Source: Spirosoma endbachense
GTDB taxonomy: Bacteria; Bacteroidota; Bacteroidia; Cytophagales; Spirosomataceae
Reading direction: 5' to 3'
NCBI RefSeq assembly: GCF_010233585.1
Contig: NZ_CP045997.1
Coordinates: 3,621,779 to 3,685,778, forward strand
DNA length: 64,000 nucleotides
Numbering within the stretch: position 1 is the first letter of the stretch; each line of letters starts with the position of its first letter. The notes under the pieces are model-generated. The model saw only the letters and a list, made by a program, of their open reading frames with translations. It was not told the DNA's origin and did not search any database. The translations under genes and the position numbers were made by a program. Shown here in pieces: positions 1 through 64,000 of this stretch.

Positions 1-456
1 GAGGTCGCTGAATACCTGGCCCGACAAAAAGCTGACCAGTTTATGGCCGATGCCGGAAATCGGATCATTCTGTGCGCCGATACAGTCGTGATTCTGGATA
101 ACCAGATTCTGAATAAGCCACAGGACGAAGAACATGCCCGCCAGATGCTTCGGGCCTTATCGGGACAAACACACCGAGTGCGAACGGGCGTCGCTATTCT
201 GGCCCCATCAAACGATACGACAGAACCAAACATCCACTCATTTACGGACGAAACGACGGTTCGGTTTGTGTCACTCAGCGATGAAGAAATTTCCTATTAC
301 ATTCGAGTGTGCGCTCCATTCGATAAGGCAGGGTCGTATGGAGCCCAGGATTTCATCGGGTTAGTTGGCATTGAACGACTGGAAGGTTCATTTTATACCG
401 TAATGGGTCTGCCAACCCACCGGGTTTATCAGGCGTTGAAACCGTATAGCCATTGA
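1..456 (+). CDS. maf: Maf family nucleoside triphosphate pyrophosphatase (5' end missing)
   Basis: This is the 3' part of a Maf-type pyrophosphatase. The family hydrolyses non-canonical or surplus nucleoside triphosphates to monophosphate and pyrophosphate in the cytoplasm. The frame is open from base 1, so the start and the N-terminal substrate loop lie outside the window; 151 residues remain against about 190 in the family. Visible signatures are CADTVV (conserved Asp region), ALSGQTH, and DKAGSYGAQDF near the C-terminus. The stop is followed by a 165-bp gap before a glycosidase gene on the same strand. The family assignment is secure; exact substrate preference cannot be read from the sequence. 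Confidence 0.9.
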   Translation, partial: EVAEYLARQKADQFMADAGNRIILCADTVVILDNQILNKPQDEEHARQMLRALSGQTHRVRTGVAILAPSNDTTEPNIHSFTDETTVRFVSLSDEEISYYIRVCAPFDKAGSYGAQDFIGLVGIERLEGSFYTVMGLPTHRVYQALKPYSH

Positions 457-621
457 TGCCTTGTCGTAATCCCTGTCACAAATAACTACAAATAATTCAA
501 TTTCAGGCAGTCCTTGTGCAAATCAATTGACATTCTAACTAAATTTATCCAAGTTTCATGTTCTTTGCCAAACTCATCACCTGTCGTACTTGTTCTGTTT
601 AAAAATGCTTAACCTATACCA

Positions 622-2193
622 ATGACGGCAACAGCTTCCGTTCAATCGGATCGATCAATTGCTCCTATTAAGTCAGGCTTTTTTCCCATTCCTAAACCTT
701 CGACGGGATGGACTGGCGTTCACTACGAAATCTTCGTTCGCTCGTTTGCCGACTCGAACGGCGATGGCATCGGTGACCTTAATGGGGTTACCAATAACCT
801 CGATTATTTGAAGGATCTTGGTATATCGGCAATCTGGCTTATGCCCGTCAGCCCGTCGCCGACCTACCATAAATACGATGTTACCGATTATTACGGAATC
901 GATCCGGATTATGGCACTGTCGATGATTTTAAACGCCTGGTGACCGAGGCCCATCAGCGGGGAATTGCCGTTATTATCGATCTGGTATTGCATCATACCA
1001 GCATCTACCATCCCTGGTTTCAGGAAGCCTCCAAAAGCCTCGATAATCCATACAGAAACTATTACAAATGGCTCCGTCCCGACGAAATCAAACGGCGCAA
1101 CCTGGCCACCCGCGACATTACAGCCGATTCGGGCGAACGCAGTCCGTGGCATTCGGTGCGTGGCGCAACCTACGTTGAACAATATTATGGGATGTTCTGG
1201 AGCGGAATGCCCGACCTTAATTTCGATTACCAGCCGGTGCGCGATGAAGTGTTCAAGATCGCCCATTACTGGCTCAACGAGATGGGAGTAGATGGTTTCC
1301 GGCTCGATGCAGCCCGTCATCTTTACCGCGAGTCGGAAGAGTCGAAAAACTATGAGTTCTGGGAAGAGTTCGGTCGGGTGGTCGAAGCGGCTAAGCCCGG
1401 AGCCTATACCGTTGGCGAGGTCTGGACACGTCCTGATCGAATTGCCCCTTACTTTCGGGGCCTGAAAGCTAACTTCAATTTCGATCTTCAATTGATGATT
1501 CCGGAAATTGTTCGGAATGAAAATGATACGGAAGACCTGGTCGAATTTCTGTCGTATGTACATGCCAGCTTTGGAGCCATCAACCCGAACTTCATTGATG
1601 CGCTGCTCCTGTCGAACCACGACCAGAACCGGATTGGAGGCTTGCTCAGCGGCAATCTAGATCATTTAAAGGTAGCCGCGAATCTGCTGCTGACCTTACC
1701 CGGTTTACCGTATCTGTATTATGGTGAAGAAATTGGAATGCTGGGTAAGAAACCTGACGAAAACATACGTGAACCATTTCTATGGAACACGCGCGAACGT
1801 GATACCCAACGGACGCGCTGGCGTCGGGGCAAATACAGCACCAGCCAGACGGTTCGTGCAGTGGCGCAACAGCAAGCCGATCCGAGTTCGCTACTGAATC
1901 ATTACAAACGCCTGATTCAGTATCGTAATAGTCATTCCATTCTGAATAATAATCTTAGTCGACTGCTTCAGGCTGGTATTCGACAGGGTGGTATCGTTGC
2001 TTTTATTCGGCAGGAACCTACCGGTGGTAAATGTATTTTGGTGGTTCATAACCTGACCAGCCAACCCATTGACGTCGTATTTTCACCAACGGAGGAATGG
2101 TGTCGGTGTATTGTTTTCGAAACGCTGCCCGGCAGTTCCTTCACCGATGGTCGGATTACAGTACCCGGTTATAGTTGTGTGGTGGTCGAATAA
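622..2193 (+). CDS. GH13 alpha-amylase family glycosidase
   Basis: A 523-residue glycoside hydrolase of family GH13, acting on alpha-glucosidic bonds (amylase, oligo-glucosidase or trehalose-synthase-like activity). The (beta/alpha)8 signatures are present: FADSNGDGIGDLNG near residue 42, the nucleophile in GFRLDAARH (Asp229), the acid/base in VGEVWT (Glu266) and the stabilising Asp in SNHDQNR (Asp334). There is no signal peptide, so it is probably cytoplasmic. The Asn/Asp-rich segment near residues 42-55 resembles the calcium-binding turn of oligo-1,6-glucosidase/trehalose synthase members. A small C-terminal beta domain follows the barrel. It stands alone on the plus strand. Family is certain; the substrate is not. 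Confidence 0.9.
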   Translation: MTATASVQSDRSIAPIKSGFFPIPKPSTGWTGVHYEIFVRSFADSNGDGIGDLNGVTNNLDYLKDLGISAIWLMPVSPSPTYHKYDVTDYYGIDPDYGTVDDFKRLVTEAHQRGIAVIIDLVLHHTSIYHPWFQEASKSLDNPYRNYYKWLRPDEIKRRNLATRDITADSGERSPWHSVRGATYVEQYYGMFWSGMPDLNFDYQPVRDEVFKIAHYWLNEMGVDGFRLDAARHLYRESEESKNYEFWEEFGRVVEAAKPGAYTVGEVWTRPDRIAPYFRGLKANFNFDLQLMIPEIVRNENDTEDLVEFLSYVHASFGAINPNFIDALLLSNHDQNRIGGLLSGNLDHLKVAANLLLTLPGLPYLYYGEEIGMLGKKPDENIREPFLWNTRERDTQRTRWRRGKYSTSQTVRAVAQQQADPSSLLNHYKRLIQYRNSHSILNNNLSRLLQAGIRQGGIVAFIRQEPTGGKCILVVHNLTSQPIDVVFSPTEEWCRCIVFETLPGSSFTDGRITVPGYSCVVVE

Positions 2194-2198
2194 GGTCG

Positions 2199-2230
2199 AT
2201 TGTGAATACGTATTCCCTGACTTAACTTTA
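2199..2230 (+). promoter_or_regulatory. Candidate Bacteroidota promoter for the DUF433 gene
   Basis: ATTG at 2199-2202 and TAACTTTA at 2223-2230 are 20 bp apart, close to the Bacteroidota housekeeping pattern (TTTG, 17-23 bp, TAnnTTTG), with one mismatch in each box. The ATG at 2246 follows 15 bp later, so transcript and start codon would lie very close together. Pattern match by eye only. Confidence 0.35.
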
Positions 2231-2245
2231 CAAAAAATCAACACA

Positions 2246-2467
2246 ATGCTTACACGCATCACCATTGATCCAACTGTATGCCACGGCAAACCCACTATCC
2301 GTGGGTCCCGGTTATTGGTCACAACCATTCTGGAACTGCTGGCAAGTGGGATGACATGGGATGAAATTCTGGCAGATTACCCAGGTTTGGAGTACGGCGA
2401 TATTCAGGAATGCCTGACCTATGCCGTTCAGTTGGCCCACTTTAGTACACTGTCATTAGCTGCATGA
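2246..2467 (+). CDS. DUF433 (VapB45-type) antitoxin
   Basis: A 73-residue DUF433 protein, the usual antitoxin partner of DUF5615 PIN-like (VapC45/Mut7-C-like) toxins. It shows the family pattern: ITIDPTVCHGKPTIRGSRL followed by a helix-turn-helix stretch (LELLASGMTWDEILADYPGLEYGDIQECLTYA, residues about 28-59). The frame is open further upstream into the end of the glycosidase gene, but the ATG at 2246 gives the normal family N-terminus. Its stop overlaps the ATG of the next gene by 4 bp, the typical toxin-antitoxin arrangement. The downstream toxin gene is broken, so this antitoxin may now be orphaned. Confidence 0.8.
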   Translation: MLTRITIDPTVCHGKPTIRGSRLLVTTILELLASGMTWDEILADYPGLEYGDIQECLTYAVQLAHFSTLSLAA

Positions 2468-2669
2468 AATTTCTTATCGATGAGCAGCTACCTCATCTAC
2501 TTGCCAGTTGGCTCCAAACCAAAGGCTTTGATACCGTTCACGTTACGACTCTACTCACCAACGAGCACATACCTGACAATTACATTTGTGAACGAAGCAT
2601 GGCTGACGAGAGGGTCGAATAGGCTTTATCATTCTCAGCGACCATAGCCATATTTGTTCAGCAGATTAA
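2464..2669 (+). pseudogene. DUF5615 PIN-like toxin, frameshifted remnant
   Basis: Starting with an ATG that overlaps the antitoxin stop, the first 52 codons read MKFLIDEQLPHLLASWLQTK and continue through GFDTVHVT, the classic DUF5615 N-terminus carrying the acidic metal-binding residues. The frame then hits TAG at 2620-2622. Changing frame just before that point gives GFIILSDHSHICSAD up to a stop at 2667-2669, which resembles the second conserved toxin motif (IVVTKDSDF-like), but the C-terminal third is missing. I read this as a frameshift plus truncation. A sequencing error could explain the frameshift but not the missing tail. Confidence 0.65.
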
Positions 2670-2976
2670 ATTGTTCTTTTTAAAGAACTTACTAATATAT
2701 TATAGTAAAACATCACTTAGAAAGCCATCACGATAAGTACCTTAAATGAACATAAAGATACATTATGCTTGATCTTTTAAGGCAATTATCTATTGTAACA
2801 TTAATTCTATTTACGATTACAATTTATAAATTTTCTAATAACGAGCAAATCTAGCTTGTTATTTATATACAATATAGCAAATATTGTCACAAAAAGAAAG
2901 CCCCACAGCAGTTTGGCGACCGAAAGTAGGGCTTTCATCAATTGTCTAATGTCAAACACTAAACTTTGTAAAGTTA
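2670..2976. other. AT-rich non-coding gap
   Basis: About 300 bp of very AT-rich sequence between the broken toxin and a lipoprotein gene. No convincing reading frame was seen. The only structure noted is the inverted repeat GAAAGCCC/GGGCTTTC at 2896-2936, annotated separately. The base composition contrasts with the more GC-balanced neighbours and continues through the next three genes. Confidence 0.5.
2896..2936. other. Inverted repeat upstream of a lipoprotein gene
   Basis: GAAAGCCC at 2896-2903 pairs with GGGCTTTC at 2929-2936 around a 25-bp spacer. It lies 40 bp before the ATG at 2977. The long loop and lack of a clear T-run make it a weak terminator; it could be an operator. Role unknown. 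Confidence 0.35.
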
Positions 2977-4563
2977 ATGAAAAAGATTACATATTACCTC
3001 AGTATCGGGGTTGTCACATTAATGGCTGCCTGTAATGCCCCAGAAGTTGAAGTAGCTGACCCCTCAAATGCACGTATCTCTTTCTCCAAAAAGGGTGAGA
3101 AAGAAGCCAGAGACGCCTTTGCACAAATATTAGCAAAGGCGCTTGTAAGAAAAGAGTTACGAGATTTTTTAAAAGCTAAAGCCCTAGAACAGTTTGATGA
3201 AGATTATGACATTTTATTTCACGCTCAGAAAAACCAGATTGTAACAGGTAATACTACCTTTTTTGATATCCTCGCGTCTTATAATAGTTCAAAGCAAGAT
3301 CTTATTGACATTACTGAAAGCCTCCCCAAGTTGACTATTCTTATTCCTGAGCTTTTAAACGAAAGGTATTATAATTCAGCGGCAACATGGGATACTGAGC
3401 ATTTCATACCCAAAGTGGCCTTTTTTCATATAAATGACGACCGGCACGATGTAACAGCTTATGATAGCAAAGGAAAGGGCCATAAAATCAAGGCGAAAGG
3501 AGATCCTGACGAACTAATACTAGTTGTTAAAGATAACGAAAGGATTGAAGTATCTGATGTTAGTCCAAGTGGTCTCCGTGTGTCTTCAAGCAAATATACT
3601 GAAAAGGCTCAATGGGATTATTTAATGACTGATAACGGTCGGTATTATTATTATCAAAGTATCAATTTCAACAAATCGAAAAGAAGTCTACGGTCTCAAA
3701 TCAATAAGAGAGCCAAGTTAAAAGCAATAGGTATTGATTTTAATGTGGGATCAGATTCTCCTGAGTATCGCTCTCATCTTTACCGTCCTGAAGCACCCCG
3801 TGGATATGCTTATTATAAGACTTATTATAGTAATGGTCAACTAATGACCAATATGAGTGAACTCTTTCCTGGACAGCTAGACTATACGGTGAAAGATCGA
3901 ATAGGTTTTTTGCGATTTTTGACTGATGGAAAAATACAGGACATTAGTGAAAACTGGGCAGAAGGTAACTTAGAACTGACTGGTCGAGTACTTATCGCTG
4001 GTCGAGTTCCTGAATCTTTCACAAGTCGTTCATTTGGAAATATTTCATTCGAGCGGCTAGCTGCACAGTTCACTGTCCCTGGCTTTGCTGAACAAGTCGA
4101 ATCAGGATGGGGTAGCGTTTGTGTACCCAATACGTTTTGGGGCTGCCATACTGTTAATCCATATCAGGATAAGTTTAATGAGTATCGAAATAATAATACT
4201 TTATTTGACAACCGTGGTTCATCAGCAAATAGTGGAATATGGTTAGATTGGAGAGGTGCGGAAATATTTACTTGGGACGCTGAAGATTATGGTAATAAAG
4301 CGATACTGTTTGTATTAGAAAAAGATGGTAATGTAACTCACACTGAAGAAAGAACTTGGTCAGTTGGCCTTACAGCAGCGCCTGCCAAAAAAGATGGCAG
4401 CAATCTAAGTTTCACTGGGAATATGGGAGGCAAATCTACGGTGAGTTGGTTAGATGGTGATGACAATGTGTTCGAGCAACAAATTGATTACAACGGGCAG
4501 TATGGGGCATTTAAATCACCTGTTAGCACTGGCAACACAGAGTTTATTTTACGCGTGTATTAA
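2977..4563 (+). CDS. Large hypothetical lipoprotein
   Basis: A 528-residue protein I do not recognise. A signal peptide ends in the lipobox LMAAC, with lipidated Cys19, so it should be anchored in the outer or inner membrane after export. The N-terminal third (residues about 35-120) is helical and charged (KKGEKEARDAFAQILAKAL and on). The C-terminal part is rich in aromatic residues, Gly and Asn, with two cysteines close together (GSVCVPNTFWGC) that could form a disulfide, and ends in short beta-like repeats. Codon use is AT-rich like the two small lipoproteins downstream, suggesting shared acquisition. A strong hairpin follows its stop. No function is proposed. Confidence 0.75.
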   Translation: MKKITYYLSIGVVTLMAACNAPEVEVADPSNARISFSKKGEKEARDAFAQILAKALVRKELRDFLKAKALEQFDEDYDILFHAQKNQIVTGNTTFFDILASYNSSKQDLIDITESLPKLTILIPELLNERYYNSAATWDTEHFIPKVAFFHINDDRHDVTAYDSKGKGHKIKAKGDPDELILVVKDNERIEVSDVSPSGLRVSSSKYTEKAQWDYLMTDNGRYYYYQSINFNKSKRSLRSQINKRAKLKAIGIDFNVGSDSPEYRSHLYRPEAPRGYAYYKTYYSNGQLMTNMSELFPGQLDYTVKDRIGFLRFLTDGKIQDISENWAEGNLELTGRVLIAGRVPESFTSRSFGNISFERLAAQFTVPGFAEQVESGWGSVCVPNTFWGCHTVNPYQDKFNEYRNNNTLFDNRGSSANSGIWLDWRGAEIFTWDAEDYGNKAILFVLEKDGNVTHTEERTWSVGLTAAPAKKDGSNLSFTGNMGGKSTVSWLDGDDNVFEQQIDYNGQYGAFKSPVSTGNTEFILRVY

Positions 4564-4570
4564 TTAAAAA

Positions 4571-4610
4571 ATAAAGTGTCTAAGAGAATAATTTTTCTTA
4601 GACACTTTAT
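4571..4610 (+). terminator. Intrinsic terminator-like hairpin
   Basis: A perfect 15-bp stem (ATAAAGTGTCTAAGA at 4571-4585, complement at 4596-4610) with a 10-nt loop, starting 7 bp after the stop of the large lipoprotein. It separates that gene from the small lipoprotein starting at 4639 and argues against any start codon upstream of 4611 for the latter. Confidence 0.7.
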
Positions 4611-4638
4611 CGAATTTTACTGTAAAATTTTCATAAAA

Positions 4639-4986
4639 ATGAGGTCAATTGTGATTGTTTTCTTTTTTTGCTTTTTTTGCTTTTCATGCGAAAAGAAAGA
4701 TATTTTTCGTTCTGAAACGGATGAACGTTTTTCTATCATAAAAGAGGATATTACCAGCATGCCACAAACTCCAATTAGTTTTTATTGGGAGCCTGCTTCA
4801 TGGGATTCTCTCCAAACTAATCAGATTACTTCTTGTTCAACTGAGGAAGTCCGTTTTGAGTATCCCTATATTATTGCAAACGGCGTTAAATTTCATGCAT
4901 ACTATTGGTCTCGTACACAGAACAAGTTAGTTGGGCATGATCTTAAAGTAGACTTAATACTTATCGCTTTTAATCATGAGAATTAA
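4639..4986 (+). CDS. Small hypothetical lipoprotein, paralogue 1
   Basis: A 115-residue lipoprotein of unknown function. The start at 4639 is chosen because the resulting N-terminus (MRSIVIVFFFCFFCFSCEKK) is a good lipoprotein signal with lipid Cys17, whereas the upstream in-frame ATG lies inside the terminator hairpin. It is clearly paralogous to the next gene: shared are CEKK/CEKN, IF-SETDE-FSII, PI-FYWE, a T-CS/T-CL region, and PYIIANGVKFHAYYW followed by RT-NK. The mature domain is small, with a Trp/Tyr-rich conserved core and one further Cys. It is AT-rich like its neighbours. Confidence 0.7.
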   Translation: MRSIVIVFFFCFFCFSCEKKDIFRSETDERFSIIKEDITSMPQTPISFYWEPASWDSLQTNQITSCSTEEVRFEYPYIIANGVKFHAYYWSRTQNKLVGHDLKVDLILIAFNHEN

Positions 4987-5074
4987 CTGAATTTACTCAG
5001 TATAACATACAATTACATTACCCACTCTGAGCCTCGGTTCCGTTGTTCAAATAGTTGTAAAAATAACTAAACAA

Positions 5075-5419
5075 ATGAGAGCTTTTATTATTATAATTTC
5101 CCTTCTCTTTTGTTCCTCATGCGAGAAAAATGGCATTTTCCAGTCAGAAACTGATGAGCACTTTTCAATCATACAGGAAGAAATTGGAAATATGCCTGAC
5201 ATCCCCATCAATTTTTATTGGGAATTAAAAGATAAAGGACAATTCGTTACCCCTCCAGTTACGACTTGCTTGACTTCTGAGGTACATTTTGAAAAGCCTT
5301 ATATCATTGCGAACGGAGTAAAATTTCACGCCTACTACTGGACTCGGACGGAGAATAAGATAGATGCTCCTAACCGCTCTGTAAAATCTATGATTATAGC
5401 TTTTAATAAGGAGAAGTGA
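5075..5419 (+). CDS. Small hypothetical lipoprotein, paralogue 2
   Basis: A 114-residue tandem paralogue of the preceding gene, with a signal peptide ending in LLFCSSC (lipid Cys16) and the same conserved blocks: IFQSETDEHFSII, PINFYWE, TTCLTSEVHFEKPYIIANG and KFHAYYWTRTENK. The middle segment between FYWE and the second Cys differs most. The 88-bp gap from the first copy holds no obvious promoter. Tandem duplication with divergence is visible; the function is unknown. Confidence 0.75.
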   Translation: MRAFIIIISLLFCSSCEKNGIFQSETDEHFSIIQEEIGNMPDIPINFYWELKDKGQFVTPPVTTCLTSEVHFEKPYIIANGVKFHAYYWTRTENKIDAPNRSVKSMIIAFNKEK

Positions 5420-5608
5420 GAAATAACTTGAGCACCAGTCGACCAAGTCACTATTAATCGGATTTTAATCTACATAGTTTCGTCATTCAGCGGCTAAAAT
5501 TGCCGATTCACGCTGAAAAATCCCGGATTCCAAGACTTTCGTTTCCCGAAGTAACTGCCTGCAATGACTTTTGTGGCGTACCTAATGCCCATCAGGGCAG
5601 GACGCGTT

Positions 5609-6817
5609 ATGAAGGTTTTAACGAATTATGCTACCCTATTTACATACGCCCGTCAGGTTATTGTCGCTTCGCTGTTGAGTGGATGGCTCCTGACGGCTTG
5701 TAGTAAAGGCGACAAAAAAGCGGACACAAAGGCTCAGGATCAGCCAAAGACGTATTCAGTACTGACTGTAACTCCCCGCAAAACAACCCTCTACGCCGAT
5801 TTCCCTGCCATTATTCAGGGCCAGCAGAACGTCGAAATCAGGCCCAAGGTAGATGGTTATGTCGAAGCTATTTTCGTGGATGAGGGGGCAACCGTTACAA
5901 AAGGGCAACGGCTTTTCCGCATCAATGCTCCTCAGTATGCCCAGGATGTTCGCACCGCACAGGCGGGTATCCAAACCGCTCAGGCTGATGTCAACGCAGC
6001 AGAAATGGCCGTCAATAAGGTTCGGCCACTGGTCGAAAAAGACATTATCAGCAAGTACGAACTGGAGTCAGCGCAGTATACTCTCCAGTCCAAACAAGCG
6101 GCCCTGGCGCAGGCCGAAGCCACGCTCGCCAATGCCCGAACCAATCTGGGTTACACCAGTCTGACCAGTCCTGTCGATGGGGTGATCGGTTCCATTCCCT
6201 ATAAAATTGGCAGTCTGATAACCAGCTCCACCACCAATCCGCTCACCACCATTTCCAGCATTCGTGAGGTTTACGCTTATTTTTCGCTGAATGAAAAGCA
6301 GCTACTCGACTTCACCCGCGATGTTAGCGGCAACACGCTACAGGAGAAACTGGCTAAAATGCCTGACGTTCTGCTGTTGCTGGCCGATGGGTCGCTCTAC
6401 AACTACAAAGGCCGTGTAAAAACGGCTATTGGTCAGATCGATACCCAAACCGGTTCCAGTAATTTCCGCGCTACGTTTCCTAATCCGCAGTCGTTGCTGC
6501 GTAGTGGCAACAGTGGTACCGTTCGTATCCCCCGCACTATCGCAGCGGCCTTGGTTGTACCGCAGAGCGCGACCTATGAGCTTCAGGATAAACATTTTCT
6601 CTATGTCGTCGACAAAAACAACGCGATTAAAAACGTTGCCGTGGCGGTCACGGCAACACCCGATGGCCAGTATTTCGTCGTGCAAAAGGGACTCAGGGCG
6701 GGCGACCGGGTCGTACTGGATGGGGGAAACAGCATCAAGGATGGAACCAAAATAAAGCCTGTAGAAGCTAACCCCGATAGTGCGTATAACGCTGATAAAC
6801 AGCATATAGCCCAATAA
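5609..6817 (+). CDS. RND efflux membrane fusion protein (AcrA/MexA type)
   Basis: Periplasmic adaptor of a tripartite RND pump, 402 residues from the chosen ATG at 5609. That start gives a normal lipoprotein leader (LLSGWLLTACSKG); the frame is also open from an ATG at 5564. Domain order is typical: lipoyl-like half (IEIRPKVDGYVEAIFVDEGA-type region), a helical hairpin rich in Ala/Gln (AQAGIQTAQADVNAAEMAV), second lipoyl half (TSPVDGVIGSI), beta-barrel and membrane-proximal domains. It is the first gene of the pump operon, followed after 44 bp by the transporter. It bridges the inner-membrane transporter and the outer-membrane channel. Substrate is unknown. Confidence 0.92.
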   Translation: MKVLTNYATLFTYARQVIVASLLSGWLLTACSKGDKKADTKAQDQPKTYSVLTVTPRKTTLYADFPAIIQGQQNVEIRPKVDGYVEAIFVDEGATVTKGQRLFRINAPQYAQDVRTAQAGIQTAQADVNAAEMAVNKVRPLVEKDIISKYELESAQYTLQSKQAALAQAEATLANARTNLGYTSLTSPVDGVIGSIPYKIGSLITSSTTNPLTTISSIREVYAYFSLNEKQLLDFTRDVSGNTLQEKLAKMPDVLLLLADGSLYNYKGRVKTAIGQIDTQTGSSNFRATFPNPQSLLRSGNSGTVRIPRTIAAALVVPQSATYELQDKHFLYVVDKNNAIKNVAVAVTATPDGQYFVVQKGLRAGDRVVLDGGNSIKDGTKIKPVEANPDSAYNADKQHIAQ

Positions 6818-6861
6818 CTGCCGTTTGTCAGTGGCGTTTTCTTCGACTAAAGCCGCGAATT

Positions 6862-9800
6862 ATGCTTAAGATATTCATTGAACGGCCTATTCTCAGTACC
6901 GTCATTTCGGTACTCATCGTTTTACTGGGCGTATTGGGCTTGGTAAAGCTTCCGATTGCCCAATATCCGGATATTTCCCCGCCAACAGTACAGGTATCGG
7001 CCAGTTATAGCGGTGCCAATGCCGACGTCGTTCTGAAAAGTGTGATCGTTCCACTTGAAGAACAGATCAACGGCGTGGAAGGCATGACCTACATGACCTC
7101 CACAGCCACAAATGATGGAGCAGGCAGCATCAGCGTTTATTTTGCGGTGGGCACCGACCCCAATCAGGCTGCCGTCGATGTACAGAATCGAGTTTCAGCC
7201 GCTACCAGCCTCTTGCCACAGGAGGTTACAAAAGCGGGGGTTACGGTTCGAAAGCAACAAAGTAGTAACCTGCTGATTATGTCGATCTACAGTGACAATC
7301 CCGCGTACGATCAGACATTTTTGCAGAACTATGCGGCCATCAACATTATTCCTCAGCTCCAGCGGGTAAATGGTGTAGGGAGCGCCAACGTTTTCGGCTC
7401 AGCCAAAACCTATTCGATGCGGATCTGGCTCAAGCCCGACGTAATGGCTATTTATGGCGTTACGTCTGACGATGTATCGAATGCACTCACGGAACAAAAC
7501 GTCGATGCAGCTCCCGGTAAGTTTGGCGAAAATGATAACCAATCGTTTCAGTATGTGATCCGGTACAGTGGTCGGCTGCAATCGACAGATCAGTTTGGGA
7601 ATATCATCATAAAATCGACGGGTAACGGGCAGTTCCTCCGCCTGAAAGACATTGCCCGAATCGAACTGGGTTCGCAGACATACTCCAGTTTCACGACCAC
7701 CAATGGAAAGCAATCGGTTGGTATTTCGGTGAGCCAGACGCCCGGCTCCAACGCCAGCGATGTTATCAATAACTCCAAAAAGGTAATTGAACAGGCATCT
7801 CAGTCATTTCCGGCGGGCATCCATTTCGTTTACCTGGTCGATATCAATCAGTTTCTGGATGCCTCCATCAGCAAAGTTATCCATACGCTCATCGAGTGTT
7901 TTGCGCTGGTGTTTCTGGTCATCTTCATTTTTCTGCAGGACTTCCGTTCCACCATCATTCACGGCGTTTCGGTTCCGGTGGCCATTACCGGTACGTTTTT
8001 CTTTCTATACCTGTTTGGTTTCAGCATCAACCTGCTAACCCTCTTTGCGTTAGTACTGGCCATTGGGATTGTGGTCGATGACGCCATTGTGGTGGTAGAA
8101 GCTGTCCACGCTAAACTGGAAAGTGGCTATAAATCACCCCGAAAAGCCGCCATTGATGCCATGAGCGAAATATCGGGCGCCATTGTTTCCATTACACTGG
8201 TCATGGCCTCAGTGTTCCTGCCCGTTACGTTTATTACAGGTTCGGCAGGCGTGTTTTACAAACAGTTTGGCATTACTCTCGCGATCGCCATCATCATTTC
8301 GGCCGTTAATGCCTTAACGCTTTGCCCGGCCCTGGCTGCTCTCTTCCTCAAACCGCCCCACCACGACGACGACCCCAAAGACAGAAACCTGCTCCAGCGA
8401 TTTGGGGTCGGTTTCAACGCAGCCTACGATGCCATTACGGATAAATACAGCCGATCGGTCACGTTTCTCTCCGCCAGGAAATGGCTGGTTCTGATGGCCA
8501 TTGGTCTGTTTGGTGGTGCCTTTTACTGGCTGATGCGAACCACACCATCCAGCTTCGTTCCCAAAGAAGATATGGGTGTCATTTTCGTAAATATTTCGCT
8601 TCCGCCCGCGTCGTCGATGGAGCGAACAACGGCTATGGCCAACAAGCTGGACAGCATTGCTCACACGATCCCTGAGGTGCAAAACAGCCTGCGAAATCTG
8701 GGGCAGAATTTCATAGCCGGGAGCGGCAGTGCCTATGGCATGATCATTCTGAAATTAAAACCCTGGGATGAACGCCCTGGCGTAACCGACGACGATGTAA
8801 TCCAGCAGTTAAAGCAGAAAACGGCCACCATTCGCGATGCCAGCGTCATTTTCATGCAGCAGCCTACCATTACGGGTTTTGGCACCAGTGGCGGTTTCAC
8901 GTTTCAGTTGCAGGATAAGGGTGGTCATACGACCGACGCTTTTTATAAAGTGTCGCAGAATTTCCTGGCCGAATTGAGTAAACGACCTGAGATCCAGTAT
9001 GCAGCTACGCCTTTCAATCCAAATTTCCCGCAGTATCAATTAGATGTGAATGTGGCGAAATGCAAAGAAGCAGGACTTACCGTGACCGATGTGCTCAATG
9101 CCATGCAGGTGTTTTATGGCAGTTCGTACGTATCCAACTTCAATGAGTTCGGCAAGCAGTACCGCGTCATTATGCAGGCCGACACCAGCTACCGGGCCAG
9201 CCCCGACCGATTGAACAAAATAGCGGTGAGAACGGCCAGCAATACGATGGCTCCCATTACCGAATTCATTTCCCTCAAACGGATATACGGGCCAGAAAGC
9301 GTATCGCGATTTAATCTCTTCACGTCCATATCGGTCAACGGCTCCCCGAATCCCAGCTACAGTACTGGTCAGGCACTGAGCGCGATTCAGGAAGTGGCTA
9401 CCCAAACGCTCCCGGCCGGATACGGGTTTGAGTACTCGGGCATTAGCCGTGAGGAACAGAATGTGGGGTCGCAAACGCTGTATGTGTTTGTCTTGTGTCT
9501 GGCCTTTGTTTACCTGCTCCTGAGTGCGCAGTACGAGAGCTATCTGCTGCCCTTCGCGGTCCTGTTGTCGATGCCGGTCGGCTTAACGGGTGTTTACGTA
9601 TTTGCGCGGTTATTTGGGCTCGACAATAACATCTACATGCAGATTTCGCTCATTATGCTCATTGGTTTACTGGCCAAGAATGCCATTCTGATCGTCGAGT
9701 TTGCCGTAGAGCGTCGGCAAAAGGGCATGGGTCTGCTGGAATCGGCGGTAGAAGGTGCCAAAGCCCGTCTCCGACCAATTCTGATGACCTCTTTTGCCTT

Positions 9801-10068
9801 TGTGTTTGGGCTGATGCCACTGATGTTTGCCAGCGGAGCCGGAGCAAAAGGCAATCAGTCGATTGGTACGGGGGCCATTGGCGGTATGCTGTTCGGCACG
9901 TTGCTCGGGGTCTTTGTGATCCCAACGCTGTTTATCATTTTCCAGGGATTACAGGAGAAAATCAGTGGCCCACCCGGTCTGCACGACCCCGATGACGACG
10001 ATACCAGCACGCGATCAGGCCATGAAACCAACCACAAGCCTATCGTAATCAATAAGATTGGTGCCTAG
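6862..10068 (+). CDS. RND efflux inner-membrane transporter (AcrB/MexB, HAE1 type)
   Basis: A 1068-residue proton-driven RND transporter of the hydrophobe/amphiphile family. It begins with the family hallmark IERPILSTVISVLIVLLGVL, has the paired Asp in TM4 (LAIGIVVDDAIVVVEAV) and the TM10 Lys region (IGLLAKNAILIVEFA). Two large periplasmic loops and about 12 membrane segments are visible, and the length matches the family. The C-terminal tail is hydrophilic (DPDDDDTSTRSG). It lies between its adaptor and outer-membrane partner genes, so the operon encodes a full drug/solvent-type pump. Confidence 0.95.
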   Translation: MLKIFIERPILSTVISVLIVLLGVLGLVKLPIAQYPDISPPTVQVSASYSGANADVVLKSVIVPLEEQINGVEGMTYMTSTATNDGAGSISVYFAVGTDPNQAAVDVQNRVSAATSLLPQEVTKAGVTVRKQQSSNLLIMSIYSDNPAYDQTFLQNYAAINIIPQLQRVNGVGSANVFGSAKTYSMRIWLKPDVMAIYGVTSDDVSNALTEQNVDAAPGKFGENDNQSFQYVIRYSGRLQSTDQFGNIIIKSTGNGQFLRLKDIARIELGSQTYSSFTTTNGKQSVGISVSQTPGSNASDVINNSKKVIEQASQSFPAGIHFVYLVDINQFLDASISKVIHTLIECFALVFLVIFIFLQDFRSTIIHGVSVPVAITGTFFFLYLFGFSINLLTLFALVLAIGIVVDDAIVVVEAVHAKLESGYKSPRKAAIDAMSEISGAIVSITLVMASVFLPVTFITGSAGVFYKQFGITLAIAIIISAVNALTLCPALAALFLKPPHHDDDPKDRNLLQRFGVGFNAAYDAITDKYSRSVTFLSARKWLVLMAIGLFGGAFYWLMRTTPSSFVPKEDMGVIFVNISLPPASSMERTTAMANKLDSIAHTIPEVQNSLRNLGQNFIAGSGSAYGMIILKLKPWDERPGVTDDDVIQQLKQKTATIRDASVIFMQQPTITGFGTSGGFTFQLQDKGGHTTDAFYKVSQNFLAELSKRPEIQYAATPFNPNFPQYQLDVNVAKCKEAGLTVTDVLNAMQVFYGSSYVSNFNEFGKQYRVIMQADTSYRASPDRLNKIAVRTASNTMAPITEFISLKRIYGPESVSRFNLFTSISVNGSPNPSYSTGQALSAIQEVATQTLPAGYGFEYSGISREEQNVGSQTLYVFVLCLAFVYLLLSAQYESYLLPFAVLLSMPVGLTGVYVFARLFGLDNNIYMQISLIMLIGLLAKNAILIVEFAVERRQKGMGLLESAVEGAKARLRPILMTSFAFVFGLMPLMFASGAGAKGNQSIGTGAIGGMLFGTLLGVFVIPTLFIIFQGLQEKISGPPGLHDPDDDDTSTRSGHETNHKPIVINKIGA

Positions 10069-10092
10069 ACGAATCCTCCGGAGACAATCACC

Positions 10093-11535
10093 ATGAAAAC
10101 GTTACCAATAAAACAGCAACTGATGGTTTTTCTGCTTGGAATGCTGATGGCATCCTGTAGCATCACCAAACCCTATCAGCGACCAGATATCACCACGAAT
10201 GGTCTATACCGTGGCCACCAGACGACCGACTCAACCACCTTAGCGACGGTTCCGTGGCGGCAGATGTTTGCCGATTCGGTTTTACAGCACTTAATTGAGC
10301 GGGGACTGGCCAACAATCTGGACCTTAAAATTGCTGTGGCCCGGATGCAGGCCGCTGAAGCGAATTTGCAGCAAAGTAAGCTGGCGTTCTTCCCGACGCT
10401 AAGTACCAATGGAGCTTTTACCATTTCCAAATCGTCGTCGGCGCAGTTACGGTCGTTGAATATCAAGAATACCGAATCAGGCTCCAATACGGTTAGCACA
10501 ACGGCCATTCCGACTGTAAAGCAGTATGCACTGACGGCAAGTACCAGTTGGGAGGCCGATGTCTGGGGGAAACTTCGCAGTACGAAACGTGCCAATCTGG
10601 CCGCCTATCTGCAAAGTGAAGCCTACCGTCGGGCTGTTCAAACGCAGTTGATTGCCAACATTGCCAGCGACTATTACGCACTCCTCGCTTACGATAAGCA
10701 ATTACAGATCACCGAAGAAACCGTCGAGAACCGCAAGACAGAGATAGAAACCATGAAAGCCCTGAAGGAAGGGGATGTGGTGACGGGTGCGGATGTGGCT
10801 CAGAGTGAAGCCAATCGCTATGCAGCCGAAGTAACCCTACCCGACATTCGGCAGAATATTCGGCAAACAGAAAATGCGCTCAGTATTTTACTGGCTACAC
10901 CGCCCGACAGCATTGCGCGCACTCGATTAGAAGCCCAGCAACCGATTGGCTCCCTGCAAACGGGTATTCCGGCCCAACTACTGGGCAATCGACCCGATGT
11001 GCAGGAAGCAGAGTTTTCCTTCCGGAATACCTTCGAACTAACGAATGTTGCCCGTACCTATTTCTACCCCGCCCTTACCATTACCGGCACGGGTGGCTTT
11101 GCAACCGCGAACACCTTGACCGGGTTCTTTGCCGGAACGTTCTACGGCAGCCTGATCAGCGGCCTAACACAACCCATTTTCAATCAGGGCATTAATCGTC
11201 AACGACTGAACCGGGCCGAAGCCGCTCAGTCAGAAGCCTTTTATACGTACCAGTCCACCTTGCTGACGGCCGGGCAGGAAGTCTCCAACGCCTTGTATTC
11301 ATACCAGATGGCGGTCGACAAAGCCAATGCCCGACAGCAACAATTGGCGGCTCTGCAAAAGGCAGTTTCGTTCACGAAAGAATTATTGACATACACAGCA
11401 AACACCAATTTCACCGATGTGCTAACCGCCGAGCAGAACCTTTTGGCGGCTCAACTCAACGGCGTAAACGACCGATTGCAGCAACTCCAGGCGACCGTTG
11501 CCCTCTATCGGGCATTGGGTGGTGGCTGGCGATAA
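10093..11535 (+). CDS. RND efflux outer-membrane channel lipoprotein (OprM/NodT type)
   Basis: A 480-residue TolC-fold channel, third gene of the pump operon (24 bp after the transporter). The leader MKTLPIKQQLMVFLLGMLMA ends at a lipobox Cys (MASCS), as in the OprM branch. Two homologous helical halves are visible: the first starts near ADSVLQHLIERGLANNLDLK, the second near the RPDVQEAEFSFR motif that is typical of NodT-type channels. The stop is followed by a palindromic repeat element rather than a classical terminator. Confidence 0.93.
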   Translation: MKTLPIKQQLMVFLLGMLMASCSITKPYQRPDITTNGLYRGHQTTDSTTLATVPWRQMFADSVLQHLIERGLANNLDLKIAVARMQAAEANLQQSKLAFFPTLSTNGAFTISKSSSAQLRSLNIKNTESGSNTVSTTAIPTVKQYALTASTSWEADVWGKLRSTKRANLAAYLQSEAYRRAVQTQLIANIASDYYALLAYDKQLQITEETVENRKTEIETMKALKEGDVVTGADVAQSEANRYAAEVTLPDIRQNIRQTENALSILLATPPDSIARTRLEAQQPIGSLQTGIPAQLLGNRPDVQEAEFSFRNTFELTNVARTYFYPALTITGTGGFATANTLTGFFAGTFYGSLISGLTQPIFNQGINRQRLNRAEAAQSEAFYTYQSTLLTAGQEVSNALYSYQMAVDKANARQQQLAALQKAVSFTKELLTYTANTNFTDVLTAEQNLLAAQLNGVNDRLQQLQATVALYRALGGGWR

Positions 11536-11605
11536 GAAAACAAAGCCAATTACAATCGCCTTAGCAACGCTGGTGGCAACGGCTGAGTACAGATGGATAA
11601 ATGAC

Positions 11606-11660
11606 TGAGAGCCGTGCCACGGTTTGTTGGCCATCATCAGTAACCGTGGCACGGCTCTCA
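11606..11660. repeat. Dispersed palindromic element, copy A
   Basis: A perfect 19-bp stem (TGAGAGCCGTGCCACGGTT at 11606-11624, complement at 11642-11660) with a 17-nt loop. The core GAGCCGTGCCACGGTT recurs in four other gene gaps. On the minus strand the loop reads ACTGATGATGGCC after the core, a loop feature shared with copy C. It lies between the efflux operon and the gene at 11695 and may also act as a terminator. Confidence 0.85.
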
Positions 11661-11694
11661 ATCGAAGGCATAAATTTAAACTCAGTGTAAAATC

Positions 11695-12273
11695 ATGAAG
11701 AAATTACGAGTAATCTCCGTTATGAAAAACCTGCTGCTTATGCTGGGCCTGATGGCTGGTATGGGTATGTATTCGATCAGTTACGCACAGGTAAATGTCA
11801 ACATCAATATTGGTAGCCAGCCACTTTGGGGCCCTACTGGCTATAATTATGTCAATTACTACTACCTGCCAGACCTGGATATCTATTATTACGTTCCGCT
11901 TCAGCAGTGGATTTATTTTGACGGTAGACGCTGGATTACGACGACAGTGCTCCCACCCCGCTACAGCCAGTATGATTTATACCGTCTGCACAAGGTTGTC
12001 ATCAATGACAAACAGCCTTATTTACGCAACTCCGATTATCGGTCCCAATATGCGTCATTTAAGGGGCGCTACGACCAGCAACCTATCCGCGACAGTCGTG
12101 ATTCCAAATACTTTGTGATCAATAACCACCCACTTCATAATCAGGCTGTTCGAGGAAATCGGCGAAGTAACGGTAATGCCCGCCCGGAACACGATAAGGT
12201 GGGTCGATCCAATGGCAGCAATCCGCGCGGAAGCGAGCACGGTCCGCAAGGCGCACCCCGCGGACCTCATTAA
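11695..12273 (+). CDS. Secreted basic Tyr/Asn-rich hypothetical protein
   Basis: A 192-residue exported protein. The signal peptide ends around SISYAQ; an internal ATG at 11722 would give a shorter leader of the same kind. The mature N-terminal half is aromatic (NYVNYYYLPDLDIYYYVP) and ends near RRWITTTVLPPRY, a layout I associate with small secreted proteins of Bacteroidota with no known role. The C-terminal third is basic and low-complexity (Arg, Asn, Gly, His, Pro), likely disordered. It is a single gene followed by a bidirectional terminator shared with the curli cluster. No function is claimed. Confidence 0.7.
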   Translation: MKKLRVISVMKNLLLMLGLMAGMGMYSISYAQVNVNINIGSQPLWGPTGYNYVNYYYLPDLDIYYYVPLQQWIYFDGRRWITTTVLPPRYSQYDLYRLHKVVINDKQPYLRNSDYRSQYASFKGRYDQQPIRDSRDSKYFVINNHPLHNQAVRGNRRSNGNARPEHDKVGRSNGSNPRGSEHGPQGAPRGPH

Positions 12274-12309
12274 GCTATAATCGCCTGTAATTGAACCTCC
12301 AATTTATCG

Positions 12310-12355
12310 GCGTATGCCTGCTGGCCAAATCTGGTTTTGGCCAGCAGGCATACGC
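12310..12355. terminator. Bidirectional terminator between convergent genes
   Basis: A perfect 20-bp stem (GCGTATGCCTGCTGGCCAAA at 12310-12329, complement at 12336-12355) with a 6-nt loop, placed 37 bp after the plus-strand gene and 30 bp before the end of the minus-strand curli cluster. Position and symmetry fit termination from both sides; neither side has a long T-run. Confidence 0.7.
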
Positions 12356-12384
12356 CCTACTATACGTTTTCATGCGAACTGCAT

Positions 12385-13893
12385 TCATCGCCAGTAGGGC
12401 ATTTCTGCGACATTGATCAAAGGGACTCGATTTTGGCCAGTCTCCCCATTAAAATCGACCGTTGTTACTGTCGCTTCACCGGTTCCGGTATTGCTGACAT
12501 TGGTGAATATTATTTTCGCACCGTTTGGCGAGAAATGGGGTTCCAGATCATTCGTCCCTGCTGGTTTGTTTGCTTTGGCATCGGTTCCCAAAGCCATTAC
12601 ATCCGTGAGTTGTTTATTACTAAGCGTCAGCAAAGCGATCAACGCATTCAATTGTCGGCCCTGCGAATTCTGATAAGGAATTTTGTCATACGAGAAGAGG
12701 ATCTTTTCGCCGGTAATCGAAAAAACCGGATTTCCGACGCGTCCGCCTACCCGAGTCCATACCGTTGAGGTGTCTTTACCCGTGGCCGCCATCAATACAA
12801 ACCGATTGTCATAAACGCTGGAGCCAGTTGTTCGTGCGATAATTCGGTCGCCCTGCATTGTCCAGTCGCATCCGGCGAAGAAGCGCCCGGCGGGGGCCTG
12901 CGAAACCAGTCGTAAGCCATTGCCCGAACCATCAGCCTGCACCGCGTACAGCTTGTTGTTGCTTGGGTAGAGCAATTGCGTACCGTCGGGCGACCAGCAG
13001 AATGACAAGTCGGTGGGCATCAGGCCCGACACCGGCACGGTTGTGGCCCGGTGTAAGTTGCTGCCGTCAAAATTCATGACAAAGAGGTGTAAATCAGTCT
13101 CGGCGTTGGAAATGAATGCGATCTGTTTCCGGTTGGGGCTGACCACAGGGCGCCAGTTGCTGCCAGACTGTGTAAGCTGAATACAACTTATACCATCCGT
13201 AGAAGCAAAAATCTGATAACGACCATCTACGCGCCGGGCAAACACGTAGGCAACATCAGGAAACGGATTTGTCCGAAAGCTCCACGTCTTACCGGTCACT
13301 GAATTCACACCATCCGAAACGGTTACCTGCCAATAATATGTGGTTCCATAATCCAGTCCCTTCAGCACGAGCGAATCGGCAGTAAGACCTGTAGCCGTTT
13401 GCGTAGGCACCGTGCTTCCTTCTCGGGTTATGGCAACATCGTAGGTAAGCGGATCTTTATTCGGATCGGTAGATTTCCATTTTAAAACGGTTGTGGTCGA
13501 TACCGAACTACTCCCGGCTGTCGGATTAAGTAGAGCAGGTTCTGTAGGAAGTGGATTTTCGTTCACGATATACATCACCGTGGCCGTTCCATAGTTACCA
13601 CCGACTTCAACCGTCGTTAGTTCATCGCGAAATGCCTCTTTGGTGGCCTGTAAGGTGTATTTGCCCGCCAGAACCGTATCAAAGCGAAACCGGCCGGTTG
13701 TGTCTGTCTGCAGGGTTCTACCCGACGGATTCAAGCGAACCGATACTTTATGAACGGGCTTGCCATCCTTTTTGCTCAGAATCTGGCCGCTGATAGACCC
13801 ATATTGCAGCGGCTCTACGTAAATCTCTTCATTGCAGCCCCAAATACTGGTTAGCAGCAGAATCAGGTATATAAAATTGTGTAAACGTTTCAT
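12385..13893 (-). CDS. TolB-like propeller lipoprotein at the end of the curli cluster
   Basis: A 502-residue lipoprotein (lipobox SIWGC, Cys20). Domains in order: a CarboxypepD_reg-like beta-sandwich (residues about 31-105, GSISGQILSKKDGKPVHKVS), a fibronectin-III-like domain (about 120-208, with TTYYWQVTVSDG), then a PD40/TolB-type beta-propeller (about 212-500, with blades such as SPNRKQIAFIS and WSPDGTQLLYPS). Such propellers usually bind proteins in the periplasm or outer membrane. It starts 34 bp after csgG and is probably cotranscribed with it, suggesting a role in anchoring or controlling curli export. That role is inference; classical curli operons lack such a gene. Confidence 0.8.
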   Translation of the reverse strand: MKRLHNFIYLILLLTSIWGCNEEIYVEPLQYGSISGQILSKKDGKPVHKVSVRLNPSGRTLQTDTTGRFRFDTVLAGKYTLQATKEAFRDELTTVEVGGNYGTATVMYIVNENPLPTEPALLNPTAGSSSVSTTTVLKWKSTDPNKDPLTYDVAITREGSTVPTQTATGLTADSLVLKGLDYGTTYYWQVTVSDGVNSVTGKTWSFRTNPFPDVAYVFARRVDGRYQIFASTDGISCIQLTQSGSNWRPVVSPNRKQIAFISNAETDLHLFVMNFDGSNLHRATTVPVSGLMPTDLSFCWSPDGTQLLYPSNNKLYAVQADGSGNGLRLVSQAPAGRFFAGCDWTMQGDRIIARTTGSSVYDNRFVLMAATGKDTSTVWTRVGGRVGNPVFSITGEKILFSYDKIPYQNSQGRQLNALIALLTLSNKQLTDVMALGTDAKANKPAGTNDLEPHFSPNGAKIIFTNVSNTGTGEATVTTVDFNGETGQNRVPLINVAEMPYWR

Positions 13894-13927
13894 GACTTTG
13901 GTTGATCAGTTTAATGGAGACGTATTT

Positions 13928-15343
13928 TTATCGATGAAGGGGAGCGGGGCGCCGAACGGAACGCCCGAGGTAGAAAGACAGACCAACGGAGCCGCGCAGA
14001 TAATAGTCTTTGTGGCTTCCAGACATGATTCCGTCCAGCGCATCGGTCATGGGTTGCTGATAATCAAGCGTCGTTCGAAGGCCAAATACATGATTGATGG
14101 CATATTCGGTGCCGATACCGCCATTCAGTAAAACGTACTGTTTGCCACCTACATCGACGGGCGAACTTCCAGTGCGGCATCCGATAACGCCGATGCCCGC
14201 AAATACCAGTGGCGTTATACGCCGGAAAGGCAGGGATCGATAAATGAGATTGCCCTGGAGGGTACTAACCGGGCAACTGAATTTCTGATCACTGGCGAGT
14301 GTTCCAACGCTCGCATTAACCTGAATACCAAAGGAGTTGGACAGATAAACGTCGGCGGTCAGTCCGTAGCCCGTCCGGATACCGTGGGTAGCAAAATCAC
14401 CATAATACCGCCAGACCGATGCGTAAGGCTGAACTGTCAATCGGGATGGTTCAACGGTATTACGCGCTCCGTGGATGTCGGTTTGGCTCATTTCTGTTTT
14501 CTCTCGGGCATAAGCCGACAGTGCACGCTGAGCCTGCTCAGCGGCTTTTTCGTCAACCGTCCACAGGTTATCCTTGATACCTTCCAGAACAAGTGACTGA
14601 ACTGCTTTTTCAATGGCTTCCGTGACGGCCATCTGGGCGGGCTCGTTCGTGGCATAGCCGGTTTCAACTTCAAGCAGTCGTTTAAAACTCACATACCGAA
14701 ACGTTCCGGCATCAATCGCCTGCGACAAAATGGTTTTGGAGGTATAAACCGTTTTGAGAATCTTTCCCGATTTGGTCGCTACAGCCCGCAAATAAACCGT
14801 TACCCGATCCTGGCGATACTGGCTGGAACCGCCGGTGCCAAAGAATCGCAGACCCGCTCCACCGGTAATCGTATTGGCATCGTAGGATACAATGCCTCCT
14901 TCCAGGATAACCCCTGCAAACAACAGAGGAGGCAGATTTTCGGCTTCGCTCTTATATTGCGACAGGCTGGAACGGATAATTTTACGCTCGTTCAGCAGAT
15001 TGCTGACGTTCTCACGCTCGATTGGCACGAACCAGCCACTTTCTTCCAATGCCTTCAGCAAAATATTGGTGGTTCCCTGCGAGACAGCCGTCGAAAAACC
15101 GGAGCCTGTTTCAGTCTGTTTGTACTGGCCCGTCTGATCCCGAAACTTATAGACGGCGGCAACTATTTTCTCCTGGGGAGCGGGCAGATTTCGTAGCTCG
15201 GCCGTGATTGAGGTTTCTTCACCCAAGCGGGCTGATTGAGTACGCGTTGGTTGATGGAAGTAAGCACTGCAACCGGTTAGCAGCCATATAAAGCCACTGG
15301 CTATCAGCAGCATGGCACCAATTTTTAATCCTGAATGAAACAT
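13928..15343 (-). CDS. csgG: CsgG curli secretion pore with C-terminal extension
   Basis: CsgG forms the nonameric outer-membrane channel that exports curlin subunits. I chose the ATG at 15343, which gives a lipoprotein leader (lipobox LLTGC, Cys25) and avoids overlap with csgF; the frame is open further up. Residues about 50-260 match CsgG (KIVAAVYKFRDQTGQYK, IERENVSNLLNERKII, FAGVILEGGIVSYDANT, and the ATKSGKIL region). The protein is 471 residues, about 190 longer than the E. coli type. Residues about 296-464 form an added domain of alternating aromatic strands with Gly-rich turns (FATHGIRTGYGLTADVYLS and FGLRTTLDYQQPM), resembling a small outer-membrane beta-barrel. Confidence 0.88.
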   Translation of the reverse strand: MFHSGLKIGAMLLIASGFIWLLTGCSAYFHQPTRTQSARLGEETSITAELRNLPAPQEKIVAAVYKFRDQTGQYKQTETGSGFSTAVSQGTTNILLKALEESGWFVPIERENVSNLLNERKIIRSSLSQYKSEAENLPPLLFAGVILEGGIVSYDANTITGGAGLRFFGTGGSSQYRQDRVTVYLRAVATKSGKILKTVYTSKTILSQAIDAGTFRYVSFKRLLEVETGYATNEPAQMAVTEAIEKAVQSLVLEGIKDNLWTVDEKAAEQAQRALSAYAREKTEMSQTDIHGARNTVEPSRLTVQPYASVWRYYGDFATHGIRTGYGLTADVYLSNSFGIQVNASVGTLASDQKFSCPVSTLQGNLIYRSLPFRRITPLVFAGIGVIGCRTGSSPVDVGGKQYVLLNGGIGTEYAINHVFGLRTTLDYQQPMTDALDGIMSGSHKDYYLRGSVGLSFYLGRSVRRPAPLHR

Positions 15344-15383
15344 GGCGAACGAGGTTAATGGTTGATCGATGAGGTGAGGAAAT

Positions 15384-15818
15384 TCATAAATAAGGCACCG
15401 TGATGGAGCTTTCTCCGCCTTTGCCATCCGTAATTCGAATGATAACTCCCTCAGCGGCATTGCTGATGACCACATTCATGTCGCCGAAGGTGAAGCTGCC
15501 TTCTTTGAGTCCATCTTCGCCAAATTGCTTATTGAGGATGTTTTGCGACAATCGGCTAAGCAACTGCCGTTGCAGATTGTCCGAAAAACTCTGGAGCGAC
15601 GAGCTATTGGAAAGCCCATTCAGGCCACTTGCCGATGAGGAACTTTTGGCCGCAGGGTCTTTATGCGTATCCTGGGCCTGCGCTGAGCTAAGCATCCACT
15701 GGTAGTTGAATGTATTGCCGCCAAAGGCCGGATTGTTGGGGTGATAGACAAGTCCCTGTGCCCGAAGCTGATTTAGTCCTGCCAGAACCAGAAGTCCGAT
15801 GGTGAATAACGTTTTCAT
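15384..15818 (-). CDS. csgF: CsgF curli assembly factor
   Basis: A 144-residue exported protein of the CsgF family, which inserts in the CsgG pore and couples secretion to nucleation at the cell surface. After the signal peptide (ends near LRAQ) comes the diagnostic N-terminus GLVYHPNNPAFGGNTFNYQW, the segment that plugs into CsgG. A Ser-rich linker and a C-terminal beta region (NVVISNAAEGVIIRITDGK) follow. It sits 40 bp before csgG. Its start codon lies inside a perfect hairpin, and a box shared with csgA1 lies just upstream, so it probably opens a second transcription unit. Confidence 0.88.
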   Translation of the reverse strand: MKTLFTIGLLVLAGLNQLRAQGLVYHPNNPAFGGNTFNYQWMLSSAQAQDTHKDPAAKSSSSASGLNGLSNSSSLQSFSDNLQRQLLSRLSQNILNKQFGEDGLKEGSFTFGDMNVVISNAAEGVIIRITDGKGGESSITVPYL

Positions 15819-15854
15819 ATACAGTCAGAAGTAAAAGGTGTTCTGACTGTATAT
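15817..15854 (-). promoter_or_regulatory. Perfect hairpin overlapping the csgF start codon
   Basis: TTCTGACTGTATAT at 15841-15854 and its complement at 15817-15830 form a 14-bp stem with a 10-nt loop. In the mRNA the 3' arm ends with the first two bases of the csgF ATG. In a transcript reading through from csgE the start codon would be partly sequestered. A transcript from the conserved box next to it would begin within or after the 5' arm. It could instead be a protein-binding operator. Confidence 0.6.
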
Positions 15855-15887
15855 CGCGAAGAATCAGGAAGGTTAACAGTCGCAGAA
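15847..15887 (-). promoter_or_regulatory. Curli box upstream of csgF
   Basis: Read on the minus strand, TTCTGCGACTGTTAACCTT is followed by CTGATTCTTCGCGATATACAG. The same arrangement occurs upstream of csgA1 with the elements CTGTTAACCTT, CT-AT-CT and GCGATA-ACAG conserved and one or two single-base length changes. It ends 28 bp before the csgF ATG. It is most simply a shared promoter or activator site; the factor is unknown. Confidence 0.65.
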
Positions 15888-15897
15888 GCAGTTAACC

Positions 15898-15948
15898 AAA
15901 AAAATAAAGCGTAGCCTGGAAAGCCTGAACAGACTTCCTGAGCTACGC
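15898..15948 (-). terminator. Intrinsic terminator after csgE
   Basis: On the minus strand a stem made by GCGTAGC and GCTACGC (15942-15948 and 15909-15915), extended by partly paired bases, is followed by the T-rich run TTTATTTTTTT at 15908-15898. It lies 22 bp after the csgE stop and before the csgF box. It should end most transcripts coming from the curlin genes. Confidence 0.65.
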
Positions 15949-15970
15949 CCAACCAGTGAGTTGTTACCCG

Positions 15971-16465
15971 TTAATGCACTCCTGAGCCTTTCTGGTCCTT
16001 ACTGCCGAGTTGCTGTTGCGTTTCCTGATAACTAACCAGATATTGCCGCACAGTATCCAGAGCGTACTGGGCATCTGACTCCAGCAAATCATAGCGGGCC
16101 TGCACAAATTGCTGCCAGACAGGCTCATCGTCAATACTGATCAGGATCTGGTTGGCGGTTCCGGGTGAAGGTATTTCTTCAATCATGATGACCACATCGA
16201 CGGATGGAACAACCGACGTTAATCGGCGTTGTTGAGTCGTATCGGCCTGGGTTGGCAGCGCGGTCCAATACTTGTAGAACAGATCGTAAAAATCCTTGCC
16301 AACCTTGGTGCGTGAATTATCCAGGATCAGGCTGGTTCCGCCCATTTCACTCAGCGAACATTCCGTCAATTTCCCGTCCAGGTCAAACTCGTCGCCAGAA
16401 TCCGGATCTTGTGCAAACGCCAGGAAAGGGCTTAGTGCCAGAAGCAGTACGAATAGCGTTTTCAT
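15971..16465 (-). CDS. csgE: CsgE curli secretion specificity factor
   Basis: A 164-residue periplasmic protein of the CsgE family, which caps the CsgG pore and selects curlin substrates. The signal peptide ends at LAFAQ. The family core is visible: KVGKDFYDLFYKYW, then SVDVVIMIEEIPSPGTANQILISIDDEPVWQQFV, and a C-terminal helix (AQYALDTVRQYLVSYQET). Its start lies 2 bp after the CsgB-like gene, so the two are translationally close. A terminator follows its stop. Confidence 0.9.
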   Translation of the reverse strand: MKTLFVLLLALSPFLAFAQDPDSGDEFDLDGKLTECSLSEMGGTSLILDNSRTKVGKDFYDLFYKYWTALPTQADTTQQRRLTSVVPSVDVVIMIEEIPSPGTANQILISIDDEPVWQQFVQARYDLLESDAQYALDTVRQYLVSYQETQQQLGSKDQKGSGVH

Positions 16466-16467
16466 AA

Positions 16468-16911
16468 TTAGAAATTATTTTTGATAAGCAGTTGCATACC
16501 TCCGTTTTGCTCAATCCGCATCGACACCCCCATAGCAGGCATACTACCATCCTGCATCAACTGGTTGTTGTTGCCCCGCTGAATCACCTCCAACTGACCG
16601 TTATTTTGCCGCGACTGCCATTGTGCAGCATTATTATCGCCCTGTTGGACGAAGGAATATCGATTGTCGGAGCCAGAAATCGCTACGTCCAGTACATTAT
16701 TGGAGCCTTGTTGAACCAGATTAACGGCATTGCCTCTCCCCGTTTCCTGATAGTTTAGTTGGTTCAATTGCCCGGTTTGAACGAGGGTAATTTCGCTGGA
16801 AGTCAACCCCGTTCTATTCCGGTCATCCGGCGGTTGTCGGTAATACACCTCCGACTGAGCTGAAGTGGCCAGTGGTAGACCAAATAACAGCATAACAACA
16901 AGTCGTTTCAT
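16468..16911 (-). CDS. CsgB-like minor curlin / nucleator
   Basis: A 147-residue exported protein with a signal peptide ending at ATSAQ and about four imperfect curlin repeats (VQTGQLN, VQQGSNN, VQQGDNN, IQRGNNN). It is short and less regular than the three larger curlins upstream, and ends in a basic tail (MQLLIKNNF). Those traits match CsgB, the surface-attached nucleator that templates CsgA amyloid. The call rests on size, repeat type and position directly before csgE; it could instead be a minor subunit. Confidence 0.75.
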   Translation of the reverse strand: MKRLVVMLLFGLPLATSAQSEVYYRQPPDDRNRTGLTSSEITLVQTGQLNQLNYQETGRGNAVNLVQQGSNNVLDVAISGSDNRYSFVQQGDNNAAQWQSRQNNGQLEVIQRGNNNQLMQDGSMPAMGVSMRIEQNGGMQLLIKNNF

Positions 16912-16941
16912 GGCGATTGTGATTTGATGGAAAGCTTCGCT

Positions 16942-16973
16942 ATCCCGCCCGCAATTGAACTTGCGAACGGGAT
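16942..16973 (-). other. Stem-loop between csgA3 and the CsgB-like gene
   Basis: ATCCCG (16942-16947) pairs with CGGGAT (16968-16973), and inside it CGCAA (16950-16954) pairs with TTGCG (16961-16965), with a 2-nt internal loop. There is no T-run. In the transcript it sits between the last major curlin and the minor curlin and could set their ratio by pausing or RNA processing (inference). Confidence 0.4.
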
Positions 16974-16981
16974 GGGCAAAG

Positions 16982-17051
16982 CTTAATAAGAAGTCTGTGC
17001 TACTGTCGCCGTGTTGTTATTGCCCGTCTGACCAAAGCGGAGGGTATTACC
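16982..17051. repeat. 70-bp direct repeat, csgA3 copy
   Basis: This 70-bp block is identical to 17996-18065. It covers the last codons of csgA3, including the stop, and encodes the C-terminal LRFGQTGNNNTATVAQTSY. Perfect identity at DNA level, against divergent upstream halves, points to recent duplication or gene conversion. Confidence 0.85.
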
Positions 17052-17933
17052 AATCCCGATTTGAGTAAGCGTTAACGAATTGGCAATCCCCATTTGGCTT
17101 GCGGTTTCATAATCATACCCACCCGTCGGGAGTCCGGTCAGCAGGTTGCTACTACCCTCTTGCTGAAGTGTACCTGCGTTGAATGAACCATACTGATAAA
17201 ACTTAACTAAATTACCAGTTCCTGATTGAATGAGACTGGCCCGGTTGTCTCCGCCATACCCCTGTGATTGAACGTAGCCCGTATTGTCATCGCCGTTTTG
17301 TGTAATACTTAATTGGTTGTTATGGCTGAACATGGCCGAAACATTACCCACGTTACCATTGCCTGTCTGAGTTACTGCCAATTGGTTATTACTGCCCCAA
17401 CCTGCTGTAGCAAGGCCCTGGTTATCATCTCCCAATTGAGTGACAGTAGCAGTATTCGAATTGCCCGTAATGAAGAGAGCACTACCATAGTTCCCACTTC
17501 CCGTTTGGGTTAGTGTTGTGTGGTTGTTATTCCCTTCACCACCCCCCGATTCGCCATAGTTGTCGTTACCAGTCTGAGAGATAAACGCTTCATTTCCATT
17601 GCCCAAATAGGCCCCTGCCAGTGCAAAGTTTCTATTGCCTGTAGTGAGAGCCGTAGTATTGTTGCTATTGCCCTCCTGAAAGAAATACGACTGGTTATTA
17701 TCACCGGTAACTGTAATCGAGCCAACATTACTGTTCCCTTTTTGAGTGACCATCTCATCGAACAAACTGTTGCTGTTACCTGACTGGCTTACGGACAAAT
17801 TGTTGCTGATGCCTTGTTGCGTAATCGGAGCGTTATTCCCATTACCTACCTGGCTAAGCGATAAAGTATTCGACTGAGCATGGGCGGCACAGACAGATGC
17901 TGCCGCCCATACATTTAGGATGAGCTTTCTCAT
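16983..17933 (-). CDS. CsgA-like curlin repeat protein 3
   Basis: A 316-residue major curlin-type subunit. The signal peptide ends near VCAAHAQ, and the rest is a chain of roughly 14 repeats of the form Q-x-G-x-x-N (SQVGNGN, TQQGISN, SQSGNSN, TQKGNSN, SQTGNDN, TQLGDDN, TQNGDDN, GQTGNNN), the beta-strand-loop-strand unit that stacks into amyloid. It is twice the size of E. coli CsgA. It ends with a tail shared with the other two copies (LRFGQTGNNNTATVAQTSY). Secretion would use the CsgEFG machinery encoded just downstream. Confidence 0.88.
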   Translation of the reverse strand: MRKLILNVWAAASVCAAHAQSNTLSLSQVGNGNNAPITQQGISNNLSVSQSGNSNSLFDEMVTQKGNSNVGSITVTGDNNQSYFFQEGNSNNTTALTTGNRNFALAGAYLGNGNEAFISQTGNDNYGESGGGEGNNNHTTLTQTGSGNYGSALFITGNSNTATVTQLGDDNQGLATAGWGSNNQLAVTQTGNGNVGNVSAMFSHNNQLSITQNGDDNTGYVQSQGYGGDNRASLIQSGTGNLVKFYQYGSFNAGTLQQEGSSNLLTGLPTGGYDYETASQMGIANSLTLTQIGIGNTLRFGQTGNNNTATVAQTSY

Positions 17934-17995
17934 GATTGATAACGGATTTATGAATGAATAAAATGAATGGTTCGCCTGCCTATGGCTTTCACTAA

Positions 17996-18065
17996 CTTAA
18001 TAAGAAGTCTGTGCTACTGTCGCCGTGTTGTTATTGCCCGTCTGACCAAAGCGGAGGGTATTACC
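17996..18065. repeat. 70-bp direct repeat, csgA2 copy
   Basis: Identical to 16982-17051; it covers the 3' end of csgA2 with its stop codon. See the csgA3 copy for interpretation. Confidence 0.85.
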
Positions 18066-18959
18066 GTCGCCGGTTTGTGTAAGCGAAAATGAGTTCCCAT
18101 ACCCTTGCTGGACGGCACCAAAGTAGCGAATGCGGTAACGAACGTTGGGGTCTCGCTCCAGATCGGACAGTGTGTTGTCGTTTCCTTCCTGCATTACTGA
18201 GGCCGTATTAACGGAACCAGCCTGCGAAAGCTGTGCGTCGTTATTCGAACCGATCTGGCTCATGCTTCCGCGATTATAACTGCCATCGTTAGACGAAATC
18301 AGGCCGATATTGTTATCGCCACTCTGGGCGAGGCTGATCTGATTTCGATCACTACTCGAAGCAGTAGCATACCCTCTATTTCCGTCGCCGGTTTGGCTAA
18401 GGCTGATTTGGTTCCGATCGCTGCTCAACGCATAAGCCGTGCCGGTATTGGCATCACCGGTCTGGCTGATACTGATCAGGTTATGCGTACTGTGGTACGA
18501 TGAATAAGCCTCGCCCGTATTGCCGCTCCCCGTCTGTGTAACCCCAATATGATTGTCATCACTATGGTCGATTGAATAAGCCTGTCCCGTATTACGGTCT
18601 CCAACCTGAGTCAGCGTAACCTGATTGTGATCACTGCGAAATGTTGAGAAGGCAATGCCCAGGTTGTCATTACCCGTTTGCGAAATAGTGGTTTCATTTA
18701 AGTAATGATCGGCTTGAACAAGCGCGTTGTTTCTACTGCCAACAATCGAAATGCCTCCACTGAGATAGTCTCCTGATTGCTCAAAAGATGCGTAGTTGTT
18801 ATCCCCTGCTACTGAAACAGTACCCGTATTTGTTCGCCCCTGCTGGGTCGCCAACGCATTGTTTTCACTCCCCGACTGGCTCAGTGACAAGGTATTTGGC
18901 TGGGCCAGTGCAGCATTCAACGATGCAATTGCCCAGGCTGATAAAATGAGTTTTTTCAT
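17997..18959 (-). CDS. CsgA-like curlin repeat protein 2
   Basis: A 320-residue curlin-type protein. The ATG at 18959 is used because it gives the same leader as csgA1 (MKKLILSAWAIASLNAALAQ); the frame continues 54 bp upstream. About 13 Q-x-G-x-x-N repeats follow. In the middle the repeats alternate with stretches such as SSDRNQISLSQTGDGN and SSDRNQISLAQSGDNN that are nearly identical, showing internal duplication. It shares the final tail and 70 bp of identical DNA with csgA3. The bases just before the ATG (ATCAATC) are conserved in all three curlin genes. Confidence 0.88.
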   Translation of the reverse strand: MKKLILSAWAIASLNAALAQPNTLSLSQSGSENNALATQQGRTNTGTVSVAGDNNYASFEQSGDYLSGGISIVGSRNNALVQADHYLNETTISQTGNDNLGIAFSTFRSDHNQVTLTQVGDRNTGQAYSIDHSDDNHIGVTQTGSGNTGEAYSSYHSTHNLISISQTGDANTGTAYALSSDRNQISLSQTGDGNRGYATASSSDRNQISLAQSGDNNIGLISSNDGSYNRGSMSQIGSNNDAQLSQAGSVNTASVMQEGNDNTLSDLERDPNVRYRIRYFGAVQQGYGNSFSLTQTGDGNTLRFGQTGNNNTATVAQTSY

Positions 18960-19016
18960 GATTGATAAAAAATTGAGCGTGACTGGATATAGAATGGCCT
19001 TGTGTATTCTCACCGT

Positions 19017-19991
19017 TTAATAGGACCGTTGCGTAACTGTAGCTGTATTATTGCTGCCGAACTGCCCAAAACGCAGCACATTACCATCGCCGGTTTGGTT
19101 GAGTAGTAATGAGTTACCCATACCCTGAACCTGCAAAGCACTCGTAGACATTGACTCCAGCCCCGTGAGTACGTTATTGGTGCCCTCCTGTACAATTGTG
19201 GCTATATTCTGTGAGCTTCCCTGCAAAAGCCGGGCTTCATTGCTGGTGCCTGACTGAGTCAGCGTGGCCTGATTTTCATTGCCCTGCTGGTCAATTAAAG
19301 CCTGATTGGCATCGCCGGTTTGCGAAATCGTCGCCTGGTTATAATCACCATTACCCGGATTAGCTCCGCCGGTATGGTTTGTGCGGGCGTTGTTGTTATT
19401 TCCCAGCTGGCTTATTGAAATCTGGTTGTCCGAACTGTACTGGATATTCGCATTACTGAAGTTATCGTTCCCGGTTTGAGTAATCGAGACCTGGTTATTG
19501 TAGCTATCGAATGGAGCGGCCTGCCCATCGTATCCAGATGCTCTGACTGAACTCTGGTTGCGATTTCCAGTCTGTGTGATTGAAACCTGATGATTACCTC
19601 CCCAGCTTGATACCGTACTGGCGCTGTTTCCCTCGCCGTTCTGATAAATACTGAACTGGTTATTATTCGATATAAAGCTGTTGATAGTTGCCGTATTATC
19701 ATTACCCAGTTGCGTCATTGAGACCTGGTTTTCTGCGCTCCAGGTCTGTAGAGATGCCGTATTCCGGTTACCCGTAGTCGAAAGCGTCCCGATATTGCCT
19801 CGCCCGTACTGCGCAAAGGAAACCTGATTATTGTCGCCGGTAGTTGTGATCGTTCCCTGGTTTCCGCTGCCTCCCTGCGAAACCGGAGCGTTGTTTCCAT
19901 CACCCATCTGACTGAGCGATAACGTGTTTGACTGTGCACAAACAGCGCCTACACTAGCTGCTGTCAGTAACGATAAAATGAGCTTTTTCAT
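19017..19991 (-). CDS. CsgA-like curlin repeat protein 1 (first gene of the curli unit)
   Basis: A 324-residue curlin-type subunit starting at the ATG at 19991 (leader MKKLILSLLTAASVGAVCAQ). About 14 Q-x-G-x-x-N units are visible (SQMGDGN, AQYGRGN, TQLGNDN, YQNGEGN, TQTGNRN, SQLGNNN, DQQGNEN, VQEGTNN, GQFGSNN). The C-terminal tail LRFGQFGSNNTATVTQRSY is a diverged form of that in copies 2 and 3. It is the promoter-proximal gene: the conserved curli box lies 42 bp before its start. Having three large paralogues suggests a mixed or phase-specific fibre. Confidence 0.88.
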   Translation of the reverse strand: MKKLILSLLTAASVGAVCAQSNTLSLSQMGDGNNAPVSQGGSGNQGTITTTGDNNQVSFAQYGRGNIGTLSTTGNRNTASLQTWSAENQVSMTQLGNDNTATINSFISNNNQFSIYQNGEGNSASTVSSWGGNHQVSITQTGNRNQSSVRASGYDGQAAPFDSYNNQVSITQTGNDNFSNANIQYSSDNQISISQLGNNNNARTNHTGGANPGNGDYNQATISQTGDANQALIDQQGNENQATLTQSGTSNEARLLQGSSQNIATIVQEGTNNVLTGLESMSTSALQVQGMGNSLLLNQTGDGNVLRFGQFGSNNTATVTQRSY

Positions 19992-20033
19992 GATTGATTT
20001 ATTTAAGGTGAACTGACTATGAGTTTGTCTCAT

Positions 20034-20074
20034 CTGTGTATCGCAGCAGGATGAGTAAGGTTAACAGCGCAGAA
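20034..20074 (-). promoter_or_regulatory. Curli box upstream of csgA1
   Basis: Read on the minus strand, TTCTGCGCTGTTAACCTT is followed by ACTCATCCTGCTGCGATACACAG. It matches the box before csgF over about 40 bp with scattered changes. It ends 42 bp before the csgA1 ATG. No TAnnTTTG box is seen nearby, so an alternative sigma factor or an activator is likely; the sigma gene at 20901 is one candidate by proximity only. Confidence 0.65.
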
Positions 20075-20285
20075 AAAAAAGAAATGAATTGATAACGATC
20101 TCAGGAAAACAGCGATAACTAGACTAGTAGAGGCAGGCGATTGGCCAAATATCTAGTGGCTGTTATAGTGGAGTTAAACCAATTTTAACCACGTTTTCAA
20201 CTATTTGACCGAACAAGCACACCAACAAGTCACTATTTGGCATATTATTGGATAGTATTATTGAGCGAAAGTTCCTATCCGACAA

Positions 20286-20660
20286 ATGAAGCACCAGACC
20301 GTAACTATCTCGAATATCATCCGTACTGCGCTGCAATTAGGAGCTGGCTGCGTGGTAATTGCCTTATTGATAGGGTTATCGCTTCGGTGGCAGGCGTATT
20401 CGACCCAGAACGAAATTGAACGGGAATTATCAAATCAGACTTATCTGGAATTGACCTCGAACTTGCAAAATGTGAACTGTACGTATACTAATCATAGCTG
20501 GCTGGAGCCTTATCTTGAGTGCGAATCGATCCGGTAGGGCAAACTAAAACTGACGTATAACGCGCTCACATTCAACGGCATCCTGGTTCACTATAGCCCT
20601 TTTTACCTCTTTCGGACGGATAGCCTGTTTGATGAGCTCAAGGACAAAAAAATTGACTAA
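20286..20660 (+). pseudogene. Small membrane-protein gene with an in-frame TAG
   Basis: The reading frame starts MKHQTVTISNIIRTALQLGA and runs through one membrane segment (residues about 16-33) to a TAG at 20535-20537 after 83 codons. The same frame then continues without interruption for 40 more codons (GKLKLTYNALTFNGILVHYS and on) to TAA at 20658-20660. The downstream part has protein-like composition, so this looks like a 123-residue type II membrane protein interrupted by a nonsense mutation. Readthrough or a functional short form are alternatives. No relative was recognised. It lies between the curli box and the sigma factor gene. Confidence 0.55.
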
Positions 20661-20900
20661 AGGTCATTGAAAGCGTAGTCGAAACCATTCACTGAAACGC
20701 TTCTGATTGAATTGGCTAGTTGGTCTTTTCGATGGGTTGTGTCATACGATTTTGTGCCGACGATCAATTGGCGTTGTGCTTATTAATATCAGGAAAAGCG
20801 CATGGAAGGCGTACCAGCCTAATACTTAGCTGGTTCATTGCTTTTTGGCGTTCAAATCATTACCTATGCCCTGCCGGTAGTCATTGTAAAGCCGGGCAGT

Positions 20901-21584
20901 ATGACCACGGATACTGATAACCCTTGTCGAAACATTGAACAGGGTAGCCTGGAGTTTTATCAGGCGTTACTGGCCGACTATAAACAGGCCTGGGAGTGCT
21001 TGTATGTGAGCGCCTTCCGTAGTTTCGTGCCCTACGCCCGCCAGCGAAGCGCCATTTCTACGGACGACGCGCTGGACATTCTACAGGAGGGAATGGCGGA
21101 GTTTGCGCTTAAATTGAAAAGTAGGAAATATGTCTTTCAGGGAAGGCCGGTAGCTGCTTATGTATTTACCGTTTGCCGAAATCGATGGGTTAGTTTCCTG
21201 AGAAAAAATCACATTCAGAAGGTCGATATTAAGCAGGACACGGCTACTGAAGAAAGCGATTTGCCGGATGATTCTGAAAGTTCCCGATCTACTTTCAGCT
21301 TGTTAATTCAGAGTGATACGGATCAGGATGGTGAAAACGAAGCCGGATCATCCGATCGCGATGCGATCTGGGAAGATAATGAGGTCGATTGGGAAGCTGT
21401 TGGGCGGGCGTTCTCCGAAGTAAGTGACGATTGTCGGACAATGCTCCATTGTTTTTATGTCGATGAAAAATCACTGAGTGAGTGCGGGGCCCAGATTGGT
21501 TTGCAGGAAAATTCTGCCAAAGTAAAACGATTTCGGTGCGCTCAGCGACTGAAGGCCTTATACATTCAGTATAAACTAGAGTAG
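20901..21584 (+). CDS. RNA polymerase sigma-70 family factor (ECF-like)
   Basis: A 227-residue sigma factor. The start at 20901 is chosen from the N-terminus MTTDTDNPCRNIEQGSLEFY; the frame is open 63 bp further up. Region 2 is seen at about residues 20-100 (DALDILQEGMAEFALKLKSR, then VFTVCRNRWVSFLRKN). An acidic linker rich in Asp, Glu and Ser follows (about 110-160), and region 4 at about 170-225 (SDDCRTMLHCFYVDEKSLSE and the helix-turn-helix IGLQENSAKVKRFRCAQRL). It begins a tight operon with a membrane anti-sigma-like protein (2-bp gap) and a secreted papain-like protease. Its targets are unknown. Confidence 0.82.
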   Translation: MTTDTDNPCRNIEQGSLEFYQALLADYKQAWECLYVSAFRSFVPYARQRSAISTDDALDILQEGMAEFALKLKSRKYVFQGRPVAAYVFTVCRNRWVSFLRKNHIQKVDIKQDTATEESDLPDDSESSRSTFSLLIQSDTDQDGENEAGSSDRDAIWEDNEVDWEAVGRAFSEVSDDCRTMLHCFYVDEKSLSECGAQIGLQENSAKVKRFRCAQRLKALYIQYKLE

Positions 21585-21586
21585 TC

Positions 21587-22405
21587 ATGGAGTTATCTGA
21601 TGAGCTTCTTGAACAAATCGGCGCTTACCTGTCAGGGAAGCTATCGGCCGAGGAAAAGGACCGGTTTGACGATCGGCTGGCAATCGATTCATTGCTTCAG
21701 CAGGAAGTGGCCATTCAGCGGGAACTGAAACAGGGACTATCGTTTCTGGCGCAGAAAGATCGGTTTAAACAAGTGCACGCTGACCTTGATAAGCGTGGCC
21801 TGCTGAGCGAAATACCATCAGTGACCAGTCAACCAAACCGAACAGATTCGCCGATTCCTGATACAAAGTCGACCCCATTTTCCAGGAATCTGGATATTCC
21901 CCGCCGGTCATTTCGCTACGGCTGGGCAAGCTGGGCTATGGCCGCTTCAGTCGTCCTTGTGCTTGGCATCGGTTGGGTGCTTTATCGGAACCAGACTCAA
22001 AAACAGGATGAACTGGCGCAGAATGAGCGGATTTTCAATGATTTCTTTTCGGCTGAGATCAGATCGGCACCGCCCCTTTCGGATGATCCGGATCGGGTAT
22101 CGGCCTCCCCAGACAATGGTCAGGCGGGCGCGGATTCAGTACGGTTGCACGCTCTCGTCGAAAGGTTGCAACGAACTGAATCTCAGCCTGTAATTGACGA
22201 ACTTACCGACCTCTCGGCCAGCAGTCCTGGCCATTGGAGTGCCAGTGCGCAATGGTATCTGGCGCTGGCTTATCTGAAGAATGATCAGCGGACTGAGGCC
22301 CAGGTGCTTTTGCAAAAAATTAGCCAGCTGAACGGTCATCCGTACCAGCAGGAAGCCAGGCGATTGCTTAACCAATTAAGGTCTTCCATACCCCATCGGC
22401 CATGA
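21587..22405 (+). CDS. Membrane anti-sigma-like protein with TPR-like tail
   Basis: A 272-residue single-span membrane protein. Residues 1-55 (IGAYLSGKLSAEEKDRFDDR followed by a helical stretch) resemble the cytoplasmic helical head of Bacteroidota anti-sigma factors. There is no zinc-binding HxxxCxxC. A membrane segment spans about 113-133 (WASWAMAASVVLVLGIGW), and the outer part ends in TPR-like helices (HWSASAQWYLALAYLKNDQR). The order sigma factor then this gene, 2 bp apart, supports an anti-sigma role (inference). Its stop overlaps the next start by 4 bp. Confidence 0.7.
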   Translation: MELSDELLEQIGAYLSGKLSAEEKDRFDDRLAIDSLLQQEVAIQRELKQGLSFLAQKDRFKQVHADLDKRGLLSEIPSVTSQPNRTDSPIPDTKSTPFSRNLDIPRRSFRYGWASWAMAASVVLVLGIGWVLYRNQTQKQDELAQNERIFNDFFSAEIRSAPPLSDDPDRVSASPDNGQAGADSVRLHALVERLQRTESQPVIDELTDLSASSPGHWSASAQWYLALAYLKNDQRTEAQVLLQKISQLNGHPYQQEARRLLNQLRSSIPHRP

Positions 22406-23235
22406 AAATCGGCTGGCTCATCGGTATTCTTATTGCATCGCTGGCTTTTTCGGCATCAGCGCAAACCGATATTACGCCAGGTTTGTTGCTGGATGATGCT
22501 GGGTATGAGCAAGTCCCCTATCAGGAAATTGTAACGAAGGAGAAACTGCCCAGCCGGGTTTCATTTGAGTCATTTTGCCCAGCAGTACAGGCACAGGGAG
22601 CCTATAGTACCTGCACCGGATTTGCGTGTGGTTATTACCTGCGTACGATTCTGGAAGCGAAATCGAGGAAGATAACCGTCCCGGCTGATATTAACAAGCT
22701 GGCCTTTTCGCCGGGTTACCTGTACGAAAAAGCCAAATCTGACCGTGATTATGCCTGTACGGAAGGTGTCTATCTTTCTAAAGTTTTTAGTATCCTGAAA
22801 GAGGTCGGAGTCGTACCGTTCAGGCATTTTCCTTATCCAGCCTGCGGTCAACAAACTGTGCCCGTCGATGCGGTTGCCTCTCGCTATCGAATCCGTGAAT
22901 ACGAACGGCTTTTCAATGTACAGGATGATGAGCCTCAAAAAATTTACAATCTAAAAAAAGCACTGGCTGCGGGTAGTCCGGTGGTGGTTGGTATGGTTGT
23001 TCCAGCTTCCTTTTTCTTTGCGGGGAAAGTATGGGAACCTGCTTCTGGCGACGATCCAAAGGATAAGCGACTCAAAGGGCATGCACTGTGCATAATCGGC
23101 TATGACGACAAACGGCATGGCGGGGCTTTCCGGGTTATAAACAGTTTCGGAAAAGCATGGGCCGATGGCGGTTTCTGCTGGATCAGTTACCATGACATGG
23201 CCCGTTTTACACGCTATGGGTTTAAAATTAGTTAG
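22402..23235 (+). CDS. Papain-like (C1-type) cysteine protease, exported
   Basis: A 277-residue secreted protease of the papain fold. The signal peptide ends near SASAQ. The catalytic set is complete: Gln65 and Cys71 in QGAYSTCTGFACGYY (the same six-residue spacing as papain Gln19/Cys25), His227 in GHALCIIGYDD, and Asn247 in VINSFGKAWADGG. There is no long inhibitory propeptide; only about 40 residues precede the oxyanion Gln. It is translationally coupled to the anti-sigma-like gene by an ATGA overlap, and converges with a caspase operon, their ends only 13 bp apart. Substrate unknown. Confidence 0.85.
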   Translation: MKIGWLIGILIASLAFSASAQTDITPGLLLDDAGYEQVPYQEIVTKEKLPSRVSFESFCPAVQAQGAYSTCTGFACGYYLRTILEAKSRKITVPADINKLAFSPGYLYEKAKSDRDYACTEGVYLSKVFSILKEVGVVPFRHFPYPACGQQTVPVDAVASRYRIREYERLFNVQDDEPQKIYNLKKALAAGSPVVVGMVVPASFFFAGKVWEPASGDDPKDKRLKGHALCIIGYDDKRHGGAFRVINSFGKAWADGGFCWISYHDMARFTRYGFKIS

Positions 23236-23248
23236 CCATCACTCAACT

Positions 23249-24745
23249 TCAACGAAGGCCGCGCGTCGTTATCTGGATTCGATCTTCGGCTACTTCTTTG
23301 CGGTTTTTCGTACAGGTAACGGCCTCGATCATGTTCAGCATTGAACCGACAAAAATGGTGTATCCATTGTCGGTTCTGACATATAACTCCGAATTGGGTT
23401 TCGTTGGCAGCGAACAGAATGCATCTTCGGCAGCGTAAACAAGCAGGTACTCCATACCGAACGGCGCCGAACAGACAAATGGAACATCGGGCGAAATGCG
23501 AACATATTGATTCTCCTGCCCAGGCTTAATTTCGAAATCGTTTTCGAGCAGTGTTTTTGTGCCGTCTGCCAGTAAATACACCAATCGTAAATGACATGGC
23601 CGATTCGCCTTTGCTTCCACAAGTAATTGACTTCCTTCCCAATACTCCACATTTGTCCGGCCCCTATCGGTCCGAATCGCTACGCTCAGTGTTGTTCGTT
23701 CAGACGAGATTTTCTGCTGAATGGTATCCCGTATGGCCACAATCTGTTGATAATTGTCTGGCTTTAGTTTCAGATTCTGCTGGCCAAGCCAGGCCAGCGG
23801 CAGGTCGGTATTGGTCAACTGTTTCAGGACCTGATTGGTATGAGGGTTGTAAAGCTCTGCCACAATCAGCAGATTGTTCAGGTCCTCCTGGTAAGACCCG
23901 CGCACAAGTAGCGATCGTTCAGTATGTTGCGCGGGTGAAAGCACCTCAATTGACGGAATCTTCTGAAGGAGACTACCGAACGTTGCAAAAATCCGATCCG
24001 ACAAAGCGTTGTTCACTCCGCAGCCTTTGTAGGTAAACATCTCCAGTGTGATTTGCTGAGCGTTGGCCGGAAGGTTCTCTTTAAGGTGATTTGCCAGTGA
24101 AGCCAGCACAGTCAGCAGATCCTTCTGTTCGCTTGCAGCCTGTTCGGTATCGGCGGCAGTGGCCGTAAAAGCCGTTGCCGGCCATTTGTCCGTTTTACTA
24201 ATTCCGGCTATTCGAAAATCACGATAAATAGACAACTGGCGGTCAAACACGAACATAACCCGAACCTCGGCCAAATATTGAAACTGGAATGGGCGCCCTT
24301 GTTTATCAGTACCTTGTAGTTGTTTGCTGAGGTACAAATTGATAAACGGCTGCCCATCTTTTGTTTGCTGGATATCGTAGCGGGCCTTACCGAAATCCAT
24401 CGTATTGACAACCGGCTTTCCACCGGCAAAAATGCGACAGTCTTTTACATACTCCTCAATAGTCGTATAGGCATTTGCCGGATTTCTAAACTCATTATAG
24501 ACCAATACTTCCCGGCTTCGGAAGGCGTCTCTCACCAATCCTCTGATGTGATTTTGCAGAGCCTCAAAAGGCTGGTTTGCTTCATAATGTGTCAGAATTT
24601 CCAGATTCGCCAGGTACTTGTCCTTTACCAGTCGGCGGGCATTTTCAGCGATCATTACCCGTTCGCTTTGCGTATACGACTGCGCCCTGACCGGAAATCC
24701 AGCCAGCATAAGGAGTGCAGTTATTGCAGAAAGCACTGGCTTCAT
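23249..24745 (-). CDS. Exported DUF4384-like protein, last gene of the caspase operon
   Basis: A 498-residue exported protein (signal peptide ends near FPVRAQ). The N-terminal half is a mixed domain with a Gln-rich helix and beta strands (FQFQYLAEVRVMFVFDRQLS). The C-terminal part (about 370-480) resembles DUF4384: VEYWEGSQLLVEAKANRPCH, then LRLVYLLADGTKTLLENDFE, and a late PFGMEYLLVYAAED strand. DUF4384 domains often occur beside or fused to secreted caspase-fold proteases, which fits the operon. The middle part (ITLEMFTYKGCGVNNALSDR) may be an adhesion or CsgG-like fold; I cannot decide. Function unknown. Confidence 0.65.
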   Translation of the reverse strand: MKPVLSAITALLMLAGFPVRAQSYTQSERVMIAENARRLVKDKYLANLEILTHYEANQPFEALQNHIRGLVRDAFRSREVLVYNEFRNPANAYTTIEEYVKDCRIFAGGKPVVNTMDFGKARYDIQQTKDGQPFINLYLSKQLQGTDKQGRPFQFQYLAEVRVMFVFDRQLSIYRDFRIAGISKTDKWPATAFTATAADTEQAASEQKDLLTVLASLANHLKENLPANAQQITLEMFTYKGCGVNNALSDRIFATFGSLLQKIPSIEVLSPAQHTERSLLVRGSYQEDLNNLLIVAELYNPHTNQVLKQLTNTDLPLAWLGQQNLKLKPDNYQQIVAIRDTIQQKISSERTTLSVAIRTDRGRTNVEYWEGSQLLVEAKANRPCHLRLVYLLADGTKTLLENDFEIKPGQENQYVRISPDVPFVCSAPFGMEYLLVYAAEDAFCSLPTKPNSELYVRTDNGYTIFVGSMLNMIEAVTCTKNRKEVAEDRIQITTRGLR

Positions 24746-24791
24746 ACAGTTGATTAGTTGATACAGAATTGCGATTACACAACGAGTGGCT

Positions 24792-25427
24792 TCAGGGCAT
24801 CGCCTTTCTGGGTGCTGTTTCAGCTAATCGAACATTACCCAGCAGAACCGTCCAGCGATGTTCTTCATAGAAAGGATCTTTCCGATTGCGCAGGTCTACG
24901 TCCATTTGTTTGGCGGTTTTGGCTTTATAGACAGGCTGACCTTTACGGTTAAAGGCCTGAAACCGCTGAAAGTAAGTAGCCGTTGTGAGATATCCCCGAT
25001 CCGTTTCTGCCCAGTCGCCCAGTAAGGCAAGGTCATAGAAGGTAATGGCTATATCGAAATACTTTTTATCCAGATTCTTTAGTCTGCGTAAATAAATTGC
25101 CAATGGATACTCCCTGGTTATTTTGTTTGAACCAACCTGCATGGTGGCATCGGGCAAAAAAAGCATCAGGGCATTTTCAATAGCCAGCTCACGGATGTTG
25201 TCCTGCTGGTCGGGATCGGCGACTACAGTTAAGTAGCGTTGAAATTCGGACACTTTCTGCCCGGTCAATTGTCGGAAGTCACGCAGTTGTTTATCACTTA
25301 GCTGAGTTTCTACCACAACCTGATGGTCATCGAGCGGCAATGGGCACTCCTGCCCCGATGCATGATCAGGCAGAAAAACGCTGAGTGCCAATGCCAAGCA
25401 ACAAACCACTAACCTATTCATAATCAA
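24792..25427 (-). CDS. Exported hypothetical protein in the caspase operon
   Basis: A 211-residue protein with an N-terminal signal peptide (ends near HASGQ) and no motif I recognise. The mature part is helical, then has strands ending in HRWTVLLGNVRLAET. The layout, with about 100 helical residues followed by YFDIAITFYDLALLG and a Gln/Tyr-rich strand region, loosely resembles the N-terminal half of the next gene, so the two may share a fold. It lies 58 bp after caspase A and 46 bp before the DUF4384-like gene. Confidence 0.6.
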   Translation of the reverse strand: MIMNRLVVCCLALALSVFLPDHASGQECPLPLDDHQVVVETQLSDKQLRDFRQLTGQKVSEFQRYLTVVADPDQQDNIRELAIENALMLFLPDATMQVGSNKITREYPLAIYLRRLKNLDKKYFDIAITFYDLALLGDWAETDRGYLTTATYFQRFQAFNRKGQPVYKAKTAKQMDVDLRNRKDPFYEEHRWTVLLGNVRLAETAPRKAMP

Positions 25428-25485
25428 TTATGTTAAACTACCCCTGACTGCTTTACTGACTATAAAAAAATCATCGATATTCTCA

Positions 25486-26676
25486 TTACCACACTTCCTG
25501 AATCGCTGCCCGTTTGTAGTGTTGCCCGTCGGCCGCAACTTCCGAGAGTCGCTCAATGAGGTTAATTTGCTGAATATGATCGGCATTCAGGTATAATCGC
25601 CGAACAAACGTTTCGATCGGCTGCACGTCGCCCAATGTCGAATTCACGTAAATATCGATGCGGGCGTTTTTCGAAAAGAAACCCGTCAGGCGATTCATAG
25701 CGGCCAATCGCTGCTGAGAAGACAGTGTTTTATCCGTCAACTCGTTCAGGTGACGGTTCATCTGATCGAAGCTAAGATTTGTACTGGTTGTTACGGAACT
25801 ATCGGACTTGCTCAAATCAGGGCCCGGAGTTGTGGCCAATGCAGTAGCTGTTGGTGTAATACCAACTACATTTACTTCATAAATAGATTGTTTAGCACGC
25901 GTTGCCTGATGCCGCGTCAGTCGGGTCTGAGCATCCCGAAGCAATGTTAACCAGCTGATGTTTTTATTGTAACGACTGGCCAGTTCCAGCGCTTCATCGA
26001 ACGAGCGGGTATAAAAACTCCCGGAATCGGGATGAGCACACGCCTGTTGCGGAGGTTGGCTACTGGCAATGAGCGCGTCGCCTTTCATGTTTAGAAAAAG
26101 CGTTCGGTAGGCTTCATTCAGCAACTCGTCGGTGAGCGTCAACGCCTTCGGCGAAATTGTTTTTTTCACCATGCCGCGCATGTTATTGACCAGATTATTG
26201 CAGCAATCGCCCATTGTAATACACAGTCGTGCATGCTTAGCTTTAAGTGCCTGATGGACAGCCATCAGACCAGGATTTTGCTCGCTTGCCTGCTCATCTT
26301 TTTCAAGCAGCAAAACCGGAAAACGGCCCGTACGCTGACTCGCGTTATAGCCGTGTCCAGTGTAATACAAAAAGAGAATATCGTTCGGATTTGGGGATAG
26401 ATCACGTAATACATCGTCGAATCGTTTGCGGCTAAACTCATCATCCCAGATCACCTGTTCACTCAATTGGTAATTAATAGCGGCAGCCAACTGAATAAAT
26501 TGCCGATGCATGATCTCGACATCCCGTTTGCAGGCTTTATACAGCAATGGATCTTTGGTATCGGCCACCAGAATGGCATGAACCGTTTGAGCCTGACAAT
26601 AAAAAGCCAACAGGCTAAACCCAATGACGAAAACGGCCATTCGTTTTTGTTGCCGGAGAGCGAAGACGGCTGGCAT
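25486..26676 (-). CDS. Caspase-fold (C14-like) protease A, exported
   Basis: A 396-residue exported protein of the caspase/metacaspase fold. The leader precedes the first strand HAILVADTKDP. The catalytic His is in LYYTGHGYN (His108) and the catalytic Cys in MGDCCNN (Cys159 by alignment to DxC). The domain ends near residue 260, followed by a Thr/Ser-rich linker and an alpha-helical C-terminal region (about 310-396) with no known motif. The gene starts 3 bp after caspase B. Caspase-fold enzymes of this type cleave after Arg/Lys or Asp; specificity cannot be read here. An internal Met at position 13 is a possible alternative start. Confidence 0.82.
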   Translation of the reverse strand: MPAVFALRQQKRMAVFVIGFSLLAFYCQAQTVHAILVADTKDPLLYKACKRDVEIMHRQFIQLAAAINYQLSEQVIWDDEFSRKRFDDVLRDLSPNPNDILFLYYTGHGYNASQRTGRFPVLLLEKDEQASEQNPGLMAVHQALKAKHARLCITMGDCCNNLVNNMRGMVKKTISPKALTLTDELLNEAYRTLFLNMKGDALIASSQPPQQACAHPDSGSFYTRSFDEALELASRYNKNISWLTLLRDAQTRLTRHQATRAKQSIYEVNVVGITPTATALATTPGPDLSKSDSSVTTSTNLSFDQMNRHLNELTDKTLSSQQRLAAMNRLTGFFSKNARIDIYVNSTLGDVQPIETFVRRLYLNADHIQQINLIERLSEVAADGQHYKRAAIQEVW

Positions 26677-26679
26677 GGC

Positions 26680-27795
26680 TTAATCGGCTTTGAACATGAA
26701 CTTGCCTCTCAACCGACCTTCGAGGTAAGGAGGCTGCTTAAAACCACGATTCTCAAGGCCCTGATCGATCCGGTCGACCAGTTCAAAAATATCGACATTC
26801 GGCTGGCCAATATGTTTTACCAGTTCGCTCGTAAAAAGGCCGTTTTCCTGATCGCCATCGTAAGCTTGTTTTCCGGGTTCGGTGGCAAAAACGATCATCG
26901 TACCCACAGCGGGCTGAACGGGAGCAAACGTCAATTCACCGGCTCCTCTTCGCCAGGATCGATACGGGTTATTTCGGCAGGCATCCCAAAAAATCATATT
27001 CGCACCTTTAGGGTTAGCATAGGCCATACGGCTTATAATCTGACGTAAGGGATAGCATTCAAATTCAACGTCAGGCTCTGCTTTGGGATCGGCATCTACC
27101 GGCTGCACATAATTCTCTCCGCCGACCATAAGCCCATGTCCGGCATAATAAAAAAGCCCTACGTTATTGGAGCCGAGATTAGTCACAAATGAATCGAAAG
27201 TTTGTTTCAGATCACGCAAGGGCAGATTTTCTTTATAGACGACAGTAAAGCCAAGCTTTTCCAGCTGCTGCCTGACAGCCCGGCCGTCGTTCGGCGGATT
27301 TTTAAGCGGGTATTTCGTATAATTTCCGTTGGCAACAATCAGTGCCAGCCGTTTTTGCCCCTGAACACTTTTTGAGGTTATTTCGGGCTGACAAAGGATG
27401 ATACGCCGTTCGGAGATGGTCGTTCCAATGGCATTGGTAGCTTTAACGTAGATTTCGTTTGACCCAACAACCAACGGAATGACATCCGACACCTCCTGAC
27501 TGCCACTAAATCGCTTAAATCCGCGCTGTTGCCCAGTCAATTCGTTTCCGTTATGAACAAACTGCAACTGGGTTACAGCGTCGGCAGATTGAATAAAAAC
27601 CGTGGCAGTATAGACTAAAGTATGCTCGGTTGTCTGTTTTGGCTGTGGAGTTTTCCAGGCTATAGTCGGTGCAGTCGATGGCCCTTTCTGCATAGAAACC
27701 CAATCGCTGCGGGCTGAAATCGTTACGGACTGCTGAGCGGCCAGTGGGTCTGAAACGAACAGAAGCAGCAAGAGAAAAAGTAAACTGATTTTCAT
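26680..27795 (-). CDS. Caspase-fold (C14) protease B, exported
   Basis: A 371-residue exported caspase-family protease. The signal peptide ends near DPLAAQ. Residues about 22-135 form a beta-sandwich domain (VTQLQFVHNGNEL, VVGSNEIYVKATNAIG) like those that precede bacterial caspase domains. The protease domain starts near KRLALIVANGNYTKYPLKNP, with His220 in FYYAGHGL and Cys273 in FWDACRNNPY, both in classical context. It ends just after the domain (FMFKAD). It is translated just before caspase A; two different caspases side by side suggest a cascade or two specificities (inference). Confidence 0.9.
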   Translation of the reverse strand: MKISLLFLLLLLFVSDPLAAQQSVTISARSDWVSMQKGPSTAPTIAWKTPQPKQTTEHTLVYTATVFIQSADAVTQLQFVHNGNELTGQQRGFKRFSGSQEVSDVIPLVVGSNEIYVKATNAIGTTISERRIILCQPEITSKSVQGQKRLALIVANGNYTKYPLKNPPNDGRAVRQQLEKLGFTVVYKENLPLRDLKQTFDSFVTNLGSNNVGLFYYAGHGLMVGGENYVQPVDADPKAEPDVEFECYPLRQIISRMAYANPKGANMIFWDACRNNPYRSWRRGAGELTFAPVQPAVGTMIVFATEPGKQAYDGDQENGLFTSELVKHIGQPNVDIFELVDRIDQGLENRGFKQPPYLEGRLRGKFMFKAD

Positions 27796-27806
27796 GACCG
27801 CATTGA

Positions 27807-28586
27807 TTAGAAATGAACCTGAACCCCAATCGTTGGCGAGTTGCCGATGTAGTTAAAAACAACCCGCTGGCCTGTACCCTGCTTTTGCCTGACGTTCTTT
27901 CTTCCTTTCAAAAAAGTGTATGCTACATCCGTTATCAGCAGCGCCAGGGCCAGACGGGTAGCCACCAGATAGTTATGGTGCAGTCGATTCGCTTCCGTAT
28001 AATCCGATTCGTTCAATTGACTGGCATACAGATCATACTGTTTTTTTGAGCGGCTATTCTGCGAAAAACCATACACTAACAGCCCGGCATAGGCTCCCGT
28101 GATTAAAGGCCGAAGTCCGATTTTTCGGTTAGGCTGAACGAAAATAGTACCCACGCCAGGCGCTAAAACCGAGATAAGCGCATTGGCAGGCCCACCACCA
28201 ATCGCTTTCTGTTGGGCCAGTTTGGGCGGTTGCTTTACGAGCACGGTTGCCCGAATCGCGTCATCGATGGTCAGACCATCCAGCCGGTAATCCCAATAAA
28301 TCACCTTATTCTTACCGGGCAGTACGGCTTTCCCTACGTCGCCGGTAACGGTCGATGCATTTAATAACCCTCGGGTACGGCTTTCGACCTGTAGGTAAAC
28401 CGAATCATGGCTGGTAATTCCCGCGACATCATAGACCACTTTTACACGTTCGCTATCTAACGTGACCCGAATGTCGGAAACCGAAGCGGCCTTATTACCC
28501 AAAGACTGTCCATAGACATGCCTATGAGCCAGACATGCTATCAGTAAATAGACGAGCCCAATGGAGCAATAAACGGGTTTTATCAT
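27807..28586 (-). CDS. Hypothetical membrane protein with beta domain, caspase operon
   Basis: A 259-residue protein. After a leader (ends near HVYGQS) comes a beta domain (SDIRVTLDSERVKVVYDVAG and GDVGKAVLPGKNKVIYWDYR), a pattern I associate with Bacteroidota proteins next to caspase and sulfatase-modifying genes. The C-terminal half has two or three membrane segments (LISVLAPGVGTIFVQ, PLITGAYAGLLVYGF, ATRLALALLITDVAYTFL) resembling DUF5683-like domains. The start overlaps the LamG gene by 4 bp, and it ends 11 bp before caspase B. Role unknown; it could anchor the protease complex. Confidence 0.6.
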   Translation of the reverse strand: MIKPVYCSIGLVYLLIACLAHRHVYGQSLGNKAASVSDIRVTLDSERVKVVYDVAGITSHDSVYLQVESRTRGLLNASTVTGDVGKAVLPGKNKVIYWDYRLDGLTIDDAIRATVLVKQPPKLAQQKAIGGGPANALISVLAPGVGTIFVQPNRKIGLRPLITGAYAGLLVYGFSQNSRSKKQYDLYASQLNESDYTEANRLHHNYLVATRLALALLITDVAYTFLKGRKNVRQKQGTGQRVVFNYIGNSPTIGVQVHF

Positions 28587-29377
28587 CTCTGGTATAAAGC
28601 GTTAATTTCCGTTTCCGTAAGACCTCGATTATAGATTCGCACCTCGTCCATCAACCCATTAAAGGCGTTAATATCACCCATCCAGGCACTCCCAAACCGC
28701 AATGAACCGCCAGGGCAGTTATCAATTGGTTTCGTCTGCGATTCGGATTGGCCTCTTGCTACGCCATTCAGGTAAATTTTTACTGTCTGCCCGTCGTACT
28801 GGATAACCAAATGATACCACTGATTCACCTTAAACGCTGGTTCATAGGCCGTTAGTTGGATCGTAGATTCAAATTTGTCGCAAAGATTATCGCGATGCAC
28901 ATCTGCCTGAAAATCGTAACCACCGCTTATATCCCCCGTTATGTGTGGTTTAATTTTAGCACTATACTGGTGGTTCAGGTCATCTTTAAAATTCGATTTC
29001 TCATAAATATGGCTACTGGAAAGTACCTGTACCGGCTTGATCCAGACGCTTATAGACATAGTTGCCGGTCGAAGTTTACCATCATCAGGTATTTCGAAAT
29101 AATCATCGACCCCATCCAGAAGCAACGCTGAGTTTGGCATCGCGTTTTTGTCAGGGCCAAACGAAGCTCCATTAATAGTATTTCCCCGCAGGTTATTCCC
29201 ACTTCCATCGAGTGTATTCCCGCTGAAAGCATAATAGGCAATCAATCCATTCGTCACACTGTCCTGTAAGGGTGGCAAATCCCAGTTTTCACAACCAGAA
29301 ACAAGGCTGATACCCAGCAACAGGATATATAATTTTAATTGCCTTGTGCTTGCCAATCGTTTTCTCATAACAAACAT
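28583..29377 (-). CDS. LamG/concanavalin-like lipoprotein, first gene of the caspase operon
   Basis: A 264-residue lipoprotein (lipobox SLVSGC) with one LamG-like jelly-roll domain (Laminin_G_3 type). Diagnostic segments are GLIAYYAFSGNTLDGSG, ALLLDGVDDYFEIP, MSISVWIKP, WYHLVIQYDGQTVKIYLNG and the terminal FNGLMDEVRIYNRGLTETEI. Such domains bind carbohydrates or proteins at the cell surface. It opens a six-gene minus-strand operon and is translationally coupled to the next gene. An ATG 9 bp inside is an alternative start. Three TTTACTAC half-sites lie just upstream. Confidence 0.85.
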   Translation of the reverse strand: MFVMRKRLASTRQLKLYILLLGISLVSGCENWDLPPLQDSVTNGLIAYYAFSGNTLDGSGNNLRGNTINGASFGPDKNAMPNSALLLDGVDDYFEIPDDGKLRPATMSISVWIKPVQVLSSSHIYEKSNFKDDLNHQYSAKIKPHITGDISGGYDFQADVHRDNLCDKFESTIQLTAYEPAFKVNQWYHLVIQYDGQTVKIYLNGVARGQSESQTKPIDNCPGGSLRFGSAWMGDINAFNGLMDEVRIYNRGLTETEINALYQR

Positions 29378-29413
29378 GGGCTTAGTATACTGCCTTAGAA
29401 AAGCAAGAGAAAT

Positions 29414-29478
29414 GTAGTAAAAAATAACTATTTAATCTTTGCAAAAGCTAATTTTATTCTTTACTACCGTTTTACTAC
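29414..29478 (-). promoter_or_regulatory. Three TTTACTAC half-sites upstream of the caspase operon
   Basis: GTAGTAAA at 29414-29421 faces TTTACTAC at 29460-29467 and at 29471-29478. The arrangement is one inverted copy plus two direct copies 11 bp apart, about one helical turn. On the minus strand, TACATTTC at 29417-29410 also resembles a -7 box, with a TTTTG upstream at a slightly long spacing. This looks like an operator for a dimeric regulator; the regulator is unknown. Confidence 0.4.
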
Positions 29479-29902
29479 ATACATGATAAAAATTTCAACA
29501 AAACTGTTCTTCTCAGACTCTTCACGTAATTAGCCCACTTCCTCCTATTAACAACAGTAAATCAGATGGTTATGGCCTGTTTGGAGATTTAGGGGTAAAC
29601 GTTTAGCTAATCAGCGCGCTCATCGAAAATCGAATCTCTTTTCTGTGATAATTGTGGCGCTGCATCGCAATTCGCCAGCTAGAACCTATTGAGTAATCGA
29701 AGCAACGAAATTGGAAAAATACTCAGTTTCTTGCGTATAAGTCAGGCAGGCATCAATCGCCAATGGGTTTATTCAGGTAGACAGTTTTCGGGGAGGAACC
29801 GTTGTATGCAATTAGCTGATTGTCAAAATCAAATCTATTCTTATTAGCGATAAGACAGCTTTCTTGTCTACAGAGCTGGCTTATCGGCACAAGTTGGGTG
29901 AT

Positions 29903-29933
29903 AAAAAAAGCACCGTAATGACACGGCGCTTTT
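29903..29933 (-). terminator. Intrinsic terminator of the permease gene
   Basis: AAAAGCACCGT (29906-29916) and ACGGCGCTTTT (29923-29933) form a stem with one mismatch and a 6-nt loop. On the minus strand it is followed by a run of seven T (29909-29903). It lies 23 bp after the permease stop. Confidence 0.8.
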
Positions 29934-29955
29934 CAGTGATCGCCTTTTTGCTGAT

Positions 29956-32706
29956 TTATTCTGAACGCAGGCTTTTGATCGGATTCACCAAAGCGGCTTT
30001 AATGCTTTGAAAACTGACTGTCAACAGCGTAATCAACAGTGCGCCTGCCCCCGACACCGCAAAAATCCACCAGGAGATTTCAGTTCGATAATGATAATTC
30101 TGTAGCCACCCGTTTAGTAAGAACCAGGCTGTAGGGGTAGCAATCGCCAGCGCAATGACAACCAGAAACAAGAAGTCTTTGGAAAGCAAGCCCCATAGAT
30201 CCAGAACCGAAGCGCCCAGCACTTTGCGAACACCAATTTCTTTGGTGCGTTGTTCGGCGACGAACGAAGCCAGCCCAAACAGGCCAAGGCAACTGATAAA
30301 AATTGCCAGCGTTGCAAAAAACGAAGCCAGCTTGCTGATCCGTTCTTCATTACTGAATTTTTTAGCGTATTCTTTATCAACAAATTTGTAATCGAAGGCC
30401 GCCGAAGGGACTATTTTCTTGAAAACTGCTTCGATTTTTGGCAGCGCTTCATTAGCACTGACAGTCGGTTTGATTTTTATATCTATTTGACTGGCGGCAT
30501 CATAGGTTGCATCTAAAAAGAAAAAGGCACGCTTCTCCGGCTCATAGGGCGAGATTCTGACCATATCCTTGATTACGCCAATAATTTGCCGGGTTGTTTT
30601 GCCGTCATAAAATTTCACAAACTCTCCGATAGGGTTTTTAAAACCAAGGTATTTAGCGGCAGATTCATTGATGATCATTTTAGTACTGTCCGTGACAAAT
30701 GCTTTGGAAAAATCCCGGCCAGCAATCAACTGCCAATTCACCACCTGACCGAATCCATACGAAACATCGGTTATGGAAAAATCGTCGGCTAATTCAGGGT
30801 CTTTCCCTTTCCAGGTGAAACCACCCATATTGTTCCAGATGGCCGTCAGCGGGCTCGACGAAAGTTCCATGCCTGCCACCACGCCTGTTTTCAGCAACTC
30901 ACTTCGCAACACATCCAGCTTACCCAAATAATTAGGGTCATTCTTCGGAATCGTAATCAGTCCTTCCCGATTATAGCCAACGGGCCGGTCCTGCGCATAT
31001 TGAATCTGTTTGTAAACGACTATGGTGCTGATAATCAAAACCACCGAAACAACAAATTGAACGACCACCAGAATTTTTCGAGGCAAAGCCGCAAAGCGGC
31101 CCAACCGAATCGTGCCTTTCAGGACTTTCACTGGCTGGAAAGCGGACAAATAAAAGGCAGGATAAGCCCCGGCCATAAAGGCCGTAATGGTAATAAAAGC
31201 GATACTGATCAGCCAGAAAAACGGGTTTAAAAATGGCAGGGATAAGTCTTTGTCTGCCACTTGATTAAACCAGGAAATGGACACTAAAATCAGTAAAATC
31301 GACAGAACAAACGACAAAATAACCACCAGGAAGGATTCGCTCAAAAACTGCTGAATGAGTTGATTTTCCAATGAACCAATGGCTTTCCGAACCCCAACTT
31401 CTTTGGCCCGTTTTTCACTCCTTGCCGTACTCAAATTCATGAAATTGATACAAGCCAACAGCAATACAAAAAGGCCAACAATACCAAAAAGCCAGACAAA
31501 TGTGATGTGCCCACCGGCAGGTCTGCCATTTTTAAATTCCGAATACAAATGCCAGTCTTTCATCGGATACAGAAAAACTTCGTAGTCGTATTTTGCGGAT
31601 CGTTCGGCCACTTCTTTTGGTGTACTTTTCTGATAAAAATCCTTTATGCTGGCATTGGCTGTTTCAATCGACACATTGGGATTCAACTGCACATAAATAC
31701 CGTATGAGCTGTTGCCCCATTCATTTTCATTCTTTTTTATCCAATCATTTGAAGCAACCCATAAATCCCAGGGCGAAAAAAACTGCACTTCCCCAAATCG
31801 GGTATTTCGGGGCATATCTTCATAGACGCCCGTTACGATCACATCAATACGGTTATCAATTTTCAGCTGTTTATTGATCGGGTCTTCTTCGCCAAAAATC
31901 GCTTCCGATGCTGATTTCGACAGCACGATCGAATGAAGTTCATCTAGCGATGCGTAGCTTCCTTTAAGCATTTTCAGCGAAAGCATTTCCAAAGCGCCTG
32001 CGTCAATAAATTCGCCCTTTTTGGGCATTTTTTTGTCCTCAGTCGAAAGCGTATAATCGCCAATCCACCAGGCCATCAAAATGTGCTTAAAATACTGATG
32101 GTAATTACTTTTCAGCGCGGCCCTCATGGGAAATTGCAAGGCCTCCGTTCCGTCCGTTTTCTGGATATTCGGGTCTGTATACACTCTCCTCACCTGGGCG
32201 ATTGTATCATAATTTTTATGATACCTATCAAACGAAACTTCATCGTAAATCCAGAGCCCAATGAGCATAGTCACGGCCATACCCGTAGCCAGACCCCCAA
32301 CGTTGATAACGGAATACACCCGATTCTTGGCCAGGTGGCGAAAAGCGATTTTAAAATAGCTGCGTAACATGTCAGTTAGTATTGGTTTTGGGTAGTCATA
32401 GCGACGGCTGGCATATCGTGATCCGGCATTTGGGAGCGAGACCGTTGATACACCTGTGCGCCGGAGGGATTTATAAAAGAATGGAGTCAGGCAGTGTAAA
32501 ACAGCCCAGACATACTCACGTCGAGCCTGGGCTGGGCTCACCTGTTTGAGACGCTTGTAAAACACCTCGTGCAAATCTCCCTGCACGTACTCCAGCAGGT
32601 GCGGGGCCACAAACCACTTGAGAAGCCCGTCAGCCCAGCGGGGCGGTTGCGGCAAACCACCTGAATCAGTTCCTGGCAAGTGGTGCTGGTTGGGTTTATT
32701 CTTCAT
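29956..32706 (-). CDS. FtsX/MacB-type ABC transporter permease with N-terminal prefix domain
   Basis: A 916-residue membrane protein. Residues about 17-80 form the permease-prefix domain found in PadR-linked permeases (PPRWADGLLKWFVAPHLLEY). It is followed by the first membrane helix (YSVINVGGLATGMAVTMLIG), a MacB-like periplasmic core, and two FtsX repeats, each with the signature KEVGVRKAIGS and KEIGVRKVLGAS. No ATPase is encoded here, so it would need one in trans; many such proteins act as mechanotransmission or peptide-resistance units. Its start is 18 bp downstream of the PadR gene, so the two form an operon. Confidence 0.9.
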   Translation of the reverse strand: MKNKPNQHHLPGTDSGGLPQPPRWADGLLKWFVAPHLLEYVQGDLHEVFYKRLKQVSPAQARREYVWAVLHCLTPFFYKSLRRTGVSTVSLPNAGSRYASRRYDYPKPILTDMLRSYFKIAFRHLAKNRVYSVINVGGLATGMAVTMLIGLWIYDEVSFDRYHKNYDTIAQVRRVYTDPNIQKTDGTEALQFPMRAALKSNYHQYFKHILMAWWIGDYTLSTEDKKMPKKGEFIDAGALEMLSLKMLKGSYASLDELHSIVLSKSASEAIFGEEDPINKQLKIDNRIDVIVTGVYEDMPRNTRFGEVQFFSPWDLWVASNDWIKKNENEWGNSSYGIYVQLNPNVSIETANASIKDFYQKSTPKEVAERSAKYDYEVFLYPMKDWHLYSEFKNGRPAGGHITFVWLFGIVGLFVLLLACINFMNLSTARSEKRAKEVGVRKAIGSLENQLIQQFLSESFLVVILSFVLSILLILVSISWFNQVADKDLSLPFLNPFFWLISIAFITITAFMAGAYPAFYLSAFQPVKVLKGTIRLGRFAALPRKILVVVQFVVSVVLIISTIVVYKQIQYAQDRPVGYNREGLITIPKNDPNYLGKLDVLRSELLKTGVVAGMELSSSPLTAIWNNMGGFTWKGKDPELADDFSITDVSYGFGQVVNWQLIAGRDFSKAFVTDSTKMIINESAAKYLGFKNPIGEFVKFYDGKTTRQIIGVIKDMVRISPYEPEKRAFFFLDATYDAASQIDIKIKPTVSANEALPKIEAVFKKIVPSAAFDYKFVDKEYAKKFSNEERISKLASFFATLAIFISCLGLFGLASFVAEQRTKEIGVRKVLGASVLDLWGLLSKDFLFLVVIALAIATPTAWFLLNGWLQNYHYRTEISWWIFAVSGAGALLITLLTVSFQSIKAALVNPIKSLRSE

Positions 32707-32724
32707 CGGTAGCGAAAAATTTGC

Positions 32725-33066
32725 TTATAAGACCCCTAATAGCTGAAGCTTTCCAGTAGGAATGGCCTCCCAAAGCCGGGTGCGCATCTGTTGAATTTCC
32801 AGCAAGACTCTCCCCCCTTCAGCCGTTAGCGCAAACAAACGCTTGCTTCGCCCTCCTCGCTCAGCCGTTGCCCCGCCTATAGAGGATGACAAAAAGCCTT
32901 TTTCTTCGAGTCGATACAGGGTCGTGTGCACGGCGCTAACCGTAAAGCTTCGGCCCGTCTGCTCCTGAAGCTGCTCCATAACCGGCACCCCATAGACCTC
33001 CTCGGTGCTGGCAGCTACCACTAATAGCACCAGTTCTTCCAGTTCTCCAAGTATGGTCTTTTTCAT
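32725..33066 (-). CDS. PadR family transcriptional regulator
   Basis: A 113-residue PadR-type winged-helix repressor. The start at 33066 gives the family N-terminus MKKTILGELEELVLLVVAAS; ten more residues are open upstream. The recognition region is SFTVSAVHTTLYRLEEKGFL and the wing GGRSKRLFALTAEG. It precedes the permease gene by 18 bp. PadR proteins paired with such permeases are usually autoregulators; the dyads at 33174-33211 upstream are likely binding sites (inference). Confidence 0.9.
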   Translation of the reverse strand: MKKTILGELEELVLLVVAASTEEVYGVPVMEQLQEQTGRSFTVSAVHTTLYRLEEKGFLSSSIGGATAERGGRSKRLFALTAEGGRVLLEIQQMRTRLWEAIPTGKLQLLGVL

Positions 33067-33173
33067 ACGCGTGTCAGGCTGATCAATTAGATACAATATT
33101 TTAAATCAAATCTGATGCCAGAGTCAAAAAGTGCCTTTAGCATACGCTAAACCAACTAACCAACGCGTACACT

Positions 33174-33211
33174 GTCCAGAAACGGACGCATCTCTGTCCA
33201 TGAGTGGACAG
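33174..33211. promoter_or_regulatory. Tandem GTCC/GGAC dyads between padR and the M28 gene
   Basis: GTCC at 33174-33177 faces GGAC at 33184-33187 across 6 bp. Then CTGTCCA (33194-33200) and TGGACAG (33205-33211) form a perfect 7-bp dyad with a 4-bp centre. Both centres use the same half-site and lie about 22 bp apart, two helical turns. They look like operators. A further dyad, TGACAGG/CCTGTCA, is at 33248-33268. Confidence 0.45.
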
Positions 33212-33418
33212 TAAGAAAAAATAAAATCCTGGCGATCACAACTTGCCTGACAGGAACTAAACCTGTCATGTGGCGATAAGCTACAGATCTGGCCAAGCAT
33301 GATCCATAGCGCACCATATGATTATAACAGGTTCACAGGCTGGTGCTTTCTTTTCCGTACGCTTGTGCATATGCGTTCGTCAGCCTATCTTGGCCGGCCA
33401 AGTACGATTACGCTTTTT

Positions 33419-34348
33419 ATGATACGCTTTCTTTTCCTGTCGCTCCTTCTAACGAATCACCTATTTGGTCAGACACCATCTGCCGAACGAGTTACCCGGC
33501 ACATTGAAAAACTGGCATCCGACAAGATGAAAGGACGTGGAACAGGTAGCCCAGAAAACGCAAAAGCGGCCAGCTACATCGCCAGATACTTCAAAAAATA
33601 TGGATTAACTCCTTTGGGAACCGATGGCTACAATCAACCCTTTACGGCGAAAATCAGGCGTGTCGTTGTTCCTGATAGTCTCCGGCAAGCAACGAATGTG
33701 ATTGGCTTTCTGGATAATGGAGCGCCTTATACTATTGTGATCGGCGCTCATTACGATCACCTGGGCATCGGTCGGCAGGGAAGTTCTCTGGAAGCACAGC
33801 CCGAGGGAAAGATTCACAACGGGGCCGATGATAATGCATCGGGCGTAGCCGGATTGCTGGAATTAGCTCAGTATTTTTCTAAAAACGGGGTAAAAGAACC
33901 GTACAATTTCCTGTTTATGGCCTTTGGTGCCGAAGAATTGGGCTTACAGGGCTCTCGCTATTTTCTGAACAACCCAACGCTGCCTTTAGAAAAAATGAAC
34001 TTTATGGTTTGCATGGATATGATCGGCCGATATAACCCGGAGCGGGGTGTGGGCATTGGTGGTTATGGCACCAGTGATGCATGGCCAACCGTGTTCAACG
34101 GTGTTGACAGTATGATTAAATTTTTTACCGATCGTCCCGGCAACGGTGGATCGGATAATGCGGCTTTCTATGCGAAACAGATTCCGGTTCTATTCTTTCA
34201 TACCGGTGGCCACCCCGATTACCACAAACCAACCGACGATCCGGATAAAATTGATGCCAAAGCCGAAGAAGCCATTCTAAAGCTGGAAATCAGGATTCTC
34301 GAAAAGGCTATGCAACAACCCAAACTAACGTTCACGGCGGTGAAGTAA
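33419..34348 (+). CDS. M28 family zinc aminopeptidase, exported
   Basis: A 309-residue secreted M28 metallopeptidase. The ATG at 33419 gives a clean signal peptide (MIRFLFLSLLLTNHLFGQ), and the longer open frame upstream has no leader character. The zinc set is complete: VIGAHYDHLG (His, Asp), NGADDNASG (bridging Asp), FGAEELGLQGS (catalytic and ligand Glu), CMDMIGR (Asp) and HTGGHPDYHKPTDD (His). It would release N-terminal residues in the periplasm. It is the first of two plus-strand genes with the sulfatase 33 bp on. Confidence 0.9.
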   Translation: MIRFLFLSLLLTNHLFGQTPSAERVTRHIEKLASDKMKGRGTGSPENAKAASYIARYFKKYGLTPLGTDGYNQPFTAKIRRVVVPDSLRQATNVIGFLDNGAPYTIVIGAHYDHLGIGRQGSSLEAQPEGKIHNGADDNASGVAGLLELAQYFSKNGVKEPYNFLFMAFGAEELGLQGSRYFLNNPTLPLEKMNFMVCMDMIGRYNPERGVGIGGYGTSDAWPTVFNGVDSMIKFFTDRPGNGGSDNAAFYAKQIPVLFFHTGGHPDYHKPTDDPDKIDAKAEEAILKLEIRILEKAMQQPKLTFTAVK

Positions 34349-34381
34349 CGCTTCCCGAAATCGCTTAACCTGGTAAAAAAT

Positions 34382-35800
34382 ATGCTAAAATCGTTCTTCT
34401 ACGTTCTTGCCTTTATGGTATTTTGTCTGTCGTCAAAAGGGCAGAACCGACCTAACATTATCTTTATTCTGGCCGATGATCTGGGCTATGGCGATGTGGG
34501 CATCAATGGGCAGAAGCTCATCAAAACGCCACATATAGACCGACTGGCGAAAGAAGGAATGCAGTTCACGCAGTTCTATGCGGGCACATCGGTCTGTGCG
34601 CCTTCGCGTTCGTCGCTTATGACGGGTCAACATACGGGCCATACGTATATACGCGGCAACAAGGGCGTAGACCCGGAAGGCCAGGAGCCAATTGCCGATT
34701 CGGTGGTTACAGTGGCTGAAATTCTGCAACAGGCTGGCTACACGACAGCGGCTTTCGGCAAGTGGGGTTTAGGCCCGGTTGGTTCAGAAGGTGATCCCAA
34801 TAAGCAGGGATTCAATCGATTCTACGGCTACAACTGCCAGTCGCTGGCACATCGGGCTTACCCGAATCACCTTTGGGATAACGCCCGGAAGATCGTACTG
34901 GAATCGAACCAGAATTTGCGCCAAACGAACGAGTATGCACCCGACCTGATTCAGAAACAGGCGCTCAACTTTCTGGACGCTCAGGACAAATCGAAACCGT
35001 TTTTCCTTTTCCTCCCTTACATTTTGCCTCATGCCGAGTTGGCCGTTCCCGACGACAGCATTTTTGCTCAATATAAAGGCAAGTTTGCCGAAAAACCGTT
35101 CAAGGGAGCTGATTATGGGCCAAATGCCAAAGACGGCGGCTACACTTCACAAGCCTATCCACATGCGGCCTTTGCGGCCATGGTAACCCGGCTCGATTTG
35201 TATGTTGGTCAGCTCATGGCTAAACTGAAAGCCAGTGGTCTGGATCAGAATACCCTCGTTATCTTCTCCAGCGACAATGGTCCCCACATAGAAGGCGGTG
35301 GCGATCCAACGTTTTTTACGAGCAGCGGTGGCTTCCGGGGCGTAAAACGCGACTTATACGAAGGAGGAATCCGCGAACCGTTTGTGGCCCGTTGGCCGGG
35401 CGTCATTAAGCCCGGCACTAAAAGCGATTACATTGGCGCTTTCTGGGATTTGATGCCCACCTTTGCCGAACTAGCCGGAGCCAAGGCGCCCGCCCGAATT
35501 GACGGCCTCTCGTTCGTGCCTTCACTAACGGGTAAAGGCACGCAGAAAAAGCATGATTACCTCTATTGGGAATTTCACGAGGGCGGTGGCAAACAGGCAG
35601 TTCGTCAGGGTAACTGGAAAGCGGTTCGGCTGCAGGTGGCTAAAGACCCGAACGGCCCTGTTGAACTGTATGATCTGACAAAAGATCCGGCCGAAACCCG
35701 TAATCTGGCAGCCCAATTTCCCGACAAAGCGAAGCAACTTGCCCAACTGATGAATGCCTCACACGTAGAGTCGGCTATTTTCCCATTTGGCAAGGAGTGA
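34382..35800 (+). CDS. Formylglycine-dependent sulfatase, exported
   Basis: A 472-residue type I sulfatase. The signal peptide ends near LSSKGQ. The start of the fold is NIIFILADDLGYGDVG (metal-binding DD). The maturation motif is C-A-P-S-R at residues 72-76, where Cys72 must become formylglycine for activity, so an FGE/SUMF enzyme is needed. Further metal residues appear in VIFSSDNGPH. It would remove sulfate esters from polysaccharides in the periplasm. It lies in an area with fucosidase and esterase genes but is not cotranscribed with them. Confidence 0.92.
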   Translation: MLKSFFYVLAFMVFCLSSKGQNRPNIIFILADDLGYGDVGINGQKLIKTPHIDRLAKEGMQFTQFYAGTSVCAPSRSSLMTGQHTGHTYIRGNKGVDPEGQEPIADSVVTVAEILQQAGYTTAAFGKWGLGPVGSEGDPNKQGFNRFYGYNCQSLAHRAYPNHLWDNARKIVLESNQNLRQTNEYAPDLIQKQALNFLDAQDKSKPFFLFLPYILPHAELAVPDDSIFAQYKGKFAEKPFKGADYGPNAKDGGYTSQAYPHAAFAAMVTRLDLYVGQLMAKLKASGLDQNTLVIFSSDNGPHIEGGGDPTFFTSSGGFRGVKRDLYEGGIREPFVARWPGVIKPGTKSDYIGAFWDLMPTFAELAGAKAPARIDGLSFVPSLTGKGTQKKHDYLYWEFHEGGGKQAVRQGNWKAVRLQVAKDPNGPVELYDLTKDPAETRNLAAQFPDKAKQLAQLMNASHVESAIFPFGKE

Positions 35801-35816
35801 AAAAACTAGGTTTACT

Positions 35817-35850
35817 TTTGTCCATTCGGCAGCGAGGAGCACTATCTTTG
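35817..35850 (+). promoter_or_regulatory. pyrB promoter, Bacteroidota type
   Basis: TTTG at 35817-35820 and a perfect TATCTTTG (TAnnTTTG) at 35843-35850 are spaced by 22 bp, within the range known for Bacteroidota sigma-A-type promoters. The pyrB ATG follows 25 bp after the -7 box. This is the best promoter match noticed in the window. Confidence 0.6.
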
Positions 35851-35875
35851 CCCAATTTATAGTTCTACTGCTTCC

Positions 35876-36799
35876 ATGGCCCAATCTCTCAGCGTCCGCC
35901 ATCTGGTGGGTATTAAAGACCTGACCGAATCTGACATTCAGCTCATTCTGGAAACGGCCAGGCAGTTTAAAGAAGTGATTAATCGCCCAATTAAAAAAGT
36001 GCCGTCGCTGCGTGACGTGACGATTGCCAACGTTTTTTTTGAAAATTCGACCCGTACCCGGCTTTCGTTTGAACTGGCCGAGAAACGATTATCGGCCGAT
36101 GTTGTCAATTTTTCGGCTTCGGGCAGTTCAGTAAAAAAAGGCGAAACACTGCTGGATACGGTCAACAACATTCTGGCGATGAAGGTCGATATGGTCGTGA
36201 TGCGGCACAGTAGCCCCGGCGCTCCGCACTACCTCACGAAGCATATCAAAGCCAACGTCGTCAACGCGGGCGACGGTACGCACGAACACCCCACACAAGC
36301 CCTGCTCGACTCCTTCTCTATCCGCGAGAAACTCGGCGATGTTGCGGGTAAGCGCATTGCCATCATCGGCGACATAACGCACTCCCGTGTGGCGCTTTCC
36401 AATATTTTCTGTCTGCAAAAGCAAGGGGCCGAGGTAATGGTCTGCGGCCCTAAAACACTTATCCCCAAATACATTGAAGCGCTGGGCGTAAAAGTCGGCC
36501 ACGATGTTCGGAAGGCTCTCGCCTGGTGCGATGTTGCCAATGTGCTCCGGATTCAACTGGAGCGGCAACAGATCAAATACTTCCCATCGCTGCGTGAGTA
36601 CTCGCTCTATTTCGGTATCTCAAAGCAAATGCTCGATGAGTTGGACCGATCCATTGTGCTCATGCACCCTGGCCCTATCAACCGGGGTGTCGAACTAACC
36701 TCCGATGCCGCCGATTCGTCGCATTCGATCATTCTGGATCAGGTCGAAAATGGAGTTGCGGTTCGGATGGCGGTGCTCTATTTGCTGGCGCAGTTGTAA
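35876..36799 (+). CDS. pyrB: Aspartate carbamoyltransferase catalytic subunit
   Basis: A 307-residue ATCase catalytic chain, which joins carbamoyl phosphate and L-aspartate in the second step of pyrimidine synthesis. The carbamoyl-phosphate loop STRTRLSFE is at about residues 56-64, followed by the 80s-loop region SVKKGETLLDT, the HPTQ motif (HEHPTQALLD), and the aspartate-binding HPGPINRGVE. Length is normal. No regulatory pyrI-like gene is adjacent. It stands alone behind its own promoter; a palindromic repeat follows. Confidence 0.97.
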   Translation: MAQSLSVRHLVGIKDLTESDIQLILETARQFKEVINRPIKKVPSLRDVTIANVFFENSTRTRLSFELAEKRLSADVVNFSASGSSVKKGETLLDTVNNILAMKVDMVVMRHSSPGAPHYLTKHIKANVVNAGDGTHEHPTQALLDSFSIREKLGDVAGKRIAIIGDITHSRVALSNIFCLQKQGAEVMVCGPKTLIPKYIEALGVKVGHDVRKALAWCDVANVLRIQLERQQIKYFPSLREYSLYFGISKQMLDELDRSIVLMHPGPINRGVELTSDAADSSHSIILDQVENGVAVRMAVLYLLAQL

Positions 36800-36831
36800 G
36801 ACCTTACTGACAGCTTTTTTTGTTATAGTTG

Positions 36832-36911
36832 TAGGCCTTTCGTTCAGAGCCGTGCCACGGTTACTGATCCTACTTGTGATAACCGTGGCACGGCTCTGAA
36901 CGAAAGGCCTA
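36832..36911. repeat. Dispersed palindromic element, copy B
   Basis: The most complete copy: a perfect 32-bp stem (36832-36863 with 36880-36911) and a 16-nt loop. From the outside in, each arm reads TAGGCCTTTCGTTC, then the family core AGAGCCGTGCCACGGTTA. It lies 32 bp after pyrB and 24 bp before the Uma2 gene. Confidence 0.9.
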
Positions 36912-36935
36912 AGTTGATAAAATAGCGTACTGCCA

Positions 36936-37514
36936 ATGGAACTGGAACTCCGAACGTTGCACCCGCCCCGGTACCAGAAATTTGATGACGATTTTTTCTT
37001 CGCCTTATGTCAGGTGAACGAAACGACTCGACTGGAAAGGGATGCCCATGGAAATATCATTTTTATACCCCTCGCCAGAACAGAAACAGGACGTTATAAC
37101 GCCGATTTATCAGGCGAAATTTGGAATTGGAATCGCCGTAACAAACTAGGTTACACATTCGATTCGTCAACTGGATTTAAATTAGCGAATTCTGCTGTTC
37201 GATCACCAGACGTAGCCTGGGTCAGTCTTGACCGTTGGGAGGCAATTCCCGAATCTGATCGACAGGGTTTCGCCCCACTTTGCCCGGATTTTGTGGTTGA
37301 AATTCGCTCAAAGAGTGATGATTTAAAGGATTTGAAAGAGAAAATGGAAGAATACCGCGACAATAGTTGCGGACTAGGCTGGCTCATTGATCGGAAGGAG
37401 AAGCAGGTTTTTATTTATCGCGAAAACGGCTCCATCGAGATTAAACAGGGAACGTTCGTCGGTTTATCTGGTGAAGACATTCTGCCCGATTTGAGCATCC
37501 AGATTGATCTATAA
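36936..37514 (+). CDS. Uma2 family (DUF820) putative endonuclease
   Basis: A 192-residue Uma2 protein with the PD-(D/E)XK nuclease fold. The catalytic region reads RSPDVAWVSLDRW, then CPDFVVEIRSKSD, with DLKEKMEEYRDNSCGLGWLI after it. The family is abundant in cyanobacteria and patchy in Bacteroidota; its cellular role is not settled. It is a single gene directly after a palindromic repeat, and is followed by a strong terminator. Accessory, possibly transferred. Confidence 0.85.
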   Translation: MELELRTLHPPRYQKFDDDFFFALCQVNETTRLERDAHGNIIFIPLARTETGRYNADLSGEIWNWNRRNKLGYTFDSSTGFKLANSAVRSPDVAWVSLDRWEAIPESDRQGFAPLCPDFVVEIRSKSDDLKDLKEKMEEYRDNSCGLGWLIDRKEKQVFIYRENGSIEIKQGTFVGLSGEDILPDLSIQIDL

Positions 37515-37524
37515 CCAATGTACT

Positions 37525-37579
37525 GCCCATAAAACAAAAGCAGCGTAGTTCTGGGCTATGCTGCTTTTGTTTTATGGGC
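37525..37579 (+). terminator. Terminator after the Uma2 gene
   Basis: A 20-bp perfect stem (GCCCATAAAACAAAAGCAGC at 37525-37544, complement at 37560-37579) extended by four more pairs, one of them a wobble. The 3' arm contains the T-rich stretch. It starts 10 bp after the stop. Confidence 0.8.
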
Positions 37580-37628
37580 TTAAATACGTTATTTCACTCC
37601 CTCGCCTGTTAATCATACTACTTCGTCA

Positions 37629-39521
37629 ATGAAATACCCCTCTACGTTCATTCGAACAGTGCTTTTTCTTGCCCTGTGCATCACGCACTACGCCAACGCA
37701 CAGGAAGATATCCTTAAAAAACTCCAGGAAATTGCCATCATCGAGCAAAAAATGATGATTCCGATGCGCGATGGCGTTCGGCTGGCAACTGATATCTATC
37801 GACCTAAAACCGATAAGCCCGTACCAATTATCTTCTCCAAAACCCCTTATAATATCAATGCCTGGGGCGATGGTGAGCTCCGGCAGAATTCTTATCAGGC
37901 AGCGCTCGATGCCGTAAAACGGGGTTATGCTTATGTCGTTCAAAATGAACGGGGTAAATTCTTTTCGGAAGGCGACTGGGACATTCTCGGGCCACCCACG
38001 ACGGATGGCTATGATGCGTTTTCGTGGATGTCAAAACAGCCGTGGTCGAATGGTAAAATTGGCACTTTGGGCTGCTCCTCCACGGCCGAATGGCAGATGG
38101 CCGTGGCCGCTTTAGACCACCCGGCTCACGCAGCGATGGTGCCAATGGGTTTTGGGGCCGGAGTGGGGCGTGTCGGCCCGTTTATGGAGCAGGGCAACTG
38201 GTACAGGGGCGGGGCGCAGCAGATGCTTTTTACAACCTGGTTATATGGTAGCCAAACAGATGCATTTGCCCGTCCGAACTTCCCCAAAACGGCCACGAGC
38301 GACGACTTAACGCGCGTATCCCGGTTTTATGACCTGGCTCCCGAAATGCCTAAAGTCGATTGGGCGCAGGGGCTGAAACACTTACCGGTTCAGGATATAA
38401 TCAGGAATGTGAATGGCCAGAAGGGCATTTACGAAAAGATGATCGTTCGCAAACCGAACGATCCGGATTGGTATAAGGGCGGTCTTTACCACGACAATAT
38501 GCCTTTTGGCGTGCCGAGTTTCTGGTTTGTCTCGTGGTATGATGTCTCGAACGGGCCGAATCTGGCCTTGTTCAATCACGTCCGCAAAAATGCGACTGAT
38601 CCGCAGGTTCGCGACAATCAGTATCTGGTCATTGCTCCTACGCTGCATTGTGCTTACAAACGCGCCACCGAAAACACCGTTGTTGGTGAACGTAGTGTGG
38701 GCGATGCACGACTGGATTATGATGCGCTCATCTACGGCTGGTTTGATCATTGGCTGAAGGGTGAAAACAATGACATCCTGAAAAATACACCCCGCGTCAA
38801 ATACTACACGATGGGTTCTAACAAATGGCAGACCTCAGATACATGGCCTCCCTCCAGTACGGAAATGACGACCTACTTCCTGTCGGGAGGTGGTCACGCC
38901 AATAGCCTCTATGGCGACGGTAAGCTCACAACCAAACCATTGGGAAAAGACGAAAAACCGGATGCTTTCGCCTATGATCCGGCCTATCCTGTCCCTTCGT
39001 ATGGCGGTAACGTTTGCTGCACGGGCACTGCCATTCAGGGCGGCTCATTTGACCAGCATCAGATGGAAACACGGCAGGATATTCTGGTCTACACAACCGA
39101 GCCTTTTGCCGATGGAGTCGAACTGACGGGTTCGATTGAACCAACGCTCTACGTTTCGTCGGATGCCAAAGACACGGATTTTACGATTAAGCTGATCGAC
39201 GTTTATCCGGATGGGAAAGCCTATAATCTGGACGAAACAATCCTACGCGCCCGGTATCGGGAGGGGTTCGACAAAGAGGTATGGATGGAGAAGGGTAAAG
39301 TGTATAAGCTTACGTTAAGCCCGATGGCTACAAGTAATTATTTTGCACCGGGCCATCGGATTCGGATTGAGCTATCGAGTAGCAATTTTCCGCGCTTTGA
39401 TCGCAACATGAACACGGGTGGTGATAATTACAGCGAATCGAAAGGCGTAGTTGCACACAATCAGGTGTTTCATTCAGTCCAGTATCCATCGCAGATACGC
39501 CTGCCGATTGTAAAAAAGTGA
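37629..39521 (+). CDS. CocE/NonD (S15-type) alpha/beta hydrolase, exported
   Basis: A 630-residue exported hydrolase of the X-Pro dipeptidyl-peptidase S15 / cocaine esterase family. The signal peptide ends near NAQE. The N-terminal hallmark is [18 protein letters not shown]. The nucleophile elbow is in [15 protein letters not shown] rather than the usual GxSYxG. A cap region follows, and the C-terminal PepX_C jelly-roll (about 460-620) includes [24 protein letters not shown] sequence. Such enzymes act on peptides, amides or esters; the substrate is not predictable. Confidence 0.88.
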
Positions 39522-39525
39522 ACCG

Positions 39526-39550
39526 AGTAGCTTCCTGCCAGGAAGCTACT
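39526..39550 (+). terminator. Short hairpin after the S15-type hydrolase
   Basis: AGTAGCTTCCT (39526-39536) and its complement (39540-39550) form an 11-bp stem with a GCC loop, 4 bp after the stop. No T-run follows. Confidence 0.5.
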
Positions 39551-39740
39551 GAATTTACCAATCTACCAAATCCGTTGTCCCAGCAACCGAGCGAACAAAT
39601 TCGCGAACCTCGCTGTTCTCTGAGTACTAAAATATGCCTTCTTCTCACCAATTTTAGCGAATAACGAGACCCAATACCTTGCTGATACGTTGGAGAAGTA
39701 CTACTTTACGTTTCTTCACTGACAAAAAACGACTTTACTG

Positions 39741-40844
39741 ATGAAAGGCTTTCAATTTTCCGATTACGTACCACCCGAACAGAAGGAAGGCAATAAATTC
39801 GACCAACTGCTCAATATTTTCCAGCAATTGCTGCTGCTAACTTCCGGTGATGTGGAGCAGGCAATGTCGTGGATGAGCCAGCTTGACCGGCAATATGGCC
39901 TTACCGATGATAAGTACGGGATTGGCAATTTCTTCGATGACCTGAAAGAAAAAGGCTATCTGACCGAAGAAAATGAAGAAGGTCGCATTGTGATGACGCC
40001 CAAAAGCGAACAAACCATTCGCCGGAGCGCTCTGGAAGAAATTTTCGGGAAGCTCAAACGCTCCAAGTCGGGCGGGAATCACAACACACCCTACACCGGT
40101 ACTGGCGATGAACTCAGCAGCGATCTCCGTTCGTATCAATTCGGTGATACACTAGAGCAAATCTCGATGACCGAATCGATCAAAAATGCCCAGATCAACA
40201 GCGGTGTCGAAGAGTTCCAACTCATGGAGCGCGATCTTGAAGTAACAGAGAAAGAGCAGAAAACACAGACATCGACCGTGTTGATGATCGACATTAGCCA
40301 TTCGATGATTCTGTATGGCGAAGATCGGATTACACCTGCGAAGAAAGTAGCCCTCGCGCTGGTCGAACTGGTTAAACAGAAATACCCGAAAGACACGCTG
40401 GATATTGTTGTGTTTGGCAACGATGCCTGGCAGATTCAGGCGAAAGAACTCCCCTATCTGGAAGTTGGCCCGTATCACACGAACACCGTGGCCGGGCTGG
40501 AACTTGCCATGGATTTACTGCGTCGGCGGAAAAACAAGAACAAACAGATTTTCATGATCACGGATGGAAAACCAACGTGTCTGAAAGAAGGGATCAAATA
40601 CTATAAAAACTCATTTGGCCTTGACCGCAAGGTTGTCAGCAAAACCCTGACGCTGGCTGCCCAATGCCGTCGACTGGAGATTCCGATCACGACCTTTATG
40701 ATTGCCTCCGATCCGTATCTGAAGCAATTTGTGCAGGAGTTTACGAAGGTTAACAACGGTCGGGCTTACTACAGTGGCTTGCAGGGTCTTGGCAATATGA
40801 TGTTTGAAGATTTTCAGCGAAACCGTCGGAAGAATATCAAATAA
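39741..40844 (+). CDS. VWA domain protein
   Basis: A 367-residue cytoplasmic protein with a von Willebrand A domain in its C-terminal half. The MIDAS motif D-x-S-x-S is DISHS at residues 184-188, followed by the Thr/Asp sites in HTNTVAG and MITDGKPT. The N-terminal half is helical (FDQLLNIFQQLLLLTSGD, GIGNFFDDLKEKGYL). It resembles VWA proteins that work with MoxR/Mg-chelatase-like ATPases, but no such ATPase is adjacent. It begins a three-gene run with a serine hydrolase (5-bp gap) and SMUG2. Confidence 0.85.
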   Translation: MKGFQFSDYVPPEQKEGNKFDQLLNIFQQLLLLTSGDVEQAMSWMSQLDRQYGLTDDKYGIGNFFDDLKEKGYLTEENEEGRIVMTPKSEQTIRRSALEEIFGKLKRSKSGGNHNTPYTGTGDELSSDLRSYQFGDTLEQISMTESIKNAQINSGVEEFQLMERDLEVTEKEQKTQTSTVLMIDISHSMILYGEDRITPAKKVALALVELVKQKYPKDTLDIVVFGNDAWQIQAKELPYLEVGPYHTNTVAGLELAMDLLRRRKNKNKQIFMITDGKPTCLKEGIKYYKNSFGLDRKVVSKTLTLAAQCRRLEIPITTFMIASDPYLKQFVQEFTKVNNGRAYYSGLQGLGNMMFEDFQRNRRKNIK

Positions 40845-40849
40845 GCCGT

Positions 40850-41731
40850 ATGCTATCAGCCGTATCGAATAAAGTCGGGACACTCCTCCCGACTTTGTTT
40901 TTGTTTCTCAGTATGGTCACGAATGCACTTAGCCAACCTCTAACCGACTCGCTGACTGCCTATATCCATCGATTACCCAAAAACGCCCGGATCAGCATTG
41001 CCACTAAATCATTGGCCGACAGCAGCTTGTCGTTTTATGAGCGGGCCGATGAACGGGTACCATCCGCCAGCGTGATCAAACTGCCGATCATGATCGAAGC
41101 AATGGAGCGGGTAAAAGCCGGAACGCTCGATCTGGACGAGATTCATATCCTGACGGACTCCGAAAAAACCGGTGGCGATGGTGTTTTGAAAACCTATTCA
41201 CACCGTAGCCGCGTCAGCTACCGCGACATGCTCCGACTCATGATGGTTTTTAGCGACAACACGGCAACCAACATCTTTATCAACGAACTGGGTCGCGATG
41301 CTATCAACCAGCGCATTCATCAGCTTGGTCTTGCACAAAGCCAGCTTAACCGGGTTATGATGGATACGCTGGCTGCCCGGCAAGGTCGCGATAATTACGT
41401 GACAGCGCGGGAAATGAGTCAGTTGCTGGAGAAAATTTACCGAAAGCAAGTCGCAACACCCGAACTCTGCGATCAGATGATCGATATTCTGAAGCAAAAC
41501 GAAGATACGAAGACGATCCCCGGTTTGTTGCCCAAAGGAACGGTTGTAGCGCACAAAACCGGCACGCTGACCTACGTGCGGGGCGATGTTGGCATTGTGT
41601 ACGCAAAATCGGGTAGCCAAAATCAACCCTTTTTGTTGTCTGTATTTGTGGAAGGTGTTGCCCAGCCAGAAGCGGAGCGAATTATTGGCGAGATTGCATT
41701 AATCTGTTATACCTATTACTCCCACCAATGA
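40850..41731 (+). CDS. Class A beta-lactamase-like serine hydrolase, exported
   Basis: A 293-residue exported protein of the class A beta-lactamase fold. The leader ends near NALSQ. Active-site motifs are SVIK (Ser74, Lys77), SDN (Ser135) and KTG (Lys236), with spacings as in class A. In the omega-loop position (QLNRVMMDTLAARQGRDNYV) there is no Glu-x-x-Leu-Asn, so the usual deacylating Glu166 is not evident. It may be a peptidase or penicillin-binding enzyme rather than a resistance lactamase. It is encoded between a VWA gene and SMUG2, overlapping the latter by 4 bp. Confidence 0.85.
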   Translation: MLSAVSNKVGTLLPTLFLFLSMVTNALSQPLTDSLTAYIHRLPKNARISIATKSLADSSLSFYERADERVPSASVIKLPIMIEAMERVKAGTLDLDEIHILTDSEKTGGDGVLKTYSHRSRVSYRDMLRLMMVFSDNTATNIFINELGRDAINQRIHQLGLAQSQLNRVMMDTLAARQGRDNYVTAREMSQLLEKIYRKQVATPELCDQMIDILKQNEDTKTIPGLLPKGTVVAHKTGTLTYVRGDVGIVYAKSGSQNQPFLLSVFVEGVAQPEAERIIGEIALICYTYYSHQ

Positions 41732-42405
41732 TCAACTTCGCTGATAAAGCCATTGCTTATTACAATTCGCTTGCTGCACCGACCAATCTGCCGCCCGACA
41801 TCGGCGTTATGAATCCGTATCAGGAACCGGTAGTACAGCATCTGGTCAGCGAATTTTACAGCCGTTTTTTCAATGATAACATGCCCCGGATTTTCGTTCT
41901 GGGGATCAATCCCGGTCGATTTGGAGCGGGTGTAACGGGGATTTCGTTCACAACACCCCAGAATCTCCGCCGATATTGTGGCATTGACAATAACCTGCCC
42001 GATACCCCCGAACTTTCCAGCCGGTTTATTTATCAGGTTGTCGAAGCCTTCGGTGGCGCTAAGGCGTTTTATGGTCGTTTCTTTCTGACCTCTCTGTTTC
42101 CGCTCGCTCTGACCAAATCAGGGAAAAATTACAATTTCTACGATGACCGTACGACTACCGAAGCGCTTTGGCCCGCGATTACAGAAACCGTTCGAACGCA
42201 GATCGACTTTGGCTACGATAGGCGGATAGCTGTGTGTCTGGGTCGCAAAAACGAAACATATCTGCGTCGCCTAAACGACCAGCAGCATTTCTTCGACCGC
42301 ATTGTCACACTCGATCACCCGCGTTACATTCTACAGTATAAAACGAAAGATGTTCCCGTTTATCTCGAACGCTACATTTCAACCCTGTACGACTGCCTGG
42401 AATAG
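41728..42405 (+). CDS. SMUG2-type uracil-DNA glycosylase
   Basis: A 225-residue DNA glycosylase of the SMUG2 (DUF4918) group, which removes uracil and some damaged pyrimidines from DNA in base-excision repair. The water-activating motif is GINPGRFGAGVTGISFT (about residues 58-74), and the DNA-intercalation motif region is LDHPRYI near the C-terminus. ATGA overlap with the serine hydrolase suggests cotranscription, which is odd for a repair enzyme. The nearest classical partners are not present here. Confidence 0.85.
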   Translation: MINFADKAIAYYNSLAAPTNLPPDIGVMNPYQEPVVQHLVSEFYSRFFNDNMPRIFVLGINPGRFGAGVTGISFTTPQNLRRYCGIDNNLPDTPELSSRFIYQVVEAFGGAKAFYGRFFLTSLFPLALTKSGKNYNFYDDRTTTEALWPAITETVRTQIDFGYDRRIAVCLGRKNETYLRRLNDQQHFFDRIVTLDHPRYILQYKTKDVPVYLERYISTLYDCLE

Positions 42406-42410
42406 GGCGC

Positions 42411-42457
42411 ATAAAAGTCGGCAAGCCGTTTTATAAACGTACTTCGCTTATACGTTT
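42411..42457. terminator. Weak convergent terminator region
   Basis: Two small hairpins lie in the 78-bp gap between convergent genes: a CGGC/GCCG stem flanked by AAAA and TTTT (42411-42434), and AAACGTA/TACGTTT (42435-42457). Either could end transcripts from both sides. Weak evidence. Confidence 0.35.
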
Positions 42458-42483
42458 GTCAGCTCTCAGCGTAAGTCCTGATT

Positions 42484-42999
42484 TTATAGCCTGATCAGTT
42501 CCAGAATAAACACAACAGGCTCTAGTTTCCCATCACCATCAAAATCATCACTCTCAGCTTTAGACATTTTTAGCGTATTACTGCTTACAACGGCATCGTA
42601 CGATTTCGTACTACGGCTGTTGATAATTGTCAGTTTTGACCCGGTCAATGTCCAGTTCGAGCCATCTTCAATTGGTCCTTCTCTTACGGTTGAGCAGGAA
42701 GCGATTGGTGTAGTAGTTATTTTTCCTCCAGCGTTGAACGTAATTTTTGCCTGCTTGACGCATTTAATAACATCATCTCCCAAAAAGGCACCGTAATAGA
42801 TGAACAAATCGGCCGTTTTTTGCCCATTTCCCAGCAAATCTACAGCTGGGTCTACCTTATAGGCCGAAATAGTCCAGCTTCCTTCAATTGATGAAGCTTT
42901 TATAGCGTCGCTGTCATCTTTTCTACAGCTTCCCAGCCACCCTATCATAGTCAGAATAAGAATACAGCCAGACCAGTGCCGTAATCTGTATCTATTCAT
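42484..42999 (-). CDS. Small lipocalin-like lipoprotein, paralogue 1
   Basis: A 171-residue lipoprotein. The ATG at 42999 gives a leader ending in the lipobox WLGSC (Cys25). It is paralogous to the next minus-strand gene: both have EGSW-IS, a Cys in CVKQAKITFNAGGK/CLTDSKITFNSNGK, W-TG-KLTI, a YD-VS strand, and an acidic D-D-DG loop before the C-terminal strand (DDFDGDGKLEP). This is a lipocalin-like beta-barrel pattern common in Bacteroidota. The acidic loop could bind calcium. Function unknown. Confidence 0.75.
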   Translation of the reverse strand: MNRYRLRHWSGCILILTMIGWLGSCRKDDSDAIKASSIEGSWTISAYKVDPAVDLLGNGQKTADLFIYYGAFLGDDVIKCVKQAKITFNAGGKITTTPIASCSTVREGPIEDGSNWTLTGSKLTIINSRSTKSYDAVVSSNTLKMSKAESDDFDGDGKLEPVVFILELIRL

Positions 43000-43195
43000 C
43001 AGTGAATTCTCACAAACAACAGCCATGATCTGTATCGCTAAAGATAGGATACAAACGTAACTTAATTCTCAGGCAAGTGAAAATACAACGTCAAAATCTA
43101 TTCGACCAACACAATCGATCTCAGGCTTTTAGCCTCAGTTCGTGCCAAGGCAAACGATGATGGTCAAAGGTCTGACTCTAACGCCGACTAAAAAC

Positions 43196-43227
43196 AAAAG
43201 CAGTCCATTTGACAACGGACTGCTTTT
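43196..43227 (-). terminator. Terminator after lipoprotein paralogue 2
   Basis: AAAAGCAGTCC (43196-43206) and its complement (43217-43227) form an 11-bp stem with a 10-nt loop, 22 bp beyond the minus-strand stop at 43250. The A-run on the left provides Us for minus-strand termination. Confidence 0.65.
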
Positions 43228-43249
43228 TTCAGTAAAGAGAGAATATGCC

Positions 43250-43753
43250 TTATGCGCGCTTAAATTCGATGACAGTTGTGTAGGTTTCGTTTTTCCCATC
43301 GCCATCAAGATCATCCTGTTCAGTAACGCTCCAGGTCATTGCGCTGCCACTCACGGTCAAATCATATACCTGTGGACCGTCGCTGTCTGTAATTGTCAAC
43401 TTATCTCCCGTTACTTTCCAGGTTGAGTTATCCGTTGCCGGATTGAAATCGTCGGCATCACCCGACTGACATTTTGGTGAGGCAACACCCGTCACTTTAC
43501 CATTGCTATTGAACGTAATCTTGCTGTCGGTCAGGCAGGTAATGGCATCAGCACCAACATATTGTTTAATAAGTTCGAGGTAATCTTCGGTCTGGTTGCC
43601 CTGTTTCAATTTCATGCCGGAAATTTTCCAGCTTCCTTCCACCGAATTTGGCGTCACGACATCACCACCGCCATTCTCTTTCTTACAACTTCCGAACCAG
43701 AGTGGCATTGCCAGTACGAATGCCCACGTGAGTAAACGACCTAATTTCATCAT
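43250..43753 (-). CDS. Small lipocalin-like lipoprotein, paralogue 2
   Basis: A 167-residue lipoprotein (lipobox WFGSC, Cys23) with the same domain as the gene at 42484: SVEGSWKISGMKL, CLTDSKITFNSNGKV, STWKVTGDKLTI, DLTVSGSAMTW and the acidic loop DDLDGDGKNET. Both paralogues keep two mature cysteines that could form a disulfide. The gap between them (250 bp) contains this gene's terminator, so they are separate transcripts. Confidence 0.78.
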   Translation of the reverse strand: MMKLGRLLTWAFVLAMPLWFGSCKKENGGGDVVTPNSVEGSWKISGMKLKQGNQTEDYLELIKQYVGADAITCLTDSKITFNSNGKVTGVASPKCQSGDADDFNPATDNSTWKVTGDKLTITDSDGPQVYDLTVSGSAMTWSVTEQDDLDGDGKNETYTTVIEFKRA

Positions 43754-43953
43754 GTTTATTTGTTTCTACTGCTTGAGTTTTTTTCAGTTTCGAAACAAAA
43801 GTATCGGGGCTACAGATGATCGACAGGGGCAATCGGGTTGAATCGTAAAATCCTATTAACGAAGTGTCATAAGAGCAGGATGAATTGGTTGCACACCTAT
43901 TTTTTTAGTAAAAGCCATTGCCATTTCTTTTAAAGTCAACAAATTCTGCATAA

Positions 43954-44009
43954 CTAGGCCATTCGCTGAGAGCCACGGTCCGCCGTTACCCCAAGCGAAA
44001 AGTCCTAAT
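43954..44009. repeat. Dispersed palindromic element, degenerate copy E
   Basis: The outer ends TAGGCCATTCGCT and AGCGAAAAGTCCTA still pair loosely, and GAGAGCC plus ACGGT of the core remain, but the central GTGCC and most of the second half are missing or changed. It lies 25 bp before the fucosidase start. Recognised only by comparison with copy B. Confidence 0.5.
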
Positions 44010-44034
44010 AACGTAACTGTAATTCTTCTGACTC

Positions 44035-45384
44035 ATGCGTATTTTATTCATTCTACTTCTGTCTTTCGGCCTGTTCAGCCAGACATCAGCCCAAACCAGT
44101 TATCAACCAACGCCCGACAATCTGGCTGCCCGGAAAGCGTTTCAGGACGATAAATTTGGCCTCTTCATTCACTGGGGTGTTTACAGTATTTTGGGGGATG
44201 GAGAATGGGTGATGAACCAGCGGCAGATTCCGATCAAAGACTACGAAAAACTCCCGACGTTTTTTAACCCCACTGCCTTCGATGCCAAAGAATGGGTTAC
44301 TATGGCTAAAAATGCAGGAATGAAATACATCACCATTACCAGCAAGCACCACGATGGCTTTGCGATGTATGACTCCAAAGTGTCTGATTACGATATAGTT
44401 GACCGAACACCCTACAAAAAAGACGTGCTGAAAGCACTAGCCGACGAGTGCCGCGCTCAGGGTATCAAACTGTTTTTCTACCACTCCCACCTCGACTGGC
44501 ACCATCCCGATTACTTCCCCCGCGGACAGACCGGCAAAACGGCAGGCCGACCCGAAAGTGGTGATTTCGATAAGTACCTCACCTACATGGATACGCAACT
44601 ATCCGAACTGCTGACCAACTATGGTCCCGTTGGTGGCATCTGGTTCGATGGCTGGTGGGATCAGTCGGCCCATGATAAAAATGATCCGCATAAAACCGTT
44701 GTCGACTGGAAACTCGATCGGACTTACTCCCTCATTCACAAGCTTCAGCCTGCGGCATTGATTGGTAATAATCACCACGTTGCCCCTTTCCCCGGTGAAG
44801 ATTTCCAGATGTTTGAGAAAGACCTGCCGGGGCAAAACAAGACTGGTTTCAGCGGAGAGTCGGTTATTGGGCAGTTGCCGCTCGAAACCTGCGAAACAAT
44901 GAATGGGGCCTGGGGTTTTAACATCAAAGATAACCGGTACAAAAGCACAAAAGATCTGGTGCAGTACCTGGTGAAGGCTGCCGGTCATAACGCCAATTTT
45001 CTGCTAAACGTTGGACCAATGCCCAATGGTAAAATCCAACCTGAGTTTGTCAAAACGCTGGCCGAAGTGGGGCAGTGGATGCAGAAGAATGGCGAAACCA
45101 TCTATGGTACGCGCGGAGGACCGGTTCCCGCCCGCGACTGGGGCGTCACAACCGCCGTAGGCAACCGCGTTTTTGTTCATATCCTCAACTGGGAAGATCG
45201 CCAGCTAACGCTCCCGCCCGTTTCCGGCAAAATCCGCTCGGCTAAACTGTTTGCCGACAAGAGCCCGGTAAAGGTCGTTCAAACGCCCGAAGGCATTGTG
45301 TTAACCATGAATTCGGCACCCTCAGCTGATGCCACCGATACAATCATTGAACTGGAAATGGCTCCCGAAGTAGCTAAGAAATAA
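44035..45384 (+). CDS. GH29 alpha-L-fucosidase, exported
   Basis: A 449-residue exported GH29 enzyme that releases alpha-L-fucose from glycans. The signal peptide ends at TSAQ. Family blocks: KFGLFIHWGVYSILGDGEWV, ITSKHHDGFAMYDS, and the nucleophile Asp in GGIWFDGWWDQ. The late segment NFLLNVGPMPNGKI is also typical. A short C-terminal beta domain follows. It is a monocistronic gene with a terminator at 45441. It could act with the exported sulfatase at 34382 on fucosylated, sulfated polysaccharides (inference). Confidence 0.95.
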   Translation: MRILFILLLSFGLFSQTSAQTSYQPTPDNLAARKAFQDDKFGLFIHWGVYSILGDGEWVMNQRQIPIKDYEKLPTFFNPTAFDAKEWVTMAKNAGMKYITITSKHHDGFAMYDSKVSDYDIVDRTPYKKDVLKALADECRAQGIKLFFYHSHLDWHHPDYFPRGQTGKTAGRPESGDFDKYLTYMDTQLSELLTNYGPVGGIWFDGWWDQSAHDKNDPHKTVVDWKLDRTYSLIHKLQPAALIGNNHHVAPFPGEDFQMFEKDLPGQNKTGFSGESVIGQLPLETCETMNGAWGFNIKDNRYKSTKDLVQYLVKAAGHNANFLLNVGPMPNGKIQPEFVKTLAEVGQWMQKNGETIYGTRGGPVPARDWGVTTAVGNRVFVHILNWEDRQLTLPPVSGKIRSAKLFADKSPVKVVQTPEGIVLTMNSAPSADATDTIIELEMAPEVAKK

Positions 45385-45440
45385 GTGGGCAGGCTTTCGT
45401 TTTCTGTTGAAACCGCTAAGCGTCTTTATGGGTTATTTTT

Positions 45441-45479
45441 TGCCGATGGCCGCGAAGATACTGCGGCCATCGGCATTTT
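45441..45479 (+). terminator. Terminator after the fucosidase
   Basis: TGCCGATGGCCGC (45441-45453) and its complement (45463-45475) form a 13-bp GC-rich stem with a 9-nt loop, followed by TTTT. It starts 56 bp after the stop. Confidence 0.75.
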
Positions 45480-45586
45480 GACTGGCCTAAATCGGCGGCA
45501 GAATGGGTTTTATTTGTAAAATCTTTCCCCTGATCGTAGTATTACCGTTCAGAATCTACCTCAGAGATTGATCGATACTTCTCAAC

Positions 45587-48124
45587 ATGCATAGGTTAAT
45601 AAACACCATCGGCTTCCTATTTTCTACGTTTTACTTCATTCAGGCACAGGTTCCCGTTACGCCAAAATCAGGGCCAAACGTCTATCAGTTCACCAAAGGG
45701 CTACTAGCCAACACGGGTAGTCGATATGGTCGGGAAGCCATTTATATGGACCCACTAGCCTACCAGCTCTATACAAATACGCTCAAACAGCCAACGGAAG
45801 GATCGGTATTCGGCACAACTGAACAAGGTCAGGAAATAAAATGGCAGCCAATTGTAGCCGATAGTCTGAACCGGCTTCGGAGTCGAAATGGATTTAGAGG
45901 TGGACAGGGCGGTCCCGCCGGGCCGGGGATTACACCTGGAAACAGTCGGGGAGGAATTGGAAATGGCGGTGGTTATATTTACCTGACCTATTTCTCTCCC
46001 AAAGAGCAAACGGCTCTGCTAAACATCAAAGGCAACAGCAATGTGTATGTCAATGGTGAACTACACATGGGCGATGCTTATAGTATGGGCTATCTGGCCT
46101 TACCGGTAAAATTAAAAAAGGGGCTCAACGAATTTTATGTACGCGGTATGGCGATCGTTGCCAGTCTGACGTTCCCTGAAAAATCTGTTTTGTTCAATAC
46201 AGATGACCCTACGCTTCCCAGTATTGTTCCGGGAGGCCAGAACGCGAATTTGCAGGGGGCTGTGGTTATCGTCAATACGTCCGATCAGCCCTTAACGGGT
46301 TTGCAGCTAACGAGTAAACTGGCAGGGAAAGAAGTGACCTCCCTCCTCCCATCGATTCCGGCCCTGTCGATTCGAAAGGTGCCTTTTACGTTCGATGGCA
46401 GTGGTGTGAGCGCCAAAGGCAAGTATGATTGCGCCATTACGTTGCTCAAAAAGGGTAAATCCATGGACGAATCGAAGGTGACTATTGAAGCTGTTGCTCT
46501 TGGCGAGTCATACAGCAGCACCTTTACCAGTACGATCGATGGCAGTTTGCAATATTATGCCGTTACACCACAATCCTCCGCCAACACAACGAACGCTGCG
46601 TTGTTTCTCTCTGTGCATGGCGCTGGTGTCGAAGCAATTGGGCAGGCCAGAGCCTACAAACCCAAAGACTGGGGCACCTTAGTAGCGGCTACGAACCGGC
46701 GGCCACGTGGCTTCAACTGGGAAGATTGGGGACGATTAGATGCGTTGGAAGTGCTGTCGATCGCCAAAAACAGATTCAAACCAGATCCACAGCACATCTA
46801 TCTGACCGGACACTCGATGGGTGGGCATGGGACTTGGTTTCTGGGAGTGACTTACCCTGATAAATGGGCTGGTATTGCTCCCTGCGCGGGCTATCCGACC
46901 TTAAAAGAATATGGCTCTGCCGACGGCGTCATTCCCGATAGCAGCAATAATCCGATAGAGCGCATGTTGTTGCGGGCTGGCAATCAGAGTGATGTACTGA
47001 AATTGGTCAGCAACTATAAACCACTGGGTATCTATGTACTTCATGGCGATGCCGATAAAACAGTGCCCGTAACGTATGCGCGCCAGATGCGGAAGCTATT
47101 GGGCAATTTTCATTCCGATCTGAGTTATTATGAGTATCCTAACGGCGAACACTGGTTTGGCGACCAGAGTGTAGACTGGAAACCCTTATTCGATTTCTTC
47201 AAATGGCATCAGCGACCCGTCGATTCGACGGTGAATGCCATTGATTTTATGACCTCCAGCCCAGGTATTTCGTCCTCTTATTACTGGGCTTCCATCGAAC
47301 AGCAAAACCAGCCACTGCAATACAGTCGAATAAAACTCAACCGGACGAAAGCGGCCATTACGGGTTCGACCGAAAACGTCCATCTGCTGAAAATAAAACT
47401 GGCTGATTTTGGCGCAAATGCCCGCATCAAGCTCACACTCGACGGGATGACAGCCGTTGATTACACGACGAAGAGTACGAACGATAGTTTATTTCTGCGC
47501 CGGGATAATGGTCAATGGTTGATCACTCAACAGCCCGATTTAGCCCAAAAAGGACCGCATCGCTATGGAACATTTAAAGATGCCTTTACAAACCGAATGG
47601 TTTTTGTGTATAGTACACTTGGCTCCAAAGAAGAAAACGAGTGGAGTCTTCAGAAAGCCCGCTATGATGCTGAAACATGGTATTATCGGGGCAATGGTGC
47701 TGTAGACATTGTAGCTGACAAAGAGTTTTCGCTTCAGAAATATGCCGACCGGGGAATTATTCTCTTCGGCAACGCCAGCACAAATGCCGCCTGGAAACTC
47801 CTGTTAAACGACTGCCCAATTCAGGTCGAGCGAAATTTGATTCGCGCAGGGAGCCAGAGCTGGCAAGGCGACGATCTGGCCACGTATTTTGTCTGGCCAA
47901 TCAAAGGATCGCCTATTGCGTCGGTGGCCGTGATTGGTGGAACGGGTCTGAAAGGGTTGAAAGCAGCTTCCGCGAATCAATATTTTGCCGGGGCAAGCGG
48001 TTTTCCTGATTTTATGATTTTCAGCCTGGACATGCTAAAGACCGGCAGTAAAAGCATAAAGCAGGCTGGTTTCTTCGACAACTCCTGGAAACTGATTGGT
48101 AACGATACCGTTCTGAATGAGTAA
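45587..48124 (+). CDS. Large exported alpha/beta hydrolase (esterase / prolyl-oligopeptidase-like)
   Basis: An 845-residue exported protein. After the leader there is a Gly-rich low-complexity patch (residues about 105-126), a beta-rich N-terminal region, and an alpha/beta-hydrolase domain at about 330-545. The catalytic set is Ser in LTGHSMGGHGTW, Asp in HGDADKTVPV, and His in YPNGEHWFGDQS. The last 300 residues form an extra beta domain. This resembles secreted feruloyl/acetyl-xylan or PHB-depolymerase-like esterases with flanking domains. The bond cleaved is unknown. Confidence 0.82.
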   Translation: MHRLINTIGFLFSTFYFIQAQVPVTPKSGPNVYQFTKGLLANTGSRYGREAIYMDPLAYQLYTNTLKQPTEGSVFGTTEQGQEIKWQPIVADSLNRLRSRNGFRGGQGGPAGPGITPGNSRGGIGNGGGYIYLTYFSPKEQTALLNIKGNSNVYVNGELHMGDAYSMGYLALPVKLKKGLNEFYVRGMAIVASLTFPEKSVLFNTDDPTLPSIVPGGQNANLQGAVVIVNTSDQPLTGLQLTSKLAGKEVTSLLPSIPALSIRKVPFTFDGSGVSAKGKYDCAITLLKKGKSMDESKVTIEAVALGESYSSTFTSTIDGSLQYYAVTPQSSANTTNAALFLSVHGAGVEAIGQARAYKPKDWGTLVAATNRRPRGFNWEDWGRLDALEVLSIAKNRFKPDPQHIYLTGHSMGGHGTWFLGVTYPDKWAGIAPCAGYPTLKEYGSADGVIPDSSNNPIERMLLRAGNQSDVLKLVSNYKPLGIYVLHGDADKTVPVTYARQMRKLLGNFHSDLSYYEYPNGEHWFGDQSVDWKPLFDFFKWHQRPVDSTVNAIDFMTSSPGISSSYYWASIEQQNQPLQYSRIKLNRTKAAITGSTENVHLLKIKLADFGANARIKLTLDGMTAVDYTTKSTNDSLFLRRDNGQWLITQQPDLAQKGPHRYGTFKDAFTNRMVFVYSTLGSKEENEWSLQKARYDAETWYYRGNGAVDIVADKEFSLQKYADRGIILFGNASTNAAWKLLLNDCPIQVERNLIRAGSQSWQGDDLATYFVWPIKGSPIASVAVIGGTGLKGLKAASANQYFAGASGFPDFMIFSLDMLKTGSKSIKQAGFFDNSWKLIGNDTVLNE

Positions 48125-48239
48125 GCTACAGAAATAACAGGGTGGTGAATCACCCACAAAGACGCTTCAAGTCGAGCGGTTTTAGCACTGCCTGGTAATT
48201 GGCCCACCATTTGATTAAATGTCTAATTATAAGTATGTT

Positions 48240-48378
48240 AATAAAAATAAATACCCATAATCAAGCGATCAAAGATCTAATTTATTGAGTGAACGGTAGG
48301 TTTTCATAAATAGGTTTACCGAACTTACCGTTCGCTCAAACTACTCAATCAATATCCGTAAAAATACTTATTTTTATT
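48240..48378. repeat. Nested palindrome, possible MITE-like element
   Basis: Inner arms TTGAGTGAACGGTA (48285-48298) and TACCGTTCGCTCAA (48326-48339) pair with one wobble. Outer arms AATAAAAATAAATA (48240-48253) and TACTTATTTTTATT (48365-48378) pair with one mismatch. The two stems share nearly the same centre, which suggests one element of about 140 bp. Confidence 0.4.
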
Positions 48379-48856
48379 CTGCAACTAAACAAGTATGCCG
48401 GTGCCTACCCTTGCCTAGAGACCCCCTGTAGCCGGTTAGTTGAGTGGTCTTTACCTTATCTTCTCCAAAACCTGAACTGGTTGTTGGTTTCGCGTATAAC
48501 GATTCAAGCTCCTGACACCTTGTCGAGCTAAGGCTCTTCTTTTTTGTAACGATTTAAAGCAGTTGTTCTTTTCCAGGCTCGTTGTTGAGCCTGGTCGGTA
48601 GCGTTGTAGCTGTCATTTCCTGCTTTCTTTTGGCCAACTGCCAAAGTGTCGTAGCCCTACTGTGCATTGCTGGAACAGCCCTGTTTCCAACAACCTGATT
48701 TTCAACGACTCATCAGAAAACGAAAAATCCATTTACTGAATACTTAAACCACACCATTATGAACGTATACTTTCCTGCGCTGAACATAGGCATAGCTCAT
48801 TAAAAATGAGCAAGCGAATAATAGACACTCTATCAGAAGGACGGATCGAGATGTTG

Positions 48857-48887
48857 ATCCATATATCGATAAAATCGATATATGGAT
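48857..48887. other. Perfect 14-bp hairpin with AAA loop
   Basis: ATCCATATATCGAT (48857-48870) and its complement (48874-48887) around AAA. AT-rich, no T-run. It lies 140 bp before the TonB-receptor-like start; operator or leader structure. Confidence 0.4.
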
Positions 48888-49026
48888 TCTGACCTATACG
48901 ATCGACCTCTACCTCAGCTTTACACAGTACCTAGCTGGCCGTAAAACTGATCATTCGCACAGTTTTCAGGAGTAAATTAATCCATGCGCCATCCTGACAG
49001 GAAGCGTTTATCCACACCTAATTATC

Positions 49027-51456
49027 ATGAAATCAGCACAATGGACTTTTGCCATAATCATCTTATTGTTTAGCCAGGCATCCGGACAAACGACACTTAC
49101 AGGAGCCATTCGCGACGGTGCCGGCAAACCCCTGCCCTATGCGAGTGTGGCCTTGCTCAACGCCCGTGATTCGAGTACGGCCAAAGGAACAGCCAGTGAT
49201 CAGCAGGGAGCATACGCCTTTGAGAATGTTCGGATTGGGCAGTATATCGTGCGGGCTACGGCCGTTGGCTATCAGAAAATGCATTCAATGATCCTGGATG
49301 TCAGCAATACACCCACTCATGTTCCGACGCTGGCCTTGTCTGAAATTACGGGTAAACTGGCCGAAGTACAGGTAACGGCCAAAAAGCCGTTCGTTGAGCA
49401 GCAACTCGACCGTATGGTCATCAACGTTGCCAATAGTATTGTCGGTAGCGGCAGTACAGCGCTCGAAGTGCTCGAAAAGTCGCCGGGTGTAACGGTAGAC
49501 TATCAAAACGAGCGGCTCCAGCTTCGGGGAAAAGATGGTGTTATTGTTCAGATCGATGGAAAACAGACGTATCTCTCAGCGCAGGATGTCATTGCGCTGC
49601 TGAGGAGCATGTCGAGTGATAACATTGAGAAAATCGAACTCATCACGAATCCTTCAGCGAAGTATGACGCAGCCGGAAATTCGGGCATTATCAACATACG
49701 GCTCAAAAAGAATAACAGTGTTGGCACCAATGGCTCGGTATCAGTGGCTGGCGGAACGGGCCAATATGATCGGGAACGGGGTAGTCTGCAACTCAATCAC
49801 CGCACGCCGAAACTGAACCTGTTTGGAAATTACAGCCTGAACCGGGGCGGTAATTACTGGGATTTTAAGCTGGACCGCAATCAGCCTGATCCCAGTGCGA
49901 CTGATCCGGCACGGCGTAACGTGGTCAGCCAATATACGCACCTGATTTTTCGCGACCTGGGCCAGAATACCAAAGCAGGGCTTGATTTTTCGCCGTCTAA
50001 AACGACAACAATAGGCGTGGTGTGGACGGGTTTCTGGAGCGATCATCACGAACATGGACCGGCGGGGGCAAGTTTCCGGCGGGGCGATGGTCAGCCGGTT
50101 TACCTCCAGACATCGACTGAAAAAACGTATTCAACGGTTTCGCAAAATCAGATTGGCAATCTCAATCTGCAACATTCGTTCGGCGAAAAGGGCGGTCAGC
50201 TATCCGCCGACTTCGACATTGGCCATTTTAATCGTCAATATTCGAACAGCCTCTTAACCGAAACGCTTATTGCCACCAGCGATGTCAATCCGCCAACCGG
50301 CGGGCTGTTGATTACACAGCCATCTACAGTGGACATCCGCACGGTAAAGGCCGATTATAGTCGTCCGCTATCGAAAGGCTGGAAGCTGGAAACCGGCCTG
50401 AAAAGTGCATCGGTTCAAACCGACAACGATCTTCGTCTGAGCAGCGGCCCAGATGGAGTGTTAGTGCCTGATCTTACCCTATCGAACCATTTTCAGTATA
50501 CCGAGCGTGTCAATGCTGTTTATGCCAGCGTGTCGGGAAAGTGGGGGAATTCAGCGGTTCAGGTAGGTTTACGAACCGAGCACACTCATTCAGAAGGTAA
50601 CTCACTAACGCTGAATCAGGTTGTGGTTCGAGATTATTTAAAGTGGTTTCCGAGTGTGTTTGTATCGCGGCCTCTGTCGGCGAACCAGACGTTTACCTTT
50701 TCTTATAGCTACCGGATCGACCGGCCGAACTACCAGAACCTGAATCCGGCCAGAGGGTATGTAGACCCATACGCCTATAGCCAGGGGAACGCCTACCTGA
50801 AACCTCAGTTTACGCATGCGCTGGAAGGGAAATTAAGTTTAAAAAACGGCATGTTCGGGTCATTGGGAGCCAATTACACAACTGACCTGATGTTCTTTAC
50901 GATCCATGCACTGGAAGGCAATAAGACCTACGTCACGACTGAAAACCTGGGTAGTGCCCAGGGCTACACCCTGACCTTGAGCTGGCCACTGACCGTTGTG
51001 AAAGGCTGGCAGCTACAAACCAATGTACTGGGCTACTATAACCGCTTTGAATATGACTACGAAGGAACCGTTCTGCAGGTACAGAACCTAGCAGGGCGGC
51101 TGAACGGCAACAACGCGTTTACGCTGGGCCACGGCTGGACGGCCGAACTCAACGGATGGGTCAGTACGCCCGCTGTAAACGGCATCTGGCAGTCGCCCTG
51201 GTTAGGCGCTATGGATACTGGCATTCAAAAAACGGTCTCTTCATCGCTCAAGCTCAAGTTCAGTGTGCAGGACGTGTTTCATACCAATCGTTTCCGCCCA
51301 TCCGTCGAAACGGCAAATGGGCAACAGGCAGGCGTTCTGACATTCGACACACGTATTGCCCTTCTGAACCTGACCTACTCGTTTGGCAACCAGAAACTGA
51401 AGGGCGAACGTCAACGGCGTACCGGCTCCGATGACGAGACCCGACGGGCAAATTAA
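49027..51456 (+). CDS. TonB-dependent receptor-like outer-membrane beta-barrel protein
   Basis: An 809-residue outer-membrane protein. The signal peptide ends near ASGQ. Residues about 23-105 form a CarboxypepD_reg-like domain (LTGAIRDGAGKPLPYASVAL), then a plug domain (about 115-220, with VLEKSPGVTVDYQNERLQLR, DNIEKIELITNPSAKYDAAG and NSGIINIRLKK), then a long barrel of alternating aromatic strands (OMP_b-brl_3 type). The C-terminus ends with a basic tail instead of the usual terminal aromatic residue. It may be an importer or a structural barrel. An SGNH/MBOAT pair follows after 58 bp. Confidence 0.9.
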   Translation: MKSAQWTFAIIILLFSQASGQTTLTGAIRDGAGKPLPYASVALLNARDSSTAKGTASDQQGAYAFENVRIGQYIVRATAVGYQKMHSMILDVSNTPTHVPTLALSEITGKLAEVQVTAKKPFVEQQLDRMVINVANSIVGSGSTALEVLEKSPGVTVDYQNERLQLRGKDGVIVQIDGKQTYLSAQDVIALLRSMSSDNIEKIELITNPSAKYDAAGNSGIINIRLKKNNSVGTNGSVSVAGGTGQYDRERGSLQLNHRTPKLNLFGNYSLNRGGNYWDFKLDRNQPDPSATDPARRNVVSQYTHLIFRDLGQNTKAGLDFSPSKTTTIGVVWTGFWSDHHEHGPAGASFRRGDGQPVYLQTSTEKTYSTVSQNQIGNLNLQHSFGEKGGQLSADFDIGHFNRQYSNSLLTETLIATSDVNPPTGGLLITQPSTVDIRTVKADYSRPLSKGWKLETGLKSASVQTDNDLRLSSGPDGVLVPDLTLSNHFQYTERVNAVYASVSGKWGNSAVQVGLRTEHTHSEGNSLTLNQVVVRDYLKWFPSVFVSRPLSANQTFTFSYSYRIDRPNYQNLNPARGYVDPYAYSQGNAYLKPQFTHALEGKLSLKNGMFGSLGANYTTDLMFFTIHALEGNKTYVTTENLGSAQGYTLTLSWPLTVVKGWQLQTNVLGYYNRFEYDYEGTVLQVQNLAGRLNGNNAFTLGHGWTAELNGWVSTPAVNGIWQSPWLGAMDTGIQKTVSSSLKLKFSVQDVFHTNRFRPSVETANGQQAGVLTFDTRIALLNLTYSFGNQKLKGERQRRTGSDDETRRAN

Positions 51457-51514
51457 CAACTCATAGTAAACTGACTGCTCACCTGATCACTGTTGTATTG
51501 TCTATTTATTAACC

Positions 51515-52594
51515 ATGCTCATGAAAACAACCGCTTATTCAAAAGCCGCCGGGCTTACGCTGCTGCTCGTATTGGCCTTCATTGCTGGCTGGGAATTGTA
51601 CTGGCGTCACGAGAACTACGTATTATCGTACAACGACGACGAAAGCCTTTGGGCCAGCAAACGGAAACTGATTTACCAGAGCAGTCCGGCACGACCTGTT
51701 TTGATTGGCTCGTCGCGCATCAAATTCGACCTGGATCTGAGCACCTGGGAACGAATAACCGGGCAAAAACCCATTCAGCTATCGATGGTTGGTACGTCAC
51801 CTCGCCCCATGCTGACCGATCTGGGCAACGACAAAAACTTCAAAGGAACAGTCTTAATCGACGTAACGGAAGGGCTGTTTTTTACGCCAACCGGTTCGTT
51901 TCCCGAAAAAGAGGCAATTAATCGGGTTACGGCCTATCCTAAATGGTCATTGTCTCAACAGATTAGTTTTCAGATCAATCGGATATTGGAGGCTAATTTC
52001 CTATTTCTGGATGCCGAGCGACTAGCCCTGAATCCGCTCCTGAATTTACTGCCAATCCCGACCCGGCCCGGTGCGTGGGGCGGCCCAAAATTCCCGCCTG
52101 AGTTTGCGGTAATTGACATTGACCGACAAACGAAAATGACGGATGCATTTGTTGCCGATACAGCTATTCAAAACAAGGTAAAGGCCGTCTGGCTGGATAT
52201 TGGCGCACACAGTCCCAAACAGGCAATTGCGGGACCGCCCTTGCTGGAAATTCTCAATTCGACAAAGCAGTCGGTCGATCAGATCCGGGCGCGGGGAGGT
52301 CAGGTGGTGTTTATCCGAACACCGTCGGATGGCCCTTTTCGGCAGATCGAAAAACAGATGTTCCCTCGTGAATTGTACTGGGATCGACTATTGGCTCATA
52401 CGCAGACACCCGGCATTTTTTTCGAAGACTACCCAGCTCTCACTGGTTTTCAGTGCCCGGAATGGTCGCACCTGACGCCAAAGGATGCTATTCGCTTCAC
52501 GGAAGATCTGATTCCGATTATTGAGAAAAAAATGAGCAGGTCGATCCCCCGAAGTTCGTCCAGCCCGACTAAAAAAAATAGTTCCTCTCTTTAG
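51515..52594 (+). CDS. SGNH-like exported protein paired with MBOAT
   Basis: A 359-residue protein with one N-terminal membrane anchor (LTLLLVLAFIAGWELYW) and a periplasmic domain resembling SGNH/GDSL-type acyltransferases such as the AlgX/AlgJ or DltD-like partners of MBOAT proteins. VLIGSSRIKFDL is the block I (GSS) site, and WSHLTPKDA provides the late His. Its stop is 12 bp before the MBOAT start, so the two are likely one O-acylation machine: MBOAT moves the acyl group across the membrane and this protein transfers it. Target polymer unknown. Confidence 0.75.
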   Translation: MLMKTTAYSKAAGLTLLLVLAFIAGWELYWRHENYVLSYNDDESLWASKRKLIYQSSPARPVLIGSSRIKFDLDLSTWERITGQKPIQLSMVGTSPRPMLTDLGNDKNFKGTVLIDVTEGLFFTPTGSFPEKEAINRVTAYPKWSLSQQISFQINRILEANFLFLDAERLALNPLLNLLPIPTRPGAWGGPKFPPEFAVIDIDRQTKMTDAFVADTAIQNKVKAVWLDIGAHSPKQAIAGPPLLEILNSTKQSVDQIRARGGQVVFIRTPSDGPFRQIEKQMFPRELYWDRLLAHTQTPGIFFEDYPALTGFQCPEWSHLTPKDAIRFTEDLIPIIEKKMSRSIPRSSSSPTKKNSSSL

Positions 52595-52606
52595 CGCACT
52601 CAACTC

Positions 52607-54094
52607 ATGGTCTTTAATTCCTACACATTCATTATCTTTTTTGCTGTACTATTAGGGCTGCACAATTTGCCTTTTTCGTGGAAAGTGAAAAAGATCAACC
52701 TGCTACTGGCCAGCTATTTGTTCTACGCACTCTGGAATCCGCCGTTCATTTTACTGCTTTGGCTTTCGACGGTGGTTGATTTTTACATGGCCCGGCTGAT
52801 TTCGCTCGAACAGCGCCCGCTTCGCCGGAAACTCCTGTTAACGGTTAGCCTCGTATTGAACCTGGGCATGCTCAGTTATTTTAAGTACGGCGGCTTTCTG
52901 CTGGAGAATTTTACGGCGTTATTATCACCCGTAGGTATCGTTTTTCAGGCAGCCAAGCCTGATATTATTCTACCGGTCGGCATTTCGTTTTACACGTTCG
53001 TGACACTCTCATACACGCTGGATGTCTACCGTCGTAAGTTTGCTCCTGAACCCTCGTTCCTGAACTTTGCCCTATTCGTAACCTTTTTTCCACACCTGGT
53101 TGCGGGGCCGATTGTGCGCCCTGAGGATCTGATTCCGCAGTTCAAGACACCACGTCGGGCAACGGCCGAACAACTAAGCTGGGGATTATTTCTTCTATCG
53201 CTTGGCTTATTTATGAAAGTCACCATAGCCGATGGCCTGCTGGCCGAAACGGCCGATCTGATTTTCTCGCTCCCGTTCCCGGTGCAGACACTCGACGCAT
53301 GGATGGGTGTACTAGCCTTTTCGGGGCAGATATTCTGCGACTTTGCGGGCTATTCGACCTGCGCCATCGGTGTATCGTTATGCCTGGGTTTTGTGCTGCC
53401 CGAAAATTTTCGTTACCCCTACGCAGCCATTGGTTTTTCTGATTTCTGGCGTCGGTGGCATATTACCCTCTCGACCTGGTTGCGTGATTACCTCTACATT
53501 CCGTTGGGGGGCAATCGGCATGGATCGGTTAGAACCTACGTTAACCTGATGATTACCATGCTACTCGGTGGTCTGTGGCATGGAGCGTCGTGGACATTTG
53601 TGATTTGGGGCGGATTGCACGGATTATTTCTGTGCATCGAACGGTTATGGCGCGACTGGTCGGCCCGCCGACGCGCGAAAGTGACTGAACTGGTGGTCGA
53701 AGGCTCCCTGATTAGCCGGGCTTCGGTTATTCCACCAGTAGCCGTTTCCAACTCATTTACCCGATTTGGCCTTGCCTTACTGACGCTCTTTCTGGTAAAT
53801 ATAACCTGGGTATTTTTTCGGGCTCCTACGTTTAAAGGTGCCATGTTGCTCCTGCTTGCCATGTTTGGCATCATTCCCAATGGGGCGACCATGCTCACGA
53901 ATCTGGCCATTCTGACCGTCAGTATTATCACCGTGGCATTGATTGGCTGTCACTGGTTTATGCGCAATAGTTCGCTGGTACAATTGTCGAAACGCCTGCC
54001 CTGGTGGGCAATCAGTCTTGGTTGGACAATCATGCTGATCCTGGTTATTCTGACCCAGAAAAGCAGCGGATCGTTTATCTATTTTCAATTTTAA
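52607..54094 (+). CDS. MBOAT family O-acyltransferase (AlgI/DltB-like)
   Basis: A 495-residue polytopic membrane protein of the MBOAT family. Characteristic are the N-terminal FNSYTFIIFFAVLLGLHN and LLASYLFYALWNP, the conserved FSDFWRRWHITLSTWLRDYL region, and the active-site His in LLGGLWHGASWTFVIWGGLH. About 10-12 membrane segments are visible. It would carry acetyl groups across the inner membrane to the SGNH partner encoded upstream. Exopolysaccharide or peptidoglycan modification is possible; no polymer synthesis genes are adjacent. A terminator follows at 54134. Confidence 0.92.
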   Translation: MVFNSYTFIIFFAVLLGLHNLPFSWKVKKINLLLASYLFYALWNPPFILLLWLSTVVDFYMARLISLEQRPLRRKLLLTVSLVLNLGMLSYFKYGGFLLENFTALLSPVGIVFQAAKPDIILPVGISFYTFVTLSYTLDVYRRKFAPEPSFLNFALFVTFFPHLVAGPIVRPEDLIPQFKTPRRATAEQLSWGLFLLSLGLFMKVTIADGLLAETADLIFSLPFPVQTLDAWMGVLAFSGQIFCDFAGYSTCAIGVSLCLGFVLPENFRYPYAAIGFSDFWRRWHITLSTWLRDYLYIPLGGNRHGSVRTYVNLMITMLLGGLWHGASWTFVIWGGLHGLFLCIERLWRDWSARRRAKVTELVVEGSLISRASVIPPVAVSNSFTRFGLALLTLFLVNITWVFFRAPTFKGAMLLLLAMFGIIPNGATMLTNLAILTVSIITVALIGCHWFMRNSSLVQLSKRLPWWAISLGWTIMLILVILTQKSSGSFIYFQF

Positions 54095-54133
54095 CGCCCG
54101 GATTTCTTCTATTTTTCACCTACCAATAAACTC

Positions 54134-54176
54134 TTAACGTTCCGAAATGGGCCGGACTTCCGTTTCGGAACGTTAA
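54134..54176 (+). terminator. Terminator after the MBOAT gene
   Basis: A perfect 14-bp stem (TTAACGTTCCGAAA at 54134-54147, complement at 54163-54176) with a 15-nt loop, 39 bp after the stop. Confidence 0.65.
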
Positions 54177-54201
54177 TACACTACGCTTCATTTAATAAGA
54201 A

Positions 54202-54300
54202 TAGGCTTTTGTCCAGAAGCGTGCCACCGTACGACGGACCGTGGTTATTAGGAACATCATCAGTAACCGTGGCACGCTTCTAAACTGAGCGAAAGCCCTA
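54202..54300. repeat. Dispersed palindromic element, copy C
   Basis: Core arms AGAAGCGTGCCAC (54215-54227) and its complement (54269-54281) pair perfectly. The outer ends TAGGCTTTTG and GAAAGCCCTA match copy B. The loop is enlarged to 41 nt and contains an extra ACCGTGGTTATT, as if part of the arm had been copied into it. On the minus strand the core is followed by ACTGATGATG as in copy A. Confidence 0.75.
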
Positions 54301-54591
54301 AGGGTATTCACCCACAACTGCACAGCCGGATTACGCAATACGGCCGACGCTCAGGAGCCTATAAGCATGCTTCGCCATGGGTTCACAATTCTCTCCATTC
54401 AACAGGGCCAAATAGGCAATAGCTATCTGATCTACAGCAAGCCTGATCACACAGACAAATTTATTGCTACGCTTGTTGCCAATGTCCTGACTAACAGCGA
54501 CTCATAAATAAAACAAGATAATGTCTGTAGAATAACTTCTTATCAATGATGCAACCCTGATATACAAAGCATTCTCAAAACTATCCACACC
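54301..54591. other. Gap with a doubtful 46-codon reading frame
   Basis: Nothing firm is seen. A reading frame from ATG 54367 to TAA 54507 (MLRHGFTILSIQQGQIGNSY and on) has plausible composition, but no leader, no partner and no known relative. It may be a gene remnant. Confidence 0.3.
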
Positions 54592-55050
54592 ATGAAAACA
54601 AGACTACTTCCATCAAACCAATGCTGGTACACCAGCATCGGCCGGGCTCTCTTTGGCCTTTTTCTTCTGATCTCCCCCTCAATCTATGCTCAGACCTATG
54701 TGGGAAAACCTTTTATTGCTACTGATCCAGTCAGTTTCCGGGCTATAATCCTTCCGGATAAAAACAGACCGGCCATCAATGTCCGCGTTGAAAAGCATAG
54801 CACTCAACCGCTACGAATTCGGCTTTTTAGCGTAAAAAGCAAAGATCTAGTGTATGATAATTATGTCACCAAAAACAAGTTTTTCGGCCGGTTCGATATG
54901 GCAGCCTTACCGTATGGCGTATATATTATTGAGTTAAGCACCCAATCAGCTAAGCAGACAGAGATATTCCGGATTGAGCCATCGACAGCCGAGCGGATTG
55001 TGTTGGTAACTAAATCACTGGAGCGCGACAGCCTGCTTGCCCAATACTGA
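54592..55050 (+). CDS. Small exported hypothetical protein
   Basis: A 152-residue protein with a signal peptide ending near SIYAQ. The mature part reads as a single beta-sandwich of about 115 residues (AINVRVEKHSTQPLRIRLFS, then FFGRFDMAALPYGVYIIELS), similar in style to secretion-system C-terminal or filament-like domains that end in a G-Y-IEL strand. No catalytic residues are evident. It stands alone, bounded by copy C of the repeat and by a 32-bp hairpin. Confidence 0.65.
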   Translation: MKTRLLPSNQCWYTSIGRALFGLFLLISPSIYAQTYVGKPFIATDPVSFRAIILPDKNRPAINVRVEKHSTQPLRIRLFSVKSKDLVYDNYVTKNKFFGRFDMAALPYGVYIIELSTQSAKQTEIFRIEPSTAERIVLVTKSLERDSLLAQY

Positions 55051-55059
55051 TCTTCAGAC

Positions 55060-55126
55060 TACTCCTCGGCCAATTTAAACCTATAAGGTCTCAAAGACCT
55101 TATAGGTTTAAATTGGCCGAGGAGTA
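55060..55126 (+). terminator. Perfect 32-bp hairpin with 3-nt loop
   Basis: Arms 55060-55091 and 55095-55126 are exact complements around CAA. The stem starts with TACTCCTCGGCCAATTTAAA and has no T-run outside. It begins 9 bp after a stop, which fits a terminator, but the length and perfection are unusual and it does not share the core of the other palindromes. Confidence 0.6.
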
Positions 55127-55283
55127 CTGCCTTGCCAGCCCTTCAACCAGTCGGGCTATTGATCGATTCGTGCTATTAAATGCATAAACTACGACCGTCT
55201 ATGTATTAATTGGCGTGAAACACGCAGTTGAATAAACAGACAACTGTATATTTACGATCTTTACCACTCATCGCTTCCTGTCA

Positions 55284-55604
55284 ATGCTCATAACCACTAC
55301 TCCTAACATCGAAGGCAAACAAATTACCCAATACGTCGGTCTGGTCAACGGGGAAGCCATTATCGGCGCGAATCTCGTCAAGGATTTCTTTACTACGATA
55401 CGGGATGTAGTTGGCGGCCACTCCGGGGCCTATGTACAGGCGCTACGCGAAGCAAAAAGTTTTGCCATCAAGGAAATGATTGATCAGGCTACCCGGCTTG
55501 GAGCCAATGCCGTTATTGGAGTCGACTTAGACTATCAGACCATCGGCAGCAACGGGGCTATGCTCATGGTCAGCGCCAATGGCACGGCTGTTATTGTTGA
55601 ATAG
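55284..55604 (+). CDS. YbjQ/UPF0145 family protein
   Basis: A 106-residue cytoplasmic protein of the YbjQ (UPF0145, heavy-metal-binding-like) family, which forms pentamers; its cellular role is not established. The family signature is visible from start to end: [20 protein letters not shown], then [26 protein letters not shown] and [20 protein letters not shown]. Length is normal. TATATTTA at 55247-55254 resembles a -7 box, but no good partner box was found. Confidence 0.92.
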
Positions 55605-55674
55605 AGCCTCTTTTCTGGCAGCATACTGAATTTCGTGTAACTTTACTGGCTAACCGAAACAAGCTGCTTTTTTC

Positions 55675-57894
55675 GTGACTTCATCACCCTTTTCATTTCG
55701 CCAAACCCTGCTGACGGCCTGGCTTGGTTTATCTGTTTCCCTTTCATTGGCTCAGATCCCCGGTCGCCAGATGCACTGGTCAGCCGATGGCAATGCCTAC
55801 GCGTCGGTCGAACAGGGCGACCTGGTTAGAACAGACATTCGTACTGGCCATAAAACGCCATTGATCACGAAAGACAAATTCCGTAAGCCAGGTTCTGACC
55901 AACCGCTGGTCATTACGGATTTTGCGTTCACACCCGACAGCAGTCAGCTTCTGATTTTCACGAACACCGCGCGTGTCTGGCGATACAATACACGGGGCGA
56001 TTACTTTCTGCTAAACCGAACAAGTGGCCAGCTCCGGCAACTCGGAGCTGGTTCCGGTGCATCGACACTACCCGCTCAATCGTTGATGTACGCGAAATTT
56101 TCTCCGGATGGCAGGAAAATAGGCTATGTCAGCGATCACAATCTGTTCGTAGACGATGTGGCAACAGGTAAGCGAACTCAACTCACGACCGATGGTACAC
56201 GTAAGCGTATTAATGGAACCTTCGACTGGGCTTATGAAGAAGAGTTCGATTGCCGTGACGGTTTTCGGTGGAGTCCCGACAGCAAACGCATTGCCTACTG
56301 GCAAATTGACGCCACCCGCATCCGGGACTACCTGATGCTGAATACAACTGACTCCAGTTACTCGCATATTGTACCCGTTGAATATCCTAAAGTTGGCGAG
56401 AACCCTTCTCCTGCCCGGATTGGGATCGTGGCGGCAACTGGTGGAGCCACCAACTGGCTGACCATCCCAGGCGATCCGCAGCAGCACTACCTCACCCGAA
56501 TGGAGTGGTTCCCAAATACGGACGCTGTTATTGTCCAGCAATTGAACCGTAAACAGAACGAGAGTAAGTTATTTAGTTGCAACCCAACCAACGGTTCGTC
56601 CAGCCTCATTTCAACGGAGACAGACAAAGCATGGATCGATGGCAAAGACCGCTGGAGCCCTGCTGGTCCTGCTGGCTGGGAGTGGCTCAACGGCGGCAAA
56701 GCGTTCGTCTGGGTATCCGAAAAAGACGGCTGGCGGCATATTTACCGCGTTAGTGCCGATGGCAAACAGGAGGTCTTGCTAACGCCCGGTTCCTACGATA
56801 TTTCGACAATCAGCCACATCGACGAAGCGAGTAATCAAATTTACTTCATCGCATCCCCCGAGAACACGAATCAGCGGTATCTGTACCGCACTCGTCTGGA
56901 TGGGAAGGGAAAAGCAGAGCGCGTAACACCCGCCGGACTGGCCGGTACGCACGGCTATACGATTTCGCCCAACGGTCGGCTGGCAACGCACACATTTACG
57001 AGCTACCAAACGCCCCCAGCGCGCGAATGGATAACCCTCCCCGACCACAAACCGGTCATCGAATCAGAAAGTATTGCCGCTCGGGTTAAACCTGTTCCGA
57101 AATCAAACGTCAGCTTTTTCAACCTGACCACCGAAGATGGCATTACGGTGGATGGGTGGATGGCTAAACCAACCGACTTCGACAGTACGAAAAAATACCC
57201 GGTTGTTTTTTTCGTCTATGGCGAACCAGCCAGCAGCACAGTCAATGATGTTTTTTCGGTGGGGAGCAACAACATGTTCGTGGGCGATATGGCCAAAGCG
57301 GGCTACATCTACGTTGCCCTCGACAACCGGGGAACGCCCAACCTGAAAGGTGCTGCCTGGCGCAAGTCCATTTACCGCCAGATTGGTCGTATCAACATCC
57401 GCGATCAGGCGATGGGGGCTAAGAAATTATTAGCACAGCATGCTTATATGGACACCAGCCGCGTGGCCGTATGGGGCTGGAGTGGCGGTGGTTCTACAAC
57501 CTTACACCTGTTGTTTCAATATCCGGATATTTACAAAACGGGTATATCCATTGCCGCTGTGGGCAACCAGCTCTTCTACGACAATATCTATCAGGAGCGT
57601 TATATGGGCCTGCCTCAGGAAAACCGCGAGGATTTTGTAGCCGGATCACCCGTTACGTACGCCAAAAACCTGAAAGGAAACCTACTCTATATTCACGGTA
57701 CTGGCGACGATAATGTCCATTACGACAATGCTGAAGTGCTCATCAATGAGTTGATCAAATACAACAAGCAGTTTCAGGTAATGCCTTATCCGAACCGGAC
57801 ACACAGCATTTCGGAAGGACCGGGCACATCGCAGCATCTGCACACGTTGTACACCAATTATCTGCTTCAACACTGCCCTCCGGGCCCTCGTTAA
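55675..57894 (+). CDS. Dipeptidyl peptidase IV (S9B), exported, GTG start
   Basis: A 739-residue exported serine peptidase that removes X-Pro dipeptides. The start is GTG at 55675, since no ATG lies near the leader (LLTAWLGLSVSLSLAQ). An N-terminal beta-propeller domain (about 35-470) contains the substrate-anchoring EE pair in WAYEEEF. The C-terminal alpha/beta-hydrolase domain has the catalytic Ser in WGWSGGGSTT, Asp in GTGDDNVHYDN and His in PNRTHSI. It is followed 14 bp later by an M1 aminopeptidase, then by hydroxyproline enzymes, suggesting use of proline-rich or collagen-like peptides. Confidence 0.92.
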   Translation: MTSSPFSFRQTLLTAWLGLSVSLSLAQIPGRQMHWSADGNAYASVEQGDLVRTDIRTGHKTPLITKDKFRKPGSDQPLVITDFAFTPDSSQLLIFTNTARVWRYNTRGDYFLLNRTSGQLRQLGAGSGASTLPAQSLMYAKFSPDGRKIGYVSDHNLFVDDVATGKRTQLTTDGTRKRINGTFDWAYEEEFDCRDGFRWSPDSKRIAYWQIDATRIRDYLMLNTTDSSYSHIVPVEYPKVGENPSPARIGIVAATGGATNWLTIPGDPQQHYLTRMEWFPNTDAVIVQQLNRKQNESKLFSCNPTNGSSSLISTETDKAWIDGKDRWSPAGPAGWEWLNGGKAFVWVSEKDGWRHIYRVSADGKQEVLLTPGSYDISTISHIDEASNQIYFIASPENTNQRYLYRTRLDGKGKAERVTPAGLAGTHGYTISPNGRLATHTFTSYQTPPAREWITLPDHKPVIESESIAARVKPVPKSNVSFFNLTTEDGITVDGWMAKPTDFDSTKKYPVVFFVYGEPASSTVNDVFSVGSNNMFVGDMAKAGYIYVALDNRGTPNLKGAAWRKSIYRQIGRINIRDQAMGAKKLLAQHAYMDTSRVAVWGWSGGGSTTLHLLFQYPDIYKTGISIAAVGNQLFYDNIYQERYMGLPQENREDFVAGSPVTYAKNLKGNLLYIHGTGDDNVHYDNAEVLINELIKYNKQFQVMPYPNRTHSISEGPGTSQHLHTLYTNYLLQHCPPGPR

Positions 57895-57908
57895 GCGTCT
57901 GTTCGATT

Positions 57909-59549
57909 ATGACCCGATTGACATTAGTCCTGCTGCTGATTACTCTGCCCCTTCTGGTATCAGCCCAACAGTATGAATTTACCCATGACGACACCCTACG
58001 CGGCTCCATCACGCCCGAACGGGCCTGGTGGGATCTTGCTTTTTATCATCTTAAAGTCCGGGTTCAGCCTACGGATAGCACGCTTAGCGGCTCTACGATG
58101 ATCCGGTATCGCGTTCTGAAGCCAGGGCAAACCATGCAGGTAGATCTCCAGCGGCCGCTGCGGGTGGTAAACGTTGAACAGGATGGCGAGTCACTCAAAT
58201 TCCGGCAGGATGGCAACGCGTATTTTGTTGCCTTGACCAAGCGACAACAACCCGGCCAGACGGAATCCATCACGGTGCAGTATGCCGGAAAACCGCGCAT
58301 TGCCAAACGTCCCCCCTGGGATGGCGGTATGGTCTGGTCGCGGGATAAATCGGGCAACTGGTTCATTGCCACTGCCTGCCAGGGATTGGGCGCCAGTGCG
58401 TGGTGGCCCTGCAAAGATCACATGTACGACGAACCGGATTCGATGGCGATCAGCGTGACGGTTCCTGAAGGTTTAACCGATGTTTCGAATGGTCGGCTGC
58501 GGCAGGTAATAACGAATCCTGACCATACAAGCACCTTCAACTGGTACGTAACCAACCCGATCAACAACTACGGTGTAAACCTGAACATCGGGCAATATGA
58601 ACACTGGAGTGAGAAATATGCAGGTGAAAAAGGTCCGCTTTCCATCGACTTCTATGCCCTGCGCGACGACGTCGATTCCGCTCGTTCGCAATTCAAACAG
58701 GTTACGCAGATGATGAAAGCGTTTGAGCATTGGTTTGGGCCCTATCCGTTCTACGAAGACGGCTACAAACTGGTCGAAACACCTTATCTGGGTATGGAAC
58801 ACCAAAGCTCGGTCACGTATGGCAACAAATTTCGGAATGGGTATCTGGGCCGCGATTTATCGAAAACAGGCTGGGGATTGCTCTGGGATTTTATCATTGT
58901 CCACGAATCGGGGCATGAGTGGTTCGCCAACAACATTACCTACAAAGACGTAGCCGATATGTGGATTCATGAGAGCTTTACGAACTACTCCGAAAATCTG
59001 TTTACGGAATATTATTACGGGAAAGATGCCGGGGCACAGTATGTGATCGGCTGTCGAGGTAACATTCGTAACGACAAACCCATTATCGGCATTTACAATG
59101 TTAATCATAGCGGCTCCGGCGATATGTATTACAAGGGCGGCAACATGCTTCACACCATCCGGCAGCTTGTTAACGACGACGAGAAATGGCGGCAACTCCT
59201 GCGTGGGATGAACAAAACGTTCTATCACCAGACCGTTACGACTCAGCAAATCGAGGACTATATGAGCCAGCAGACGGGTCTGAATCTCAAACCCATTTTC
59301 GATCAATATCTGCGCGACACCCGAATTCCAGTACTCGAATATCGCCCGGTTGCGGGTGGGTTTCAATACCGCTGGACAAATTGCGTCGCTGGATTCGACA
59401 TGCCCGTGCGCGTATGCCTCGATGAATCGGGGCCGTATAAGCAGCTAACGCCAAGCGCGCAATGGAAAACGTTGCCAGCCAGGGGTGCAGTAACGCTTAT
59501 CCCGGATGCAAATTATTATGTACTGAGTAAGTTAGTGAGTAGTCTATAA
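57909..59549 (+). CDS. M1 family zinc aminopeptidase, exported
   Basis: A 546-residue exported M1 metallopeptidase. The leader ends near LLVSAQ. The zinc site is HESGH at residues 332-336 with the third ligand Glu355 exactly 18 residues later (HExxH-x18-E), and the substrate N-terminus loop is GMEH at 295-298 (GAMEN-like). It lacks the large C-terminal helical domain of long M1 enzymes and ends in a short beta domain. It would trim peptides next to the DPP-IV encoded 14 bp upstream. The dapA-like gene follows after 18 bp. Confidence 0.92.
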   Translation: MTRLTLVLLLITLPLLVSAQQYEFTHDDTLRGSITPERAWWDLAFYHLKVRVQPTDSTLSGSTMIRYRVLKPGQTMQVDLQRPLRVVNVEQDGESLKFRQDGNAYFVALTKRQQPGQTESITVQYAGKPRIAKRPPWDGGMVWSRDKSGNWFIATACQGLGASAWWPCKDHMYDEPDSMAISVTVPEGLTDVSNGRLRQVITNPDHTSTFNWYVTNPINNYGVNLNIGQYEHWSEKYAGEKGPLSIDFYALRDDVDSARSQFKQVTQMMKAFEHWFGPYPFYEDGYKLVETPYLGMEHQSSVTYGNKFRNGYLGRDLSKTGWGLLWDFIIVHESGHEWFANNITYKDVADMWIHESFTNYSENLFTEYYYGKDAGAQYVIGCRGNIRNDKPIIGIYNVNHSGSGDMYYKGGNMLHTIRQLVNDDEKWRQLLRGMNKTFYHQTVTTQQIEDYMSQQTGLNLKPIFDQYLRDTRIPVLEYRPVAGGFQYRWTNCVAGFDMPVRVCLDESGPYKQLTPSAQWKTLPARGAVTLIPDANYYVLSKLVSSL

Positions 59550-59567
59550 TTTTAACCAACCTCAACT

Positions 59568-60494
59568 ATGGCAATCAACTGGCAAGGCGTGTTTCCGGCC
59601 TTAACGACCAAATTCACAGCAGACGAAGAACTCGATCTGGCAGCATTCAGCGCTAATCTGGCAGCACAGCTCAACGCGGGTGTAGACGGCATTATTCTGG
59701 GTGGCTCGCTCGGCGAAGCCAGTACGCTTTCCAATGACGAGAAAGATACACTCGTCAAAACAGCCGTTGATTATGTTGACGGACAGGTTCCAGTGGTGTT
59801 AAACATCGCTGAGGGAGCCACGCGGGAAGCCGTTCGCATTGCCGAACGGGCCGCCGGGATGGGCGTTAGTGGGTTAATGTTGTTGCCGCCGATGCGCTAC
59901 AAAGCCGACGAACGTGAAACGTGCACGTACTTTAAAGCCATTGCCGCAGCTACCGACCTGCCGATTATGATTTACAACAACCCGGTTGATTATAAAATCG
60001 AGGTGACACTCGACATGTTCGAGGAATTGGTTGAATTGCCGACCATTCAGGCCGTTAAAGAATCGACCCGCGATATATCGAATGTTACCCGGCTCCGCAA
60101 CCGCTTTGGCGACCGGATCAAAATTCTGTGCGGTGTCGATACGCTGGCGATGGAAGAACTGGTTATGGGTGCCGATGGCTGGGTAGCCGGGCTGGTCTGT
60201 GCGTTCCCACGCGAAACAGTAGCCATCTACAGACTCGTCAAAGCAGGCCGTTACGACGAAGCCCGTGCCATTTATCGCTGGTTTCTGCCCCTGCTCGAAT
60301 TGGATATTCATCCCAAACTTGTACAATACATTAAATTAGCTGAAACGGCCGTTGGACTTGGCACAGAGTATGTCCGCGCTCCACGCCTGCCACTCGCCGG
60401 TTCTGAACGCGAGCGTATCCTGAACGTCATAAACACAGGTCTCGCCAACCGGCCAAAACTACCCGCACTGGAAGAGTTGGTTCATGTAGACTGA
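59568..60494 (+). CDS. DapA-family lyase/deaminase, probably hydroxyproline pathway
   Basis: A 308-residue DHDPS/NAL superfamily TIM barrel. The Schiff-base Lys is Lys164 (IQAVKEST) and the catalytic Tyr is Tyr136 (IMIYNNP). The usual GTTGE loop is GGSLGE. Next to a proline-racemase-type epimerase and a D-amino-acid oxidase-type enzyme, it is best read as delta1-pyrroline-4-hydroxy-2-carboxylate deaminase, the third step of trans-4-hydroxy-L-proline breakdown. That role comes from gene context; true dihydrodipicolinate synthase is less likely here. Confidence 0.82.
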   Translation: MAINWQGVFPALTTKFTADEELDLAAFSANLAAQLNAGVDGIILGGSLGEASTLSNDEKDTLVKTAVDYVDGQVPVVLNIAEGATREAVRIAERAAGMGVSGLMLLPPMRYKADERETCTYFKAIAAATDLPIMIYNNPVDYKIEVTLDMFEELVELPTIQAVKESTRDISNVTRLRNRFGDRIKILCGVDTLAMEELVMGADGWVAGLVCAFPRETVAIYRLVKAGRYDEARAIYRWFLPLLELDIHPKLVQYIKLAETAVGLGTEYVRAPRLPLAGSERERILNVINTGLANRPKLPALEELVHVD

Positions 60495-60554
60495 GGTGTC
60501 GATCGTTGACATGATCCGGTCAGTTCTTCATTTTCCATTCTATATTTCCAGTTC

Positions 60555-61553
60555 ATGAAGTCTTTTTTTTGCATTGACGCACACACCTGCGGTAACCCCG
60601 TTCGGGTAGTGACAGGTGGTAGTATTCCGTATTTGCAGGGGGCAACGATGAGCGAAAAACGTCAGCATTTCCTGCGCGAATACGACTGGATTCGGACCGG
60701 CCTGATGTTTGAGCCACGCGGCCACGATATGATGTCGGGGAGTATACTCTATCCACCCAGCGACCCCGCCAACGATGTGGGTGTTCTGTTCATCGAAACG
60801 TCGGGCTGTTTGCCCATGTGCGGTCATGGCACCATCGGTACGGTTACGGTTGCCATTGAGCAGGGGCTGGTGACTCCCAAAACACCGGGTGTTTTGAATC
60901 TGGAAGTTCCTGCCGGACTCGTTAGGGCTGAGTACCGGCAGGAAGGCAAAAAGGTCAAATCGGTAAAGATTACGAATATTAAATCGTACCTCGCGGCTGA
61001 AAACCTAACGGTAGAATGCCCCGACTTAGGCACATTGACAGTCGATGTAGCCTACGGCGGAAACTTTTATGCCATTGTTGACCCACAACCTAATTTCCCA
61101 GGGATAGAGCAGTTTAAGGCCGAACAACTCATTGCCTGGGCGCGAACGATGCGACAGCGGATGAACGAGCAGTACACGTTTGTGCATCCCGAAAATGCTA
61201 CCATCAATGGACTAAGTCACATTCTCTGGACCGGTGAACCACTTGATCCTACGTCAACTGCCCGCAACGCTGTATTCTACGGCGACAAGGCCATTGACCG
61301 ATCGCCCTGCGGCACCGGAACCTCAGCCCGATTAGCACAGTGGTATGCCAAAGGCAAACTAAAACCCGGTCAGGATTTTATCCACGAAAGCATAATCGGC
61401 TCAAAATTCATCGGTCGCATTGAGGCCGAAACGGAGCTAAATGGCCAGCCTGCCATCATACCCAGCGTTGAAGGCTGGGCTATTATTCACGGATTCAATC
61501 AGATCTTACTCGACGAGGATGACCCGTATAAGTATGGATTTCAAGTGATTTAA
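60555..61553 (+). CDS. 4-hydroxyproline 2-epimerase (proline racemase family)
   Basis: A 332-residue proline-racemase-family enzyme that converts trans-4-hydroxy-L-proline to cis-4-hydroxy-D-proline. Both catalytic cysteines are present: Cys89 in MCGHGTIG and Cys252 in SPCGTGTSA. That rules out the dehydratase branch, where one Cys is Thr. Length is normal, and there is no signal peptide. It is followed after 2 bp by the FAD oxidoreductase, the next pathway step. Proline racemase activity is an alternative; the neighbours favour hydroxyproline. Confidence 0.9.
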   Translation: MKSFFCIDAHTCGNPVRVVTGGSIPYLQGATMSEKRQHFLREYDWIRTGLMFEPRGHDMMSGSILYPPSDPANDVGVLFIETSGCLPMCGHGTIGTVTVAIEQGLVTPKTPGVLNLEVPAGLVRAEYRQEGKKVKSVKITNIKSYLAAENLTVECPDLGTLTVDVAYGGNFYAIVDPQPNFPGIEQFKAEQLIAWARTMRQRMNEQYTFVHPENATINGLSHILWTGEPLDPTSTARNAVFYGDKAIDRSPCGTGTSARLAQWYAKGKLKPGQDFIHESIIGSKFIGRIEAETELNGQPAIIPSVEGWAIIHGFNQILLDEDDPYKYGFQVI

Positions 61554-61555
61554 TC

Positions 61556-62803
61556 ATGAACGTAGGAATCATCGGCGGGGGCGTCAGCGGTCTCTTTTCA
61601 GCTTATTATTTACGACAGGCAGGTCATGAGGTGACACTCTTGGAAAACGGTACGTTTGCCGATAGTTGCTCACACGGCAATGCAGGTATGATTGTGCCCA
61701 GTCACATTATTCCACTCGCGGCACCAGGAATGATCGCCAAAGGGATTCGGTGGATGTTTCGGTCGACCAGTCCATTTTACGTAAAGCCACGGCTCAACCG
61801 CGATTTGCTGCGCTGGGGCTGGCTTTTTCATAAACATGCTACCGCCGAGCACGTCGAACGGGCGATTCCCGTGCTACGCGATCTGAGTTTTTTGAGCAAA
61901 AAACTCTATCAGGAACTGGCCACAACGGGCAATCTCGACTTCGGCTGGCAGGAACGTGGCTTACTGATGCTCTATCAGACGCCCGACAACGAGCACGAAA
62001 TGGCTGATGAAGCCAATGTAGCGAATCGGGCGGGTGTTGACGCGCAACTACTGACAGGTCAGCAGGTACAGGATCTTGAGCCGACGGCCAGGGTCACAGT
62101 ACGCGGTGCCGTTTACTATCCCGGCGATGCACACATCTATCCCAATCAGTTGATTCGGGCATTAGTCATTCGGTTGCGACAACTGGGTGTAGCGATGCTC
62201 GAGAATCAGCAAGTAATTGATTTTTCGATTCAAAACGGTCGTATTCAGGAGGTTATTACAACTACGGGTGCTTATTCATTCGATGAAGTGGTTGTAGCCG
62301 CTGGGGCCTGGTCGCCTGAATTGACCCGAAAGCTGGGGTTATCCCTACCCCTCCAGGGCGGAAAGGGCTATAGCTTTATGCTTCCAAAGCAGGAGCAAAC
62401 CATTCGGGTACCTGCCATTATGCTCGAAGCACGCGCGACCGCTACACCAATGAACGGTCAGCTCCGGTTGGCCGGAACGCTCGAAATTGCTGGAACCGAT
62501 CTGTCGGTAAACCCGAATCGGGTTCGGGGTATTGTACAGTCGATCAATCGGTATTATCCTGATCTGGCCGTTACGATGCCCGCGACTGAAACGGTCTGGC
62601 GGGGTCTTCGTCCCTGCTCCCCCGATGGGCTCCCTTACATTGGTCGCCTGAAGCATTTGCAAAACCTGACACTCGCTACCGGGCATGGCATGATGGGCGT
62701 AAGCCTTGGCCCGGCAACTGGTCAGTTAGTTGCCGAGACCGTTACGGGTAGAACCGCCAGCCTATCACTATATCCTTTTGCTCCTGAACGGTTCAGCAAG
62801 TAA
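61556..62803 (+). CDS. FAD-dependent D-amino-acid dehydrogenase (hydroxy-D-proline type)
   Basis: A 415-residue DadA-like oxidoreductase. The Rossmann motif GIIGGGVSGLFSAYYLRQAG is at the N-terminus, with acidic LLENG ending the second strand. The C-terminal FAD motif is ATGHGMMGVSLGPATGQL. It probably oxidises cis-4-hydroxy-D-proline to pyrroline-4-hydroxy-2-carboxylate, the substrate of the DapA-like enzyme. It lies 2 bp after the epimerase. The final enzyme of the pathway (2-oxoglutarate semialdehyde dehydrogenase) is not in the window. Confidence 0.88.
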   Translation: MNVGIIGGGVSGLFSAYYLRQAGHEVTLLENGTFADSCSHGNAGMIVPSHIIPLAAPGMIAKGIRWMFRSTSPFYVKPRLNRDLLRWGWLFHKHATAEHVERAIPVLRDLSFLSKKLYQELATTGNLDFGWQERGLLMLYQTPDNEHEMADEANVANRAGVDAQLLTGQQVQDLEPTARVTVRGAVYYPGDAHIYPNQLIRALVIRLRQLGVAMLENQQVIDFSIQNGRIQEVITTTGAYSFDEVVVAAGAWSPELTRKLGLSLPLQGGKGYSFMLPKQEQTIRVPAIMLEARATATPMNGQLRLAGTLEIAGTDLSVNPNRVRGIVQSINRYYPDLAVTMPATETVWRGLRPCSPDGLPYIGRLKHLQNLTLATGHGMMGVSLGPATGQLVAETVTGRTASLSLYPFAPERFSK

Positions 62804-62831
62804 CCGATCCAGTTTTTTTTACAGCGTAACT

Positions 62832-62885
62832 AGAGCGAGTTACTGAGTCAGCAGAGAATTTTCTATTGACTCAGTAACTCGCTCT
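62832..62885 (+). terminator. Terminator of the hydroxyproline operon
   Basis: A perfect 19-bp stem (AGAGCGAGTTACTGAGTCA at 62832-62850, complement at 62867-62885) with a 16-nt loop, 28 bp after the last stop, followed by GTTTGT. Confidence 0.75.
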
Positions 62886-62926
62886 GTTTGTATCCCATTC
62901 AGGAAAATTCAATTGGTAGTAGATTT

Positions 62927-62992
62927 CAGGCCTATCGCCTGGAGCCGAATATGCGTAAACAACCCGTGGCACGGCTCCAGGCGATAGGCCTG
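62927..62992. repeat. Dispersed palindromic element, copy D
   Basis: A perfect 21-bp stem (62927-62947 with 62972-62992) whose arms start AGGCCTATCGCC and end GGAGCCG. The right arm keeps CCCGTGGCACGGCTCC, while the left arm has lost the GTGCCACGGTT part, so the element is one-sided. It lies 41 bp beyond the operon terminator. Confidence 0.75.
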
Positions 62993-63169
62993 GACTTTTA
63001 GATTAAAATGTGATTAGACACTTTCTGTAATTGACTGATAGTGTGCGCTATCCCATCGACACAGGCCGAATTCTGCCAATACGTTGTATACCGTATGCAA
63101 CATTTGATTTGACATCGACGTACATAATTACAGAAGACGGCCTATAGTCTTCCAAGTATACAGATCAAG

Positions 63170-64000
63170 ATGAGAAAATACGGTATGACCAACGCATCTC
63201 ACAATCAGCCTATCTGGCAGAAACCAATTTTGTGGCTAATGGCCGGTTTCGTGCTAACCTTGTCGTCATGCAATAAGAAAGTCGATGACGTCAGTCCGCA
63301 GACCACAGGAACGAGCAGTGAAAACTCAACGATAGACAACTGGATTCTGGAGAACATGCGTCAGGTGTATTACTGGAACGATAAAATTCCGGCAAACCCT
63401 GACACCACCCTGGCTCCTTCTGACTTTTTCGATTCCATTCTATACAGTTTCGATGCAACGTTACGACCCGATGGGGATCGATTTTCCTGGATTGAGGAAA
63501 ACGCTACCGACCTGACGGCCGAGTTAAGTGGTCAGACCAAAACAACCGGGATGGAGTTTACGCTCTATCTGCGCACGTCCGGCTCCACCGATGTGATTGC
63601 CCAGGTATTGTACGTTCTACCGAACTCCCCCGCCGAACAGGCCGGGCTGAAGCGGGGTGACATTATCAGCAAAGTAAACGGTCAATCGCTGTCTACCACC
63701 AATTATGAATCACTGTTATTCGGCGATGCCACGACCTATGCGTTCGGAATCGCTCAGGTCAGCAATCAGGCCCTGGTCGATACCGACGTCACAAAAACCG
63801 TAACAACGGCAGTTTATCAGGAAAATCCGGTCTTTCTGGATTCGGTGTATACAATTGGCAGCAAAACCATTGGCTATCTGGTTTATAATCAGTTCGTACC
63901 GGCTCCCAATGGCAGCAATGGTACGGAATATGACAATCAGGTCGATGCGATTTTCAGCAAATTTAAAGCCCAGGGCGTTAATGAACTTGTTCTTGACCTG
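63170..64000 (+). CDS. S41 family (C-terminal processing) peptidase lipoprotein, 3' end missing
   Basis: The frame opens at ATG 63170 (a second ATG lies at 63185) and runs off the window after 277 codons. The leader ends in the lipobox TLSSC. Residues about 55-95 (TIDNWILENMRQVYYWNDKI) match the N-terminal helical cap of Bacteroidota S41 peptidases. A PDZ domain follows (about 125-195: AEQAGLKRGDIISKVNGQSL), then the start of the protease core (IGYLVYNQFV to NELVLDL). The catalytic Ser/Lys would lie beyond the window. Such proteins process or clear exported proteins. Confidence 0.9.
   Translation, partial: MRKYGMTNASHNQPIWQKPILWLMAGFVLTLSSCNKKVDDVSPQTTGTSSENSTIDNWILENMRQVYYWNDKIPANPDTTLAPSDFFDSILYSFDATLRPDGDRFSWIEENATDLTAELSGQTKTTGMEFTLYLRTSGSTDVIAQVLYVLPNSPAEQAGLKRGDIISKVNGQSLSTTNYESLLFGDATTYAFGIAQVSNQALVDTDVTKTVTTAVYQENPVFLDSVYTIGSKTIGYLVYNQFVPAPNGSNGTEYDNQVDAIFSKFKAQGVNELVLDL

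Follow-up and report, generated by a model that had tools for sequence, protein, structure and literature searches.

Nine genes of Spirosoma endbachense, arranged in two convergent operons and encoding an ECF sigma factor, a membrane anti-sigma-like protein, a papain-like protease, two caspases, a LamG lipoprotein, a membrane protein, the exported protein exp and a DUF4384-type protein, very probably constitute one unit. The nine genes co-occur in related genomes and remain linked across several layouts, and the catalytic residues are conserved. A tentative reading, which we hold at somewhat below even chances, is that they form a signalling module outside the cytoplasm, whose cysteine proteases would act on the anti-sigma protein or through it, in a presumed direction from the proteases to the sigma factor. 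The initial annotation, made from the DNA alone, could match the locus to no described system. The literature searched likewise yielded none, which suggests that the module is undescribed.

Organization of the locus

The window, a 64,000-nucleotide stretch of the genome, contains the nine genes as intact, uninterrupted ORFs at the places given in the initial annotation. The block proposed there holds all nine genes but starts near position 20838 rather than 20286, an 83-amino acid ORF at 20286–20537 not being counted in. The plus-strand operon encodes the ECF sigma factor (20838–21584), the membrane anti-sigma-like TPR protein (21587–22405) and the exported papain-like cysteine protease (22402–23235), the last two genes overlapping by 4 bp. 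The sigma factor ORF opens with a TTG at 20838; its probable start is the internal ATG at 20901, because the orthologue in genome G008 begins there. The two operons are 13 bp apart: the last base of the papain gene is at 23235, and that of the DUF4384-type gene, on the opposite strand, is at 23249.

The minus-strand operon starts with a LamG-domain lipoprotein (28583–29377; PF13385, 89.9 bits against a Pfam cut-off of 27.6), in which the cysteine of SLVSGC reads as a lipobox. It is followed by a membrane protein (27807–28586) with a hydrophobic segment near residue 208. This protein matches no Pfam family at E ≤ 1, and its orthologue adjoins caspase A in orthologous loci; DUF5683 was weighed as an assignment and found no support in the Pfam search. 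Caspase A (26680–27795), caspase B (25486–26676), exp (24792–25427) and an exported protein with NTF2-like, LpoB-like and DUF4384-like domains (23249–24745) complete the operon. Export signals of the locus proteins are predictions from hydropathy and sequence. Divergent from the sigma gene, a curli block on the minus strand (13928–20033) encodes CsgG, CsgE, a 147-amino acid protein and three curlin-repeat proteins (PF03783, PF10627, PF07012).

The base composition of the stretch is unremarkable. RNA families and tRNAs were not detected in the window, and neither a generic sigma-70 scan (18 matches against 14.1 in shuffles, SD 3.4) nor a terminator scan (10 against 11.2, SD 3.7) returned an excess.

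The sigma/anti-sigma pair and its upstream elements

The sigma factor is assigned to the ECF class by TIGR02937 (57.0 bits, cut-off 42.9). The anti-sigma-like protein scores 38.6 bits against a cut-off of 100 for the anti-sigma family NF052375, and its TPR match also lies below the Pfam cut-off. It is classed as an anti-sigma protein by architecture: it directly follows the ECF sigma factor and, across 12 aligned homologues, has a cytosolic N-domain, one transmembrane segment (about residues 114–132) and a periplasmic C-terminal TPR-like domain, a topology taken from hydropathy and sequence. The conserved N-domain, single transmembrane segment and C-terminal repeat-like domain support a putative anti-sigma role. 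Among the same 12 homologues the linker displays no conserved cleavage site.

A promoter-like element, TTG-N20-TACCTATG (20838–20868, plus strand), precedes the probable sigma start. It is present with a similar spacer in five sigma loci (the window, L046, L047, L051 and L052), from which alone it was first drawn. Three Larkinella loci carry TTG-N19-TACCTATG, whose spacer is shorter by one base and has another sequence, and the element is absent before six other sigma genes (L070, L072, L073, L074, L045 and L130); therefore, it characterizes the closer relatives. A search of the 10.3-Mb genome that allowed up to 3 mismatches gave a single match. A fair reading of these sequences is that the element may be a plain housekeeping-type promoter.

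The initial annotation implied that the sigma factor drives the caspase operon. Direct control through a shared promoter was searched for and not found: the one genomic copy of the sigma-gene element does not precede the LamG gene, and no promoter element is common to both operons. Upstream of the LamG gene there is instead a near-palindromic AAAATAGKTATTTT-type element (29421–29434, minus strand), which recurs with 0–3 mismatches upstream of all 7 close orthologues; the 10 other LamG-type regions (stand-alone paralogues, Siphonobacter and Telluribacter) match it only with 3–6 mismatches, and the regions before 7 sigma genes with 4–6. The shuffle test overstates this element because the consensus was drawn from the very sequences tested. 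The near-palindrome may nevertheless serve as a binding site for a sigma factor or a regulator.

Three cysteine proteases

All three proteases have complete catalytic residues, as first annotated. Caspases A and B belong to Peptidase C14, each with a His–Cys dyad in a Peptidase_C14 domain (PF00656, cut-off 21.4). In caspase A an N-terminal region precedes the paracaspase-like domain, which scores 101.3 bits over residues 148–366 and whose nearest solved relative is the MALT1 paracaspase (E = 1e-11); the dyad H220/C273 is kept in 23 of 24 aligned homologues. Caspase B scores 36.9 bits and keeps H108/C159 in all 15 homologues aligned. A third caspase paralogue, at locus L044, is devoid of both dyad residues. 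Two Asp columns are invariant in both alignments (24/24 and 15/15); by comparison with MALT1, these columns may line an acidic S1 pocket of the kind with which Arg/Lys-specific ortho- and paracaspases cleave after basic residues.

The third protease belongs to Peptidase C1 (PF00112, 35.1 bits, cut-off 20.7), with Gln, Cys, His and Asn at Q65/C71/H227/N247. These residues are kept in 18 of 19 aligned homologues (the window protein and 17 of 18 others), the lone exception (genome G143, locus L094) having lost Cys and His. The catalytic-residue alignments cover homologues matched over more than 60% of the query, thus excluding the broken G082 copies, and also leave out the caspase A and papain of G015.

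NTF2-like domains and gene fusions

The N-domain of the DUF4384 protein belongs to the NTF2-like superfamily (NTF2/SnoaL fold); the DUF4384-like domain match falls below the Pfam cut-off. Exp probably adopts an NTF2-like fold as well, although the exp model is poor. Profiles built from trimmed, unfused rows, with caspase–exp fusions removed, were compared using hhalign. Exp exhibits weak similarity to the C-terminal region of caspase B (probability 51, E = 1.5e-4), to ntfA (60) and to the N-terminal part of an 820-amino acid protein (56), to which the N-domain of the DUF4384 protein is also weakly similar (72). The latter domain against exp gave a probability below 20, as did the other cross-domain pairs, except neighbouring pieces of one protein. 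Matches of the caspase B profile on exp proteins were left out of use, this profile being contaminated by caspase–exp fusions.

Such fusions link the components of the locus directly. The caspase domain is fused to exp at L048, L049, L050 and L052, caspase B to a DUF4384 part at L046, and papain to DUF4384 at L069. When 84,980 species genomes were scanned with a limiting pattern, 11 exp relatives were found, and these share their clusters with caspase A. Among exp homologues elsewhere in the order and family, 17 of 19 loci read have no nearby caspase A or full caspase B match.

Conservation of the module in related genomes

Among 150 genomes of the family, caspase A orthologues occur in 14 and sigma orthologues in 14. 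Thirteen of the 15 genomes with either gene have both and 135 have neither (Fisher p = 1e-16, a value that ignores phylogeny). To count as a caspase A orthologue, a match had to reach 45% identity along most of the protein, which retains 14 of the 36 genomes with any match at 1e-20; this limit was set after seeing the matches, and the sigma E-value limit of 1e-25 before its search. Two partial genes were left out of the caspase A count, one in G067 (60% identity over residues 1–99, at a contig end of a 71% complete genome) and one in G082 (76% over residues 272–349, broken). With both counted, 13 genomes have both genes, 3 caspase A only and 1 the sigma gene only.

The linkage of the two operons also holds in relatives. 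The convergent layout is found in ten genomes, some with extra genes, and the same core genes recur in this layout in five genera. Spirosoma luteum DSM 19990 is among the carriers of the orthologous locus (L083). The sigma orthologues span six genera and, three Larkinella genomes aside, every one of them has a caspase A-type gene within its locus. In those three genomes a SusD gene is split between the sigma and caspase A contigs, or the contigs end close to it, so that a SusC/SusD pair probably lies between the two operons, across the contig edges. The placement of anti-sigma at L046 and L052, sigma at L056 and caspase B–exp at L048 relied on tblastn and frame checks.

Two further layouts put sigma, anti-sigma and protease genes on one strand. 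In a second, diverged locus of the S. endbachense genome, a single strand encodes sigma, anti-sigma, caspase B, papain–DUF4384, exp and the DUF4384 protein, and this series converges on the caspase A, membrane protein and LamG genes. Its 850-amino acid protein, which we presume to be actin-like (SrfB-like), matches in Pfam only DDR, at 13.5 bits, below the cut-off of 24.6. In G015, papain, LamG protein, caspase A and DUF4384 protein genes are followed by sigma and anti-sigma at the tail. That two unrelated operons merely converge by chance, as their separate upstream elements might suggest, is very improbable and largely refuted by the co-occurrence and the several layouts, together with the joint decay in G082, where the genes of either side, sigma and caspase alike, survive only as broken remnants.

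The sigma orthologue is patchy, occurring in 2 of 18 sampled genomes of the genus. G042 retains a caspase A operon in a locus without caspase B, and has no papain or sigma match genome-wide. A caspase B relative in G031, within the family, has papain alongside and no sigma or exp match; outside the family, caspase B relatives were found in 3 of 395 genomes of the phylum, with no sigma, exp or papain match alongside.

Discussion

The evidence supports the proposal that the locus is a single proteolytic system acting outside the cytoplasm and linked to its own sigma/anti-sigma pair; the implied control of the caspase operon by the sigma factor is unsupported by the sequence. ECF sigma/membrane anti-sigma pairs of the RseA/DegS type are released by regulated proteolysis, in which a DegS-type protease makes the site-1 cut. 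NTF2-like domains act as oligomerizing hubs in CaMKII. In the proposed model, caspase A, together with the LamG lipoprotein and the membrane protein, would sense a signal at the envelope; putative NTF2-like domains would bring caspase B, exp and the DUF4384 protein into one assembly, which may activate the caspases by proximity; and the proteases would cleave the anti-sigma protein on its periplasmic side, in the manner of DegS-type site-1 proteases, freeing the sigma factor. We infer both the direction of signalling and the step at the hub. Against the model stand the separate upstream elements, the linker without a conserved cleavage site, the weak NTF2-type similarities, the frequent role of NTF2-like folds as enzymes rather than hubs, and the reduced gene set of G042. 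The fullest version, a periplasmic complex of exported caspases and papain that is scaffolded by an NTF2 hub, activated by proximity and serves as the site-1 protease for the ECF anti-sigma, an envelope counterpart of the apoptosome wired to transcription, is speculative and, taken whole, unlikely.

The proteases may instead lie on the output side: the sigma factor would be released by a different protease, or because the TPR-like domain of the anti-sigma senses a signal directly, and would switch on the proteases; these would degrade or mature envelope proteins and spare the anti-sigma. The second locus and G015, with one strand and mostly short gaps, favor this arrangement, as sigma, anti-sigma and proteases are therefore probably co-expressed there. 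However, the caspase operon of the window has its own, different upstream element, and we regard the output reading as rather less than probable.

It is improbable that the module guards or remodels the adjoining curli amyloid system, its proteases clearing misfolded curlin or trimming fibres. In 7 of 12 genomes, representing three genera, curli genes adjoin the sigma gene in divergent orientation; csgG occurs in 11 of the 14 genomes that have caspase A and in 25 of the 136 that do not (p = 9e-6, search at 1e-30); and of the seven genomes with a CsgG of at least 70% identity, six have the locus and the seventh, G067, a caspase A fragment. Nonetheless, the sigma–curli adjacency may reflect one ancestral event. 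It was not found in 5 of the 12 flanks read (G033, with 2.5 kb read, G020, G046, G083 and G060), nor at the second locus or in G015. Moreover, G020, G046 and G042 have the caspase locus and no csgG match, csgG of G008 is on another contig, and 25 curli genomes lack the module.

An exported conflict or self-recognition device, with caspases and papain directed against neighbours or against their own cell and with the exported NTF2-like proteins as partners or inhibitors, is also quite unlikely. The patchy spread, gene fusions, broken G082 copy and varying accessory genes, including one for a Tubulin_2 protein, fit such a device, but the same core genes recur convergently in five genera. PADLOC provided no convincing match to a known anti-phage defence system, only weak scores of 17.6 and 23.2 bits for a generic caspase model, and the EACC1 caspase conflict system NF047832 scored 31.5 and 28.1 bits against a cut-off of 140.

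Returning to the signalling module, it resembles the RseA/DegS type in that an ECF sigma gene precedes that of an anti-sigma-like protein with one transmembrane segment; it differs in that its candidate proteases are predicted cysteine proteases encoded within the locus. EACC2/TRADD-N caspase systems (Kaur et al. 2021, eLife 10:e70394, PMC8195603), in the part of the source available, combine an ECF sigma factor with a DUF1822 TPR protein. None of the nine proteins matches DUF1822 at E ≤ 1, and unlike those systems the window has proteases with predicted export signals and papain, NTF2-like and DUF4384 proteins as partners; the text of that paper mentions neither periplasm nor NTF2. Bacterial orthocaspases, in the excerpt available (PMC6426788), share the His–Cys dyad and the tie between DUF4384 and caspase-type proteins, and have an acidic specificity pocket for which the window caspases offer candidate residues, whereas the window has paired exported caspases in a sigma-linked locus; papain and sigma factor go unmentioned in that excerpt. 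A Baltic Sea survey likewise records metacaspases in Bacteroidetes; its accessible portion links their neighbours to sulfur metabolism and does not mention a signal peptide (PMC4933709). For Bacteroidetes curli systems, with which the block adjoining the window locus agrees, the sections at hand report several csgA/B homologues in Spirosoma and make no mention of caspase (PMC3521004).

The bacterial caspase literature found, as far as its available text goes, consists of sequence surveys or concerns death and conflict within the cytosol. By combining two conserved exported caspases with a sigma/anti-sigma switch, the present locus offers a small, concrete and testable case for caspase roles outside the cytosol and, if the cleavage model is true, would represent a cysteine-protease route to sigma-factor control.

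Organization of the converging locus

The genome that holds the window is a single contig of 10.3 Mb, and the initial annotation was right in describing a nine-gene converging locus, as all nine reported genes are real open reading frames. Three genes make up the plus-strand operon (20838-23235, +), specifying in order an ECF sigma factor, a membrane anti-sigma-like protein and an exported papain-like protease; the second and third overlap by 4 bp. The products of the minus-strand operon (29377-23249, -) are a LamG lipoprotein, a membrane protein, caspases A and B, an exported protein of probable NTF2-like fold (exp) and a DUF4384-type protein, and this operon ends 13 bp from the end of the plus-strand operon. 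An 83-residue open reading frame with a hydrophobic segment is located at 20286-20537, where the initial annotation began the locus; it is only a putative member of the operon.

Conservation in the family

The reading of these genes as one unit is strengthened by a comparison of 150 genomes of the family, drawn evenly from a larger group. Orthologues of caspase A (at least 45% identity) and of the sigma factor (E ≤ 1e-25) each occur in 14 genomes, together in 13, and neither is found in 135 (Fisher p = 1e-16, uncorrected for phylogeny). Of 18 genomes sampled from the genus, 2 carry the sigma orthologue. The loci read retain the convergent layout in ten genomes (the window genome, G008, G140, G033, G016, G020, G072, G046, G083 and G060), with extra genes inside or between the operons in Siphonobacter, and with exp lost and a fusion replacing most of the DUF4384 protein in G008. 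Two genomes are exceptions to the co-occurrence of sigma and caspase A orthologues. The G042 locus holds caspase A, exp and DUF4384 genes and lacks caspase B, and neither papain nor sigma is matched in that genome at the limits used. In G015 a diverged sigma gene and the genes for papain, a LamG protein, a diverged caspase A and a DUF4384 protein lie together on one strand. When 84,980 species genomes were scanned with only two peptide patterns, 11 exp relatives of at least 60% identity emerged, all clustered with caspase A.

In three Larkinella genomes the contig of the caspase operon reaches SusC and then ends; in G100 and G091 it extends past SusC and breaks off at the start or in the middle of SusD. 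In G116 and G091 the contig with sigma and papain starts inside SusD, and in G100 it stops ~0.9 kb beyond papain. The simplest reading is that a SusC/SusD pair was inserted between the two operons. In G082 the pair lies within one contig (L062/L129, G082:C14), flanked by anti-sigma and papain remnants on one side and by caspase, exp and DUF4384 remnants on the other; because broken genes flank it on either side, the sigma-side and caspase-side genes have decayed together.

Additional copies and arrangements

The window genome contains a diverged copy of the module (G000:C1:1955256 to about 1977931), whose proteins are about 26-54% identical to those of the window. One strand carries, in order, sigma, anti-sigma, caspase B, an exported protein, a papain-DUF4384 fusion, exp, an exported protein and a DUF4384 protein, followed by five more genes (850, 427, 1762, 177 and 443 aa; read in L069, G000:C1:1955000-1974500, and L043). 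This whole row converges on genes for caspase A, the membrane protein and a LamG protein. None of the additional proteins scanned, the three largest and the 427-residue one, exceeded a Pfam cut-off. In G143 and G007, caspase B, exp, a longer papain and the DUF4384 protein cluster in further different orders, and in G007 weak matches to sigma, anti-sigma and caspase A also follow one another.

The window genome (G000) has thirteen Peptidase_C14 matches over the cut-off. Tandem units of lipoprotein, membrane protein and caspase A-type genes occur in L044 (G000:C1:3555000-3574999), where one caspase lacks both His and Cys and a ClpB-like ATPase gene, as read from sequence, adjoins. In Larkinella (L057-L059), LamG and caspase A also form stand-alone units, located downstream of genes for proteins of 541 and 252 aa; the end of the 252-aa protein suggests a LytTR-type regulator. 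In G083 the DUF4384 gene is followed by a gene for a Tubulin_2 protein (L070:4274-7315; PF13809, 188.3 bits), and G042 has a protein of comparable length and start near its DUF4384 gene (L071:4235-7270).

Proteases and their partners

All 15 aligned caspase B-type proteins and 23 of the 24 aligned caspase A-type proteins retain the His-Cys dyad, which is missing from a third paralogue in L044. Of the 19 aligned papain homologues, 18 keep the catalytic residues and the G143 papain does not. By sequence, the closest solved relative of caspase A is the MALT1 paracaspase, and caspase B has no solved relative at E ≤ 0.1. Two Asp columns, putatively those of the MALT1 S1 pocket, are invariant in the aligned caspases and would suit cleavage after Arg or Lys.

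Caspase domains are fused to exp in L048, L049, L050 and L052, caspase B is followed by a DUF4384 part in a single frame in L046, and the papain of the second locus carries DUF4384 (PF14326, 42.2 bits), with similar longer papains elsewhere. These fusions suggest that the partners act together.

Across the order, 152 of 390 genomes, from 55 of 129 genera, contain a match to the exp profile. Caspases are present in two (G143 and G007) of 19 exp loci picked and read; near the other 17, neither caspase A nor a full caspase B was matched. Many of these 17 carry a cassette in which a lipoprotein gene and exp are accompanied by genes for a second exported protein and for a protein of ~820 residues. 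Thus the module seems to have drawn on an exported family that predates it. The cassette recurs in L100-L107 and L109, with no caspase match nearby.

Regulation and neighborhood

In five loci (window, G008, G140, G033 and G016) the sigma gene is preceded by the element TTG-N20-TACCTATG, which has a similar spacer in each and resembles the Bacteroidota housekeeping promoter. In three Larkinella loci the form is TTG-N19-TACCTATG and the spacer differs; the element is absent from six other sigma loci. It occurs once in the window genome at ≤3 mismatches, and a different near-palindrome precedes the LamG gene in 7 of 7 close orthologues, from which its consensus was drawn. Because the upstream elements are distinct, the proposal that one sigma factor drives both operons finds no sequence support in the window. 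In one-strand layouts, co-expression of the sigma and protease genes is likely.

A curli block is divergent to the sigma gene in the window. Among 12 genomes with searched flanks, 7 have curli genes beside the sigma gene (window, G140, G008, G016, G100, G116 and G091); such genes were not found there in G020, G046, G083, G060 or G033 (2.5 kb flank only). None adjoin sigma at the second locus of the window genome or in G015, and none was matched in the 12 kb read at the broken G082 copy. Of the 14 genomes that have caspase A, 11 contain csgG, compared with 25 of the 136 without it. We treat the curli link as a lead because the adjacency may represent one ancestral neighborhood.

Relation to known systems

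Among the papers searched, no description of this module was found. The closest described are the TRADD-N/EACC2 caspase systems (PMC8195603), from which the module differs in domains and location. We judge that the locus uses exported cysteine proteases in ECF sigma/anti-sigma extracytoplasmic signaling, as a variant of such signaling.
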